NCBI GenBank assembly: GCA_016784605.1
Contig: JADHUI010000006.1
Location: 1 to 64,000, forward strand
Length of the DNA stretch: 64,000 nt
Source: Fidelibacterota bacterium
GTDB taxonomy: Bacteria; Fidelibacterota; Marinisomatia; Marinisomatales; UBA1611
Direction of reading: 5' to 3'
Shown here: positions 1 to 64,000 of the stretch, piece by piece
Layout: the number at the start of each line of letters is the position of its first letter
Numbering within the stretch: position 1 is the first letter of the stretch
The notes under the pieces: model-generated
The model's database searches: none
What the model was told of the DNA's origin: nothing
What the model saw: only the letters and a program-made list of their open reading frames with translations
Translations under genes and position numbers: made by a program

Positions 1-2
1 CA

Positions 3-3000
3 TCATCCTATATTGTGAATCAGGTGGATCCTATCCAAATGGGGCTTACTCCGGGATTAATGTTATCGTCAGATATCTATCATGAACGTAGAACGAATTT
101 TGAGAATCAAATATCTCGAGATGGTCGAGATGCACCAACTTCTGGAAATATTGAACAAATAAATGTATTTATCAAATTTGCAGATGATCCGGATTTCCCT
201 AATCCGCGTTCGTATTACGATGCAGTATTTAATTTGGAAGATGAACCGTCCTTAAAAAATTATTACAGAGAAGTTTCCTATAATACGCTAGAGGTAAATA
301 CCCATCAATATCCTGGAACGTTTACTGATGCAAATACAGCTTATATTGATGATCATGATCGTGGCTATTATAGACCCTATTCTGATGCAAACCCGACGGG
401 ATATCAAACGGATGCACAGCGAAATGAACGTGAACATACTTTATTGAAAAATGCCATAGAAGCAATTGCAACGCAAGTTTCACCAGATTTAGAGATTGAC
501 GCAAACGATGATGGATATGTGGATGCTGTATCTTTTGTGATATATGGTGAACCTGATGGATGGGCAGAATTATTATGGCCACATCGTTGGGCTTTATATT
601 CAGAAGATGTGTATATCCATGGCGTACGTGTATGGGATTATCTATTCATGCTCAGTGAATCATGGTATTTCAATGTGGGAGTATTATGCCATGAATTTTT
701 TCATGTGCTCGGCGCACCAGATTTATATCATTATGAAGATACAGGAGCACCATCAGCCGTGGGAGGTTGGGATATTATGGAATCAACAAGTCAGCCTCCA
801 CAATATATGTCCGCATTTATGAAATATAAGTACGGCGATTGGTTAGAAAATATCCCTGAAATAACGGAATCAGGGCAATATTCGCTTAATCCATTACAGT
901 CACGAGAGAATTCTATTTACAAAATTGCATCTCCCAATTCCGACACAGAATATTTCGTTGTAGAATATCGAAAAAAAGAAGGAATTTATGATGTAAACAC
1001 TCCTGGGAGCCGATCTGGATTAGTTGTATATCGAATTAATACAGAAGCGGGGAACGGGAATGCTGGTGGCCCACCGGATGAAATATATGTTTATCGCCCA
1101 GGCGGTACACTATCCGCGAATGGTAATTTTAATAATGCTCCATACAGTAGTGATTATAATCATACAGCTATCAATGATGGTACAAATCCATCGGGATTTT
1201 TATATAATAATGGGCAAGGTGCTCCGGGAGGATTAAATATTTATGATGTAGGTGAAGCAGGGGAAACAATCACTTTTTCAGTTGGTTTGGGGATACCTCA
1301 CTTGGTCGCAACACCGGAAATATTTAATCCAACTATTTCACCGAATCAAACTGCCTTGGAAATATTTACTGTGACAAATGAAGGAGATGAAGGATCCGTC
1401 GTTAATTTTGCTGTGAATGCATCCGATCCTCCCGCTTTTGAAAATCCATCGATGGGGCCTGATGGTGGGAATTATTATGTTGCTTACTCCACAACAGAAC
1501 CCTTGATATCTTATAATTGGATTGATATTTCTTTTGATGGAACGGAAGCTATATTTCCACATAATGATGTATCTACGGATCCAATTCAATTACCATTTGC
1601 ATTTTCATTTTATGAAAATGAGTATACTGAATTAATTATTAATCCAAATGGCTGGGTAGGTTTTGGTGGAGATAATAATGATTGGTCTAATTTCGAAATT
1701 CCATCTTCGGATGGCCCTCTATCAGCTATTTTCGGTTTTTGGGATGATTTGAATCCTATTAATACCGCGGGAGGCGGTTCACCGTCTGGGCATGTCTATT
1801 ATCATATTTCACCTGAAAGATGTGTGATTTGGTATGATCAAGTTGTTCGTTGGAGTACATCTAACGTAGGGTCATTTGATTTTCAAATTGTTCTTTATTC
1901 GAATGGAGAATTTCAAGTGAATTACCGTGAAATGAATGGTGTTGTCAATTCAGCCACAGTTGGTTTTCAAGATGCATCTGGAGAACAAGGAACATTAATT
2001 GCATTTAATTCATCCCTGCCGCAAAATAATAACTTTAGCTGGGCAGTGGATCGCCCAAATGCTATTCCGTGGATAACATTGGATGGAGCTATTTCTGGAG
2101 AATTAAATGGGGGTGAATCCAGCTCATTTTCAGCCATGATAAATACAGCAAATATGGATGTTGGATATTATCAAGGTTCGGTCAATATTGTTGGTGAGGG
2201 TGCAAATACTGTGTATGTCCCTATAAATTTAACCATCGTAGATGGAGAAGGGGAAATTCCTTCATTGCCTATTTTGGATATTTCGGTTAACGAAAATGGA
2301 ATCATTCAACTTCCGGAATGGGTGAACCCATTATTTAGCGATGCCTTTCAACGATATACGCATATTCCAGCCTTAAATGGAGATGTGATACCCATTTTAA
2401 TCCAAGATGAAGTCACCATTGATCAAATATTATATGTGCGAAAAATTCTTCAATCTCAACTAACAGATATTCCAGGTAGCATGTGGGGAAGTGATAAATC
2501 CGTGGTTTTAGATTCTATTGCAACATCTAATGTTATTTTATATTTATTGAATAATGAAGACGTTGACACAGATGTTCAGAATCTTTGGGATACGGGAGTC
2601 ATTGGACACGGTGTATTGGCAACAGAAATATTTCCTGAGTCAAGTTCTGAATATTTTTCTTCATCCCAACAAGACAGAACCCAATATCGCATTTCTCATC
2701 TCATACAACAATATGGGATTCAAACTTCCATGCCGGGCCTTCAAGGTTCCATCCAATCAGCATATATAAATGCACTGGAAAATGGCTATTTTTATATTGT
2801 GGACTCGATGCCTTTTCCGGTTGAATGGTGGATGGCAGAATATGTATCTTTAGGATTAGAAAGTTATTTTGGAAATTGGGCTCACGATCCAAATGAAAAT
2901 GGATGGGCAGGATTGAGTGAGTATGCTTTTATTTCACGGGAGTCCATTGCTGAAAGTGACTCACTTCTTTATAATATTATTTCAGGATTTTATGGAGAAA

Positions 3001-3725
3001 CACTTGAATATGAAGCGGATTGGAATATGCCTTCTGGGCTTGACTTTCTGTTGCATAGAGAAGAATCATTAGATTATACATATCGTTCCCAATATTTGAA
3101 GAATGCGCGATTAATTGGAGATAATTCCAACAATATTTTAGGAAATAATTTTGACAATATTTTGACTGGAAACGAAGGATGGAATAGCCTCGCAGGATTT
3201 GGCGGTCATGACGATTTAATTGGTCAAATTGGAAATAATGATATTGCCAAATTTCAGGGCGATCTGATGGAATATACGATTGTAGAAATAGATGATACAG
3301 ATGGCCATGATGATTATTTTATTACAGATTTAATGCCTAATCGTGATTCGACCTGTCATATTGTTGATATCCATTTATTAAATTTTGCTGGCATAGTCTA
3401 CGAAATAGAAAATATACTGGATGTAAATGATCCACTGATTCTGCCGACAGAAACGAAGTTATTACCTGCTTACCCAAATCCGTTCAACCCGATTACCACC
3501 ATTGAATATCATTTAGCAGAAAAAGGTTGGACGCAATTAACTATTTTTGATTTATTAGGACGACCTGTCCGGACATTAATTAATCAACAAAAACCAGCCG
3601 GCAAATATCATATACAGTGGAATGGACATAATGATATTGGCAAACCCATAAGTGCAGGAATGTATTTCTATCAATTGCAAACGCAATCCAAGATTGAAAC
3701 GCATAAAATTATCCTTCTAAAATAA
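3..3725 (+). CDS. Secreted M6-family (immune inhibitor A-like) metalloprotease with sorting domain, 5' partial
   Basis: The frame is open to the left edge and there is no signal peptide, so the 5' end is missing; the GTG at 15 is only the first start-like codon. Counting from it, the zinc site HEFFH lies at residues 226-230 with a further Asp at 236 (HExxHxxGxPD, as in M6 peptidases). Next come a beta domain with NGW and FWDDL motifs (about 480-680), an unrecognised segment (about 755-1030), a degenerate RTX-like Gly/Asn/Asp block (about 1035-1075) and a C-terminal FlgD/T9SS-like sorting domain (about 1150-1236, with YPNPFNP). Probable role: an extracellular or surface protease. The M6 call is good; substrate and exporter are inferred. 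The following pilus cluster is separated by 145 bases and probably transcribed independently. Confidence 0.85.
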   Translation, partial: SSYIVNQVDPIQMGLTPGLMLSSDIYHERRTNFENQISRDGRDAPTSGNIEQINVFIKFADDPDFPNPRSYYDAVFNLEDEPSLKNYYREVSYNTLEVNTHQYPGTFTDANTAYIDDHDRGYYRPYSDANPTGYQTDAQRNEREHTLLKNAIEAIATQVSPDLEIDANDDGYVDAVSFVIYGEPDGWAELLWPHRWALYSEDVYIHGVRVWDYLFMLSESWYFNVGVLCHEFFHVLGAPDLYHYEDTGAPSAVGGWDIMESTSQPPQYMSAFMKYKYGDWLENIPEITESGQYSLNPLQSRENSIYKIASPNSDTEYFVVEYRKKEGIYDVNTPGSRSGLVVYRINTEAGNGNAGGPPDEIYVYRPGGTLSANGNFNNAPYSSDYNHTAINDGTNPSGFLYNNGQGAPGGLNIYDVGEAGETITFSVGLGIPHLVATPEIFNPTISPNQTALEIFTVTNEGDEGSVVNFAVNASDPPAFENPSMGPDGGNYYVAYSTTEPLISYNWIDISFDGTEAIFPHNDVSTDPIQLPFAFSFYENEYTELIINPNGWVGFGGDNNDWSNFEIPSSDGPLSAIFGFWDDLNPINTAGGGSPSGHVYYHISPERCVIWYDQVVRWSTSNVGSFDFQIVLYSNGEFQVNYREMNGVVNSATVGFQDASGEQGTLIAFNSSLPQNNNFSWAVDRPNAIPWITLDGAISGELNGGESSSFSAMINTANMDVGYYQGSVNIVGEGANTVYVPINLTIVDGEGEIPSLPILDISVNENGIIQLPEWVNPLFSDAFQRYTHIPALNGDVIPILIQDEVTIDQILYVRKILQSQLTDIPGSMWGSDKSVVLDSIATSNVILYLLNNEDVDTDVQNLWDTGVIGHGVLATEIFPESSSEYFSSSQQDRTQYRISHLIQQYGIQTSMPGLQGSIQSAYINALENGYFYIVDSMPFPVEWWMAEYVSLGLESYFGNWAHDPNENGWAGLSEYAFISRESIAESDSLLYNIISGFYGETLEYEADWNMPSGLDFLLHREESLDYTYRSQYLKNARLIGDNSNNILGNNFDNILTGNEGWNSLAGFGGHDDLIGQIGNNDIAKFQGDLMEYTIVEIDDTDGHDDYFITDLMPNRDSTCHIVDIHLLNFAGIVYEIENILDVNDPLILPTETKLLPAYPNPFNPITTIEYHLAEKGWTQLTIFDLLGRPVRTLINQQKPAGKYHIQWNGHNDIGKPISAGMYFYQLQTQSKIETHKIILLK

Positions 3726-3870
3726 CCCTTGAAAATAGTGAGTGATTTTCTCTCTTAACTCGTTCATTTTGTAGCGGGCGGGGGACGACTGCATCTTTTA
3801 CATTATCCAGATTAAAAATTGGACCGATTTATTGAACAAATAACTTGAAGAAAAAAGGAGAAAAATCATC

Positions 3871-4284
3871 ATGATTCAAACCAAAAAACGTGAGTCCGGA
3901 TTTACCATGATTGAAATTATGGTTGTGGTTGTGATTGTCGCTATTTTAGCGGCAGTAGCCGTTCCGATCTATGTTGAATATGTTAAAAGTGCCCGTGCAT
4001 CAGAAGCGCGGTCTGTTATTGGAAGTATTTCTAATTCATCTGATATGTACTTTCAAACAAATGGTGAATGGCCATCTTCGACAGAAGATTTAGAACGAAC
4101 GGGTCAATTAGATTTAAAACGATCCACCAAAGCGAAATGGCAATTTGAACTTCAGCTAAGTGATGAAGGTGGACAAATAACAGCAACCAGTACAGAAGAA
4201 ATGGCTGGCGGCGGCGGTCACCAGGTAATATTAAATATCGAAACAGGACGATTCACGGGCTACGGATCTAAAAACGAAGAATAA
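3871..4284 (+). CDS. pilA: Type IV pilin / GspG-like major pilin
   Basis: The 137-residue protein has a classic class III leader: a short basic stretch, then G10 before F11 as the processing site and Glu15 (position +5 of the mature protein), followed by a hydrophobic helix to about residue 35. The C-terminal head is short and polar with a Gly run and no obvious disulfide pair. An AAGGAG ribosome site at 3855-3860 supports the ATG. It is first in the pilus cluster and is the only member with a strong ribosome site, which fits a highly expressed major subunit. Whether it is the main fibre subunit or a GspG-like pseudopilin cannot be settled by reading; the neighbouring PilT-like retraction ATPase favours a pilus. 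Confidence 0.88.
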   Translation: MIQTKKRESGFTMIEIMVVVVIVAILAAVAVPIYVEYVKSARASEARSVIGSISNSSDMYFQTNGEWPSSTEDLERTGQLDLKRSTKAKWQFELQLSDEGGQITATSTEEMAGGGGHQVILNIETGRFTGYGSKNEE

Positions 4285-4291
4285 TTTTTGT

Positions 4292-5344
4292 ATGGATATC
4301 AAAAAATTACTTAACTATTCTCTCGAAAGTGGTGCGTCTGATTTACACTTAAGTGTCGGTTCCGTTCCAATGGTTCGAATCAATGGGACAATGAAGCCGC
4401 TAAATATGGACACATTATCTCAAGAAGATATGGAATCCATATTACCTCAAGTTATGAATGAAGATCAAATTGCTTTATTCATTGAAAATAAAGAAATGGA
4501 TTTATCGGCAAAGCTTGAAGGTAAAGGCAGATTCCGTGTCAACTTCTTTAACCAAATTAATGGTTTGGCAGGAGTATTCCGTACCATTCCGGAAGTGGTT
4601 CAAGATTTCGATGATTTAGGAATTCCGCCTATACTTAGAAAATTAGCAAACATTGATCGTGGTTTGGTTCTATTGACCGGACCAACTGGTTCTGGAAAAA
4701 GTACCACATTAGCTGCCATGATTGACCACGTTAATACAACAAGAGCTTGCCATATTATAACGATTGAAGATCCTGTGGAATATTATCACCGATCAAAAGA
4801 AAGTTTAATCAATCAACGTGAATTGGGTGCAAATACAAAAAGTTTCTCCAATGCTTTGCGGGCAGCCTTAAGGGAAGATCCAGATGTCATTTTGGTTGGG
4901 GAAATGCGTGATTTAGAAACAATTTCGTTGGCGTTAACGGCAGCTGAAACAGGTCATTTAGTTTTGTCAACCCTTCATACATCGAGTGCTGTTAAAGCGA
5001 TAGATCGAATTATTGATATCTTTCCTCCAGGTCAAAAGGACCAAATACGTTCCATGCTGTCTGAAAGTTTAGAAGCCGTTATCGCTCAAAAGTTATTACC
5101 ATCAAAAGATGGAAAAGGGAGAATTCCTGCTTGTGAAGTTATGATTGCCTCAACCGCTATTCGGAATTTGATAAGAGAAGATCGGATTTACCAAATTCCA
5201 TCCGTGATTCAGTCAGGTGGAGTGGATGGTATGCAAGGATTAGATCAAGATTTGCAACGACTTGTGTCTCAAGGAAAAGTTGAACGCAAAGCGGCAGCAG
5301 CCATTGCAGAAAATCCAAAATTATTTCAATCGAACGTACTCTGA
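4292..5344 (+). CDS. pilT: PilT-like type IV pilus retraction ATPase
   Basis: The 350-residue length is usual for PilT. The Walker A motif GPTGSGKS is at residues 130-137, and the Walker B region around Asp198 contains GEMRD at 203-207. An AIRNLIRE motif, diagnostic for PilT over PilB, lies near residue 287, and the C-terminus has a GMQGLDQDL stretch matching the PilT tail. PilT hexamers power pilin disassembly at the inner membrane, giving twitching motility. It follows the pilin gene by 7 bases with little ribosome-site character, so it is probably translated from the same message. Its place next to the pilin rather than near pilB-pilC is unusual but does not weaken the call. Confidence 0.95.
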   Translation: MDIKKLLNYSLESGASDLHLSVGSVPMVRINGTMKPLNMDTLSQEDMESILPQVMNEDQIALFIENKEMDLSAKLEGKGRFRVNFFNQINGLAGVFRTIPEVVQDFDDLGIPPILRKLANIDRGLVLLTGPTGSGKSTTLAAMIDHVNTTRACHIITIEDPVEYYHRSKESLINQRELGANTKSFSNALRAALREDPDVILVGEMRDLETISLALTAAETGHLVLSTLHTSSAVKAIDRIIDIFPPGQKDQIRSMLSESLEAVIAQKLLPSKDGKGRIPACEVMIASTAIRNLIREDRIYQIPSVIQSGGVDGMQGLDQDLQRLVSQGKVERKAAAAIAENPKLFQSNVL

Positions 5345-5364
5345 TAAATTTGAGTTAGGCAATC

Positions 5365-5835
5365 ATGCAAACATTCATAAAAAATGAAAGCGGATTCACC
5401 TTTATTGAAGTTATGACAGCTTTTATGATTATTTCAATTGCTTCGGTTGGACTCATGATGGGTGCGGCACATGCGCAAGGTGAACTCCGGTCATTGGAAT
5501 TGCGTGAAAGAGCAACCGAAGAATTGCTTAATTACACAGAATATTGGCGCGGTCGGATCGCAGATGGAAAATTATCTCAATCAGAGATGGTTGGGAATCT
5601 TGAAGGTGAAACAGTGTATTTAAGGGGAAGTTTAACAGCTCAAAATAAAGTAGTAGCAAAAGTTTATTATGATATAACTCATTTGGATAATGATACCGAA
5701 TTTGGAAAAACGAGTTTTAATCGGTTCCAACTTGAAACATGGATAAAATGGTCTGACTTTATCCCAAAAGGAAAATCGAAATCAGTCGCTCAGAGAGAAC
5801 GACGCCTCGAAACAGTCATGGCTACTTTCAATTGA
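5365..5835 (+). CDS. PilV/GspI-like minor prepilin
   Basis: The 156-residue protein begins with a class III leader (ESGF, processing between G10 and F11, Glu15 at +5) and a hydrophobic helix reaching about residue 35. The rest is polar with a Glu/Arg-rich alpha stretch, as in the alpha-C part of pilins. Three further pilin-like genes would fit the minor pilin set that primes pilus assembly (PilV/PilW/PilX or GspI/J/K types); this one is in the PilV/GspI slot. Its stop overlaps the next gene by 4 bases. The assignment rests on the leader and position; the head domain is not recognisable. Confidence 0.82.
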   Translation: MQTFIKNESGFTFIEVMTAFMIISIASVGLMMGAAHAQGELRSLELRERATEELLNYTEYWRGRIADGKLSQSEMVGNLEGETVYLRGSLTAQNKVVAKVYYDITHLDNDTEFGKTSFNRFQLETWIKWSDFIPKGKSKSVAQRERRLETVMATFN

Positions 5836-6431
5836 AAAATATATTTAAAAAATCATCTCAGGGTTTAACCTTGATGGAATTGACTGCTGTTATGACGGTA
5901 GTGGGTGTTATTGCATTAGGGATGGGGATTGGATTTAAAAATATTCTTTACCATTATCAGCATGATGCTGTTCGTCAAGATATTCGTCATTATGGTAATA
6001 TTGTTCTAAGAGAAATAAATCGAGAAATGGGGTTAGCCGAAAAAATTGAAGATGATCATTTTAATGGATTTTCTCGATTAAAAATTTATTATTATAAAGA
6101 AAATCTTATTCCCGATGTTGTTATAACCGCTTCAATGGATGATGGGGTTCTCATCAATGGAGAACTCCCTTTAGCGGGAAGTTTGAAATTGCCTAAAGAT
6201 GGTCGTTTTCGTGGAGAAAATAAACGACAAATTGTGATGGGTGATTTTGATGTTGAGCGCCATGTGGATGTGCGACAGAATTTAAGTCGGTTCTCCGAAG
6301 CTTTTTTTCATGTGAATTTGATACTAGAATTAAAATCATTTGTTTACACAGATGGCAAGAGTGTGAAAGAAGAATTCCCATTTTATCGAACGAGTTTTAT
6401 GTCAAGGTCTTATCTCAGTGAACTTCTTTAG
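5832..6431 (+). CDS. PilW/GspJ-like minor prepilin
   Basis: The 199-residue protein starts at a TTG overlapping the upstream stop. The leader ends in QG (processing between G11 and L12) with Glu16 at +5, followed by a hydrophobic helix with a TVVGVIALGMG core. The head is mostly beta-rich and basic. In minor pilin sets the largest members are the W/J and X/K types; this sits second of three, where PilW/GspJ belongs. It overlaps the next gene by 14 bases, so translational coupling is likely. There is no better start in the frame; a later one would remove the leader. Family is clear, subtype is inferred from order. Confidence 0.8.
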   Translation: MKNIFKKSSQGLTLMELTAVMTVVGVIALGMGIGFKNILYHYQHDAVRQDIRHYGNIVLREINREMGLAEKIEDDHFNGFSRLKIYYYKENLIPDVVITASMDDGVLINGELPLAGSLKLPKDGRFRGENKRQIVMGDFDVERHVDVRQNLSRFSEAFFHVNLILELKSFVYTDGKSVKEEFPFYRTSFMSRSYLSELL

Positions 6432-8649
6432 AAAACACGAATCTGGATCAGTTGCGCCTCTTGCTGTGCTCTTTACAATGTTAAGTATGGGTTTTACGAT
6501 TGCTTATTTAAGAAATAGTTCTACTGTTGCATCAATGGAACGATACCGTTTTGCAGAAGCGAAAGCGCAATACTTAGCAGAAGCGGGACTCAATGAAGCA
6601 GGGATTGTCATTTTGCCGGGAATTACATCATCTGACACAACCATGTTTCCAGAAGGTCGCGATTTTGGTGTGGATGAACGTGGAAAAGTATTAGGTCAAT
6701 ATAGAAATATTCGAATGCAAACAGATTTAATTGAAAATTCTACTCGAAAGTATTATCAGGCAACGAGCGAAGGAGTTGTTAAATACAAAACACCTAGCGG
6801 AAATGAAGTGGATGTAACTCAACAAGTTTCCACAACAATGGTACCTGAAGGTTTTGAAGAATTTATGTATTTCACCAATGAAGAATTACCCATTGGTCCG
6901 CCAAATGAAGATTTGAATGGAGGTGTTATTAATTTTGGCGGTAGCGATAAGCTTGAAGGGCGAGTGCATACAAATGGGACCATTAACTTTAGTAATTGGG
7001 GTTGCCCAGAAATCGACCCTAATGCAGAAGTCACTATCACATATGAAGCAGTAGAAAGTGGCGGCGGAATTGGTAGTATGGGCGCATGCAGTGATGATGT
7101 ATTTGAATTTGAGGACGGAGATGGTGATTCTTATACAATTTTAGACACGGTTGCTTCAATCGTTTGGCCACCTTCTACTTCAGCGCAAAATGCAAAATCC
7201 AATGCCAATAATACCATTATTTCTGATAGTAAAATTACTTTTTCGCCCTCAAAAAAAGATACAATGATTATGTCGGAAATTCATTTCGCCGACGAGGGGT
7301 ATTATTTAACGCAATGGTGGTATTTAATTCCACCTGTTGGTGGACCACCTAATGAATTCTCCTATTTATGGGACGAAACGAGTGCTACGAATTTTACCAT
7401 TGATGCAGGGCATTTACGCATTGGATTTGATAATACATATACTCCAGGAGTAGGATATACATTCCCTTCTTGGCTTATCGTAAATCCGCAAACTTCTGAA
7501 GGGGAAAATGTTTATTCTATCTTAAATGGTATTGCGACTGGAAACCAAATACAGATTCAAAATACTTCAGGGTCAAAAACAATGATTATTGAAGTTGGGA
7601 ATCACTTAAATCCATCTGGGAATGTGGCTTATAACGTAGCAAATTTTTCATACTCTTCATCGGATGATGTTGGTTTTTCACAAGATGAAGCAGTGACTTT
7701 TATCAATTTAAGTGCTGATACAGATTTAGATCCGACGATTGAGTTTAACGCATTTGCCAATTTCCATAGCCATTCATCAGTAGATTTCTGTCGTGTGGAT
7801 GGTTTACAGCATTATGATTTAGAGTACTGGCGTGTTTCTGATATTTTTTCAAACCCAGAAGCAGTTTATACCAGTGAATATGTTGTATTTCCAAAAACAT
7901 TCTTTCCTTATCCAAATAAACCACAAGTTTTATATGTGAAAGGTGGCCAAGTATTGGTCCGGGGTTCCGTCAAAGGAAAATATACAATTGTAACAGATGA
8001 TTATACTGAATATAGAAGGCACGATAACCAAAGTATTGTAGATCGTGTATGGGGTAATATTTGGTTAATTGATGATATTGTATATGAAGATTCCAACCCG
8101 GTAACGGGGGAAGTGATTCACCCTAATAATGGAGGAACGGAAAATATATTGGGCTTAATTGCCGGAGGAAATATCATTATTGCAAATACGAAACCGAATG
8201 GCGCTCGTGCACAACAATATGGCCAAGATATTAAAATTAATGCGGCTATGATGGCCATGCATGGAGGCTTTTTAGCTCACTATTGGCAGAATACATTATC
8301 TGCATATGGAAATCCAAATACGTCAAACCCCTATAACTCCTTAGCTGATGGACAAGGACGCTATAGAAATCCGTATTATTTAGAATCGTCTAGTCCAGGA
8401 AATACGGGGCAAAATGATATTCGCGGAACTGTATATGTATGGGGAGCAGTGGTTCAATCAAAACGTGGATACATGAAACGAAATACCGTTGGACCTTACA
8501 ATGCGTCTCCCGGTGTGGGATATGATAAAGATTACCATTACGATTATAATTTAAAGGACAATCCACCACCGCATTACCCAAATCCGGAAGATGTGAATGG
8601 AAATGTCATTTTACATATGTCATCTTATGGCATAGCAAAGAAAGAATAA
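6418..8649 (+). CDS. Very large PilX-like pilin-related protein
   Basis: The 743-residue protein starts at GTG 6418, overlapping the upstream gene. The N-terminus (basic, ESGS, then a hydrophobic helix) followed by an AEAKAQYLAEAGLNEAG stretch is typical of PilX/GspK-type pilins, which often lack Glu at +5, as here. The remaining roughly 670 residues are beta-rich, with EGRVHTNGTINF near 180, a VKGGQVLVRGSVKG stretch near 510 and LGLIAGGNIIIANTK near 580. This resembles the DUF4900-type proteins of related phyla. PilX proteins are usually 150-350 residues, so the head is strongly enlarged. As a tip subunit it could carry an adhesion or sensing domain; that is inference. Confidence 0.75.
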   Translation: MNFFRKHESGSVAPLAVLFTMLSMGFTIAYLRNSSTVASMERYRFAEAKAQYLAEAGLNEAGIVILPGITSSDTTMFPEGRDFGVDERGKVLGQYRNIRMQTDLIENSTRKYYQATSEGVVKYKTPSGNEVDVTQQVSTTMVPEGFEEFMYFTNEELPIGPPNEDLNGGVINFGGSDKLEGRVHTNGTINFSNWGCPEIDPNAEVTITYEAVESGGGIGSMGACSDDVFEFEDGDGDSYTILDTVASIVWPPSTSAQNAKSNANNTIISDSKITFSPSKKDTMIMSEIHFADEGYYLTQWWYLIPPVGGPPNEFSYLWDETSATNFTIDAGHLRIGFDNTYTPGVGYTFPSWLIVNPQTSEGENVYSILNGIATGNQIQIQNTSGSKTMIIEVGNHLNPSGNVAYNVANFSYSSSDDVGFSQDEAVTFINLSADTDLDPTIEFNAFANFHSHSSVDFCRVDGLQHYDLEYWRVSDIFSNPEAVYTSEYVVFPKTFFPYPNKPQVLYVKGGQVLVRGSVKGKYTIVTDDYTEYRRHDNQSIVDRVWGNIWLIDDIVYEDSNPVTGEVIHPNNGGTENILGLIAGGNIIIANTKPNGARAQQYGQDIKINAAMMAMHGGFLAHYWQNTLSAYGNPNTSNPYNSLADGQGRYRNPYYLESSSPGNTGQNDIRGTVYVWGAVVQSKRGYMKRNTVGPYNASPGVGYDKDYHYDYNLKDNPPPHYPNPEDVNGNVILHMSSYGIAKKE

Positions 8650-8655
8650 TAAAAT

Positions 8656-9708
8656 ATGATACTTGGACTCGATATTGGGAGGCATACAATTAAATTAGTC
8701 TCCGTCGAAAAAACAAAAGAAGGATTCAAAATCCTAGATGCTGCAAGCCGATTGGTACCAGATGCGAATAGAGCGTATGATCCCGAAAAGATTGATAAAC
8801 CAATGTGGATCATGGCCATAAAGGAATTAATGCGGTTACAGGGAATTAATCCCAAGCGAGTAAAAAATATTGTGACCGGTATTGGCGGTGTTCATGCCAG
8901 TGTCAAGCAAATCACAACCTTAGATATGCCTACTGAAGAATTGCATTCATCTATGACACTTGAAGCGAGAAAACATATACCTATGGATGGAACAGACGCC
9001 GTAATTGATTTTGAGATTTTCGGCCCAAATGCAAGAGAAGTCGATAAAATTGATGTCGGTCTTGTGGCCTGTACAAAAGGTATTCTAAATCATCATTTAG
9101 ATTTATTAAAAGAATGTGGGTTTAAACCAGGAATTGTGGATGTTGAACCGATTGCAATGACCAATACTTTTTCCCACGCAAAGGATATGCCTGAAGACGG
9201 GTTGGTGGTTTTATTAGATATAGGCGCAGTCTCTTCTGGGCTTGTCGTTTGGGGACATCAACAACAATACTTTACGAGAGATATTCAAATTGGGGGGCAT
9301 GATTTTGTTAAAGCTGTGATGGATAAAAAAGATTTATCCTATATCGATGCTCAAGATTTGCTTCAAAAAGAAGGACTTTCTGCTATTTTGAGTCAATCTA
9401 CATCCGATCATGAAAATGCTATTGGACTAGCTGAAAGAACAGTTTTTGATAATTTGGTAGAAGATATTAGACGTTCTCTCCGGTTCTATGCTAAAACAAC
9501 AGGACAAAGTTTTTTCTTGAAAATTTTATTAAGTGGAGGTGTGGCAGAAACGCCTGGATTAGTTGATTATATTCAATCGAAACTTAATGTAGATACAGCC
9601 ATTATTAATCCTCTCGAATCTCTTGCGGGTATTGAAGAATTAGAGGTCTCCAATCCTTCTCAATATGCGATTGCATTGGGTCTAGCCATCAGGGGAGGAT
9701 TATCATGA
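8656..9708 (+). CDS. pilM: PilM-like actin-fold pilus assembly ATPase
   Basis: The 350-residue length is standard for PilM. The actin-like phosphate-1 motif GLDIGRHTIKLV lies at residues 4-15, a phosphate-2-like LLDIGAVSSG at about 186-195 and an adenosine-type LSGGVAE near 292. PilM is a cytoplasmic protein that binds the N-terminus of PilN and links the PilN-PilO inner-membrane complex to the motors. The gene begins 7 bases after the PilX-like gene and ends in an ATGA overlap with the next, as in pilMNO operons generally. Confidence 0.92.
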   Translation: MILGLDIGRHTIKLVSVEKTKEGFKILDAASRLVPDANRAYDPEKIDKPMWIMAIKELMRLQGINPKRVKNIVTGIGGVHASVKQITTLDMPTEELHSSMTLEARKHIPMDGTDAVIDFEIFGPNAREVDKIDVGLVACTKGILNHHLDLLKECGFKPGIVDVEPIAMTNTFSHAKDMPEDGLVVLLDIGAVSSGLVVWGHQQQYFTRDIQIGGHDFVKAVMDKKDLSYIDAQDLLQKEGLSAILSQSTSDHENAIGLAERTVFDNLVEDIRRSLRFYAKTTGQSFFLKILLSGGVAETPGLVDYIQSKLNVDTAIINPLESLAGIEELEVSNPSQYAIALGLAIRGGLS

Positions 9709-10310
9709 AAAAATATATTCTCATAAACCTAAATCAATCTGAAAGTAAAGAAACGCGTCAAGAGAGATTCAATGAGCAAATACGATGGGTTCTTTTTTCT
9801 GTGTTTCTGATTTTGTTTCTAGGAGCGAATATTCGTATATGGATGATCTCGAGTGGATATGACAGAATTATTATTCAAAAAGAGAATGAAATAGAAAAAG
9901 TTAAAATGGAAATCAAAGCATTAGAAGCGAAAGGGAAAAATTTATCAAAGGATGATATTCTATCGTTTGCGGAATTAGAACAAACACGATACTTGTGGGC
10001 GCGAAATATGGAAATGCTTGGGGAAATGACCCCTAATGATATGGCAATAACAGGGTTGAAATTCAAACATGATAAATTGACCATCACTGGAATCGCGCCT
10101 GTATATGACGATAGAAAAGATTTTGAAATTATTAATAGTTACGTTCAAAAATTGAATAATAATTCTGAATTTGCGAATCATTTTCAACGCATTAAATATG
10201 TAGGCCATAATCGATTGAATTTTAGAGGACAAGATATTGTGAAATTTGAAGTATTAGCACCGGCAAAATACTCTTCTGGTAAGAAAAAGATTAAACGGAA
10301 GGGACGATAA
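9705..10310 (+). CDS. pilN: PilN-like inner-membrane alignment protein
   Basis: The 201-residue bitopic protein has a short cytoplasmic N-terminus containing ILINLNQSE (compare the INLLP-type PilM-binding motif of PilN), one transmembrane helix at about 28-48, a predicted coiled coil at about 55-80 and a small alpha/beta periplasmic domain, ending in a Lys/Arg-rich tail. Start and stop overlap with the neighbours (ATGA at the start, shared base at the end) indicate one operon. Sequence alone is weak, but the topology, size, PilM-type motif and position between pilM and a PilO-like gene make the call solid. Confidence 0.85.
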   Translation: MKKYILINLNQSESKETRQERFNEQIRWVLFSVFLILFLGANIRIWMISSGYDRIIIQKENEIEKVKMEIKALEAKGKNLSKDDILSFAELEQTRYLWARNMEMLGEMTPNDMAITGLKFKHDKLTITGIAPVYDDRKDFEIINSYVQKLNNNSEFANHFQRIKYVGHNRLNFRGQDIVKFEVLAPAKYSSGKKKIKRKGR

Positions 10311-10885
10311 TGGCTGAAAAAAGAAACTTAATTTTATTGTCTGTTGTTGTTTTACTAACTGTGGCTTTTTGGATGGGTTCATCTATGCTTATCGGTGAAA
10401 AGCCATTAAGCATTAAAATATTAGAACAGGAACAAGAAGAATTAAATGAGAATTTAATTAGTGCACAAATATTGGCGAGTAAACTTGATCGTGTTTATAC
10501 ATTATTTCAAGAGAATTTGGCTTTATCATTAAAAGATTCATTGGCTGAAGATGCTTCAATGCCTTTTCTTCGAGATCTTACCGATAAATTGGATAAGCTC
10601 AATATTGAAGTCTTGAGCCTAAAGCCCCGAAAGCGAATTAAAGAAAAAGGATATTACAGATCCCCATATGAATTAACGGTTAATTGTAGCTTTGATAAAT
10701 TTGGTGAATTCCTAACGGAATTAGAACGTTCACCGCGTCTTATTAATATAGATGAATTTATCGTTAAAAATGGAATTGAAAGAGTGAAGTCTAAAATGCA
10801 AGAAGAAGATTTAATTGACCAAGTTTTTGAAGTGGGCCTTTCTACAATTACCCTTGTTAAAGGAAAAGGTAGGGTTAAATCATGA
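10310..10885 (+). CDS. pilO: PilO-like inner-membrane alignment protein
   Basis: The 191-residue protein has one transmembrane helix at about 7-28, a coiled coil at about 35-70 and a ferredoxin-like periplasmic domain whose start (YELTVNCSFDKFGEFLTELE, near 120-140) matches the GSYHQLGRFLSELA-type pattern of PilO. PilO pairs with PilN to connect the cytoplasmic motors to the secretin. Its ATG shares a base with the pilN stop and its TGA overlaps the ATG of the next gene. No oddities seen. Confidence 0.85.
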   Translation: MAEKRNLILLSVVVLLTVAFWMGSSMLIGEKPLSIKILEQEQEELNENLISAQILASKLDRVYTLFQENLALSLKDSLAEDASMPFLRDLTDKLDKLNIEVLSLKPRKRIKEKGYYRSPYELTVNCSFDKFGEFLTELERSPRLINIDEFIVKNGIERVKSKMQEEDLIDQVFEVGLSTITLVKGKGRVKS

Positions 10886-11859
10886 CAAATGAAGGACGTA
10901 CACGTACTGTTTGGATGCTTGTCTCTTGGTTAAGTGTCATCTTATTGATCATTATTGGATTTAAACTATACCCAATGAATAAAAAATGGCAAAAGATTCA
11001 AGATAGATCGTCCCAAGTAAAATTTGGTACGGATGAAGATTTAGAGAGTGTTATTACTTTTTTAGAGACTCGATTAAAGGATAGAGGCAAATTTCAATTT
11101 CAATTAGATAATACGCCTATGCGAATTACCAATGTTCTTTTCCTAACAGATGGTTCCGGTCGTCGTTTGAGACGAGATAGGTCGGCAGTGCGCGTATCTA
11201 TGGTGTATCAACGCGAAAACCATTTTCAAGCTCAAATATCATATCGTGGTAAAACCGTTACAGCAAAATCTGGAGATCATTTAATGGAATTGGGAGAAAT
11301 CTTGATGATAGACCAATCAAGAGTTATTATTAAAAATGAAGGAAAAATAATGGCTTACCCCGCACCAGGATCCGATTTAGAAAAACCAATAGAGTTGCAA
11401 AATTATGTTTTACCTAAAACACCCGAAAAAAAGATTGGGGTGCCTAAGACTGCCTCATTGAAAGAGTTGAAGACTTCAAAGGGTCAGCTTGTGGAAATTT
11501 TACCTGAAATAAATATTGATAATAGTGAGACAGATTTAAAGCCAGGCTTAAAAAAAGCTCCAGCCCTAATCAAATTAAGTAATAAAAGTTCTAAAAATAG
11601 CCGCATTGAAACACCCGCATTCGAGCGCGATCCAAATTGGAAAAAAACGATTCAATTATCGCTAGGGACAATTCAATTTGAATTGAGTGGTAAACCTGCA
11701 GGAAATACCTTTGAAGCGCTTAAAGAAAAAGCGATAACAAACGGTTTGAAGGATGAAATATTTAATAAACAATTTGAAGAAATTGGGTTTTTTGAATTCC
11801 AAAAATATTTGGAAAATAATCAGGAAACAATTTTTGCGCTAATTGAAAAAAATAATTAA
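10882..11859 (+). CDS. Bitopic protein in the PilP position, unrecognised domain
   Basis: The 325-residue protein has an N-terminal transmembrane helix (about 10-30) and is otherwise periplasmic and basic. Its middle part, around residues 125-175, has short beta strands (TVTAKSGDHLMELGEILMI, then a VIIKNEGK stretch), which could be a small HR/PilP- or GspC-like beta domain. A Lys-rich linker follows, and the last 80 residues are helical. PilP normally is a lipoprotein of about 170 residues linking PilNO to the secretin; this one is longer and membrane-anchored, closer to GspC in plan. Position between pilO and the secretin, with an ATGA start overlap, supports the linking role. I do not recognise the family by sequence. 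Confidence 0.6.
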   Translation: MTNEGRTRTVWMLVSWLSVILLIIIGFKLYPMNKKWQKIQDRSSQVKFGTDEDLESVITFLETRLKDRGKFQFQLDNTPMRITNVLFLTDGSGRRLRRDRSAVRVSMVYQRENHFQAQISYRGKTVTAKSGDHLMELGEILMIDQSRVIIKNEGKIMAYPAPGSDLEKPIELQNYVLPKTPEKKIGVPKTASLKELKTSKGQLVEILPEINIDNSETDLKPGLKKAPALIKLSNKSSKNSRIETPAFERDPNWKKTIQLSLGTIQFELSGKPAGNTFEALKEKAITNGLKDEIFNKQFEEIGFFEFQKYLENNQETIFALIEKNN

Positions 11860-11880
11860 AAGATATTACAAGGAAAAATA

Positions 11881-13269
11881 ATGAAAAATAATTTATTAAA
11901 ATATAGTATGGTTCCCATTTTTGCTATTAGCTTTCTATTCGCCCAATCGTCAGCTGGGACTATTGCTTCAAGTGAGGCGGAAAGTCCTACTTTGGTAACA
12001 ATTCATGCAGAAGATGCCCATTTGCCTGGAATACTTTCTATTCTAGCAAAAGAAAGTGGATATAATATTGTTACAGATCCCAATGTAAATCAGCAAGATA
12101 AAATTACGATTCATTTAGACAATGTGCCCATTGAACAAGCTATCAACTTAGTTGTGAGAGCCGTTGGGCTGAGCTATGAAGTTGTTGGGAATTCTTTCCT
12201 TGTTGCAGAACCAAACAAACTCAGGGAAGAAGTGGGTGTTTCTTCTTATGTGCTTAATTTGAAATATGCCAATGCATTGGAAGTTCAATCCATGTTAACA
12301 GATATCACAAAGCAAGTTCAGGTTGATACGTCTGGAAATAAACTTATTATTAATGCTTCGCCGAAAAAAATTGCAGAAATTGAAGATATGGTTCTTCAAA
12401 TTGATGTGCCAGCCATTCAAATTATGTTAGAAACGCGGTTGATTGAAGTTTCCGTGGATGCAGAAGAGCAATTGGGGATAGATTGGTCAAAAATCACATC
12501 CATTTCTTCTGTCATTGGTGAAAATGCCACACCCACAACATCCAACGATGGTATTCCGGGGGCAGGTGCAGCTACTGGGAGTCAACCTTTAGAAAAATTA
12601 AAATGGGGTTCTTGGGCGGACCAAACAATCATACCTCGATATTTCAGTCGCCAACTTATTGGATTTAATTTAGTCATTGATATGTTATTAAAGAGCAATA
12701 AAGCAGAAATATTAGCTAATTCTCGATTAACAACTTTAAATGGGCGCCAAGCATCCATCGATTTATTGGATATCGTTCCTTACATTTTAAGTTCCGGAGG
12801 CGTTGGCGGTCAAGTTCAAGTTCAACGCGAGGAAGTGGGGATCAAATTAAAAATTCTTCCTGCGGTGAATTTGGATGAATTTATCACAGTACGAGTTGAA
12901 CCTGAAGTTTCATCCATTTTTGAGTTTATTGGGCCGGATAAAAATATTCCTAGAGTTAAAAGTAGAAAATCTTCTACGACGATTCGAGTTAAAAATGGAG
13001 AATCTGTTATTATAGGTGGTTTATTATCTCGAGATAAAAAGAATACAACTTTTAAATTTCCAGTATTGCATAGAATTCCATGGATTGGAAAAAAACTATT
13101 TATTAGTAATAATGTGGTGGAAAGAAAAACAGATTTAATTATTCAAATAACGCCACACATTGTAAAAGACAATTATACAGGCATAACAAAATCGTCAGAC
13201 ATGGAATCGTTTGAAAACGATTCGGTTAATGAGTCTAATAAGCCTTCACAAGATGGAACAGGGGAATAA
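11881..13269 (+). CDS. pilQ: PilQ-like outer-membrane secretin
   Basis: The 462-residue protein has a signal peptide (about 1-26), an STN/N0 domain (about 38-110), an N1-type domain (about 118-172) and a C-terminal secretin domain with the family stretch KNGESVIIGGLLSRDKK near 375-395. Secretins form the outer-membrane gate for the pilus fibre. It is shorter than the 600-750 residues of proteobacterial PilQ because the N-terminal AMIN domains are absent; an AMIN-like protein is encoded separately at 40597-41247, which may be a coincidence. A ribosome site AAGGA lies a few bases upstream of the ATG. Its stop is one base before the lipoprotein start. Confidence 0.93.
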   Translation: MKNNLLKYSMVPIFAISFLFAQSSAGTIASSEAESPTLVTIHAEDAHLPGILSILAKESGYNIVTDPNVNQQDKITIHLDNVPIEQAINLVVRAVGLSYEVVGNSFLVAEPNKLREEVGVSSYVLNLKYANALEVQSMLTDITKQVQVDTSGNKLIINASPKKIAEIEDMVLQIDVPAIQIMLETRLIEVSVDAEEQLGIDWSKITSISSVIGENATPTTSNDGIPGAGAATGSQPLEKLKWGSWADQTIIPRYFSRQLIGFNLVIDMLLKSNKAEILANSRLTTLNGRQASIDLLDIVPYILSSGGVGGQVQVQREEVGIKLKILPAVNLDEFITVRVEPEVSSIFEFIGPDKNIPRVKSRKSSTTIRVKNGESVIIGGLLSRDKKNTTFKFPVLHRIPWIGKKLFISNNVVERKTDLIIQITPHIVKDNYTGITKSSDMESFENDSVNESNKPSQDGTGE

Positions 13270-13270
13270 C

Positions 13271-16192
13271 ATGAAATTATTAAATCATACAAAACAGATA
13301 TTTATCGTTGTTGCAATGGGAATATCACTTCAGTTCTTTGGTTGTGATGAACGAATTGCAGTAGACGAAGATGCCAATTATACAATTACTATTACACAAA
13401 AAGCATTCGTTGGATCTACATATTCTTCCTTTTCGGATGAAAATGTTGTTGGTGAAGATGTTGTTGGTGAGGCTATTTCAACATTGATTGAAGCAAAATT
13501 AACAGATGAAGATGGAAAAGCCATCAAAGATAAAACAATTTATTTCTCAAGTAGAGATAATTACGGTTCTACGGATATAGATGAGGGGAAAACAGGCGAA
13601 GATGGCATCATTACTGTTGTCTATACAGATGGCGCTGGTGATGGTGCTGTTGACATTGCATCCACATCTACATTTGAAGGTGTAACCGTCACGGCCAAGT
13701 ATTCTGATAAAGTAACTGCAGATGCCACATTCAATGTATATAGTTCACAAAATGATGTTTGGCCTTATGCGATTAATATTAGTACAGATAAACCGTCTAT
13801 ATTATTGGATGGAAGTGCAACAAATGCAAATATTTCGGTTACATTAGCAAACAAATTAGGATCGGCTGGTGGAAATATGACTGTTGAATTTTCAGCGGAT
13901 AAAGGTGGGTATAATGCAAATGGAAGTAAAACAGCTACTCTGTCAACAGATACGGACGGAAAAGGAAGTATTGTTTTTGATGAAAATAACACTTTAGAAG
14001 ATTTGGGCTTAGCTATGCTTGTAGCAAGCTATACGCACTCAGGGTTTGGAGCAACGGTATCTGATACAACTTATATTTCTATATCAGATATTTATACTGT
14101 TCAAATGAATACATATTCTGGTGCTTTCAATGAAAATAATGAATTTGTTTTAGTCGGTGAAGATATTGCAGGTGATTATTCGCAAACTTTATTGGTTGCA
14201 TCTGTATCAGACACAGCTAATAATCCAGTTTCGGGTGTTGAATTAACAATGACGACAAAAGTATCTGGCGAAGATGTAGGCACAATCCAATATCTTAATT
14301 CAGTTACAGATTCCGAAGGGCTAATTCGTGCGTATTTTGATGATGGTGGTAATAGTTATTCTGATACGCCTGGAACGCCAAGCTTTGAAGGTGTTATTGC
14401 GAGTGCGACCTACGGAAATAATAATGATGTATCCATTCAATTTAACGTTTACAATCAGGAAGATGTGTGGCCATATTCGCTCATAATGACATCAGACGTC
14501 GATGTGATTTATATTGATGGTGGAGAAACAAAAGCTAAAATTACATCACGACTACTCAACGCAATGGGAAATCCTGTTGAAAATGTGTTGATTTCCTATG
14601 AATCTACATTAGGATTTATCCCGTCGGTTGGAAATGAAACAGATTCCACTGGTGTTGACTCTGTCGAATTTACCGATTTGGGTGATCCCAACGAAGTGGG
14701 TGTATCCGAGGTAACAGGTAGCTTCATTCACCCAGGGTTCCCAGGCAATAGCATTACAAATTCTTTAGAAATTTATATAGAAGATCAATCTTTTCAATCA
14801 TGTGCTTTTATTGAAATTCCACCTTCAAATCCAGGACAAATTGTTGTAAGAGATGGGGGAGGAATTGAATCAACGACCATTAAAGCAGAAGTATATGATG
14901 ATGGGGGTAACTTAATTGATTCACCCACACCCGTAACATTTAAATTAAATCCTGTGCTTGCGGGCGCTTATCTTGAAGATGCAGGCGAATCAGAAGTAAC
15001 GATTTATACGGTTAATGGTGTGGCAACCGTTTCAGTTAATAGCGGTGCAGAACCGGGTGTTATTCGCATTGAGGTAGACGTGGATTGCGATGAAGATGGA
15101 AATGTGGATTTATCTGCAAGTAAAGATCAAGCTATTATTGCTGCTGGTGCTCCATACAATATTGAACCAGAATATGATCCTCAATCTACAGAATCAATTG
15201 GTGGTGGGTTTTACCAAACTGAAGTTGGGGCTATTGTTTATGACAAATGGTACAATCCAGTCGAATGTAGCACATATGTCTATTGGACAATCGATCCTAC
15301 ACCTCCAGATACAATAATTGATGCGTTTGTTCAAGGTGTTAGTTTTACCTGTAATGAAAATATGACGGGTGATACCTACGATGGTGTCGCATTTTCATCC
15401 ATCACTTACTCTACAGATGCCATTGGTGATATTGGTCTTGTTTCAGCTACAACTTATGGTGCAAATGGAGACACAATTACAGCCCAAATTAATGAAGGAG
15501 ACGGGGACGCTGTGATGTTTTTTGTCCCAGGAGCATTAACATTATTAGCTTCAACACAATATTGGGATTTTACTCTACCCACAGCCACGGATGAAGCTGA
15601 AATAACAATTACAGCCATGTTAATTGATTATTATGGAAATCCCGTTGTAAACGCACCTATTGCTTTCTCTGGGATGGGGGTTTCCGAATGGCGTGAAGTG
15701 GGTTACGAATCTTATACGGATGGAAGTAATAGTTTAGCCGCTGATGGTTGTTTCACTTGGCGAGATTATGGAGCCGATGATAATCCGGAAACATTAGATA
15801 TGGGGACCTTTAATAATATGCATGATGCTTTTGATACAACAGGCAATGGCGAATGGGATGTAGCGGAAGTATCTGAAACCTTTGATGATTTTGGAAAAGA
15901 TGGTATTGATGGCACATTTGATGAAGGTGAAAACAATGGAAAATGGGATGGATATCCTATGATTGATTGTGGCCCGCTTGTCCTTACGGACAAAGATGGT
16001 TTTGCTCGAATCACTGCCGTTTTCCCTAAAGAATTATGTTTGTGGCAAAGCACGGATGATGAATCTGGCTTATGTACATTTGAAGATTTCACTGGGTCTA
16101 TTTCAGCTAATTTGATGATTCCGCAACAAACCGCAAGCGATCCTCTTGATATTCAATTGGTTAGATCTCAAACAAACGTAGGATGTCCATAA
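13271..16192 (+). CDS. Large Ig-like (Big-1/invasin-type) repeat lipoprotein inside the pilus operon
   Basis: I chose the ATG at 13271 because it gives a clean lipoprotein signal (hydrophobic core, then LQFFGC with lipid-bearing Cys25) and leaves one base after the secretin stop; a frame start 60 bases earlier would lie inside the secretin gene. The 973-residue protein is a chain of roughly 100-residue beta domains with the Big-1-like pattern 'T-A-x-V-x-D-x-x-G-N-P-V ... F-x-x-x-G ... T-D-x-x-G-x-A'. The last part has an Asp/Gly-rich, EF-hand-like stretch (DTTGNGEWDVAE) and paired Cys residues. Lying between the secretin and pilB, it is probably a periplasmic or surface-exposed partner of the pilus channel. 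No known pilus protein of this kind comes to mind. Confidence 0.8.
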   Translation: MKLLNHTKQIFIVVAMGISLQFFGCDERIAVDEDANYTITITQKAFVGSTYSSFSDENVVGEDVVGEAISTLIEAKLTDEDGKAIKDKTIYFSSRDNYGSTDIDEGKTGEDGIITVVYTDGAGDGAVDIASTSTFEGVTVTAKYSDKVTADATFNVYSSQNDVWPYAINISTDKPSILLDGSATNANISVTLANKLGSAGGNMTVEFSADKGGYNANGSKTATLSTDTDGKGSIVFDENNTLEDLGLAMLVASYTHSGFGATVSDTTYISISDIYTVQMNTYSGAFNENNEFVLVGEDIAGDYSQTLLVASVSDTANNPVSGVELTMTTKVSGEDVGTIQYLNSVTDSEGLIRAYFDDGGNSYSDTPGTPSFEGVIASATYGNNNDVSIQFNVYNQEDVWPYSLIMTSDVDVIYIDGGETKAKITSRLLNAMGNPVENVLISYESTLGFIPSVGNETDSTGVDSVEFTDLGDPNEVGVSEVTGSFIHPGFPGNSITNSLEIYIEDQSFQSCAFIEIPPSNPGQIVVRDGGGIESTTIKAEVYDDGGNLIDSPTPVTFKLNPVLAGAYLEDAGESEVTIYTVNGVATVSVNSGAEPGVIRIEVDVDCDEDGNVDLSASKDQAIIAAGAPYNIEPEYDPQSTESIGGGFYQTEVGAIVYDKWYNPVECSTYVYWTIDPTPPDTIIDAFVQGVSFTCNENMTGDTYDGVAFSSITYSTDAIGDIGLVSATTYGANGDTITAQINEGDGDAVMFFVPGALTLLASTQYWDFTLPTATDEAEITITAMLIDYYGNPVVNAPIAFSGMGVSEWREVGYESYTDGSNSLAADGCFTWRDYGADDNPETLDMGTFNNMHDAFDTTGNGEWDVAEVSETFDDFGKDGIDGTFDEGENNGKWDGYPMIDCGPLVLTDKDGFARITAVFPKELCLWQSTDDESGLCTFEDFTGSISANLMIPQQTASDPLDIQLVRSQTNVGCP

Positions 16193-16196
16193 AATT

Positions 16197-17918
16197 ATGA
16201 CGACAAATTTCAATCCACAATTCTCCAAAATTGGAGAAATATTAATACATCTAGGGAAAATTAATGAATCTCAAATGAATGAAGCGTTAGCTCAACAGAA
16301 GAAGAGTCATGACAAATTCGGGCAAGCATTAATTGATTTGAATATTATAGAAGAAGACGACTTTGCTTCTGCATTCGCACTGCAATTGGGAGCGAAAAAA
16401 GCAGATAATTTTCTACTACTTGAAGCGGATGTTGCCGTTGCCGCCTTGATTCCAGAAGATTTTGCTCGATCTAATAGAGTTTTAGCTGTTAGTCGCAATG
16501 AATCCACTATTGTTGTGGCTATGGAGGACCCTGAAGATCTGGTAGCCATTGACTCAATAAAAAGATTAACAAACTTAAATCCAGAGCCATTAGTCGCAGG
16601 TGCTTCATTATTGGAAAAAGCGTTGGATAAAGTTTATGGTGATATCCAAAAAACAGCTGAAGTCAGCCAAACGATTGATGATATTAAAATTATTTCTGGA
16701 GATGAAGGTTCACAAGAAGTCGTTGATTTGTCTCCCGATAAAGCATCTGAAGAAGATGCGCCAATTGTCAAATTAGTGAATTTGATTTTTAAGGAGGCTA
16801 TTAAAGAACGGGCGACAGATATTCACGTAGAGCCACAAGAAAAAAAGGTGATTATTCGAATCCGGATTGATGGTGTATTGCAAACGATTATGACACCTCC
16901 ATCTACGTCTCTTAGTGGTTTGGTGACACGTATTAAGATTTTATCAAAATTGAATATTGCAGAAAAGAGATTACCGCAAGATGGGCGTTTTTCCATTAAA
17001 TCATCCCAAAAAGACATTGATGTGCGTGTTTCTATTTTACCAACAGTCTATGGCGAAAAAATAGTCATGCGATTATTGGATAAAACGGGCTTTGATTTTA
17101 ATTTAACCTCTCTTGGATTTCCTCAGGAAAATTTAAAAATATTTAAGAAAATTATCAGCCAGCCATATGGAATGGTTGTTGTTTCAGGTCCGACTGGGTC
17201 GGGTAAATCAACATCTTTGTATGCTGCTTTAAAAGAGATAAAAAGTGATTCAACCAATATCACAACAGTAGAAGATCCAGTTGAATATCAATTGGATGGC
17301 GTGAATCAAGTTCAAGTTTTTGAAGATATTGGATTAACATTTGGCTCTACATTACGATCGATTCTTAGGCAGGATCCAGATGTTTTACTTATTGGTGAAA
17401 TCCGAGATGGGGAAACAGCGGATATTGCTGTTAAATTTTCACTGACTGGACACCTTGTATTCTCAACGGTGCATGCCAATGATGCAGCGGGTACAATCAC
17501 GCGATTACTGGATATAGGCATTCAGCCATTTTTAGTAGGCTCTTGTTTAAATATGGTAATGGCTCAAAGGCTCGTTAGGCGAATTTGCAGTAATTGCAAG
17601 GAAGAGTATACACCAACGGCAGAAGAACTTGCACTGGTTGGATTAGACGTTTCAAAAGTGTCGGGACCTTTATACCATGGAAAAGGGTGCGCAGATTGTC
17701 GAAATACTGGGTATCATGGAAGAATAGCCATTTTTGAAATGATTCCAATGGGCAGGGATATTCGAAAACTTGTTTTTGAGAATGCGAATGAAGATGAAAT
17801 AAGACAAAGCGCTTTGGATGCGGGAATGGTAACCTTAAGAGATAATGGTATTCGTCGTATTTTAGATGGAACAACCACAGTTGAAGAAATTTTACGCTCA
17901 ACGGTAGAAGACTTTTAA
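16197..17918 (+). CDS. pilB: PilB/GspE-like pilus extension ATPase
   Basis: The 573-residue length is typical. An N-terminal MshEN-type domain (FSKIGEILIHLGKI near residue 10) precedes the AAA-type core with Walker A GPTGSGKS at 331-338, an Asp-box and a GEIRDGETADIA Walker B region. Four cysteines, C464, C467, C498 and C501, form the zinc clasp seen in GspE/PilB but not PilT. PilB powers pilin polymerisation. It starts 5 bases after the lipoprotein gene and shares its last base with the pilC start. Confidence 0.96.
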   Translation: MTTNFNPQFSKIGEILIHLGKINESQMNEALAQQKKSHDKFGQALIDLNIIEEDDFASAFALQLGAKKADNFLLLEADVAVAALIPEDFARSNRVLAVSRNESTIVVAMEDPEDLVAIDSIKRLTNLNPEPLVAGASLLEKALDKVYGDIQKTAEVSQTIDDIKIISGDEGSQEVVDLSPDKASEEDAPIVKLVNLIFKEAIKERATDIHVEPQEKKVIIRIRIDGVLQTIMTPPSTSLSGLVTRIKILSKLNIAEKRLPQDGRFSIKSSQKDIDVRVSILPTVYGEKIVMRLLDKTGFDFNLTSLGFPQENLKIFKKIISQPYGMVVVSGPTGSGKSTSLYAALKEIKSDSTNITTVEDPVEYQLDGVNQVQVFEDIGLTFGSTLRSILRQDPDVLLIGEIRDGETADIAVKFSLTGHLVFSTVHANDAAGTITRLLDIGIQPFLVGSCLNMVMAQRLVRRICSNCKEEYTPTAEELALVGLDVSKVSGPLYHGKGCADCRNTGYHGRIAIFEMIPMGRDIRKLVFENANEDEIRQSALDAGMVTLRDNGIRRILDGTTTVEEILRSTVEDF

Positions 17919-19165
17919 TGGCTGTTTTTCAATATCTAACCAAGGACGAGGATGGAAACCGTAAAGAAGGTGAAATCCATGCTGATTCCTTAGATATTGC
18001 CGCTCAAAAGTTATCAAGTGGAGGCATGGTTGTCGTTAACTTGAAAGAAGTGGATACAACATGGGATTTTCTGGGTCCATTTCTAGATGAAGTTTCCTTG
18101 TCCATTGAACGATTTAAAAACCGTATTCCATTAAGTAATATAGTTTTCTTTACTCGGCAATTATCAACAATGTTTTCCGCAGGACTGACAATCGAACGTG
18201 CCATTATGGGTCTTGCTCTGGAAGAAAAACATAAAAAATTCAAAAAAGTATTAACAAATGTTGGTGAAAATATTCGTAAAGGGCTCAACTTGTCTGAATC
18301 GCTAGAAAGACATCCGGGAGTCTTTTCCAATTTATTTGTTGCTTTAACAAAAGCGGGTGAAGTGAGTGGAAACTTAAATGATATTTTAGATCAATTGGCC
18401 ACCTATTTAGAAAACTTGGATGATACGCGACGAAAAGTTCGTTCTGCAATGAATTATCCAATTTTCATGGTTGTTTTTCTTGCGAGTATGATTGGGGCAA
18501 TGTTCATATTTATTATACCAAAATTTTCAGAAGTTTATGAACAGTTAGGGGCTGGATTACCTGGAGCGACAAGAGCTCTTGTGAATTTGAGTGATTGGAT
18601 AAGTTTTCATTTTTACAGCATGTCTATGGTGTTGATTATGATCATTGTTGGACTTTGGCTTATTTCAAAAACCAAAAAAGGGGGCTATATCTTTGATTCT
18701 GTTTTTTTAAAACTCCCTGTTTTCGGGCCATTAATTGACCAATCTATATTGAATAAATTTTGCAAAACATTTGGAATACTTTTAGGAGCGGGGGTTCCAG
18801 TTTTAGATACAATGGCTTTATTAAAAAAAGTTGTAGATAATCGAGTTTACGAAAAAGCGATTGAAGATGCGGCTAATTATATTCGAGATGGATATAATAT
18901 CTCAACAGCATTAAGAAGAACGGAAGTTTTTCCTTCCATTTTACTTCAATTAGCTTCCACGGGTGAAGAAACAGGTGAACTGGATTCTCTTTTAGATCGA
19001 GCTGCAGATTATTATTTTAAACAAGTGAATGCGCTTGTTGATAGAATGACTTCCTTAATTGAGCCCATTCTAATTTTAGCTGTGGGTGCAGTCATTGCTT
19101 TGATGGTGGTTATCACTTATTTGCCCGTATTTTATTTGGGATCAGCGTTGCAGTCTGGATTATAA
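17918..19165 (+). CDS. pilC: PilC/GspF-like inner-membrane platform protein
   Basis: The 415-residue protein has two repeated T2SSF domains (about 60-190 and 265-390), the first starting with NIVFFTRQLSTMFSAGLTIE, the family signature, and the second with KFCKTFGILLGAGVPVLDTM. Three transmembrane helices lie near 165-190, 220-245 and 380-405. PilC is the rotor-like platform on which PilB and PilT act. It overlaps its neighbours by one base on both sides (TAATG), indicating strict co-translation. Confidence 0.96.
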   Translation: MAVFQYLTKDEDGNRKEGEIHADSLDIAAQKLSSGGMVVVNLKEVDTTWDFLGPFLDEVSLSIERFKNRIPLSNIVFFTRQLSTMFSAGLTIERAIMGLALEEKHKKFKKVLTNVGENIRKGLNLSESLERHPGVFSNLFVALTKAGEVSGNLNDILDQLATYLENLDDTRRKVRSAMNYPIFMVVFLASMIGAMFIFIIPKFSEVYEQLGAGLPGATRALVNLSDWISFHFYSMSMVLIMIIVGLWLISKTKKGGYIFDSVFLKLPVFGPLIDQSILNKFCKTFGILLGAGVPVLDTMALLKKVVDNRVYEKAIEDAANYIRDGYNISTALRRTEVFPSILLQLASTGEETGELDSLLDRAADYYFKQVNALVDRMTSLIEPILILAVGAVIALMVVITYLPVFYLGSALQSGL

Positions 19166-19815
19166 TGGATATTGTGAAAATTATTCTCCCTTTAATTCTT
19201 GGTGTGGCGGCTGCTTCAGCGATGAAATATGTTTTCATCTTTTTTAATGTAGAAAAACCTAAATCAGTATCAAATCTGCCAATTTATGAATTAATGATGG
19301 GTCTTTTATGGGCTTGGGCTTTTGTTAAACTCCCTTTATTTGAAGCAGGATTATTTTCAATAATTACATTAATCATAAGTGTCATTGCATGGATTGATTT
19401 AAAATCATTTAAAATTCCATTACTCCTTATCGCTCTATCAGGATTAATATTATTTGGAGCTATTTTAGTGGGGCAAATTCCATTATCGTCCGCATTATGG
19501 GGTTTAGGTATTGGCGCGATTATTCCTTGGGTTATTATGGTTGTTACATCTTTATTTACCAAACGGGATGGAATGGGAATAGGCGATTTCCAATTAGGAT
19601 TCATTCTTGGCATTTGGTTAGGACCCGTTCGAATGGCACTCACATTATTTACAGCAAGTTTATTCAGCTTGTTAACATGGACATTTATTTCTTTGTCCTT
19701 GGGATTTGATAAAGACCGCGCTTTACCATTTGCCCCTTTTTTAGTTTTCGCAGGATTAGATATTTATATAGCTAGTTATTATTACCCAAAATTTTTCCAC
19801 CATTTGATGATTTAA
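19165..19815 (+). CDS. pilD: Prepilin leader peptidase (A24), short form without the methyltransferase half
   Basis: The 216-residue, all-helical membrane protein carries both catalytic aspartates of A24 prepilin peptidases: Asp78 in the AWIDLKSFKIP stretch and Asp141 in GMGIGDFQLG. It cleaves the leaders of the pilin-like proteins encoded upstream. Full-length PilD (about 260-290 residues) has an N-terminal cytoplasmic N-methyltransferase domain with two CxxC pairs; none is present here, where residues 1-40 are simply one membrane helix and a short loop. Short peptidases of this kind are known (for example TadV/CpaA types). Position at the end of the pilus operon, sharing one base with pilC, supports the role. 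Confidence 0.85.
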   Translation: MDIVKIILPLILGVAAASAMKYVFIFFNVEKPKSVSNLPIYELMMGLLWAWAFVKLPLFEAGLFSIITLIISVIAWIDLKSFKIPLLLIALSGLILFGAILVGQIPLSSALWGLGIGAIIPWVIMVVTSLFTKRDGMGIGDFQLGFILGIWLGPVRMALTLFTASLFSLLTWTFISLSLGFDKDRALPFAPFLVFAGLDIYIASYYYPKFFHHLMI

Positions 19816-19829
19816 TTAGAGAGGAATTA

Positions 19830-22800
19830 ATGAAACACAAATTATTATTAATAAGCATTTTTACAGTAGCAGTCAGTTTGGCGGCGGATATTCCAACATC
19901 AAAAGTTGAAGATGGTTTTTCATTTCGAGGGATTCAAAATGGAAAACAAACAATCGGATTTGAAAATATCAACTTTTCTTTAAAAACAATTGAACATTCT
20001 GGCAAAGTATATCAGAAACCGGAATTATCATCTGCTGGATCTGTTGCTGAAGAAGGTGAACCGTATTTACCGTCAGTTACAACCTATTATGCTATTGAGC
20101 CTGGAAAAACATTCCAAGCTCAAATTGAGATTTTGGAATCTGAAGTCATTGAAAATATCAATATCATTCCGTTCCATGGCTGGGATAAGGATTCATTTGA
20201 TCCCGAAACACCTTTAGTTAGAAATGCGTCTCTTTATTCTGTTAATCAAAATTTCCCTGATAATATTGTTCAAGTATCTGAACCTATCGTCATGAGAGAA
20301 TTAACGATGGTTAAAGTGACTATTACACCTTTTCAGTATAATCCCGTCACACAAGAATTAACGGTTATTCATGAAGCTAATATTACAATGGAAGCTAATG
20401 GAACAATTGATGCAGGGTTTCGCCCAGCAACTCGTTCACGCGCTTTTGAGCCTATGTATAAATCATTGCTTGTTAATTATGAAGACTACAACAGAGATGG
20501 AGTCTCTTATCAGCGCCCATCTATTTTATATGTTATTCCTTCCAATATTGGCAATCTAATGTCAACGATTGAATTATTGATGGATTGGAAACACCGATTA
20601 GGGTATGAAGTCAATTATGTATCCAGTTCAAATGTTGTAAATAACACGACCAATTTAAAAAACTACATAGAAGATGCTTATGAAACATGGGATAATCCAC
20701 CGGAATATGTGACTTTCTTTGGAGATGCTAGTGGCACGTATGATATTCCAACTTATTATGAAAATTGGAGTGGTTATAATGGAGAAGGAGATCATCCATA
20801 TTCTCAATTGGAAGGATCCGATATTTTCCCTGAAGTATTTCTCGGAAGAATGTCCTTCTCAACTCAATCTCATTTAAACACGATTGTTTCAAAAATATTG
20901 AATTATGAATCTTCACCTTATATGGGAGAAGATTGGTTTACAAGAGCCTGTTTAGTGGGCGATCCATCTACATCTGGGATTTCATGTGTTATTACAAATG
21001 AAAACATTAATTCTATTTTAGATTTAAACGGGTATACTGATGTGAATACTGTTTATAGCGGATCCTTTCCTTCTCAAATGGTTAGTGGGATAAATGAAGG
21101 AATTTCATTTTTTAATTACCGTGGATATTACGGCGTAAGTGGCTTTACAAGCTCAAATGTAAATAGCACGACGAATGGATTTATGCTTCCCGTAGCAACG
21201 GTTATTACTTGTGGAACAGGTTCATTTGGTGGTGATTCCATTGCTGAATCATTTCTTCGAGCAGGAACAGCTTCTAATCCTAAAGGAGCTGTTGCAAGTA
21301 TTGGCACAGCTACTACTGGAACGCATACCATGTTTAATAACTTAGTGGACATGGGTTTTTATTATGGAATATTTATAGATGAAATAGAAACGGCTGGTGC
21401 GGCTTTAATGCAAGGTAAATTGTATTTAGCCAAGGGGTATCCATCAAATCCAAATGATTTTGTGTCTATTTTTACACACTGGAATAGTTTAATGGGAGAT
21501 GCTTCGCTTCAAATGTGGACTGAATTTCCATCTACCTTTAATGTGGATTATGAAAGTTGGGTGATGTCCGGGACAAACTACATGGATATACATGTAGGTA
21601 ATGGGCCTGTTTCAGTTAAAGATGCCTGGGTAACCATTCTGAGAGATGGAGACATTTTTGAATCAGGATATACAAACCAATCTGGAAATGTAACGCTAAA
21701 TATTCCTTCATCGGATGAAGGTGAAGTATTAATCACTGTTTCTAAAAGAAATCATGTCCCGTATCAAGGTTCCTTCCAAATATATAATCCCAGTGTGAAT
21801 GTAAATCTCGTGGAAGATTATGTAACGTTTAACGATGATAACAATGGCCAGTCCTCTGGAAATAATGATGGAATGATAAATGGGGGTGAAACGATTGAGT
21901 TATATATTCCATTTAAAAATTATGGAAGTGAAACAGCCAATGAATTAAGTGTATTTCTTTCAACCGATAATTCTCAAGTAAATTTTGTGAATGGTGAATT
22001 AACAATTGGAAGTATCGATGTGCAGCAAATGGTCATACCAGAAACGCCATTTGTTTTAACCATAGAAAATGGTGTAAGTGAAGGAATAGATATTCCCATT
22101 ATGGTGAATATTTCTGATAATAATGGCGGCTCATGGACTGGATTAGTTCATCTTCAAACCCGAGGTAATAATATTACAGCTCATGATGTGAATGTATTAG
22201 GAAGTAGCGATAATGTTTTAGAATCTGGGCAAACATCTCAAGTTGAAATAATTTTATCCAATAGTGGCTCAACGAATGCGGTCGCATTAACGGGAACCAT
22301 TATTAGCCCTTCTCCCATGATTGAAATTGTGGATAATATTGGTACTTGGACCATGATTGGAGCAGGTTCTGTTGGATCAAATTCAACCAATACATTTGAA
22401 ATATCTGTTTTAGAAGGGACAATCCCAGGAACAATGGTACACCTTATCATGTATCTAGAATCCAGTGATGGCTATGAAACGAATATTGTTGTGCCAATTC
22501 AAATTGGAGTTCCATCTATTTATGATCCCTTAGGACCAGATGATTATGGCTACTATATATATGACAGCGGTGATGCCTTATATAATTTGGCTCCGTATTA
22601 CTCTTGGATTGAAATTGACGACCGCCAAGGTGGACTGGGATTTCACCTTAATTCATTAACGGATTCTGGTAACAATGGTGATGATGTTGAAACGGTTACT
22701 CTTCCATTTTCTTTCAAATTTTATGGACAATCCTATGACGAGATAAGTATTTGCAGTAATGGATGGATCGCTATGGGTGAATCCACTTTGGAATCTTTTA

Positions 22801-23420
22801 GGAATTATGAATTACCTGGACCAACAGGCCCGTCTCCAATGATAGCTGGTTTTTGGGATGATTTAAAATTAACGAATGGGGGGCGTGTTTATACGTATTA
22901 CGATCAAGCAAATCATCAATATATCGTTGAATGGTCACAAGTTAGAACATACCAAAATAATTCAACAAACACCTTTCAAATTATATTGAGAGATCCCGCT
23001 TATTATTTTGGACCAACCGGCGACGGTGAAATATTGATTCAGTATAAAGACTTTAATAACACATCCTATGGCAATTATGGGTGGGGACAAACTCATGGAA
23101 ATTATGCCACTGTAGGGATTGAAGATCATACAATGACAATTGGATTAACCTATACTTGGAATGACCAATACCCAACAGCCGCTATGGAACTTGGAGATGA
23201 AACCGCAATCCTTATTACGACACGCGGCAGTGAAGTTCGTTTATTTGGTGATTTAAATATGGACGAAGTGATTGACTTATTCGACATTTTAGGATTGGTT
23301 GATTATATTCTGGGTTCAGGGTCACCTATAAACCCGTATTTAGGAGATATTAACCAAGATGGAATGATCAATGTTCTTGATATGCTTGGTTTGGTCCAAA
23401 TAGTGATGGGGTGGCAATAA
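19830..23420 (+). CDS. C25 (gingipain)-like secreted protein ending in dockerin-type repeats
   Basis: The 1196-residue protein has a signal peptide (about 1-19), a gingipain propeptide-like region (to about 220), a C25-like domain (about 230-590), beta domains, a domain with NGW and FWDDL motifs (about 905-1125) and two C-terminal dockerin type I-like repeats beginning GDLNMDEVIDLFD and GDINQDGMINVLD (about 1140-1196). The nucleophile-position Cys461 is present (VITCGTG), but the canonical gingipain GHG histidine is replaced in NYRGYYG (429-435). Activity is therefore uncertain. It lacks the sorting domain of its relatives in this window. It starts 14 bases after pilD with a GAGGAA ribosome site, so it may be co-transcribed with the pilus operon. 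Confidence 0.82.
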   Translation: MKHKLLLISIFTVAVSLAADIPTSKVEDGFSFRGIQNGKQTIGFENINFSLKTIEHSGKVYQKPELSSAGSVAEEGEPYLPSVTTYYAIEPGKTFQAQIEILESEVIENINIIPFHGWDKDSFDPETPLVRNASLYSVNQNFPDNIVQVSEPIVMRELTMVKVTITPFQYNPVTQELTVIHEANITMEANGTIDAGFRPATRSRAFEPMYKSLLVNYEDYNRDGVSYQRPSILYVIPSNIGNLMSTIELLMDWKHRLGYEVNYVSSSNVVNNTTNLKNYIEDAYETWDNPPEYVTFFGDASGTYDIPTYYENWSGYNGEGDHPYSQLEGSDIFPEVFLGRMSFSTQSHLNTIVSKILNYESSPYMGEDWFTRACLVGDPSTSGISCVITNENINSILDLNGYTDVNTVYSGSFPSQMVSGINEGISFFNYRGYYGVSGFTSSNVNSTTNGFMLPVATVITCGTGSFGGDSIAESFLRAGTASNPKGAVASIGTATTGTHTMFNNLVDMGFYYGIFIDEIETAGAALMQGKLYLAKGYPSNPNDFVSIFTHWNSLMGDASLQMWTEFPSTFNVDYESWVMSGTNYMDIHVGNGPVSVKDAWVTILRDGDIFESGYTNQSGNVTLNIPSSDEGEVLITVSKRNHVPYQGSFQIYNPSVNVNLVEDYVTFNDDNNGQSSGNNDGMINGGETIELYIPFKNYGSETANELSVFLSTDNSQVNFVNGELTIGSIDVQQMVIPETPFVLTIENGVSEGIDIPIMVNISDNNGGSWTGLVHLQTRGNNITAHDVNVLGSSDNVLESGQTSQVEIILSNSGSTNAVALTGTIISPSPMIEIVDNIGTWTMIGAGSVGSNSTNTFEISVLEGTIPGTMVHLIMYLESSDGYETNIVVPIQIGVPSIYDPLGPDDYGYYIYDSGDALYNLAPYYSWIEIDDRQGGLGFHLNSLTDSGNNGDDVETVTLPFSFKFYGQSYDEISICSNGWIAMGESTLESFRNYELPGPTGPSPMIAGFWDDLKLTNGGRVYTYYDQANHQYIVEWSQVRTYQNNSTNTFQIILRDPAYYFGPTGDGEILIQYKDFNNTSYGNYGWGQTHGNYATVGIEDHTMTIGLTYTWNDQYPTAAMELGDETAILITTRGSEVRLFGDLNMDEVIDLFDILGLVDYILGSGSPINPYLGDINQDGMINVLDMLGLVQIVMGWQ

Positions 23421-23440
23421 CGCTATAAAATATTTGGCTA

Positions 23441-24622
23441 ATGACTGTTTTCCCATTAATCATACTTGGGTTTTTATTGTTATTCCTGTTGGGGGCAGGT
23501 TTGCTAGAATTCCAGTTTCATCAACGTGCGATTGCCACGATTCCTTTAAGAATTCATGTAAATGGAACTCGAGGTAAATCAAGTGTAACACGGCTTATTG
23601 CAGCAGGATTGCGTGCGGGAGGTTTGCGAACATTTGCAAAAACAACTGGTACTGCTCCTCGCGTGATTGATATGGATGGGAAAGACCGAATTATACATCG
23701 ATTAAGATTACCATCCATTGGTGAACAAGTGAGACTAATGTCCTTTTTCTCGAAAGAAAAACCTGATGCAATGGTTATGGAATGCATGGCCGTCCAACCG
23801 CAATATCAATGGATAGCCGAGCATCAAATGATTCAATCCCATATTGGCGTTATTACAAATACGCGACCAGATCATTTGGAAGAAATGGGACCAACAGAAG
23901 AAGATGTTGCATTTTCTTTATGCAATACCATACCCGAAAAAGGGTCTTTTATCACTGGAGAAGTTGAGAAATATTCCATATTAAAGAATGTAGCTGATTC
24001 ATTAGATACATCATGCAAATTATCAGATGAATCCACTATAACTGAAGATGAATTGAATGGGTTCACCTATTTAGAACATCCCCAAAATGTAGCAGTTGCG
24101 CTAGATGTTTGTAACGTAGTTGGGATCGAGAGAAATATAGCTTTAAAAGGGATGCAGAATGTGCAGCCAGACTTGGGCGCCTTAGTCGTTTGGAAATGCG
24201 GCTTTGGCGACAAAACAATATCATTCGTCAATGGAATGGCAGCCAATGATCCCGTCTCAACCTTACAAATTTGGAAATTTATTATTGACCGATATCCTGC
24301 AGAAGGTGGGACGTGTATTTTATTAAATTCACGTGAAGATCGCCCAGTTCGCACTCGGCAAATGATTGAATTAACGCTTGAGCATATAAAACCCGATCAT
24401 TTTATTGTGCGGGGGAATAAAGTAAGTGCATTGTTAGATCGTCTTCACCACCATTCACCCATGACACAATTCCATACGATTGGATTAGACAAACCAACAC
24501 AACAAACTATCAACATGATAGACCGATTGCCCAATGATTCTTTGGTTTATGCCATTGGGAATCAAGTCGGAGCGGGACAAGAAATATTAAACCAGTTAAA
24601 CCGGGTTAGAGTAAATGGTTGA
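23441..24622 (+). CDS. pgsB: Poly-gamma-glutamate synthase ligase subunit PgsB/CapB
   Basis: The 393-residue protein has an N-terminal membrane helix (about 3-22) followed by a Mur ligase-type ATP site, NGTRGKSSVTRL with G42-S47, and a family TNTRPDHLEEMG stretch near 148-160. CapB/PgsB activates glutamate as acyl phosphate and adds it to the gamma-carboxyl chain at the inner membrane with PgsC. The pgsC start lies within its last 8 bases. Size and motif set match the family well. There is a 20-base gap from the previous gene and no clear promoter. Confidence 0.94.
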   Translation: MTVFPLIILGFLLLFLLGAGLLEFQFHQRAIATIPLRIHVNGTRGKSSVTRLIAAGLRAGGLRTFAKTTGTAPRVIDMDGKDRIIHRLRLPSIGEQVRLMSFFSKEKPDAMVMECMAVQPQYQWIAEHQMIQSHIGVITNTRPDHLEEMGPTEEDVAFSLCNTIPEKGSFITGEVEKYSILKNVADSLDTSCKLSDESTITEDELNGFTYLEHPQNVAVALDVCNVVGIERNIALKGMQNVQPDLGALVVWKCGFGDKTISFVNGMAANDPVSTLQIWKFIIDRYPAEGGTCILLNSREDRPVRTRQMIELTLEHIKPDHFIVRGNKVSALLDRLHHHSPMTQFHTIGLDKPTQQTINMIDRLPNDSLVYAIGNQVGAGQEILNQLNRVRVNG

Positions 24623-25058
24623 AGTTTCCATTGGTTTAGGCATTGTACTCAGTTTAATCTTATCTGAATCTTTAGGGGTTACAGCCGGAGGCATTATTGT
24701 TCCAGGATATATTTCTCTTTATTTACATGAACCGTTACAAGTATTAATCACGTTTGCGGTTGCTGCGATTGTATATGGAATTATACATTTATTAAGTAAA
24801 GTGATGTTTCTGTATGGGAAAAGACGATTGGTTTTAGCTTTGATTCTAGGCTTTTTTCTGGGATATATTTCTCGACATTTTATTTATTCCCCTTTTGATG
24901 AATTGTCATTTGCTGTGATTGGGAATATTATTCCTGGACTTATTGCAAATTGGATGGATCGCCAAGGAGTTGTGCGGACATTATCGGTTGTAATTGTAAC
25001 AGCTGTCCTCGTGAAATTGCTTGTCATGATGTTTTTTGGGGGACAACTCTTTGTTTGA
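24615..25058 (+). CDS. pgsC: Poly-gamma-glutamate synthase membrane subunit PgsC/CapC
   Basis: The 147-residue protein consists of about five transmembrane helices. The N-terminal stretch GIVLSLILSESLGVTAGGII and the following VPGYISLYL are characteristic of CapC/PgsC. It forms the membrane part of the synthase with PgsB and probably the polymer's inner-membrane path. Overlap with pgsB (8 bases) and with the next gene argues for fixed stoichiometry. No PgsA/CapA homologue (the usual third subunit in Bacillus) is found in the window. Confidence 0.94.
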   Translation: MVEVSIGLGIVLSLILSESLGVTAGGIIVPGYISLYLHEPLQVLITFAVAAIVYGIIHLLSKVMFLYGKRRLVLALILGFFLGYISRHFIYSPFDELSFAVIGNIIPGLIANWMDRQGVVRTLSVVIVTAVLVKLLVMMFFGGQLFV

Positions 25059-26202
25059 TTATAAAAAACAGCCCTTTATTCCAATGATTCAAAAAACATC
25101 CACTCTAGTAGGTCTTGCCCTTTTAAGCATCCTGTGTTTCACATTTGCTATTTCTAATAAAGTAATTCATGTATCTCCTACATATGATTTAAAAGTAAAA
25201 GCCGCGGAACTTATGAAACAGGGTATGGCAGACCTTAAAAAAGCACGTATGGAAAAAGGAATTTTTGTGGATTTAGAAAATGATCCCAATGAAACTGGAT
25301 TGATTGGAAGCCCTTTTAGTTTGACAACAACTGACGAAGGTGACTTAGACGCTAAACTTACCACGCTTGATCCAAATTTATCTGCTGCTATGGTTGAGTT
25401 ATATCACCAAGCAGGACTCAAAGCGGGTGATACAGTTGCCGTTTTATTAACAGGTTCAATGCCTGGTGGAAATATTGCAGTGTTAACAGCCTGTGAAACG
25501 ATGGATATAACCCCAATTACAATTACATCTGTAGGCGCTTCTCAATGGGGAGCGAATCATGAAGATTTTACATGGTTAGATATGGAAAAGCACCTTTATG
25601 ATAATCAATCTATTTCATTTCGAAGTATTGCTGCGTCCATTGGCGGTAGAAATGATATGGGGAGACTATTGAGTCCTAAAGGACGTGAGCTGATTACTAA
25701 GAATATTGAATTACATGATTTGCCATTAATTCATTATAATCGGTTGAAAAACAATATTCAAGAACGATTAAGACTATTCTCGAATGTCAAAAATATTAAA
25801 TCCTATGACGCATTCATTAATGTTGGTGGCGGTGTTGCAAGTTTAGGGACATCTTTTAATCACAGATTATTGCCACCGGGAGTGGTTCATCGAAATGATG
25901 TGACCGACATTACTCGTCCGGGAGGCATCGAAGGTGTTTTATCACATTTTGCAAAACAGAATGTGCCTATTATTCATATTTTAAACATTAAAGCACTTAC
26001 TGAATCATTGAACCTCCCGTTTGCGCCCATCCCTCTTCCGGAAATTGGATCAGGTAAATTGTATGCTGATGAAACATATAATCTCATTATTACATTTATC
26101 GCTTTTTTGATTATTGCAGGTGCTGTGGTTGGAGTCGGTATTCATAGTAAGAAAAAAATTAAGGAACATTTATTGCAACATGAACCAGACAGTCTTTTAT
26201 AG
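25051..26202 (+). CDS. pgsW: Poly-gamma-glutamate system protein, PgsW-like
   Basis: The protein has an N-terminal membrane anchor, a central alpha/beta domain (about 60-330) with a VAVLLTGSMPGGNIA stretch and a GGGVASLGTSFN stretch, and a C-terminal transmembrane helix followed by a basic tail. This plan and its place right after pgsB-pgsC match the family annotated as 'poly-gamma-glutamate system protein', whose biochemical role is unknown. The start is uncertain: TTG 25051 has a G-rich stretch 8 bases upstream and overlaps pgsC by 8 bases; ATG 25084 would give a 372-residue protein with no visible ribosome site. Confidence 0.78.
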   Translation: MFDYKKQPFIPMIQKTSTLVGLALLSILCFTFAISNKVIHVSPTYDLKVKAAELMKQGMADLKKARMEKGIFVDLENDPNETGLIGSPFSLTTTDEGDLDAKLTTLDPNLSAAMVELYHQAGLKAGDTVAVLLTGSMPGGNIAVLTACETMDITPITITSVGASQWGANHEDFTWLDMEKHLYDNQSISFRSIAASIGGRNDMGRLLSPKGRELITKNIELHDLPLIHYNRLKNNIQERLRLFSNVKNIKSYDAFINVGGGVASLGTSFNHRLLPPGVVHRNDVTDITRPGGIEGVLSHFAKQNVPIIHILNIKALTESLNLPFAPIPLPEIGSGKLYADETYNLIITFIAFLIIAGAVVGVGIHSKKKIKEHLLQHEPDSLL

Positions 26203-27064
26203 AAAAACCATCTTATCCATTTTTTGTATCCTATTTACAGGTACGCTAGATGCGAAATTATTGAAACCTTCAGAAAATGGGGAAAAGAAAGAAATACTGA
26301 TTATTAATAAAAAAAGACGTATTTATTATCCTATTCAAGATGAAGGATTAGTGTATTCAGTTAATGGCCCCGTACGACTAGAATTTATTTCACGGTTCCC
26401 TGTTTTGAAAAAAAATAAAAAAAGTCATTCATTTCAGTACAAAATTATCGTGGATACTAAAGATACGATTCAAGTAAATCATCGTTACAAAATTCAAAAA
26501 AGGATTAAATCCGTTCAACATCCAAAGCATAATTATACTTATTCAGGAAATTATTTTATTAATATTCCAAAAGGGGAGCACCAAATTCAATTGCTCTCTT
26601 CGGGAAAATCTAAATACCCAGTTCTTTCGCGTGTTTTAGCAAAAGAATTTGAACAAGTTGGAGAAGATCAAAAACGAATCATTATGCCCATGGTTCATAA
26701 ATCGGCTATTCCTTTAACTATCCAGGGTAAAAAGATGGCCTATTTTGAATGTTCCCAAGATATTCCGCTACAGATAGAATCCAAGGGACCTAAATTGATC
26801 AAAATATTAAGCCGGTTATCTTTTAATGAATGGATGGGACAAGAATCATCCTATCGTATTAGAGTTAGAAGTGGACAAAAAGTAGTTGGAACTTTCTATT
26901 TTAATACAGAAAGATCATCTGAAACAACCATACCTGACCATCCCGAATGGGTGCCGGGGAAATGGCGATCCTGTGAAATTAAAGTTCCAAAAGGGAAACA
27001 TATTTATACGATTGAAGTTCTGGATGTAAATAAAACTGTTTTGGCCCGCTTTATTGAGTATTAA
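26180..27064 (+). CDS. Exported protein of unknown family following pgsW
   Basis: I chose ATG 26180 because it gives a normal signal peptide (residues 1-25, ending TGTLDA) and a 294-residue product; the longer frame start is inside pgsW. The mature protein is basic and beta-rich, without cysteine pairs or recognisable motifs. It contains two similar halves, each ending in a 'P-K-G-x-H-x-x-x-I/L' strand (IPKGEHQIQLLSSG near 127 and VPKGKHIYTIEVLD near 270), suggesting a tandem beta-sandwich. It overlaps pgsW by 23 bases and abuts the next gene exactly. Probably periplasmic or surface-bound; a positively charged protein would suit contact with the polyanionic glutamate polymer, but that is inference. 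Confidence 0.7.
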   Translation: MNQTVFYRKTILSIFCILFTGTLDAKLLKPSENGEKKEILIINKKRRIYYPIQDEGLVYSVNGPVRLEFISRFPVLKKNKKSHSFQYKIIVDTKDTIQVNHRYKIQKRIKSVQHPKHNYTYSGNYFINIPKGEHQIQLLSSGKSKYPVLSRVLAKEFEQVGEDQKRIIMPMVHKSAIPLTIQGKKMAYFECSQDIPLQIESKGPKLIKILSRLSFNEWMGQESSYRIRVRSGQKVVGTFYFNTERSSETTIPDHPEWVPGKWRSCEIKVPKGKHIYTIEVLDVNKTVLARFIEY

Positions 27065-28084
27065 ATGATAAAACAACTATCATCCTTATTCTTGATTTCA
27101 GCTCTTCTGAGTAATACGCCGACCTATTGGACTTTTGGGCTAGAAAATGGCTACGATTCAAATGTTTTACGTTTCTCTGAACTAGAAAAAGGAGAAGCTG
27201 ATCTATATCCTGAAATTATGGGCGGAATGAATACATTTGATTCACATGTGTTGAAAGGGTCACTTTATGGTAAAAAAGATATTTTTTTAAAGGGGAATGC
27301 ACTCACAATTACAGGATTAATAGGCCTAACAAATTATTCTCAAGTTGCTTTAAAACAATACGAATCCTATCATCTGAAAGTAGCCTATAAATTAGGGTCC
27401 TATAAAAAAATTGAATATTCCATTAATCATTTAGATCAATATTACTTACGTCATTATATCAATCGAGATATTTCATCCACATTTTTAGCGGCTTGTGCGT
27501 TTTCTGATCGAGATCAGAAAGTAGGTTTTTCACATCCTTTATTTAAGCGAACATGGGTAAATGTGTGGGGTGGGTATTTACAACGATATTATAATGCACC
27601 TTTTACAGAATTTGATTTAGATATTTATTATGGACGAATAAAATTAAATCATTCTATACGCCGGTTTGGGAAAGTCGGGTTTCAATTTGAACAGGGAAGA
27701 GCTCATAATAGCACTTTCCAAAATACAGCAAGAGCAAGCGATTTTGATCGAAGTTATTCTTATGCTCAATTTTATTTACCCTTGAGTAAAACAAAGCAAA
27801 ACAAATGGACCGATGGAATCGGAGGGGCTATTCGAGCAGATATTCGATTATATGATGCTGAAAATTTGGGAGATCCACTCCATGCAGGCAGAAATCATGT
27901 GGATATGAAAATTGACTATTGGTTGAAGAAAAGTATAACTGAAACGATATCAATCAAATCAACAGTTCGTCATCGTTGGAGGAAAACGGACTCTCAGTTT
28001 GAGTGGGTAGAATCCCTAAAGAGTTTTAATCAATGGCAAGTTTGGTGCAAAATAGAATGGAATATGATTTATGATCAATATTAA
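27065..28084 (+). CDS. Predicted outer-membrane beta-barrel protein in the PGA operon
   Basis: The 339-residue protein has a signal peptide (about 1-18) and then alternating short amphipathic strands rich in Tyr, Trp, Phe, Gly and Asn. These begin with TYWTFGLENGYDSNVLRF, a pattern typical of the first strand of outer-membrane barrels. The last residues (WQVWCKIEWNMIYDQY) end in an aromatic, as a final barrel strand would, though with Tyr rather than Phe. The start ATG follows the upstream stop directly, and the tail overlaps the next gene by 14 bases. I do not recognise the family; it could be a polymer export pore or a scaffold. Confidence 0.68.
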   Translation: MIKQLSSLFLISALLSNTPTYWTFGLENGYDSNVLRFSELEKGEADLYPEIMGGMNTFDSHVLKGSLYGKKDIFLKGNALTITGLIGLTNYSQVALKQYESYHLKVAYKLGSYKKIEYSINHLDQYYLRHYINRDISSTFLAACAFSDRDQKVGFSHPLFKRTWVNVWGGYLQRYYNAPFTEFDLDIYYGRIKLNHSIRRFGKVGFQFEQGRAHNSTFQNTARASDFDRSYSYAQFYLPLSKTKQNKWTDGIGGAIRADIRLYDAENLGDPLHAGRNHVDMKIDYWLKKSITETISIKSTVRHRWRKTDSQFEWVESLKSFNQWQVWCKIEWNMIYDQY

Positions 28085-29102
28085 TAAAACTTTATTAACA
28101 AGTGTAATGGGCATCCTCCTTTTATCGGGATGTTTGGAACCTAAAACAGAATCCATATGGGAAGTGGAAACAAGATTTGTATTAGATACATCTGGTTTCT
28201 GCCGCTTTGTGGATATTCACAATGATACCGCTTATGTTGCAGCCGGACAGGCGGGGGTCCAAATTTGGGATTTGAATTCTGTCACAAAAATTATTGGCTT
28301 AGATCAATATTCGGCTTCCCAAGACTTAAGTGATATTGCCCAAATAGAATATGCACCAACAGTGAAGAAAATATTTGCTCTTGAGAATAATAGTCGAGTA
28401 GTCATTATGGATGTGATTCATGGTGATTCTCTCGCTGTTTTAGGTGAAGAAATGAGTGAAAAAACACGCGAAATCCGCATCTTAGAAGGGAGTGAATCTT
28501 ACATCATTTTAGCGGCTGATAATGATGATGGGTTAAAATGGAATAAATTTGATTATTTTGCTGATTGGGGAATATGGTCTAATGTAGCAGGAGATGAATT
28601 ATCAACTCCGGGAAAGCCCATGGGATTAGATTATTTAGATGGAAATATTGCATTAGCCGTCGATCAACAAGGTGTGGAATTGTGGCGATTAGATTCGCTG
28701 GGTGCTGACCCTGTATTTGTTAATCGATTAGATACACCAGGGAATGCTGAAAAGGTTACGCTTACGGAAACCGGTTTATTTGTAGCGTGTGATGATGCGG
28801 GCGCTCGGCATATTCCGTTAGCCGCATTCGTAGAATCGACGGGGAGAACGGAACCTGTGAATCCATACACACCAACACAATTTGCAGAAGATTTAACCGT
28901 TGACCATATTGCTGTTTCCGGGGATATAGCCGTATTATCCGTTGGGGGGAAAGGGATTGCCATATATGATATTTCCAATCCGAGGAGTCCCGAACCGAGA
29001 GGCATATTTGATGTTGGTTATACCTACTATTCCACATTTTGGAATGAATCTTTAGTTGTTTGCACGCGCGAAGGCTTAATTATTTTAAACATTATTCAAT
29101 GA
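28071..29102 (+). CDS. LVIVD-type beta-propeller lipoprotein
   Basis: The 343-residue protein has a textbook lipoprotein signal (MGILLLSGC, Cys21 lipidated). The mature part consists of repeats with the LVIVD-like pattern 'V-x-G-D-x-A-x-x-A-x-G-x-x-G-x-x-I-x-D-I/L', for example AYVAAGQAGVQIWDL near 57 and AVLSVGGKGIAIYDIS near 285, so a beta-propeller is likely. Such proteins sit on the outer membrane and usually bind partners. It overlaps the barrel gene by 14 bases and ends in an ATGA overlap with the next gene, making it part of the same translational chain as the PGA genes. Confidence 0.75.
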   Translation: MININKTLLTSVMGILLLSGCLEPKTESIWEVETRFVLDTSGFCRFVDIHNDTAYVAAGQAGVQIWDLNSVTKIIGLDQYSASQDLSDIAQIEYAPTVKKIFALENNSRVVIMDVIHGDSLAVLGEEMSEKTREIRILEGSESYIILAADNDDGLKWNKFDYFADWGIWSNVAGDELSTPGKPMGLDYLDGNIALAVDQQGVELWRLDSLGADPVFVNRLDTPGNAEKVTLTETGLFVACDDAGARHIPLAAFVESTGRTEPVNPYTPTQFAEDLTVDHIAVSGDIAVLSVGGKGIAIYDISNPRSPEPRGIFDVGYTYYSTFWNESLVVCTREGLIILNIIQ

Positions 29103-32100
29103 AAAGACGAAAGAAAATGATAAAAAATATATTACTATTATCCCTTTATTTTTGGGGCACCTTATTTGGACAGAATTTACTCGATGAAGCTGGTATTCCA
29201 ATTCGGCAAGGGATTCACATCGAATGGTTTAAAACTGTGAGTCCTGGAACAGATGGAACAGCCATATTTGTTTGGTCAGATAACCGGTTTGGTCCACGGA
29301 ATATTTTTGCTCAAAAAGTGAGTGGAGAAGGAGAATTACTTTGGGGAGAAGGTGGAGCCGTTGTAACTGATTTACCAGGAAGACAAGAAGACCCAGTCTC
29401 TATATCAGACGGAAACGGTGGTGTTTATATTGCATGGATTGATTATCGTTTTGACGCTGAAGGGGATGTCTTTTATCAACATGTAGATAGCAATGGGTAT
29501 CGTTTATTAGAAGATAATGGTATTCCGTTAGCGTTGATTCCAGGGAGACAAATATCCATTAATATGTGTACCGATAGTTTGGGAGGTGTTTTTGTAACGT
29601 GGCAAGATAAACGTAATCAAATTAATGAAGATATTTATGGGACGCATATTTCTGCAAATCATGAAGTTATAGAACCAAGTGTGGGTGTTCCTATTATTAT
29701 AGCTGGTGGAACTCAAGCCGAAAAAAGTATTGAATATGCTGGAAATCATGAAGCGTATATCGTTTGGTCAGATGCAAGAAATGGTGGAAATATGGATATC
29801 TATGGTCAAAGATTAGATATGAATATGAATTTACTGATGGCGACTGAAGGATTCCCCGTTGCCGTCACATCTTCACTAGAAACGCGCCCGCGGGTGACAT
29901 ATATGAGCAATAATCAGTCATTTGTCACTTGGAAATCGGGCGACGAAAGTTCAGAAATTTTATATCAAATAATGGATGAAAGTGGGTTCATCCTAACGGA
30001 GCCGGCTAAAGTTTCACAATTTGATGCAATTCAAAAATCTCCCCGAGTAAAAAGAAATGCGGATGGAGAAGTTTTCTTAAGTTGGACCGATTTAAGATAT
30101 GATACAATTGATGGTCATATTTTCTTTCAAAAAATCGGATTAGATGGTTCCGTGTTGTGGGGTGATGGTGTTCAATTAGATGACTTTGGTGAAAAACACT
30201 TAAATGGTCGATTTGCACCAGATGAAAATGGTGGATTATACGTCGTTTGGGAGCGAGGAAGTAATCCTGATACAGATATTCCGCTTCAATATATTAATGA
30301 AGATGGGGATATGGTTTTATCAGACTTCTTTGTGACCAATGCTGATGGAAATCAAGATGCACCTAATGTGATTTTTTCTAATACGGATGGGCTCTTTACT
30401 ATTTATGGGGATGCATCATCAGGAAGCGTCAATTTGTTTGTTAACAGCTATTTAAATGGCAGTAATCAATGGGCATCCGATATTTTAGGTGCGACGGGAA
30501 TGGACGGCGATGTGAAGTATATACAAGGGTTTAATTCAAATATGGATGAAATCATTCTTTTGTGGGAAGATAATCGACACGCACAAAAAATATATGCAAA
30601 TCGGGCTGTCAATGAATCTTTAGAAGTAACGAATGGAAATCAAATTACCTTTTCAGATGACGATGCTTCAGACGATGATTTATCTTATCCGGTATATTAT
30701 TTTGATGGTGTCCATGTGTATGTTGCTACATTTGATGGGTCAGATACACCGAAATCAATGCGGATTAATAAATTAACAACCGATTTTGAAAATGTATGGG
30801 GCGATTCAGGTATAGCTGTTACAAGTATAGATGACCAACGTAATGGGATGCTCTTGGGGTTTGAAGAAAGTATTGGTTGCTTTTGGAGCGAATCAACCGC
30901 AATCAGCTTAGATATCCTATTCCAAAAGTATGATTCAGACGGGAATGCATTATTAGAAGAAGGTGGTAAAGTTTTATTGGATGGATGGAATGATGAATAT
31001 GTTTTAAATGTATTCAATACGCCTGATAATAATATAATGATTGTTTGGCTCGATAATGCTTGGGGAAGTACAACCATTAAAATAAAGAAAATTGATTTAA
31101 ATGGAAATTTAGCTGTTGGATGGTCTTCCAATGGAATAAATCTGAGTGAAACGGTTTACGATATTCAAGATATATCCGCTGAAGTCATTTCGGATGATGA
31201 TGGCATTTTTGTCGTTTGGCGACAAACAACCACAACTGAAACAGAAATATTTGGACAAATTATCGATTGGGATGGAAATATTATGTGGGAAAACGGCGGT
31301 CTGTCTATTTCAAATGCAGAACATGATCAGGTTAATCCATCTATGGATGTAGATCCTATTGGAAAAACAGCTTTTATTGCTTGGGAAGATTTACGTAATG
31401 GGAGTGATTATAATGTATTTGGACAAGAAATAGATCTAGTCAGTGGAGAATTAAATGGAGAAGCCGTTCAATTTTCTGCAGACACAACACAACAACTGAA
31501 GCCGTATGTTAAAAATATATTGCAGGACCAATATCTCATTTTATGGGAGGATGGACGTGGATTTTGGAATAATGATCCTTTAATGACTGGTGGGGCTGAC
31601 ATTTATGGCAGTGGATATGCTACATGGAATGGAATGACGTCAGAAATAGATGGTTTTCCTGTTGTGGCAAACTATCACGAACAGGGACAAGTTGAAGTCA
31701 CAAATTACAATCATGAATCGCAATATTTACTCCATTGGATTGATTTACGAAGCTCAGGTAAAGAAGATATTTATAATTATTACGGTCGAATTATTGAAGT
31801 GGCAGATTTACTAGACATTAAAGATGTGGATGAATATTGGGCCGATGATTTTACTCTTCATTCTGCATATCCGAATCCATTCAATGGAGCCATTCAGTTT
31901 GAATTTAATATGATGGGAACTCAACCAGTGGAATTTGCCATTTATGATTTAAGTGGACGGAAAGTAAATGATCGCTTGATTCTGCCCAACTCAGCTGGGA
32001 AATATCGAATTTCGTGGAATGGCAAAGATATGAATGGTGCGAATTTATCGAGTGGAATATATTTTTATCAATTCAAAGTTAATGAAGTAATAATAAAAGA

Positions 32101-32122
32101 TAAAATAACATATCTAAAGTAA
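29099..32122 (+). CDS. Large secreted beta-propeller-like protein with sorting domain
   Basis: I chose ATG 29099 because it overlaps the upstream stop (ATGA) and gives a signal peptide after a basic MKRRKK stretch; the product is 1007 residues. The body carries many repeats of about 55 residues with the pattern 'W-x-D-x-R-N-G-x-x-D-I-Y-G-Q' (for example IVWSDARNGGNMDIYGQ and FIAWEDLRNGSDYNVFGQ), which suggests one or two beta-propellers. The C-terminus (about 925-1007) is a FlgD/T9SS-like sorting domain starting AYPNPFNG and ending ITYLK. Probably surface-exposed or released; function unknown. Confidence 0.78.
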   Translation: MKRRKKMIKNILLLSLYFWGTLFGQNLLDEAGIPIRQGIHIEWFKTVSPGTDGTAIFVWSDNRFGPRNIFAQKVSGEGELLWGEGGAVVTDLPGRQEDPVSISDGNGGVYIAWIDYRFDAEGDVFYQHVDSNGYRLLEDNGIPLALIPGRQISINMCTDSLGGVFVTWQDKRNQINEDIYGTHISANHEVIEPSVGVPIIIAGGTQAEKSIEYAGNHEAYIVWSDARNGGNMDIYGQRLDMNMNLLMATEGFPVAVTSSLETRPRVTYMSNNQSFVTWKSGDESSEILYQIMDESGFILTEPAKVSQFDAIQKSPRVKRNADGEVFLSWTDLRYDTIDGHIFFQKIGLDGSVLWGDGVQLDDFGEKHLNGRFAPDENGGLYVVWERGSNPDTDIPLQYINEDGDMVLSDFFVTNADGNQDAPNVIFSNTDGLFTIYGDASSGSVNLFVNSYLNGSNQWASDILGATGMDGDVKYIQGFNSNMDEIILLWEDNRHAQKIYANRAVNESLEVTNGNQITFSDDDASDDDLSYPVYYFDGVHVYVATFDGSDTPKSMRINKLTTDFENVWGDSGIAVTSIDDQRNGMLLGFEESIGCFWSESTAISLDILFQKYDSDGNALLEEGGKVLLDGWNDEYVLNVFNTPDNNIMIVWLDNAWGSTTIKIKKIDLNGNLAVGWSSNGINLSETVYDIQDISAEVISDDDGIFVVWRQTTTTETEIFGQIIDWDGNIMWENGGLSISNAEHDQVNPSMDVDPIGKTAFIAWEDLRNGSDYNVFGQEIDLVSGELNGEAVQFSADTTQQLKPYVKNILQDQYLILWEDGRGFWNNDPLMTGGADIYGSGYATWNGMTSEIDGFPVVANYHEQGQVEVTNYNHESQYLLHWIDLRSSGKEDIYNYYGRIIEVADLLDIKDVDEYWADDFTLHSAYPNPFNGAIQFEFNMMGTQPVEFAIYDLSGRKVNDRLILPNSAGKYRISWNGKDMNGANLSSGIYFYQFKVNEVIIKDKITYLK

Positions 32123-32125
32123 AAC

Positions 32126-34447
32126 ATGAATAGAATATTTGCTCAATACATATTGGGTTTCTTGTGTATCTCAATTGGATTAAGTCAAGAGCTCGATCCT
32201 CGATACCATTCATTAGACGAAATAAATGGGTATCTTGAATCTCTTAATCAGGATCCTGAAATTGATTCTTTTTTTCGAGTGGACACAATCGGGTATTCGT
32301 CCCAAGAAAGTTTGCCTATTTTAGCGGTCATTATTTCCAATAATGTAAATGAGAGGGAAGATGAAGCTCGTGTTTTATTTATTGGACAAGTTCATGCAGA
32401 AGAAGTGATTGGTGTTGAAGCTGTTTTACAATTAATTCATGATTTAACCTATCCTGAGCCATCGCAACAAAATCATGTTAATATTTTAAGAGCCAATCTC
32501 GAAATTTGGATTATCCCAACAGCCAACCCGGAAGGTTTAAATGTCGTCCATGATGGATTAGATATGAGTTTTCGAAAAAATAAAAGAGACTTTTCTCCAG
32601 GCGGTCCCTTTGCAAATGGGATATTTGATTATGATCCTTCCGTAGGAAATGATATAGATGGTGTGGACCTTAATCGTAATTTTAATTTTAATTGGGCATT
32701 TGGAGACACATTTTTAGAACCCGACGCCAGCGATTATGCTTCTCACTATGATTATTACAAAGGAGAAGAACCCTTTTCTGAAGGGGAAGCGGTGGCCATT
32801 CGTGACTTAGCGATTCGGGAGAAATTTCTTTTTTCGATTGTATGGCATAGTTCACGGTCGGGTCGTTTATCAGAAAAAGTGTTTACATCGTGGTTGTGGG
32901 AAGGAACAAAACCTTCGCCGGATCTGGTTTATGTAAAAACATTGGCAGATAACTTCGCTTCAGAAATCGAGACTGAAGATGGCTCTGGCTCCTATTTATC
33001 TGTCTATAGTGGATCCCGTAATGGAAAGTTACATGACTGGTTTTACCGTGAAACGGGTTGCATTCAATACCTCATTGAATGTGGAACATCGAACCTTCAA
33101 CCTGACAGTACTTTATTAGAAAATACGATTGAGCGAATAAATCCAGCCATGTGGTACCTCATGGATAGATCCATTGGCTATTACATGGATGCATCTCAAT
33201 TGACTGGGATTGTTACTGATGCATCCACAGGCACTCCTATTCAAGGTGCTATTATCAAAATACTAGAACACACTGGATCTGTACTAAAACCACGTAAAAC
33301 GGATGAATTTGGACGATATAGACGTATTTTAGATATTGGGTCTTATACATTATCAGTTCGAGCGAAAGGATATGATTCTCAGACAATCAATGTGGTTGTA
33401 AATAATGCAGCTATTACACATCAAAATATTGGATTAAATCCAGCAGCCATGCATACACTTAATTTGACCCTTATTGATGAAGATGAAATGCCTTTGATAT
33501 ATGTAGGTTATTTGACATCAGAATTTGGTGTTGATACATTGACACTCGGCGAAGGCCTGAATACACTATATTTACCATCCGCATCTTATGATTTATTGAT
33601 TCCCATCGGCGGGTTAATCATACCATGGAAACGATCATTTGATTTGGACAGAGATTTAGGTTTTACGGCACATTTTATAAATGGGGATCTACAATTATTA
33701 AGTACATCTTGGCCATGGGAGAATGCAGAAGGTCCGTGGGTGGCAGGCGATGTTATTCTTAAAACTCAGGAAGATCTTTATTATGAAAATGGAGATACAG
33801 CATTAACCGAACAATGGATGGAATCAGAGTTGGTGGACGTGTCGGGGAAAAATCGACTTGTTTTAAAAGTGGATCATCGATATGAAACGGAATGGGATAA
33901 TGATCCTATCTCTATCTTAATATTAGATAATAATGATTCTCTTCTTGCACATAAATCGTGGACAGGTATGGCTTGGGAGAGTTTTCAAACAAATTATCTT
34001 ACAGCTATACACGAAAGTGGGTTTGATAGTGTTAAAATAAAATTAAGTTTTCTACCAGATCAATCTGTGAATTATCATGGATGGGAGTTAGAAGGATTAA
34101 CTTTGTTTTCGGTTATGGACGAATATCTTGGGACAACAATATCACAAGGGGGTATTACGCCAAAAATCCCCTTAACCTTAAATGGTATTTTTCCAAATCC
34201 ATCCCGAGGACAATTTCAATTAGATATTGGTTATTGGCCCGGCGGAAAAGGTGGAATGGCTGTTTATAATCTTTTAGGGCAAGAAATAGCTCAATATCCA
34301 ATAAGTCAATTGTCTGCTGGACGACATCTCATCCGATTTGACTTGGAGCAATCGGTGAATAAACTTTTAAGTTCTGGCGTCTATTTTATCGTTTTAAATA
34401 CAGATAGGGAAATGGTCACACAAAAATGCGTATTTATGAAAAATTAA
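32126..34447 (+). CDS. Secreted M14 zinc carboxypeptidase with sorting domain
   Basis: The 773-residue protein has a signal peptide (about 1-20) and an M14 domain to about 355 with zinc ligands His90 and Glu93 (HAEE), His241 (VWHS), an Arg in DLNRNF near 190 and the catalytic Glu318 (LIECGT). All key residues are present, so it is probably active. Next are a carboxypeptidase-regulatory-like beta domain (about 358-435), a jelly-roll-like region and a C-terminal sorting domain (about 690-773, beginning IFPNPSRG). It lies 3 bases after the previous gene. The substrate is unknown: M14 members cleave C-terminal residues of peptides, and some cut gamma-glutamyl bonds. Confidence 0.88.
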   Translation: MNRIFAQYILGFLCISIGLSQELDPRYHSLDEINGYLESLNQDPEIDSFFRVDTIGYSSQESLPILAVIISNNVNEREDEARVLFIGQVHAEEVIGVEAVLQLIHDLTYPEPSQQNHVNILRANLEIWIIPTANPEGLNVVHDGLDMSFRKNKRDFSPGGPFANGIFDYDPSVGNDIDGVDLNRNFNFNWAFGDTFLEPDASDYASHYDYYKGEEPFSEGEAVAIRDLAIREKFLFSIVWHSSRSGRLSEKVFTSWLWEGTKPSPDLVYVKTLADNFASEIETEDGSGSYLSVYSGSRNGKLHDWFYRETGCIQYLIECGTSNLQPDSTLLENTIERINPAMWYLMDRSIGYYMDASQLTGIVTDASTGTPIQGAIIKILEHTGSVLKPRKTDEFGRYRRILDIGSYTLSVRAKGYDSQTINVVVNNAAITHQNIGLNPAAMHTLNLTLIDEDEMPLIYVGYLTSEFGVDTLTLGEGLNTLYLPSASYDLLIPIGGLIIPWKRSFDLDRDLGFTAHFINGDLQLLSTSWPWENAEGPWVAGDVILKTQEDLYYENGDTALTEQWMESELVDVSGKNRLVLKVDHRYETEWDNDPISILILDNNDSLLAHKSWTGMAWESFQTNYLTAIHESGFDSVKIKLSFLPDQSVNYHGWELEGLTLFSVMDEYLGTTISQGGITPKIPLTLNGIFPNPSRGQFQLDIGYWPGGKGGMAVYNLLGQEIAQYPISQLSAGRHLIRFDLEQSVNKLLSSGVYFIVLNTDREMVTQKCVFMKN

Positions 34448-37400
34448 TTTTAGTCGCCTTGATGGTGAGTTTCAGTTTTGCCAATGGTTTATCTTTTCGA
34501 GGAAAAACAACTGAAAACCTCCTTCAAGAAACGATCCCATTAGCGTTTCAACATTTTGTTGAAACAGAGTTGGATTTACCGCATTCGATGAATCTGAATC
34601 GGGGGAGTTATCTCATTATAGTCCCAGATGGTCTAGTCAATTATTTGGATCAATTTGTATCTTTTAAAAAATCGCAAGGGTTTGATGTGATCGTTTCTCT
34701 TCTTTCTGAAGCAGGGAGTAGTTCGGATAATATAAAGACCTTTATCGGGGCTACTTTGGCAGAAGACCCGATGTTAGAATATGTTCTCCTCATTGGAGAT
34801 GTAGATGGATTTGCAGCTCTACCGTCCTTTTATTATGGACCTGCAAATGATGTTTCTGATCAAAAATTCACACATTTGCTTGGAGATGATATTGTCCCGG
34901 ATGTCTTTATTGGAAGAATGTCCGTTGATAATTTGACGGACTTAATTGTTATTCTTTCAAAAACAATGAAATATGCTCGAGATCCATTAGCCTTCAATCA
35001 AGATTGGTTGAATCGAGGATTGGTTGTAGCTGGAAATTATAGTAACACATATCCGATTCCCATCACACCCAAGTGGACTTCTTATTGGTTGCGAGATGAA
35101 TTGCTTGATTTTGGTTATTCAAATGTGGATACTGTTTTTTATCCTCCAGTCCAACAAGGCGCTCCCCAAATTATTTCTGCAATAAATCAAGGAGCGGGCA
35201 TTGTGAATTATCGTGGATGGGGAGATGCCAATGGTTGGCATTATCCTGAATTCCATGTGAGTGATGTGAATGATTTAAATAATGGATGGCTTACACCTGT
35301 ATTTTTGAGTTATGTGTGCAATTCCAACGATTTCGCCAATAATGTAGATCCGTGCCTTTCAGAAGCAGTCACGCGAGCAGGAACTCCATCCGTGCCGAAA
35401 GGGGGCGTCGCTTTTGTCGGCCCATCCGATCTCCATACAAGTACAAAATACAATAATATCATTAATGCCTATATGTATGACGCTATGCTAAACCATCAAG
35501 TGGTAGAATTAGCCCCAGCCATGTTAGCGGGACAATTGGGGTTACAAAAAGAATTTCCAGAGCAAGATGATGCAGGGGAAGCGCAAGAGTTTTATACCCA
35601 TGTTTATAATATTTTAGGCGATCCGTCTTTACAAGTCTATACAGGAACACCAAATTTATTTTTATTTGATATGGATCCAGTCTATGAAAATGATGGCCTT
35701 TTAGATATTCGACTCACAAATGAAAATGAGCAAATGGTTGCCAATGCTGTTATAAGTGTTATGGCAAATGGAGAAATCGTCGCAAAAGGATTAACCGATA
35801 ATACCGGACGGTTTATAGCCAGTGTGGATGTCCAAAATAGTGTAGAAATAGACATTTATGCAAATAAGAATGGTTTTATTCAAGGCCATTCCGTTGCAAG
35901 TGTTGAAAATGCAACATCGGATATTCATTTAAGTCAATTAACTGTTTTATCTGAAGATAATGGCGAAAATGTAGCATTAGGTGAATCCTTTGAACTTTCA
36001 ATCACGCTAACAAATAATTCCAATAATGTGGCAGGTGGTTTTATAGGATCGTTATCGTTTAATGCTGGAGTAGAGCCTCAACTTATCGAAGTAAATATTC
36101 CTGAAATAAATTCAGGAGAATCAACTATTCTCGTTATATCTGATTTGGTGATTTATGAACCTTTGCACTCTAACGGTGCCACCGCTCGACTTACGGATAA
36201 TAATGGAATAAAAATGGGTGATCTTGTTATTCCTATAATTATGCCCATTTTTGATATTTCATTTGGAAATACTGACGTTACGCCGAATTCATTATTTACA
36301 CCTGTTTTATCCATCCAAAGTTATACGAATGCAGATTATATTGATATTTGGGTTGATATCTCCTGTCTGAATGATTCCATTGATTGTGTTTTGGGACCGA
36401 ATGATGATTCCCAAGATAACATAACATCCATATCAGCGTTTGAAGAACAATTGTTTACAAATTACGCCGATATTGGTTTGGGGGATATTTCTTACGGAAG
36501 TGATGTCACTTTCTTGGTGGAATTTCTTAAAGATAATCGTCTATTATTTAGTCAAGAAGTTTCGCTACACATTAAACCCCAAACTGAAAATCTTCCTGTT
36601 GCGCCATCCAATTATGGTTACTGGGCTTTTGATGATACTGATGCCGGTTTTGATCAAACACCTACTTTTGATTGGGTTGAGTTAGACCCATCATTTGGGG
36701 GAACAAACGGAACTGAATATCTTTTAGATGATGATGATCATGTCGATGTTTCTTTGCCATTTACATTCCAATATCATGGTCAAGAGTATGATGGACTAAC
36801 CATTAGTTCAAATGGATGGGCTTCTTTTGAATCCTGTTATATAGATTATTTCTGGAATTATACCATTCCCATGTTTATGGGGCCAAAAGCATTATTAGCT
36901 CCTTTTTGGGATGATTTAGAAGTCGTGGATGATAATTGGATTCGCGTCTATACGTGGCATGATGAAATCAATGGCCGATTTATTGTGGAATGGTCGCGCG
37001 TATTAAACGGTTATGACGAAGTGACAGAAGAAACATTTGAAATTATCCTTTATACGCAAGAAGCAATGTCAACTGAATCTGGCAATGGTGTAATTGATTT
37101 TCAATATTTAGAAATTGATGATGTAGATGTAACAAAAAATTATGCCACAGTGGGTATCGAATCTCCAGCAAAAAATGATGGAATACAGTATGCGTTTAAT
37201 CATGGATTCGCATCAGGAGCCGCTCCACTTGCGAATGAGCGAGTGATTCGATTTACAACAAATGCTCCAGATAATTATGTGGCACCATTGGCTGTTGGCC
37301 CTGAACCCATTCCTACAGGATTTCATCTTTCATCTGCTTTTCCAAATCCGTTTAATCCAACGACGCATTTAAATATTCATCTTCCAGTAAATAGTTTTGT

Positions 37401-37593
37401 ATCTGTTATGATTTATGATATAATGGGCCGAGAAGTAACAACACTTATATCAAAATGGATGAATGGAGGAAATCATTTAATCAAATGGAATGGCAAAAAC
37501 CATTTGGGTGAATCTGTAGCTTCTGGAACTTATTTCATCGTGGCTAAACAGGGAAATAATACTCAAATTCAAAAAGGATTGTTTTTAAAATAA
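34426..37593 (+). CDS. C25 (gingipain)-like secreted protein with sorting domain
   Basis: The 1055-residue protein has a short signal peptide (MRIYEKLILVALMVSFSFANG), a C25-like domain (about 60-410), beta domains, a domain with NGW and FWDDL motifs (about 725-945) and a C-terminal sorting domain (about 965-1055, with FPNPFNPTT, ending LFLK). The nucleophile-position Cys298 (YVCN) is kept. The usual GHG histidine is replaced in NYRGWG (261-266), but His272 follows in GWHYP and another, His337, is shared in position with the paralogue at 19830. It overlaps the M14 gene by 22 bases. A surface protease is likely but activity should not be assumed. Confidence 0.85.
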   Translation: MRIYEKLILVALMVSFSFANGLSFRGKTTENLLQETIPLAFQHFVETELDLPHSMNLNRGSYLIIVPDGLVNYLDQFVSFKKSQGFDVIVSLLSEAGSSSDNIKTFIGATLAEDPMLEYVLLIGDVDGFAALPSFYYGPANDVSDQKFTHLLGDDIVPDVFIGRMSVDNLTDLIVILSKTMKYARDPLAFNQDWLNRGLVVAGNYSNTYPIPITPKWTSYWLRDELLDFGYSNVDTVFYPPVQQGAPQIISAINQGAGIVNYRGWGDANGWHYPEFHVSDVNDLNNGWLTPVFLSYVCNSNDFANNVDPCLSEAVTRAGTPSVPKGGVAFVGPSDLHTSTKYNNIINAYMYDAMLNHQVVELAPAMLAGQLGLQKEFPEQDDAGEAQEFYTHVYNILGDPSLQVYTGTPNLFLFDMDPVYENDGLLDIRLTNENEQMVANAVISVMANGEIVAKGLTDNTGRFIASVDVQNSVEIDIYANKNGFIQGHSVASVENATSDIHLSQLTVLSEDNGENVALGESFELSITLTNNSNNVAGGFIGSLSFNAGVEPQLIEVNIPEINSGESTILVISDLVIYEPLHSNGATARLTDNNGIKMGDLVIPIIMPIFDISFGNTDVTPNSLFTPVLSIQSYTNADYIDIWVDISCLNDSIDCVLGPNDDSQDNITSISAFEEQLFTNYADIGLGDISYGSDVTFLVEFLKDNRLLFSQEVSLHIKPQTENLPVAPSNYGYWAFDDTDAGFDQTPTFDWVELDPSFGGTNGTEYLLDDDDHVDVSLPFTFQYHGQEYDGLTISSNGWASFESCYIDYFWNYTIPMFMGPKALLAPFWDDLEVVDDNWIRVYTWHDEINGRFIVEWSRVLNGYDEVTEETFEIILYTQEAMSTESGNGVIDFQYLEIDDVDVTKNYATVGIESPAKNDGIQYAFNHGFASGAAPLANERVIRFTTNAPDNYVAPLAVGPEPIPTGFHLSSAFPNPFNPTTHLNIHLPVNSFVSVMIYDIMGREVTTLISKWMNGGNHLIKWNGKNHLGESVASGTYFIVAKQGNNTQIQKGLFLK

Positions 37594-37642
37594 TTTGTAA
37601 CATTCAGGCTATAGTTACATCCAATGGATAAAGGAAAATATT

Positions 37643-37879
37643 ATGATTAAAGTATATACAACAAGTTGGTGTCCTTACTGTAATAATGCAAAACGGCTAT
37701 TATCTGAAAAGGGCATGAAATATGAAGAAATTAATATTGAAGAAGAAGGGATCAGTCGAGAAGGTTTAGTTGAATTAACGGGGGGTCGATCTGTACCACA
37801 AATAGTCATTAATGATAAACCGATTGGTGGATACGATAATTTAGTCAAACTCGATCAAGCTGGGGAATTATCCGCCTGA
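37643..37879 (+). CDS. grxC: Glutaredoxin 3-like
   Basis: The 78-residue protein is a complete glutaredoxin: the CPYC redox site at residues 10-13, the cis-Pro motif SVPQIVIN and the GG-Y-DNL glutathione-binding stretch near 62-68. It reduces disulfides using glutathione or a substitute thiol. It stands alone after a 49-base gap from the C25 gene, with an AAGGAAA ribosome site 9 bases before the ATG. The gap holds a short inverted repeat (TGTAAC at 37596 with GTTACA at 37614) that could end the upstream transcript but has no T-run. Confidence 0.95.
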   Translation: MIKVYTTSWCPYCNNAKRLLSEKGMKYEEINIEEEGISREGLVELTGGRSVPQIVINDKPIGGYDNLVKLDQAGELSA

Positions 37880-37929
37880 TTCTTTCTCGTAAAACTGTCT
37901 TTAATATTGGCCTACTTACTGTTGGCTTA

Positions 37930-38748
37930 GTGGGGTGGACATCCTGTTCCTTTTTTAAAGTAAATATAGACCCCATTGGCGATTTACCCTCCCTGAATGC
38001 TCATATTTTAAATACTCAGGATTGGCTCCAATCTGCTCAAAAAGAATATGATTCTTTTCAAGCCATTTTAAAGGAAGAGCAAGCGGTAAATATCAAAAAG
38101 AAATTCAAAATTTATCAGCAATTAAAAGCATTGAATCTTCGAATGGGTAAAGCATTATCGCATATAACCATTACATTAGATGAACAAAAGAAAATGGCTC
38201 TGGAATTAAAAGGACAGCCGGGATTAGTATTTGTTGACTCTACATCGGGAGAAGCACATCCATTATTAGATTCATTCGTGTCGAATAAACAAAGTATTAT
38301 TCAATCACAATCTGTTTATGAGAGTGGAAAATTAAAATGTATCAAATTATTCAAAAAACGAAAAAAGCGACTTGTTTTTATTCGAGACCAAATAAAACCA
38401 TGGCAGAATGAAGTAGCTGAATTAGCATTAAAACGGCATGAAATTCGTGAAAGTATGATTCGATTTGAACATACCCTAGGTGAAGCCGTTTTTCAGCAGG
38501 AAAATGATTTGTATCAGAAAAATATTTCTGATCTTTCCAGACGATTGAATAAAAGAATAAAAGCACTCAATCGATTTGAAAAAAATGTCAAAAATATGAA
38601 TGGAATTGCTAAAAGAGAAGTAGGCGCTTTGGTGTTTATGACTCCGATTAATGACTCAAAAAAAGAGTATGAAAATCGATTTGAACAAGACTTAATACAT
38701 TATAAAGAAACATTAGACGAATTAAAGAAAACGTTTGAATCGTTATAA
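37930..38748 (+). CDS. Coiled-coil, probable lipoprotein of unknown family; true start probably upstream
   Basis: From the GTG at 37930 the frame encodes 272 residues that are rich in Lys, Glu, Gln and Leu and largely helical, with long coiled-coil stretches and no known domain. The frame remains open upstream to a stop at 37837. The codons from 37879 to 37941 read as a lipoprotein signal (basic LSRK, a GLLTVGLVG core, then TSC), but contain no ATG, GTG or TTG before 37930. The protein is therefore probably a lipoprotein begun at a non-standard codon such as ATT 37879 or CTG 37876, directly overlapping the grxC stop. It ends 6 bases before the convergent metalloprotease gene. Confidence 0.65.
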   Translation: MGWTSCSFFKVNIDPIGDLPSLNAHILNTQDWLQSAQKEYDSFQAILKEEQAVNIKKKFKIYQQLKALNLRMGKALSHITITLDEQKKMALELKGQPGLVFVDSTSGEAHPLLDSFVSNKQSIIQSQSVYESGKLKCIKLFKKRKKRLVFIRDQIKPWQNEVAELALKRHEIRESMIRFEHTLGEAVFQQENDLYQKNISDLSRRLNKRIKALNRFEKNVKNMNGIAKREVGALVFMTPINDSKKEYENRFEQDLIHYKETLDELKKTFESL

Positions 38749-38754
38749 ATGATG

Positions 38755-40461
38755 CTACCGAATAATCGTCACTTTTTGATTAAAAGATTTTTCCTGTCCT
38801 GAAATGTGAATAAAATAAATGCCACTGGGCACATTTTGCCCAGATGTGTTTTTACCATACCAAAAAAATTGATCTGACATAGGTTCATCATACGCTTTTG
38901 AGAATGATTGAATCCATTGCCCTAATACATTATAAATGTCAATATGAATCGTTTGGGGTGTTATAACAAGTATATCCATATTCATTGAACCGGATTCATT
39001 GGTTGAACGATAAAAGGGGTTAGGCGATAACTGAGAAAGACTATAGTCTTCTGAATATCCTTCCGATAAAACCAAATCAAATGAATAGGATGATTGAGCG
39101 TCTGTACTTGCTGTTACAACTGCGGAAATCCAGTCGATCCCTAAGTCTGGATCTATATTAATGGAAACTCCATTCCGTACAACAATATCACCATTATCGA
39201 GTGAAAGGATAACATTCAAATCTAAATCTACATTTGAAAAAGACTCCCCCATAATCGTTAAGTCCATGGGGTCATTCGTATAAATCGAAAAATATCGACT
39301 TCCATAATCATATACGGGGCTAGGATGTTCAATACTTGTTTCACCCGTGAAATAATAGGTTCCGGAATTGGATGGGTAAGAAATAGGGTAATCTGACGCT
39401 TCTTCGTATGTATAAGGTGCATCAGATTCATTGTTGGCTAAAAGTCGATTAGCGATAGCCATACTGGACAAAGCATATTGAAAAGTGGAAGAATGTTCTT
39501 CTAGCCCATCCTGAATGGCAGCGAAATCTTTTGGATGATCTTGGCTTCCATAGGATTTGGAATGATTCCAAATATGTCGAATCGTTTCATGTCCGCCAAT
39601 ATGTTCGCTGATATATTGAAAAAAGATGAATGAGCCGTAGCATCGAGAACAACCATTGGATTCATCATTAAGGGATTTTTCTGGGCGACTAAACCATGAG
39701 TTCATGTATCGATATAAATCATTGATATGATCATAGATTTGATCTTCGGCCCAGACTGCGGTCGCTTCCATCATCCATATTTCTTCATAGCAATTATAAC
39801 CAAATTGGATGGCATGATAAAATTCATGAGCAGCCGTTACTTGAATATTTTCTAATTCAGTTTTATCCTGAAACCAAGATGCATTATAGTTATTTCGGAT
39901 TTCGATATAACTGGCGCAGGCATTTTCATCCGTTGCACCCGATGTTGTATAAGCTAATCCATAATATTGCGAGGGAAGATTAGACACATAAATATCATAT
40001 TTAGACGACCCACCTTGTAAGCCGTCAGTGGGCGGTGCATCATAATTCATGGAATCCACTTCTACGGACCATACATATTCAAATACATCTGCCACTTGAT
40101 TGATATAATCTGGAATGCCATCAAAATCTATGTCTTCGGCTAATACAGCATGAGACCCACTTAAATCATAATGTATTGCAAAATGGTTTGTTTCATAAAT
40201 AAGATTTAAAGAATCATTTCTTAAATGAGATACATGGTTTGATTTAAATCGAAAACCTAATTTATTTAAATCTTGTTGAGTTTTTTCTGATAAATGATTT
40301 CCGTTACGTAGAATACCCAAAATGTGTGGTGTCCCATCAGCGGGTCCATGTTCCATCGTTTTAAATCCGAGCAGATAATCGGCGGATATGTTTACCAGTG
40401 GCTGGTTAGCGTAAAGGGGCAGGACAAGAATTAAGCCCAAGCCAAATAGTAAATATTTCAA
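38755..40461 (-). CDS. Secreted gluzincin-like metalloprotease (MXAN_6640-type) with sorting domain
   Basis: The 568-residue protein begins at a TTG and has a signal peptide (about 1-18). The zinc motif HEFYH is at residues 212-216, followed by AIQFGYN and, about 18 residues on, MMEATAVWAED, whose Glu would be the third ligand. This fits the MXAN_6640-type putative metalloproteases. A beta-rich region and a C-terminal sorting domain (about 480-568, LSPNPFYRS, ending VTIIR) follow. No ribosome site precedes the TTG, which lies 8 bases after the small membrane-protein gene, so translation may depend on reinitiation. Confidence 0.82.
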   Translation of the reverse strand: MKYLLFGLGLILVLPLYANQPLVNISADYLLGFKTMEHGPADGTPHILGILRNGNHLSEKTQQDLNKLGFRFKSNHVSHLRNDSLNLIYETNHFAIHYDLSGSHAVLAEDIDFDGIPDYINQVADVFEYVWSVEVDSMNYDAPPTDGLQGGSSKYDIYVSNLPSQYYGLAYTTSGATDENACASYIEIRNNYNASWFQDKTELENIQVTAAHEFYHAIQFGYNCYEEIWMMEATAVWAEDQIYDHINDLYRYMNSWFSRPEKSLNDESNGCSRCYGSFIFFQYISEHIGGHETIRHIWNHSKSYGSQDHPKDFAAIQDGLEEHSSTFQYALSSMAIANRLLANNESDAPYTYEEASDYPISYPSNSGTYYFTGETSIEHPSPVYDYGSRYFSIYTNDPMDLTIMGESFSNVDLDLNVILSLDNGDIVVRNGVSINIDPDLGIDWISAVVTASTDAQSSYSFDLVLSEGYSEDYSLSQLSPNPFYRSTNESGSMNMDILVITPQTIHIDIYNVLGQWIQSFSKAYDEPMSDQFFWYGKNTSGQNVPSGIYFIHISGQEKSFNQKVTIIR

Positions 40462-40469
40462 AGGAATGT

Positions 40470-40562
40470 TTATTTTTTTCGTTTAAAAAATCGATAATAC
40501 AATCCCATGAGAACAAGTCCAAATGCGTAAAAAAGGGCAAAATAGAAAAAATATTCTGACAT
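40470..40562 (-). CDS. 30-residue single-span membrane protein
   Basis: A short ATG-initiated frame encodes 30 residues: a polar MSEY start, one membrane helix (about 5-24) and a basic tail, RFFKRKK. The plan resembles CcmD or CcoQ small membrane subunits, but no cytochrome genes are nearby, so no function is assigned. It lies 34 bases downstream of the AMIN-like gene and 8 bases upstream of the metalloprotease TTG on the same strand. Its hydrophobic-then-basic pattern is unlikely in random AT-rich DNA, but the frame is short and the call rests on this pattern and the spacing only. Confidence 0.5.
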   Translation of the reverse strand: MSEYFFYFALFYAFGLVLMGLYYRFFKRKK

Positions 40563-40596
40563 GAATTTGTAACCTTAAGTATGAAGTGTTTTTTTA

Positions 40597-41247
40597 CTAA
40601 AATATCTTATCTAGAATATACGTCGTTATAAGAATGATTACGCCTGTGGATAATTCATTATTTTGGGATTCGGGATCTTTCTCTTGTTGAACCAATCCAG
40701 ATACCGTCAATGTTGTCCCTAAAAAATAGCCAATTGTTTTAACTCGTTTCCAAGAAAAGGACATTTCTGGTTCTTCTGGTGGAGTCTGAATAACAATATC
40801 CTTTCTTGTACCAAATTTTTTATCGGGAGGTCTTTTTTTATCTGCTAGGAAAGGCACTCTTTCAACAGGGTAGCGCAATGAAACAAGGATTTCCGGTGGA
40901 GAATCAGATAAATAAAATTCATATTGATCAACGTTTTTTGCCAGTTTAATGCCAATTTGTGAAGATTCGTCCATTGTGATTGTTTGGAAATCTCGTACTG
41001 GGTATTTGAATGCCGTTTTTGCTAATCGGTCAGAATCGGCCACGGCATCGTATAATGTGACATAAAACCATCCATTAATTGCATTCCATCCTGTAATATT
41101 ATCCTGCGGGATAGATTGATCTAAACGAATGGTCATAACGAGCCCATTTTCTCTCGTTTCAATCCCAACAGAACGGACTTCTGCTTGAGCAACCAATAAA
41201 TGGGTGAGTCCAAGCCATAAAACGTACTTTAAAAAGGGATAATTCAT
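40597..41247 (-). CDS. Exported protein with AMIN-like domain and C-terminal membrane helix
   Basis: The 216-residue protein has a signal peptide (about 1-20, ending VAQA) and a beta domain (about 22-130) with the AMIN-like pattern 'V-x-x-I-x-x-x-x-x-x-G-x-x-I-x-I' and an EILVSLRYP final strand. A Pro/Lys-rich linker follows, then a weak hydrophobic segment and a C-terminal helix (GVIILITTYILDKIF). AMIN domains guide proteins to peptidoglycan and are normal parts of PilQ; the secretin at 11881 lacks one. A link to the pilus is possible but not shown by position. It is divergent from yebC across a 171-base gap. Confidence 0.65.
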   Translation of the reverse strand: MNYPFLKYVLWLGLTHLLVAQAEVRSVGIETRENGLVMTIRLDQSIPQDNITGWNAINGWFYVTLYDAVADSDRLAKTAFKYPVRDFQTITMDESSQIGIKLAKNVDQYEFYLSDSPPEILVSLRYPVERVPFLADKKRPPDKKFGTRKDIVIQTPPEEPEMSFSWKRVKTIGYFLGTTLTVSGLVQQEKDPESQNNELSTGVIILITTYILDKIF

Positions 41248-41418
41248 CTTAGAAAATTAATACACTAATCGTTAAAAATAGTTTCTTATAAAATTAAGGT
41301 TAAACGAATATGGAATAATAACTATTTTTTTAAAATGTCATTGCGATCCAAAAATGAAAGCATTTGTCGTCACATCTAATGATGATGTAATTTCAGCGTT
41401 CAAAATATAAGGAAATTT
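41248..41418. other. Divergent intergenic region between the AMIN-like gene and yebC
   Basis: At 171 bases this is the longest gene-free stretch in the window. It must hold the promoters of both divergent genes, but I find no convincing -35/-10 pair. Near the yebC side there is an imperfect ACATC/GATGT dyad around 41372-41390, and an AAGG ribosome site at 41409-41412 ahead of the yebC ATG. Confidence 0.5.
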
Positions 41419-42162
41419 ATGGCAGGACATAGTAAGTGGGCCAATATTAAACACCGTAAAGGTGCCCAAGATGCAAAACGTGGAAAAATTTTCACAAAAA
41501 TAATTAAAGAAATTACAGTAGCTGCTCGAATGGGAGGCGGCGATCCAGGCTCGAACCCACGTTTACGTAAAGCTGTTTCTAATGGCCGTGCCAATAATTT
41601 ACCTGTTGATAATATTAAGCGTGCAATTCAAAAAGGAACAGGTGAATTGCCAGGTGTGTCCTATGAAGAAGCAACATATGAAGGTTATGGTCCGGGAGGT
41701 GTTGCAATCATGATGGAAATTATCACCGATAACAAAAATCGTACTGTAGCTGAGATTCGCCACCTTATGAGTAAGAATAATGGAAATTTAGGCGAAAATG
41801 GAAGTGTTGCATGGATGTTCGATCGTAAAGGTCAAATTATTATGGATGCATCCGTTGGAGAAGAAGATGCGGTTTTTGAAGATGCTCTCGAAGCAGGGGC
41901 AGATGATTTTGAATCCGAAGATGGTTTATACACTGTGGTAACGGAACCAACAAACCTTATGGATGTTCGAGATAGGCTAGAAGCAAAAGGCTATGAAATT
42001 AAGAGTGCCGAATTGGATCTCATTCCCAAAAATCTACAAAAAGTTGAAACGAACGATGTGCCAAAAATATTGAAATTAATGGAAGCATTGGATGATAATG
42101 ATGATATTAGTCATGTATATGCCAATTTTGATATTGATGAATCAGATATGCCGCAGGAATAA
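41419..42162 (+). CDS. yebC: YebC/PmpR-family protein
   Basis: The 247-residue protein opens with the family signature MAGHSKWANIKHRKGAQD and has the GRANNLPVDNI and YEGYGPGGVA stretches that define YebC. Members act as transcription regulators (for example of ruvC-ruvAB) or, in the TACO1/YebC group, help ribosomes through proline runs. Here it directly precedes ruvC and ruvA, the usual arrangement, with 2 bases between yebC and ruvC. Confidence 0.97.
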   Translation: MAGHSKWANIKHRKGAQDAKRGKIFTKIIKEITVAARMGGGDPGSNPRLRKAVSNGRANNLPVDNIKRAIQKGTGELPGVSYEEATYEGYGPGGVAIMMEIITDNKNRTVAEIRHLMSKNNGNLGENGSVAWMFDRKGQIIMDASVGEEDAVFEDALEAGADDFESEDGLYTVVTEPTNLMDVRDRLEAKGYEIKSAELDLIPKNLQKVETNDVPKILKLMEALDDNDDISHVYANFDIDESDMPQE

Positions 42163-42164
42163 AT

Positions 42165-42650
42165 GTGGTTCGAGTGATAGGGATTGATCCGGGAATTGGG
42201 GTTACAGGGTTTGGCATTGTTGATGGACAAAATGGAAAAACACGATTACATAGTTATGGCACCATTACACCTCCCAAAAAAGATTCAATTCACATACGAT
42301 TAAAATATTTATACAATGAAGTTCAAAAATTGATAAAAACGTATCAACCATCTATTATGGCTATTGAAGATTCCTTTTATAGCAAAAATGTGAAGTCAGC
42401 TTTAACATTAGGCCAAGCCCGTGGCGCACTTATGTTAGCAGCCGCTAATGAAGGATTAGATGTAAAGCAATATGCACCTAGAAAAGTAAAACAATCGATT
42501 ACGGGAAATGGTGCTGCAACAAAGGAGCAAATTCAATTTATGGTTACTCAAATTTTAAAATTAAAAACGCCTCCTAAACCATTAGATATAACCGATGCTA
42601 TTGCCGTAGCTCTCACCTATTATAACCAAGCCAAATTTGAAACATTATGA
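42165..42650 (+). CDS. ruvC: Holliday junction resolvase RuvC
   Basis: The 161-residue nuclease starts at GTG 42165. The first catalytic Asp is in GIDPGIG (D8), the Glu in AIEDSFYSKN (about 67), and the last acidic pair in DITDAIAVAL (about 143-146). RuvC cuts Holliday junctions as a dimer with RuvAB. It overlaps ruvA by 4 bases. The ruvB gene is not in the window. Confidence 0.97.
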   Translation: MVRVIGIDPGIGVTGFGIVDGQNGKTRLHSYGTITPPKKDSIHIRLKYLYNEVQKLIKTYQPSIMAIEDSFYSKNVKSALTLGQARGALMLAAANEGLDVKQYAPRKVKQSITGNGAATKEQIQFMVTQILKLKTPPKPLDITDAIAVALTYYNQAKFETL

Positions 42651-43246
42651 TTGAAACTCTAACGGGCATTATTCAGAAAAAAACGCCACACTACATAGTT
42701 GTCAATGTTGGCGGTATTGGACTTAAATGTGTATGTAGTATTACCACGATGCAATCCATTCCAAAAGAAGGTGAAAAAGCAACGCTATCAACTTATTTGC
42801 ACGTTAGAGAAGATATTTTAGATTTATACGGATTCAGTCATGAAGAAGAAAGAAAAGCTTTTTTACTTTTAATCGGTATTAGTGGTATTGGGCCAAAATT
42901 GGCCATTACAATATTATCGGGCATAAATACAGAAAGTTTAAAAAATAAAATTGTCGCAGGAGATGTAAGTGCTTTAACGGCTATTTCAGGTGTGGGACCC
43001 AAAACGGCCAAAAGAATTATTATTGAATTAAAAGAAAAATTTATCAAAATGGATATTGATTCATTGGGTTTTGATGAATCTGGTGAGTTGGAATCAAGAC
43101 TTGTAAGGGATGCAGTTCAAGCGCTTGTGTCTTTAGGATATAAGCAACAAATAGCAAGCCAAATTCTAAGGCAAATGGAAAAGGACGGGAAGACTGAGGG
43201 GGATTTAGCAACAGTGATAAAACAAGCATTAGCCAAAATAGGATAA
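42647..43246 (+). CDS. ruvA: Holliday junction branch-migration subunit RuvA
   Basis: The 199-residue protein has the three RuvA domains: an OB fold at the N-terminus (THLHVREDILDLYGF-type stretch near 50-65), two helix-hairpin-helix motifs (GISGIGPKLA and ISGVGPKTAKRI) and a C-terminal RuvB-binding helical domain (about 150-199). RuvA tetramers hold the junction open for RuvB. Its ATG overlaps the ruvC stop. Confidence 0.97.
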   Translation: MIETLTGIIQKKTPHYIVVNVGGIGLKCVCSITTMQSIPKEGEKATLSTYLHVREDILDLYGFSHEEERKAFLLLIGISGIGPKLAITILSGINTESLKNKIVAGDVSALTAISGVGPKTAKRIIIELKEKFIKMDIDSLGFDESGELESRLVRDAVQALVSLGYKQQIASQILRQMEKDGKTEGDLATVIKQALAKIG

Positions 43247-43249
43247 AAA

Positions 43250-44449
43250 ATGAAATTAGCAAACAGATTAGAACAACTCGGAACTGAAACAGCTTTTGCC
43301 GTTTCTTTATTAGCAAAATCTTGGTCAGAAAAAGGGCACAGAGTTTATCCCTTTCATCTGGGAGATATGAATTTGCCCACACCGGAAAATATTATAGAAG
43401 CTACCATCAAAGCCATTCGAAATGGTCATACAGGATATGCTCCGGCACAAGGTATCATGCCATTAAGAGAAGCATTAGCCCACAACATTGGTTCTATGCG
43501 TGGCGTAGAATATACACCTGAAAACGTGGCTGTACAACCTGGCGGAAAACCAACAGTATGGAAATTTATAGCTGTAGTTATGAATCCAGGTGACGAAGTA
43601 TTATACCCTAACCCTGGATATCCAATCTATGAATCGCAAATTGAATTCCAAGGCGGAGTTGCTGTTCCTTATGGATATACAGAAACAACATCGGGATTTG
43701 CCATTGACCTAGAAAAATTAGAAGCATCCATTACACCCAAGACAAAGGCGATTATTTATAATAACTATCAAAATCCCATTAGTGCAGCGTCATCAAAGGA
43801 AGAAATGGAAGCCATTGCCGCTTTAGCCATAAAGCATAATCTTTGGGTTATGGCGGACGATGCCTATTTTGAAATTCGGTATTCTGACTCGGACCCATTA
43901 TCGATTGTTTCAATTCCTGGCATGAAAGAACGAACCGTAATTTTGTATACATTTTCTAAAAAATATGCGATGACAGGTTGGCGCCTAGGTGCAACGATTG
44001 GTCCAAAACATTTTATTGATATGGTGGCAAAACTCAATGTAAATGATGAATCGTGTTCAAACCATTTTATCCAACACGCCATGGTGGAAGGTCTCGTTGG
44101 AGACCAATCGGGGTTTCAAGCTATATTGGCAGAATTAAAACGTCGTAGAAATGCTGCAGTTAGTGCATTAAATGAAATAAATGGCATTTCAATCCCGACA
44201 CCTGAGAGCACATTCTATTTGTTTCCAAATATATCGGAAATAATGGATCGAAAAGGATTTACAAATGTAGGCCAACTACAAGAGGGATCATTAGAGAATA
44301 CAGGTGTATCTTTTTGTACGAGAAACCATTTTGGACGTCCCATTGATGGTGAAAAAGATTGCTTTATACGATTTGCTTATTCGGGTATTTCAGTTGAAGA
44401 CATTCAAGAAGGTTTAGCCTTATTAAAGACCTATTTTGAACAATCATGA
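43250..44449 (+). CDS. Class I/II PLP aminotransferase
   Basis: The 399-residue enzyme has the fold I signature: GYAPAQGIMPLREALA near 65-80, PNPGYPIYE near 123, an Asp pair in MADDAYFEI near 205 and the Schiff-base Lys237 in SKKYAMTGWRLG. It resembles aspartate and LL-diaminopimelate-type aminotransferases, but the substrate cannot be read from sequence. It starts 3 bases after the ruvA stop and overlaps gcvT by 14 bases. The neighbours give no pathway clue beyond the glycine cleavage gene. Confidence 0.88.
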   Translation: MKLANRLEQLGTETAFAVSLLAKSWSEKGHRVYPFHLGDMNLPTPENIIEATIKAIRNGHTGYAPAQGIMPLREALAHNIGSMRGVEYTPENVAVQPGGKPTVWKFIAVVMNPGDEVLYPNPGYPIYESQIEFQGGVAVPYGYTETTSGFAIDLEKLEASITPKTKAIIYNNYQNPISAASSKEEMEAIAALAIKHNLWVMADDAYFEIRYSDSDPLSIVSIPGMKERTVILYTFSKKYAMTGWRLGATIGPKHFIDMVAKLNVNDESCSNHFIQHAMVEGLVGDQSGFQAILAELKRRRNAAVSALNEINGISIPTPESTFYLFPNISEIMDRKGFTNVGQLQEGSLENTGVSFCTRNHFGRPIDGEKDCFIRFAYSGISVEDIQEGLALLKTYFEQS

Positions 44450-45542
44450 ATTAAAAATATCCCCCATCCACAAACGCCATTTAGCCTTGGACGCAAAGAT
44501 GGTTTCATTTGCCGGATATTCAATGCCAATTCAATATGAAGGCATCGTTAGTGAACATGAATCTGTAAGAAATACTGCTGGACTTTTTGATGTAAGTCAT
44601 ATGGGCGAAATAAGTATTTCCGGATCAGAAGCAGAATCCTTTTTAAATAAACTAACGATTAATGATGTATCTAATCTTGAAATTGGTCAAGCGCAATATA
44701 CAGCAATGTGTAACGAAAATGGCGGCATTATTGACGATGTGATTCTCTATAAATATAATAATTATTATTTGATGGTAACGAATGCGGCGAATCATGAAAA
44801 AGATTTAGAATGGCTCAAATTGCATCAATACAAAAATGTACATATAAGAGATATAAGCCAATCTTTAGGATTAATAGCAATTCAAGGTCCCAAATCGCGT
44901 GAAATATTGCAACAATGTACTTTTGCCGATTTAAACCAAATTTCTTTTTATCATTTTATTGAAGCCGAAATTTCTGGAGCAAGCGGAACGATTTCTCGTA
45001 CAGGATACACAGGGGAACTCGGGTTTGAATTGTATTTTGATTCAGATAGTATTGGAACTATTTGGGATAATATTATGAATGTGGGTTCATCCATGGGACT
45101 TAAACCCGTTGGTCTTGGCGCGCGAGATACGCTGCGAATGGAAATGAAATATTGTTTATATGGAAATGATATTAATGAAAATACGAATCCTTTTGAAGCG
45201 GGGCTTGGGTGGATAACTAAAATGAATAAAAATTCATCATTTATAGGTCAACCTGCATTAATTGAAATAAAACCAAAATTATCTAGGCGATTCGTTTCAT
45301 TCGAGATGACAGAACGTGCAATACCTCGCACAGAAAATATAATTTATTGTAATGATGAACAAATAGGCATAGTGACCAGTGGCACCCAGTCCCCATCATT
45401 AAAGAAGGGAATTGGGCTTGGTTATATCGATAAACCATTTGATAAAAAGGGACAAGTTATTGAAATCGATATCCGAGGTAAGCGAAAAGAAGCTATTATT
45501 GTAAAACCACCTTTTTACAAAAATGGATCTAACTTGAATTAA
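44436..45542 (+). CDS. gcvT: Glycine cleavage system T protein (aminomethyltransferase)
   Basis: The 368-residue protein begins at TTG 44436, within the aminotransferase gene. Early motifs (MVSFAGYSMPIQYEG, GLFDVSHMGE), the central SRTGYTGELGFELYF and the LGARDTLRMEM stretch with its folate-site Asp are those of GcvT. It transfers the methylene group from the H-protein-bound aminomethyl moiety to tetrahydrofolate. The gcvH and gcvP genes are not in the window. It is followed by a 118-base gap before ffh. Confidence 0.95.
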   Translation: MNNHELKISPIHKRHLALDAKMVSFAGYSMPIQYEGIVSEHESVRNTAGLFDVSHMGEISISGSEAESFLNKLTINDVSNLEIGQAQYTAMCNENGGIIDDVILYKYNNYYLMVTNAANHEKDLEWLKLHQYKNVHIRDISQSLGLIAIQGPKSREILQQCTFADLNQISFYHFIEAEISGASGTISRTGYTGELGFELYFDSDSIGTIWDNIMNVGSSMGLKPVGLGARDTLRMEMKYCLYGNDINENTNPFEAGLGWITKMNKNSSFIGQPALIEIKPKLSRRFVSFEMTERAIPRTENIIYCNDEQIGIVTSGTQSPSLKKGIGLGYIDKPFDKKGQVIEIDIRGKRKEAIIVKPPFYKNGSNLN

Positions 45543-45567
45543 CAATTTGGCGTAAACGGCCATTCGT

Positions 45568-45643
45568 TTGACAATAAACCTTGTTTTTTAATCAAAATTA
45601 AAATTTGTCTTATGAAAAAGAGCCGTGTAATTTCCAAGGCTCT
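45568..45643 (+). promoter_or_regulatory. ffh upstream region: candidate -35 and short hairpin
   Basis: TTGACA at 45568-45573 is a perfect -35 hexamer, but no good -10 follows at 16-18 bases; TAAAAT at 45599 is too far. An inverted repeat AGAGCC (45619-45624) and GGCTCT (45638-45643) with a 13-base loop lies just ahead of the gene and has no T-run. The gap between gcvT and ffh needs a promoter, so the region is of interest, but the elements are weak. Confidence 0.3.
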
Positions 45644-45660
45644 AAACCTATTGAAAAACT

Positions 45661-46992
45661 ATGTTTGACCAAATAACAGATAAATTCGATTCCGTTTTCC
45701 GAAATCTTCGTGGACTAGGAAAAATAACAGATCGAAATATAAACGAAACTACGCGAGAAGTACGCCGTGTCCTATTGGATGCAGACGTTAATTTTCGTGT
45801 TGCCCGTGATTTTATCAAAAGAGTACAGGAACGTGCTCAGGGAACTAAAGTTACAAAATCTGTAAAACCAGGTCAGCAGTTTATAAAAATTATCCATGAT
45901 GAAATGGTCCAGCTATTGGGTGGGTCTGCTCAAAAATTAGAATTAAATCAAAGTCCATCTGTTATTCTGATGGCAGGTTTGCAGGGGTCTGGTAAAACAA
46001 CATCATCTGCGAAATTAGGTTCATTATTAAAGAAGCAAGGTAAGACTGTTTTATTAGTCGCGGCAGATGTTTATCGTCCTGCAGCGATTGACCAATTGAA
46101 AAAAATGGGAGAAAAAGCAAATTTACCTGTCTATGATGAAGGAGCTGGAAATCCAATATCTATTTGTAAAAATGCGATTTCACACGCGAAGTCAAATGAG
46201 ATAGATGTGGTAATCTTGGATACAGCTGGTCGGTTGCATATCGATGGTGAAATGATGATGGAAATTCAAGCCATTGCTGAAGATTCAACACCCGATGAGA
46301 TTTTATTTGTTGCGGATGGCATGACTGGCCAAGATGCTGTTAATTCAGCGAAAATATTTAATGAAGCATTATCCTTGTCTGGTGTAATATTAACCAAGAT
46401 GGATGGTGATGCGCGAGGTGGAGCTGCAGTATCCATTCGGGAAGTCACAGGTAAACCTATTAAATACATCGGTATATCTGAAAAATTAGATGGACTACAG
46501 CTTTTTGAACCTAAACGAATTGCCGATCGTATTTTAGGATTTGGCGATGTTGTGACTCTTGTGGAAAAAGCACAAACAATTGTGAATGAAAAAGATGCAG
46601 AAGCTCTTCGAAAGAAGATGATTAAAAACACTTTTGATTTAGAAGATTTTCGCAATCAAATGCAACAATTGAAGAAAATGGGTTCTATGAAGCAATTGAT
46701 GGGTATGATGCCTGGTGTCAATCGAAAAATGTTAAAAGGAATGAATTTAGACGATAAGCAAATGGATTGGACTGAGGCGATCATCAACTCAATGACTCTT
46801 TTTGAAAGATCAAACCCGAAAATGATTAATGGCAGTCGTCGGATGCGAATAAGTAAAGGATCTGGACGACCGGTTCATGAAATTAATGCACTTATAAAAC
46901 AATTCACAGAAATGCAGAAAATGATGAAAAAATTTGGTAATATGAAATCACCAAAATTCCCAGGAATGGGATCTTTTGTAGGAATTAACTAA
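45661..46992 (+). CDS. ffh: Signal recognition particle GTPase Ffh
   Basis: The 443-residue protein has the N and G domains with P-loop GLQGSGKTT at 106-114, DTAGRLHIDGEM near 190 and TKMDGDARGGA near 245, and a C-terminal Met-rich M domain (MKQLMGMMPG onward, about 340-443) that binds 4.5S RNA and signal sequences. It targets membrane and secreted proteins to the translocon. It heads the run to rplS; its stop overlaps the rpsP ribosome site. Confidence 0.98.
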   Translation: MFDQITDKFDSVFRNLRGLGKITDRNINETTREVRRVLLDADVNFRVARDFIKRVQERAQGTKVTKSVKPGQQFIKIIHDEMVQLLGGSAQKLELNQSPSVILMAGLQGSGKTTSSAKLGSLLKKQGKTVLLVAADVYRPAAIDQLKKMGEKANLPVYDEGAGNPISICKNAISHAKSNEIDVVILDTAGRLHIDGEMMMEIQAIAEDSTPDEILFVADGMTGQDAVNSAKIFNEALSLSGVILTKMDGDARGGAAVSIREVTGKPIKYIGISEKLDGLQLFEPKRIADRILGFGDVVTLVEKAQTIVNEKDAEALRKKMIKNTFDLEDFRNQMQQLKKMGSMKQLMGMMPGVNRKMLKGMNLDDKQMDWTEAIINSMTLFERSNPKMINGSRRMRISKGSGRPVHEINALIKQFTEMQKMMKKFGNMKSPKFPGMGSFVGIN

Positions 46993-47003
46993 GGAGAAAC
47001 GCG

Positions 47004-47678
47004 TTGGCGACTAAAATTAGATTTAAACGTATTGGAAGACGAAACAGACCATTCTACAGAATGGTTGCTATTGATTCTCGGAAACGGCGAGATGGAGCAG
47101 CTATAGAAGAATTAGGATGGCTTAACCCGATTGATAAAGAAAAATCATATTCTTTAAAGGAAGATCGAATCCTTTATTGGCTTGGTGAAGGTGCTACACC
47201 ATCCGATGCTGCTCATGCATTATTGAAAAGAGCTGGTATTGCTTATAAGTGGCATTTGATTAGCCAGGGTTTAGATACAGCAACCATTCAAAAAGAAATG
47301 ATGAAATGGTCAATGAATCGTGAAGATATTATTAAAAGCAAAAATGAACGTGCAGAAAAGAAGGCAGAAGAAAAGTTAGCTGCTGTAGCACCTGCTGAAG
47401 AAGAAGCACCTGCCGAAGAAGAAGCACCTGCTGAAGAAGAAGCACCTGCTGAAGAAGAAGCACCTGCTGAAGAAGTAGCACCCGCTGAAGAAGAAGCACC
47501 TGCCGAAGAAGTAGCACCTGCTGAAGAAGAAGCGCCAGCTGAAGAAGAAGCACCTGCCGAAGAAGAAGCACCTGCTGAAGAAGAAGCACCTGCCGAAGAA
47601 GAAGCACCCGCTGAAGAAGAAGCGCATGCTGAAGACGAAGTACCAGCGGAAGAAAAAGCATCAGCGGAAGAAGAATAA
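47004..47678 (+). CDS. rpsP: Ribosomal protein bS16 with long Glu/Ala/Pro repeat tail
   Basis: The start is TTG 47004, with AAGGAG at 46991-46996. Residues 1-80 are a standard bS16 (KIRFKRIGRRNRPFYRMVA, then a GWLNP stretch). A helical, charged segment follows (about 85-127), then 97 residues of EAPAEE-type repeats, so the protein is 224 residues rather than the usual 80-100. Acid/Pro/Ala tails on S16 occur in some FCB bacteria but this one is very regular. bS16 binds 16S rRNA in the body of the 30S subunit; the tail would project from the ribosome. Confidence 0.95.
   Translation: MATKIRFKRIGRRNRPFYRMVAIDSRKRRDGAAIEELGWLNPIDKEKSYSLKEDRILYWLGEGATPSDAAHALLKRAGIAYKWHLISQGLDTATIQKEMMKWSMNREDIIKSKNERAEKKAEEKLAAVAPAEEEAPAEEEAPAEEEAPAEEEAPAEEVAPAEEEAPAEEVAPAEEEAPAEEEAPAEEEAPAEEEAPAEEEAPAEEEAHAEDEVPAEEKASAEEE
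47385..47672 (+). repeat. Tandem 18-bp repeat array within rpsP
   Basis: Sixteen consecutive 18-base units, each close to GAAGCACCTGCTGAAGAA, encode EAPAEE with variants (VAPAEE at units 1, 6 and 8; EAHAED, EVPAEE and KASAEE at the end). Unit length is a multiple of three, so gain or loss of units keeps the frame. Third-base variation (GCT/GCC, CCT/CCC) shows several past duplications rather than one recent burst; the 3' units have diverged most. Confidence 0.95.
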
Positions 47679-47729
47679 ACTGGAAATTTATCTAGTTTAG
47701 ATTGAATGTTTAGCTGATTGGAGGAAGCC

Positions 47730-47963
47730 ATGCAGGAATTCATTGAAAATGCAGTAAAACTATTAGTAGATAAACCGGATGAAGTTCAGGTGAATGTTGT
47801 AGAGACTGAGCAACGGATTATATATGAATTGACAGTTGGCGAAGGCGACTTTGGAATGGTCATTGGAAAACAAGGTAGAAATATTTCTGCAATACGCACA
47901 ATTGTATTCGCTATCAATGCCAAAGAAGGTGGTAAAAGAGCTCGACTGGATATTATAGACTAA
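47730..47963 (+). CDS. khpA: KH-domain RNA-binding protein KhpA
   Basis: I chose ATG 47730 because GGAGG lies at 47720-47724, where the longer TTG start at 47718 would be within it. The 77-residue protein is a single KH domain with the GxxG loop in VIGKQGRNI and a C-terminal GKRARLDI strand. KhpA (with KhpB in some bacteria) binds RNA and affects division or sRNA function. Its location between rpsP and rimM is the classic one. Confidence 0.93.
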   Translation: MQEFIENAVKLLVDKPDEVQVNVVETEQRIIYELTVGEGDFGMVIGKQGRNISAIRTIVFAINAKEGGKRARLDIID

Positions 47964-47973
47964 ATATTTTTAT

Positions 47974-48474
47974 ATGTCACGAATTCACCCCATAGCAAAA
48001 ATCACAACCACTTCAGGGTTAAAAGGAGAAGTTCGGCTACGTCCGCTTTCTCGTTACTTTGAAGAATATGTGAAAGATAAATCGTTAATGATTGGTTTCT
48101 CACCCGATACATCTACAGACTTGTTGGTTGAAAAAACCATTGGTTCGGGTAAAAAAGTTCGTTTCAAATTTGAAGGGATTAATTCAATTGATGAAGCTGA
48201 GAGGCTTATTGGTCAAACAATTTTTGTTGAAGCATCTGATTTTGATGCTATTAATATGATTTCAATTGAATTGATTGGTTCTTCGGTCATTACGGATGAA
48301 GGTAAAATGGTTGGTGTTCTTCAAGATGTTATTTGGTTGCCAAATAACGATGTATATGTGATTAATGATGGCGATAAGGAAAGATTAATTCCTGTCATTC
48401 CTGAAGTGGTGAAAGGGATTGACTATGAAGATAAAATTATTTTAATCACACCTATGGACGGTTTACTCGATTGA
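47974..48474 (+). CDS. rimM: Ribosome maturation factor RimM
   Basis: The 166-residue protein has an N-terminal RimM domain (IAKITTTSGLKGEVRL near 7-22, close to the family G-x-x-G-x-x-G-x-x-x-V/I pattern) and a C-terminal PRC barrel (VLQDVIWLPNNDVYVI near 111 and LIPVIPEVVKGID near 133). It helps assemble the 30S head. It overlaps trmD by 4 bases (TTGA). Confidence 0.95.
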   Translation: MSRIHPIAKITTTSGLKGEVRLRPLSRYFEEYVKDKSLMIGFSPDTSTDLLVEKTIGSGKKVRFKFEGINSIDEAERLIGQTIFVEASDFDAINMISIELIGSSVITDEGKMVGVLQDVIWLPNNDVYVINDGDKERLIPVIPEVVKGIDYEDKIILITPMDGLLD

Positions 48475-49190
48475 AACATATTGCCCTGATTACACCAGTT
48501 CCGGGCACCATAGAAACGCTTATTGAAAATAGTATTTTGCGTAAGGCAAGATCGGAGGGAATAGTTCAATTTCACATTATTGATCTACGCGACTTTGGAA
48601 AAGGTAATTATCGTCAAATTGATGATAAACCATTTGGCGGTGGCGAAGGAATGGTCTTAATGGCAGAACCTTTGCAGCAAGCTTTAGAAGTTGCATTAGT
48701 AAAAGTGGGTGGTCTCGATGGTACAAGAATAATTTATCCATCCCCAAGTGGAAATGAATGGTCGCAAAAATTGGCTGATGAATGTAGCCAGGATAATAGT
48801 TTTATCTTTATTTGTGGTCATTACAAAGGAATTGATGAACGTATTATTGATAAATATGTGACACATGAGTATTCTATTGGAGATTTTGTTCTAACGAGTG
48901 GTGAAATGCCAGCTATGTTGATGGCTGACAGTATTGTTCGATTAATTCCGGGCGTGCTGAATTCAATCGAATCGGCTCTATCGGATACATTTCCGAGTGG
49001 ATTGTTGGATCATCCTCATTATACGCAACCACGTGTTGTAGATGGGATGGAAGTACCCGATGTGTTATTAAGCGGTCATCATGCCAAAATACAAGAATGG
49101 AAAAAAGAAAAAAGAGAAGAAAGGACGAAGGAATTTCGTCCAGATCTTTGGAAAAAATATTTAAACGAAAAAAATGAAAATGGAGATTAG
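48471..49190 (+). CDS. trmD: tRNA (guanine-37-N1)-methyltransferase TrmD
   Basis: The 239-residue SPOUT enzyme starts at TTG 48471. Its signature stretches are [18 protein letters not shown] near 49-66, [11 protein letters not shown] near 119 and the knot segment [17 protein letters not shown] near 136-152. It methylates G37 of tRNAs with SAM and so prevents frameshifting. A charged C-terminus ([14 protein letters not shown]) is normal. Next gene is 2 bases away. Confidence 0.97.
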
Positions 49191-49192
49191 GA

Positions 49193-49537
49193 ATGGACAA
49201 ATTATTTGAAGCGGCAAAAGATCAGTTAAAAAGTGATGTGCCTGATTTTAATTCTGGGGATACAGTTGTCGTAGACGTTCGTGTCCGAGAAGGTAACAAA
49301 GAAAGAATTCAGCAATTTCAAGGTGTTGTGATTGGACGTCATGGTAAAAAAACCATTGATGCTACATTCACGGTACGAAAAATATCCAATGGTGTTGGTG
49401 TGGAGAGAATTTTCCCACTTCATTCACCAATGGTTGCAGACATTCATGTCAAACGTCGTGGAAAAGTACGTCGTGCTAAATTAAATTACCTTAGAAATCT
49501 AACAGGTAAAGCAACGCGTATTGCTGAAAAACGATAA
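49193..49537 (+). CDS. rplS: Ribosomal protein bL19
   Basis: The 114-residue protein carries bL19 motifs: [20 protein letters not shown], then [30 protein letters not shown] and the basic [16 protein letters not shown]. It lies at the subunit interface of the 50S particle. It closes the ffh-to-rplS run and is followed by a strong terminator. Confidence 0.98.
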
Positions 49538-49559
49538 TTATTTTCAGTTTTCAATTAAT

Positions 49560-49595
49560 AGCCCCTCTATGTTAACATAGCAGGGGCTTTTTTAT
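49560..49595 (+). terminator. Rho-independent terminator after rplS
   Basis: The stem pairs AGCCCCT (49560-49566) with AGGGGCT (49582-49588) and continues as CTATG/CATAG around a TTAA loop, with one bulged C. A T-run follows directly (to 49593). Stem and T-run are both strong. It separates the ribosomal run from the MFS gene. Confidence 0.9.
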
Positions 49596-49597
49596 TT

Positions 49598-50761
49598 ATG
49601 AATAAGAACGAAAAGATCATTCTGGGTATAACGGGATTTTCCCACCTATCCGTCCATATTTTAATGTTGATATTTCCAGCATTATTTATTGTTGTACAGA
49701 AGGAATTTAATCTTGGAATGGGCCAACTTGGTTTAATGGCATCCATAAGTGCATTTATGTTTGGTGCTGGCGCTATACCAGCCGGATATTTTGAATCTAA
49801 AATTGGTGGACGTTCTTTATTACTCGTATATCTTTTAGGAACGGGTCTCTTTTCGATTGGAATGATTTGGGTTCATTCCATTTTTATGCTTTCGATATTT
49901 CTTGGGTTTATGGGCCTATTATCAAGCATTTATCATCCGGCTGGACTCACTTTAATTTCACATCGTGTAAAGCATTTAAGTAAAGGAATGGCATATCATG
50001 GTATAGCCGGTTCTATTGGGCTAGCAATCGGTCCTTTATTTGCGTCCATATTATCAGAATCCTTTTATTGGCAAATGCCCTATATCGTTATGGGCGTTTT
50101 AAATTTATTCCTTTCAATTGTTGTTTTAGTGATGATACCCATATCAAAATCCAATTCAAGTGAAAGAGAAATTGACAAACATCCAGGTACGAACAAACAG
50201 GGTCTTTTTTATTATTATGGATTCTCCATGACAATGGGCTTTGTCTTTGGCGGGTTTTCTACTTTTATGCCTGCTCATTTTGGTCAACACACACAAGAAG
50301 TGTTTCCATTTTTATCTCCAGTTATTAAGGGCGGTCTATTTACATCTTTAGTTTTTAGCGCAGGAGCCATTGGGCAAATAATGGGTGGTTATACGGGTTT
50401 ACGCTATCCCAAACCCCTTATCTTAATGTGGGTAGCAATACTCAATATTCCTGTATTATTTTTAATGGGATTAACCACAGGTATCCCTTTAGTATTTGTA
50501 AGCCTATTTTTAGGAGTTTTTTATTTTACAAGCCAACCAGTTGGTAATGCTCTTGTTGCGGATTTGACGCATCATGGTCATCGTGGAATAGGATATGGCA
50601 TTAGTTTTTTTCTAAGTTTTGGCATTGGTGGCGTATCTGCAGCCGCAGGAGGCTGGTTAGCAGAAATGATGAATATTTCCACTGTATTTATATTTATGGG
50701 ATTTGCACTTTTCCCAGCAGTGTTTTTTGCCAAAAAATTATCTAAAAAAGTCAATCCTTGA
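49598..50761 (+). CDS. MFS transporter, fosmidomycin-resistance (Fsr)-like
   Basis: The 387-residue protein has about 12 transmembrane helices. The early GHFxxD-like stretch (GFSHLSVHIL), SSIYHPAGLTLI near 108-119 and GMAYHGIAGSIGLAIGP near 130-146 are typical of the Fsr branch of MFS. Such pumps export small antimicrobials, but the substrate is not known from sequence. It begins 3 bases after the rplS terminator's T-run, so the promoter must overlap the terminator, or transcription reads through. I see no ribosome site of strength. Confidence 0.88.
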   Translation: MNKNEKIILGITGFSHLSVHILMLIFPALFIVVQKEFNLGMGQLGLMASISAFMFGAGAIPAGYFESKIGGRSLLLVYLLGTGLFSIGMIWVHSIFMLSIFLGFMGLLSSIYHPAGLTLISHRVKHLSKGMAYHGIAGSIGLAIGPLFASILSESFYWQMPYIVMGVLNLFLSIVVLVMIPISKSNSSEREIDKHPGTNKQGLFYYYGFSMTMGFVFGGFSTFMPAHFGQHTQEVFPFLSPVIKGGLFTSLVFSAGAIGQIMGGYTGLRYPKPLILMWVAILNIPVLFLMGLTTGIPLVFVSLFLGVFYFTSQPVGNALVADLTHHGHRGIGYGISFFLSFGIGGVSAAAGGWLAEMMNISTVFIFMGFALFPAVFFAKKLSKKVNP

Positions 50762-50796
50762 ATTGATGAAAAATCGGTCTGAATTTCCCATTGTAT

Positions 50797-52164
50797 ATGA
50801 GTAAGAAAGAATTACAAAAGATTCCGCAAGTAAATGAAGTAATACTTGAAGTAAGTAAGAGTATAACACTGCATAATAGCTATGTAACGAGAATAGTACA
50901 AAGAGAAATTAAAAAAATACGAGCTCAAATATTAAAAAATAAACTTTCATCGACTCGGGAAAAATATTTTAAACATATAGTAAAACACGTACTGCAAGAT
51001 ATAGATCATTCCTTAAAAAATGTTATTAATGGAACAGGTGTGGTTTTGCACACGGGCTTGGGACGAGCACCCTTTCAAGGGAAATTATTAAAGAAAATAG
51101 CTCAAAACCTCGATGGATATGTCAATTTAGAATTAAATCTAAAAACGGGAAAACGTGGTGAAAGACAATCACATGTTGATCCAATGATTTCAGCCATAAC
51201 GGGGACAGAATCATCCTTAGTCGTAAATAATAATGCCGCAGCAGTATTATTAACATTAAATACGATGGCGGAGGGGAAAGAAGTTATAATCTCTCGAGGG
51301 CAAATGGTTGAAATTGGTGGCTCATTCCGTATTCCCGATATTATTGAAAAGAGCGGATGTATATTAAAAGAAGTGGGTTCTACAAATAGAACACATGTGA
51401 AAGATTATGAAAAAGCGATAAATAGAAATACCGGATTAATTTTATGGGTTCATACCAGCAATTATATTGTGGATGGCTTTACGAAAGAAGTTTCACTGAA
51501 AGAACTTGCTTCACTCGGAAAAAAATCGAAGATTCCCGTATTAGCTGACCTTGGTAGCGGAGCGCTTATCGAGATGGATTCCATGGGTTTACCAGCAGAA
51601 TTGCCCGTTACAAATATCGTAGATTCCGGTCCAACCATTACAACATTTTCAGGCGATAAATTGTTAGGTGGTCCTCAGTCTGGTATAATCGTTGGTAAAA
51701 AGAAATGGATAAATCGATTTCATTCAAACCCACTATATCGAGCCGTTCGATCCGATAAAATAACTTTATCTTTGTTGGATGAAACTTTAAGACAATATCA
51801 AAAAACATCCGTCAATAAAAACAACATAGCTTTAACGCTTTTATCGACCAAGAAATCCACATTAAAAAAACGAGGTGAGAAAATTCTTTCCTTGATTACA
51901 AAAAAGAAAATAAAATCATTAGGGTTGACATTAAATGATTCTTTTGTTGAAGCTGGGAGTGGCTCATTACCTGTTCAAAATCTTGAAAGTATGGCACTTA
52001 AATTTGAATGTAAAACAATTAAACCGAATGATTTATCAAAGTTATTTAGAATGGCAAATCACCCAGTATTGGGCTATATCAATCGGGGTAATTACTATAT
52101 TGATTTAAAAGCAGTTATGCCGTCACAAATTGATGAATTAGCTCATATAATTTCAGCGATTTAA
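50797..52164 (+). CDS. selA: L-seryl-tRNA(Sec) selenium transferase SelA
   Basis: The ATG at 50797 gives 455 residues; a TTG two codons earlier is possible. SelA motifs include VINGTGVVLHTGLGRAP near 76-92, YVNLELNLKTGKRGER near 109-124, VNNNAAAVLLTLNT near 143 and the PLP-binding Lys288 in TFSGDKLLGGPQ. It converts Ser-tRNA(Sec) to Sec-tRNA(Sec) with selenophosphate. It shares one base with selB. Confidence 0.96.
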   Translation: MSKKELQKIPQVNEVILEVSKSITLHNSYVTRIVQREIKKIRAQILKNKLSSTREKYFKHIVKHVLQDIDHSLKNVINGTGVVLHTGLGRAPFQGKLLKKIAQNLDGYVNLELNLKTGKRGERQSHVDPMISAITGTESSLVVNNNAAAVLLTLNTMAEGKEVIISRGQMVEIGGSFRIPDIIEKSGCILKEVGSTNRTHVKDYEKAINRNTGLILWVHTSNYIVDGFTKEVSLKELASLGKKSKIPVLADLGSGALIEMDSMGLPAELPVTNIVDSGPTITTFSGDKLLGGPQSGIIVGKKKWINRFHSNPLYRAVRSDKITLSLLDETLRQYQKTSVNKNNIALTLLSTKKSTLKKRGEKILSLITKKKIKSLGLTLNDSFVEAGSGSLPVQNLESMALKFECKTIKPNDLSKLFRMANHPVLGYINRGNYYIDLKAVMPSQIDELAHIISAI

Positions 52165-54038
52165 TGATGCAACAAATTGTGGTTGGAACAGCCGGTCATA
52201 TAGACCATGGAAAAACATCTCTTGTGAAAGCATTAACCGGAACCGATACGGATTCTTTACCTCAGGAAAAAGCAAGAGGAATGACGATTGATCTTGGCTT
52301 TGCATATTTAAATGAAGATGTGACAATTATTGATGTTCCCGGCCATGAAAAGTTTATTCGAAACATGGCTGCTGGAGCTGCTTCTGTTCATGTGGGATTA
52401 ATGGTTATCGCTGCTGATGATGGTATTATGCCCCAAACACGAGAACATTTGGAAATTCTCAATATTATGGGTATTCAAAAAGGAATCATCGCCATTACAA
52501 AAATTGATTTAGTGGATGATCCTGAATGGATAGAATTAGTGGAATTAGATATTTTAGCTTTAACAGAAGGATCTATCCTAGATGGAGCACCGATATGTCG
52601 AGTGTCCACCGAGACGGGAGAAGGAATAGATTCATTAAAGGAATTATTACATACCGTCGTAAAAGATGTTAAGCCAGAAACCAAATCTAGATTATTTAAG
52701 ATGAATGTTGATCGTGTATTTTCAAAACAAGGATTTGGCGTTATTGTTACTGGAACGGTGGGATCAGGTGTCATAAATAAAAATGACAGTATTGAATGTT
52801 TACCGGGAAATATTGCTTGTCATGTGCGCGGAATTCAGAGTCATGGCGGTGATGTGGAGCAAGCTCTGATTGGAGATAGAGCCGCATTGAATTTAACTCA
52901 TATTGAAAAAAGCGATATTCGTCGTGGAAGTATTTTAGTGTCGAAAGGGGCCTTAAAAACCACAGATAAAATTATTGCTCAAATTCATATGTTAAAAAAG
53001 ACAAATTGGGTCATTAAAAATAAGCAACGACTTCGTCTTAATGTTGGTACGAATGAAATATTAGCTCGCACCAATCTAATTGGGGACCCCGTAAAAAATG
53101 GAGAAATAAAAAATATTTTATTAACATTAGAAAAACCAATTGCTGTGGCTTCTGACGAACCATTTGTTATTCGGTCATATTCTCCAATGGAAACAATTGC
53201 CGGAGGAATTGTTCTAGACAGTAACCCAGGACAATGGCGAGTCGAAAAAAATAAGATTCACCTTTTACCGCGAATGCCAAAAGATCGATTCCATTATTGG
53301 GTGAATTCAAATTGGCAATCACCTAAAACTCTCCTAGAATGGTCAAAGGCATTTTTTGTTTCTCAATCGTATATTTTAAAGTGGATAAATGATTATGATT
53401 TAATGCAAGATGAAAAAACGGGTATTGTTTATAGTTCAATCATGGAAGAATCCGCCCAAAAAGCAATTTTAGATTCGATTCGTATTTCATATGAAAAAAA
53501 TCCATTAAGGAATGTAATCCCGGGAGACTCAATATTAGAGGATTGTAATATATCAAGCATCTGGGGGCAAGAATTATTGCAGAGTATGGTTAATAATACC
53601 CTTTTAGAAAAGTTGGGAAAAGGATTTTCTTTGGTCGGATATAAGTATTCAATCAGTAAATCGGATCAAGTGGATATGGATAAAATTATTTCCTTATTTA
53701 TATCCGATCGTTTTGACCCAATATCCATAAAAGAAATTCAAGAAATCACAAAGCTTTCCCCAAAGCGATTGAGTGATATGCTTCATTTGTTAAAAGAAAA
53801 TGGCAAATTAATCCCCATCGGCGGTAACCTTTGGCTTGGTATTAAAACAAAACAAAAATTATTAGAATTGATTTCAACTTATTATAATACCAATCAATTA
53901 TTATCGGTGAGTGATTTTAAATCTATGACAAATCAATCTAGAAAAGGGGCGATTCCATTACTTGAATATTGTGACATGATTGGTTGGACACAACGTGACG
54001 GTAATGTAAGAATAAAAGGGGCGGAACTCAATGAGTAG
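52164..54038 (+). CDS. selB: Selenocysteine-specific elongation factor SelB
   Basis: The 624-residue protein has the translational GTPase P-loop GHIDHGKT (residues 11-18), DVPGHEKFIRNMAAGA near 57-72 and TKIDLVDDPEW near 112, beta-barrel domains, and a C-terminal set of winged helices (about 400-624) that bind the SECIS hairpin. It delivers Sec-tRNA to UGA codons. With selA it forms a two-gene selenocysteine unit, overlapping mutS by 8 bases. Confidence 0.96.
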   Translation: MMQQIVVGTAGHIDHGKTSLVKALTGTDTDSLPQEKARGMTIDLGFAYLNEDVTIIDVPGHEKFIRNMAAGAASVHVGLMVIAADDGIMPQTREHLEILNIMGIQKGIIAITKIDLVDDPEWIELVELDILALTEGSILDGAPICRVSTETGEGIDSLKELLHTVVKDVKPETKSRLFKMNVDRVFSKQGFGVIVTGTVGSGVINKNDSIECLPGNIACHVRGIQSHGGDVEQALIGDRAALNLTHIEKSDIRRGSILVSKGALKTTDKIIAQIHMLKKTNWVIKNKQRLRLNVGTNEILARTNLIGDPVKNGEIKNILLTLEKPIAVASDEPFVIRSYSPMETIAGGIVLDSNPGQWRVEKNKIHLLPRMPKDRFHYWVNSNWQSPKTLLEWSKAFFVSQSYILKWINDYDLMQDEKTGIVYSSIMEESAQKAILDSIRISYEKNPLRNVIPGDSILEDCNISSIWGQELLQSMVNNTLLEKLGKGFSLVGYKYSISKSDQVDMDKIISLFISDRFDPISIKEIQEITKLSPKRLSDMLHLLKENGKLIPIGGNLWLGIKTKQKLLELISTYYNTNQLLSVSDFKSMTNQSRKGAIPLLEYCDMIGWTQRDGNVRIKGAELNE

Positions 54039-56634
54039 TACTTTAAAGGCAGCCACACCCTTAATGAAACAATTTCTGGAAATAAAAAATAAATATCCGG
54101 ATACATTACTTCTATTTCGGATGGGCGACTTTTATGAAACTTTTGATGAAGATGCAAAATTAACCGCCAAAATATTGGGAATCGTTTTAACAAAAAGATC
54201 TAATGGGACTGCTTCAGATGTGCCTTTAGCAGGATTTCCATATCATGCCATAGATAATTATTTACCCAAGTTGGTAAAAGCAGGCCATCGAATTGCCATT
54301 TGTGAACAAATCGAAGATCCGAAATTGGCCAAAGGAATTGTTAAACGAGATGTTGTTGAAATTGTTACACCAGGAACATTGATTTCCGACCAAGCATTGA
54401 ATCAAAAATCCAATAAATATATTGCATCTCTCTATTTTAACTCCAAGAACAATCGTGTCGGTTATGCTATATTGGACCAATCAACAGGTGAATTTTTTCT
54501 AGGTGAATCAATGATGGATAATTTGCTTGATCCATTACGAAAGTTTGGACCAAGTGAAGTATTATTAAGCAAGGATGTTGTTTACTCTTTTTCTGATTGG
54601 TACAAAGAATTGCGTCCATTTATTACACAATTAGATCCATATGATTTTTATTATGATCAAGGATTAAGATTATTAACAGATCATTTTAACGTTAAATCTC
54701 TTAAAGGGTTTGGATGTGAAAAAATGGTTGATGGCATTTCAGCTGCGGGCGGATTATTTTTCCATGTAACTCAAAATTTAAGTTCAACACTCAACCATGT
54801 GTCGAAGATTCAGAAAGTTCAGAATGATGAATTAATGGGCTTAGACGGATTTACCATAAAAAATTTAGAGGTATTTCATTCTTTGGCTACCCAAGGAACA
54901 CATGGTACTCTGATAGATACAATTGATGGCACGTTTACTCCAGGTGGAGGCCGCCTTCTTAAACGTTGGTTATTTCAACCTATTACAGATAGGAAAGTAT
55001 TGAATAAGCGGTTAGATGTGATTGAATCTTTTTTGGGTGAAAAACGATTATTGAAACAACTTCAACTACGATTGAAGAATACAACAGATATTGAGCGTAT
55101 TTTAGGAAAATTAAATAAAGAAAAATGTTCACCTCGGGAAATGGTTGGTCTATCTCAAACATTGTCTATAATGACTGAATTAAAAGGGATGCTTAAGGAA
55201 ACAAATCACGCGTCCTTAAAATCTTTTTCATCTTCCTTTGTGAACGCTAAATTAATCATTACAAAAGTCGATTCAACCATTAATGAAAATGCGCCTATTA
55301 ATTTAAAAGATGGGGGTGTCATTCAGGATGGCATTCATTCTGAGTTAGATGAATTGCGAGGATTATTAAAAGGGGGTAAAGATTGGATAAAATCGTTTGA
55401 AGTCGAAGAAAAAGAGCGATTGAAAATTTCTTCTCTTAAAGTGAGTTTTAATAAAGTTTTCGGTTATTACATTGAAGTCACAAAAGTGCACGCTGAAAAA
55501 GTTCCTGATTCCTATATTCGGAAACAAACATTAGTTAATAGTGAACGGTATATCACGGAAGAATTAAAACTGTATGAAGATAAAGTATTAAATGCTGAAG
55601 AAAAAATATTCGATATTGAATCAAAGTTATTTGCTGAATTAAGTACATTTGTTTTAGAAAATTCATCCATTATTCAAACAAATGCCTATGGCTTGAATCG
55701 ATTAGATTTATTGGCCAATTTTGCCAACCTTGCTTTGACCAAAAAATATTGCCGCCCTATACTCACGGATGGTCCAGAGTTAGATATTAAAGGTGGAAGG
55801 CATCCTGTGGTAGAAGAATTGCTTCCATCAACAGAAAAATTTATCCCCAATGATTTAAGCTTAAACGGTCAATCAAGTCAAATCCATTTAATCACGGGGC
55901 CAAATATGGCAGGAAAATCTACTTTCTTGCGGCAAACAGGTCTCATTGTGCTCTTAGCGCAGATTGGGTCATTTGTACCCGCAAAACAGGCGAAAATAGG
56001 GATTGTAGATCAATTGTTTACTCGAGTTGGCGCCAGTGATAACCTTGCGGGCGGTGAAAGTACTTTTTTAGTCGAAATGAATGAAGCAGCCAATATCTTA
56101 AATAATGCAACGTCAAAAAGTTTAGTATTATTAGATGAAATTGGGCGAGGAACGGCAACCTTTGATGGTTTATCTCTTGCGTGGGCCATTACAGAATATC
56201 TTCATAATGAACCTTCGATTACGGCTAGAACATTATTTGCAACACATTATCATGAATTATCTGATTTAGAAAATACATTAGATCGATTAGAAAATTATCA
56301 CGTAGAAGTTCAAGAGTTTGGCGATAAAATTGTTTTTTTAAGAAAAATATCTAAAGGATCTGGTGATAAAAGTTATGGAATTCATGTAGCGAAAATGGCT
56401 GGTTTACCGCTAAAAGTCATTAATAGGGCCAAAGAAATTTTGCATTATCATGTATCAAATCAATCAGCGGAAAGTGGAAACAAATTAATCACTCCAGCGT
56501 CTAACCAAGTATCTTTATTCGATCAACAAGAATCAAAATTAAAAGAAGCATTATCTTTATTGGATATCAATAAAATGACACCACTGCAAGCATTAGAAAA
56601 ATTAGATGAAATTAAAAAGGACCATGGTCTATAG
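54031..56634 (+). CDS. mutS: DNA mismatch repair protein MutS
   Basis: The 867-residue protein is a complete MutS1: mismatch motif GDFYETF with F34 and E36, connector and lever domains, ATPase Walker A GPNMAGKST (623-631), LLDEIGRGTATFDG near 706-719 and a TLFATHYHEL stretch near 740. The C-terminal part (about 800-867) includes the small helical dimerisation region. MutS recognises mismatches and recruits MutL; mutL is not in the window. Confidence 0.98.
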   Translation: MSSTLKAATPLMKQFLEIKNKYPDTLLLFRMGDFYETFDEDAKLTAKILGIVLTKRSNGTASDVPLAGFPYHAIDNYLPKLVKAGHRIAICEQIEDPKLAKGIVKRDVVEIVTPGTLISDQALNQKSNKYIASLYFNSKNNRVGYAILDQSTGEFFLGESMMDNLLDPLRKFGPSEVLLSKDVVYSFSDWYKELRPFITQLDPYDFYYDQGLRLLTDHFNVKSLKGFGCEKMVDGISAAGGLFFHVTQNLSSTLNHVSKIQKVQNDELMGLDGFTIKNLEVFHSLATQGTHGTLIDTIDGTFTPGGGRLLKRWLFQPITDRKVLNKRLDVIESFLGEKRLLKQLQLRLKNTTDIERILGKLNKEKCSPREMVGLSQTLSIMTELKGMLKETNHASLKSFSSSFVNAKLIITKVDSTINENAPINLKDGGVIQDGIHSELDELRGLLKGGKDWIKSFEVEEKERLKISSLKVSFNKVFGYYIEVTKVHAEKVPDSYIRKQTLVNSERYITEELKLYEDKVLNAEEKIFDIESKLFAELSTFVLENSSIIQTNAYGLNRLDLLANFANLALTKKYCRPILTDGPELDIKGGRHPVVEELLPSTEKFIPNDLSLNGQSSQIHLITGPNMAGKSTFLRQTGLIVLLAQIGSFVPAKQAKIGIVDQLFTRVGASDNLAGGESTFLVEMNEAANILNNATSKSLVLLDEIGRGTATFDGLSLAWAITEYLHNEPSITARTLFATHYHELSDLENTLDRLENYHVEVQEFGDKIVFLRKISKGSGDKSYGIHVAKMAGLPLKVINRAKEILHYHVSNQSAESGNKLITPASNQVSLFDQQESKLKEALSLLDINKMTPLQALEKLDEIKKDHGL

Positions 56635-64000: not shown

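What the first reader, a model, noticed from the sequence alone, without database searches (positions are those of the whole stretch)
23441..29102. PGA synthase genes pgsB-pgsC-pgsW joined to three undescribed envelope genes: a candidate Gram-negative PGA export/attachment system
Seen: pgsB, pgsC and a pgsW-like gene overlap, and are followed without a gap by a basic exported protein (26180), a predicted outer-membrane barrel (27065) and an LVIVD-propeller lipoprotein (28071), each overlapping or abutting the next. Known: Bacillus uses PgsB, PgsC and PgsA (CapA) at a single membrane; no PgsA is present in the window. Inference: in a two-membrane cell the three new genes could guide, secrete or anchor the polymer.
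Basis: partly seen in the sequence, partly recalled or inferred. Interest (0 to 1): 0.75.

Follow-up and report, generated by a model that had tools for sequence, protein, structure and literature searches.

The report
Candidate outer-membrane exporter for polyglutamate
A bacterium with two membranes carries the genes for making the sticky polymer polyglutamate in one unit with a predicted outer-membrane pore and a positively charged guide protein, and these travel together across many little-known bacterial phyla, which suggests a dedicated exit route for this polymer that has not been described.

Summary
PgsB, PgsC and PgsW are full members of their curated families; PgsA (PF09587) is absent from the window and from the 89%-complete genome. 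The two new core genes match no curated family. AlphaFold models are confident: 26180 is a secreted tandem beta-sandwich (pLDDT 93, pI 9.8); 27065 is a 14-stranded barrel (pLDDT 91, pTM 0.86) with a net positive inferred lumen. In 245 genomes of the phylum PgsW occurs in 100, the barrel in 97, the basic protein in 95, nearly always in one contiguous block; the genomes with barrel but without PgsW are explained by contig ends. The trio recurs with pgsBCW in ten or so other FCB-type lineages, in some at unlinked sites. Barrel-associated PgsW form one side of a 100/99-supported branch; PgsW without a barrel form the other. In Eisenbacteria the barrel carries an extra copy of the basic protein's domain. 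Best reading: a two-membrane polyglutamate secretion system (PgsB/C synthase, PgsW inner-membrane partner, cationic periplasmic guide, outer-membrane exit pore, optional propeller lipoprotein). Genomics and structure support export; polymer identity, transport and anchoring are untested.

The parts
23441..24622 (+). pgsB, poly-gamma-glutamate synthase ligase subunit (393 aa), P-loop NGTRGKSSVTRL intact
   Evidence: TIGR04012 equivalog 407 bits, cut-off 222.7; Mur ligase middle domain
24615..25058 (+). pgsC, inner-membrane subunit (147 aa)
   Evidence: TIGR04011 equivalog 118.7 bits, cut-off 96.5; PF14102 CapC
25036..26202 (+). pgsW, inner-membrane protein with N- and C-terminal TM helices and a predicted periplasmic domain between (TTG start uncertain)
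   Evidence: TIGR04332 302.8 bits, cut-off 100; topology read from the sequence; barrel-associated long type by tree
26180..27064 (+). basic exported protein, 294 aa, tandem beta-sandwich, pI 9.8; candidate periplasmic guide
   Evidence: AF2 pLDDT 92.9; Foldseek tandem CBM51/CBM22 modules E 4e-8 but whole-chain TM only 0.25; found in 95/245 genomes of the phylum
26285..26659 (+). first beta-sandwich repeat of the basic protein (residues 36-160)
   Evidence: hhalign repeat 1 against repeat 2: probability 99.5%, E 1e-22
26687..27061 (+). second beta-sandwich repeat (residues 170-294); a homologous domain is fused to the barrel in Eisenbacteria
27065..28084 (+). 14-stranded outer-membrane beta-barrel, 339 aa; candidate exit pore
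   Evidence: AF2 pLDDT 91.4, pTM 0.86, 14 strands; Foldseek CymA, OmpG, chitoporin, OprO, PgaA barrel 4y25; net positive inward positions
28071..29102 (+). LVIVD-type propeller lipoprotein, 343 aa, lipobox cysteine at residue 21; optional accessory
   Evidence: PF08309 22.3 bits, cut-off 20.2; family in 65 of 81 loci; lipobox in 45 of 63 complete members
19830..23420 (+). C25 (gingipain/PorU-type) peptidase with dockerin-like end, 20 nt upstream of pgsB; lineage-specific neighbour, probably accessory
   Evidence: PF01364 170 bits; C25 genes next to the block in many Marinisomatota loci and in KSB1 and Eisenbacteria loci
29099..32122 (+). T9SS-tailed surface protein following the propeller; lineage-specific neighbour
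   Evidence: TIGR04183 34.8 bits, cut-off 23; synteny

Best explanation
A complete secretion system for poly-gamma-glutamate in a two-membrane cell. PgsB (ATP-dependent ligase) and PgsC polymerise glutamate at the inner membrane and pass the chain out; PgsW, with one helix at each end and a large periplasmic domain, takes the place of PgsA as inner-membrane partner. The strongly basic tandem beta-sandwich protein binds the polyanion in the periplasm and hands it to the 14-stranded barrel, whose positive lumen is the outer-membrane exit, as AlgE does for alginate. The propeller lipoprotein sits at the outer membrane as an optional accessory (gate, assembly factor or anchor). Shown by sequence or model: family membership of PgsB/C/W, gene order, co-occurrence, barrel and beta-sandwich folds, charge. 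Inferred: polymer identity, order of hand-over, polymer passage through the barrel, role of the propeller.
For: PgsB, PgsC, PgsW above curated cut-offs. Contiguous W-basic-barrel across the phylum. Presence/absence: PgsW 100, barrel 97, basic 95 of 245 genomes; 95 and 94 shared with PgsW (Fisher p ~1e-59, not corrected for kinship); barrel without PgsW only in G145 (a 3.4-kb contig ends in the barrel) and G233, where pgsW is cut by the contig end. Other phyla: barrel in 19 of 20 and basic in 19 of 20 PgsW genomes, one copy each, in several at unlinked sites; a phylum holding Calditrichota 37 of 39, the two without a barrel holding only short-type PgsW; third phylum, the same 3 of 7 genomes hold both. 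PgsW tree: barrel-associated and barrel-less PgsW split by one branch, 100/99. Extra copy of the basic protein's domain at the N-terminus of the barrel in Eisenbacteria. 14-strand barrel; inward net charge +9, family median +8, above zero in 98%; basic protein pI 9.8, family median 9.7. Electropositive pore precedent: AlgE for alginate (PMC4118822).
Against: No polymer has been shown in any of these organisms. Francisella, whose capA is annotated with the PgsW family name, has no demonstrated polyglutamate capsule (PMC5362203; PMC4688374). Known polymer porins have 16-18 strands and TPR scaffolds (strand numbers from own knowledge); this one has 14 and none, and its nearest folds are small-solute porins. 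Lumen charge was inferred from strand alternation, without coordinates and without control barrels. One genus (G173-175) keeps W and barrel but no detectable basic protein.
Confidence: 0.6

Rival explanations
1. The PgsBCW unit makes a different product (for example a gamma-glutamyl-modified lipid, glycan or short oligomer) and the basic protein, barrel and propeller handle that product or build the envelope around it. PgsB/PgsC homology then misleads about the polymer.
For: Francisella capBCA homologues were not tied to a capsule (PMC4688374); no dedicated glutamate racemase, gamma-glutamyltranspeptidase or PGA hydrolase lies in this block, unlike the clusters around short-type PgsW.
Against: PgsB and PgsC pass NCBI's equivalog cut-offs by wide (407 against 223) and moderate (119 against 96) margins; the cationic guide and lumen fit a polyanion; at least one Gram-negative bacterium, Fusobacterium nucleatum, makes polyglutamate (cited in PMC3815933).
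Confidence: 0.22
2. The barrel, propeller and C25/M14/T9SS-tailed neighbours are parts or clients of the type IX secretion system; the pgs genes are only neighbours in a large envelope operon.
For: C25 peptidases and T9SS sorting tails flank the block; the genome has SprA, the T9SS translocon; the propeller has a faint hit to PorZ (E 0.12).
Against: Neither the barrel nor its 53 relatives match a T9SS barrel model in NCBIfam; in Calditrichota and Zixibacteria loci the basic protein and barrel stay with pgsBCW while the C25 and T9SS genes are gone; presence of the barrel tracks PgsW also at unlinked sites.
Confidence: 0.08
3. The three proteins anchor or organise polyglutamate at the cell surface (capsule attachment) rather than export it; the barrel is a structural or sensing protein.
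For: Lipoprotein propeller next to the barrel, also in genomes where both are away from pgsBCW (L208, L211, L212); carbohydrate-binding-module-like fold of the basic protein suggests binding.
Against: Polyglutamate still needs an outer-membrane exit and no other candidate is in the block; the propeller is not beside the barrel in some phyla while barrel and basic protein persist.
Confidence: 0.1

Closest known systems
Bacillus PgsBCA(E) / CapBCA(D)E polyglutamate synthesis system
   Same: PgsB ligase and PgsC membrane subunit, same gene order, curated equivalogs.
   Different: PgsA/CapA (PF09587) absent from this genome, PgsW in its place; added periplasmic protein and outer-membrane barrel; no CapD/GGT in the block.
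Francisella capBCA
   Same: capA there is annotated 'poly-gamma-glutamate system protein', the PgsW family name (PMC5362203), beside capB and capC, in a two-membrane cell.
   Different: Described as a three-gene locus with no outer-membrane partner, and not linked to a capsule (PMC4688374).
Alginate secretion AlgK/AlgE (Pseudomonas)
   Same: Separate periplasmic partner plus outer-membrane pore with electropositive lumen for a polyanion (PMC4118822).
   Different: Alginate synthase is a glycosyltransferase; AlgE has 18 strands and AlgK is a TPR protein (own knowledge); no sequence similarity found.
PgaA (PNAG) and other synthase-dependent porins
   Same: The PgaA barrel (4y25) is among the structural matches; the scaffold domain may be fused to the porin (PMC9384988), as the beta-sandwich is in Eisenbacteria.
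   Different: TPR scaffold instead of beta-sandwich; electronegative groove for PNAG/dPNAG; different synthase.
EpsL (TIGR03014), exopolysaccharide-associated outer-membrane protein
   Same: Weak similarity of the barrel in 7 of 54 members, best E 6.6e-6.
   Different: 24.6 bits in the window protein against a cut-off of 275; 145-residue stretch only.

Membership tests
PgsBCA/CapBCA polyglutamate synthesis | PgsB ligase | tested here: met
   TIGR04012 407.1 bits, cut-off 222.7
PgsBCA/CapBCA polyglutamate synthesis | PgsC | tested here: met
   TIGR04011 118.7 bits, cut-off 96.5
PgsBCA/CapBCA polyglutamate synthesis | PgsA/CapA (PF09587) | tested here: not met
   0 hits in own genome; 53 of 100 PgsW genomes of the phylum have none. 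CapsuleFinder treats CapA as accessory (PMC5542703)
PgsBCA/CapBCA polyglutamate synthesis | Gamma-linked polyglutamate product | not testable with these tools
   needs chemistry
PgsW family TIGR04332 | Score above curated cut-off | tested here: met
   302.8 bits, cut-off 100
Synthase-dependent exopolysaccharide secretion (Alg, Pga, Bcs, Pel) | Outer-membrane beta-barrel encoded with the polymerase | tested here: met
   14-strand model, porin folds in PDB, contiguous genes
Synthase-dependent exopolysaccharide secretion (Alg, Pga, Bcs, Pel) | Membrane glycosyltransferase synthase | tested here: not met
   polymerase is PgsB/PgsC
Synthase-dependent exopolysaccharide secretion (Alg, Pga, Bcs, Pel) | TPR or alpha-helical repeat scaffold at the outer membrane | tested here: not met
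   basic protein is all-beta in the model; no TPR family hit
Type IX secretion (PorV/PorP/PorQ/PorZ) | Barrel or propeller in a T9SS component family | tested here: not met
   no T9SS model among NCBIfam hits of 54 barrels; propeller hit to PorZ only at E 0.12
EpsL TIGR03014 | Score above curated cut-off | tested here: not met
   24.6 bits, cut-off 275

The most novel reading that the evidence does not exclude
A previously undescribed outer-membrane secretion route dedicated to a polyamide: PgsBC synthase, PgsW, a cationic tandem beta-sandwich guide and a 14-stranded exit barrel form a trans-envelope machine spread over about ten FCB-type candidate phyla, the polyglutamate counterpart of the alginate, cellulose and PNAG systems.
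Probability: 0.5. Interest if true: 0.8.

Novelty: new variant of a known kind. Interest (0 to 1): 0.7.

Why it matters
How polyglutamate leaves a two-membrane cell has no answer in the literature I could read: the standard capsule model for it lists only CapB/C with A, D and E, while the same paper states that diderms need at least one extra protein to cross the outer membrane (PMC5542703). This names the candidate pore and its partner, gives a marker to tell which PgsW clusters export across two membranes, and makes the question testable by expressing five genes in a laboratory host. Marinimicrobia are widespread marine bacteria, so a polyglutamate coat would matter for their surfaces and for phage, metal and carbon interactions (inference).

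Tried and rejected
Viral-contig scan with the barrel found nothing. PDB sequence searches with barrel, basic protein and PgsW profiles gave no credible relative. A weak Pfam match of five basic-protein relatives to the MtxA Ig-like domain (best E 0.0015) was followed in the literature; the MtxA context gave no link to polyglutamate, so it was dropped. An apparent basic-barrel fusion in L186 was rejected as a probable frameshift, since the end of the basic protein reads out of frame and a second signal peptide follows. A literature search for PgsW found no biological paper. Promoter and terminator scans were at shuffle level and uninformative. The 'phylum of G252' sample proved small, 7 genomes.
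Full report
The six genes lie at the stated coordinates on the + strand with overlaps of 8, 23 and 23 nt, then a 0-nt junction, then 14 nt. PgsB, PgsC and PgsW score above the curated cut-offs of TIGR04012, TIGR04011 and TIGR04332. PF09587, the PgsA/CapA family, has no match in the 2.17-Mb, 89%-complete assembly, while the same search finds it in 7 of 14 control genomes.

Taxonomy.

Conservation and linkage. Searching 245 genomes of the phylum gave PgsW in 100, barrel in 97, basic protein in 95. Barrel and PgsW are shared by 95, basic protein and PgsW by 94. I fetched 80 loci around PgsW and, with the window, 81 regions were compared: profiles find the basic protein in 75, the barrel in 74 and the propeller in 65, in the order B-C-W-basic-barrel-propeller, many of the gaps being contig ends. 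The barrel occurs without PgsW in two genomes only: in G233 the C-terminal end of pgsW runs into the contig end beside the basic gene, and in G145 the barrel fragment lies at the end of a 3,380-bp contig. PgsW occurs without a barrel in five: in G118, G136 and G223 the block runs into a contig end, and G019 and G235 hold a different cluster with a shorter PgsW (L087, L096). Genomes are related, so the Fisher value (about 1e-59) overstates independence; the pattern across genera (43 and 42 of 84) and at unlinked sites carries more weight.

Other phyla. A scan of GTDB species genomes gave 80 loci, including ones titled Zixibacteria, KSB1, Calditrichota, TA06, WOR-3, Gemmatimonadetes, Eisenbacteria, Effluviviaceae, Latescibacterota, Krumholzibacteriota, UBP14 and Fibrobacter (the last lies next to the Latescibacterota row in the tree, so its title is doubtful). 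Basic protein and barrel follow pgsBCW in most of these. In 20 such genomes the barrel was found in 19 and the basic protein in 19, one copy each, including genomes where they lie far from pgsBCW. In a 39-genome phylum that holds G245 (Zixibacteria-titled) and the Calditrichota genomes, all have PgsW and 37 the barrel; of 58 PgsW matches 35 lie within 6 kb of the barrel, and every complete one of those is at least 370 aa, while the unlinked ones are nearly all 350 aa or shorter or cut by contig ends. The two barrel-less genomes have only the short type. In the 7-genome phylum of G252, the same three hold both genes, about 7 kb apart.

Two kinds of PgsW. A maximum-likelihood tree of 66 PgsW proteins puts all 48 from genomes or loci with this system on one side of a branch with 100/99 support and all 18 barrel-less ones on the other (one of the 48, L183, comes from a genome with the basic protein but no barrel found). 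Short-type PgsW often sits beside gamma-glutamyltranspeptidase, N-formylglutamate-amidohydrolase-like, AstE/AspA-like and racemase genes, so glutamyl chemistry fits the family as a whole.

The new proteins. The basic protein (mature pI 9.8, net +22; family median +18, pI above 8.5 in 96%) models as two beta-sandwiches at pLDDT 92.9. The two halves are homologous (hhalign 99.5%). Foldseek finds tandem carbohydrate-binding modules (E 4e-8) but the whole-chain TM-score is only about 0.25, probably because the two domains pack differently, so this says 'tandem binding-module-like sandwich' and no more. The barrel models with 14 long strands, pLDDT 91.4, pTM 0.86; nearest solved folds are CymA, OmpG, chitoporins, OprD-type porins, OprO and the PgaA barrel. 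All 14 strands show alternating hydrophobicity; positions assigned inward carry a net +9 in the window protein, median +8, above zero in 98% of 54 members, with R129 and R306 basic in all and R261 in 89%. This was done without coordinates and without control porins. In L157, L180, L182, L177 and L186 the barrel ORF has an N-terminal domain matching the basic protein's repeats (E down to 1.7e-14; shuffled controls none). A domain shared between the periplasmic protein and the pore argues that they act on the same thing or touch each other.

The propeller lipoprotein (PF08309 narrowly, lipobox in 45 of 63) follows the barrel in most lineages, also where the pair is away from pgsBCW (L208, L211, L212), yet is not found beside the barrel in Calditrichota and Zixibacteria loci. 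It is best seen as an accessory of the barrel.

Mechanism. Shown: gene identity, order, co-inheritance, folds by model, charge. Inferred: PgsBC polymerises and crosses the inner membrane; PgsW partners them in place of PgsA; the basic protein shields and guides the polyanion; the barrel is the exit. AlgE gives a precedent for a positive pore exporting a polyanion (PMC4118822), and PgaA for a periplasmic scaffold fused to the porin that may guide the polymer (PMC9384988).

What is known. The capsule-typing literature treats polyglutamate as CapB/C plus accessory A, D, E and lists no outer-membrane component, while noting that diderms need an extra protein (PMC5542703). Polyglutamate genes were reported in Cloacimonadota without an exporter in the passages read (PMC8542988; PMC13082233). 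Francisella capA is in the PgsW family by annotation (PMC5362203), and that locus has not been tied to a capsule (PMC4688374), which is the main caution against assuming the product. No open paper names PgsW in this sense. I did not find the barrel or basic protein described, but subscription literature and preprints were not searched.

Verdict. It is a new variant of a known kind (PgsBC polyglutamate synthesis), with a part that may be new in kind, the outer-membrane exit for a polyamide.

Noticed in passing
window 11881-19815: Type IV pilus genes directly upstream and co-oriented (PilQ secretin, Big_1 protein, PilB, PilC, PilD-like A24 peptidase), ending 14 nt before the C25 gene; genes of PilC/PilD length recur there in many related genera but not in more distant families.
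   Followed up: partly
window 19830-23420 and 34426-37593: Two C25 (gingipain/PorU-type) peptidases bracket the block, and C25 genes also sit beside it in KSB1 and Eisenbacteria loci; PorU is a sortase of this family, so a link to surface attachment is possible but untested.
   Followed up: partly
L096, L097, L196-L199, L204-L207: Short-type PgsW paralogues beside gamma-glutamyltranspeptidase, FGase-like, AstE/AspA-like and (L096, L097) racemase genes; in the L196-L207 loci no pgsB or pgsC was found next to them.
   Followed up: partly
G173-G175 (L100): One genus keeps pgsBCW and barrel but has no detectable basic protein, and its PgsW is longer (461 aa).
   Followed up: no
L208, L211, L212: In a WOR-3/UBP14-like group the barrel and a longer (~515-530 aa) propeller protein stay together away from pgsBCW, preceded by a 404-460 aa protein; the basic gene is elsewhere, next to a response-regulator gene in L210.
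   Followed up: partly
Marinisomatota genomes, e.g. G129:C106: PF09587 (PGA_cap) occurs often as a domain of a ~1,590-aa protein rather than as a PgsA of normal size.
   Followed up: no
G000:C14:175795-181755: The genome encodes SprA, the type IX secretion translocon, consistent with the sorting tails on several window proteins.
   Followed up: no
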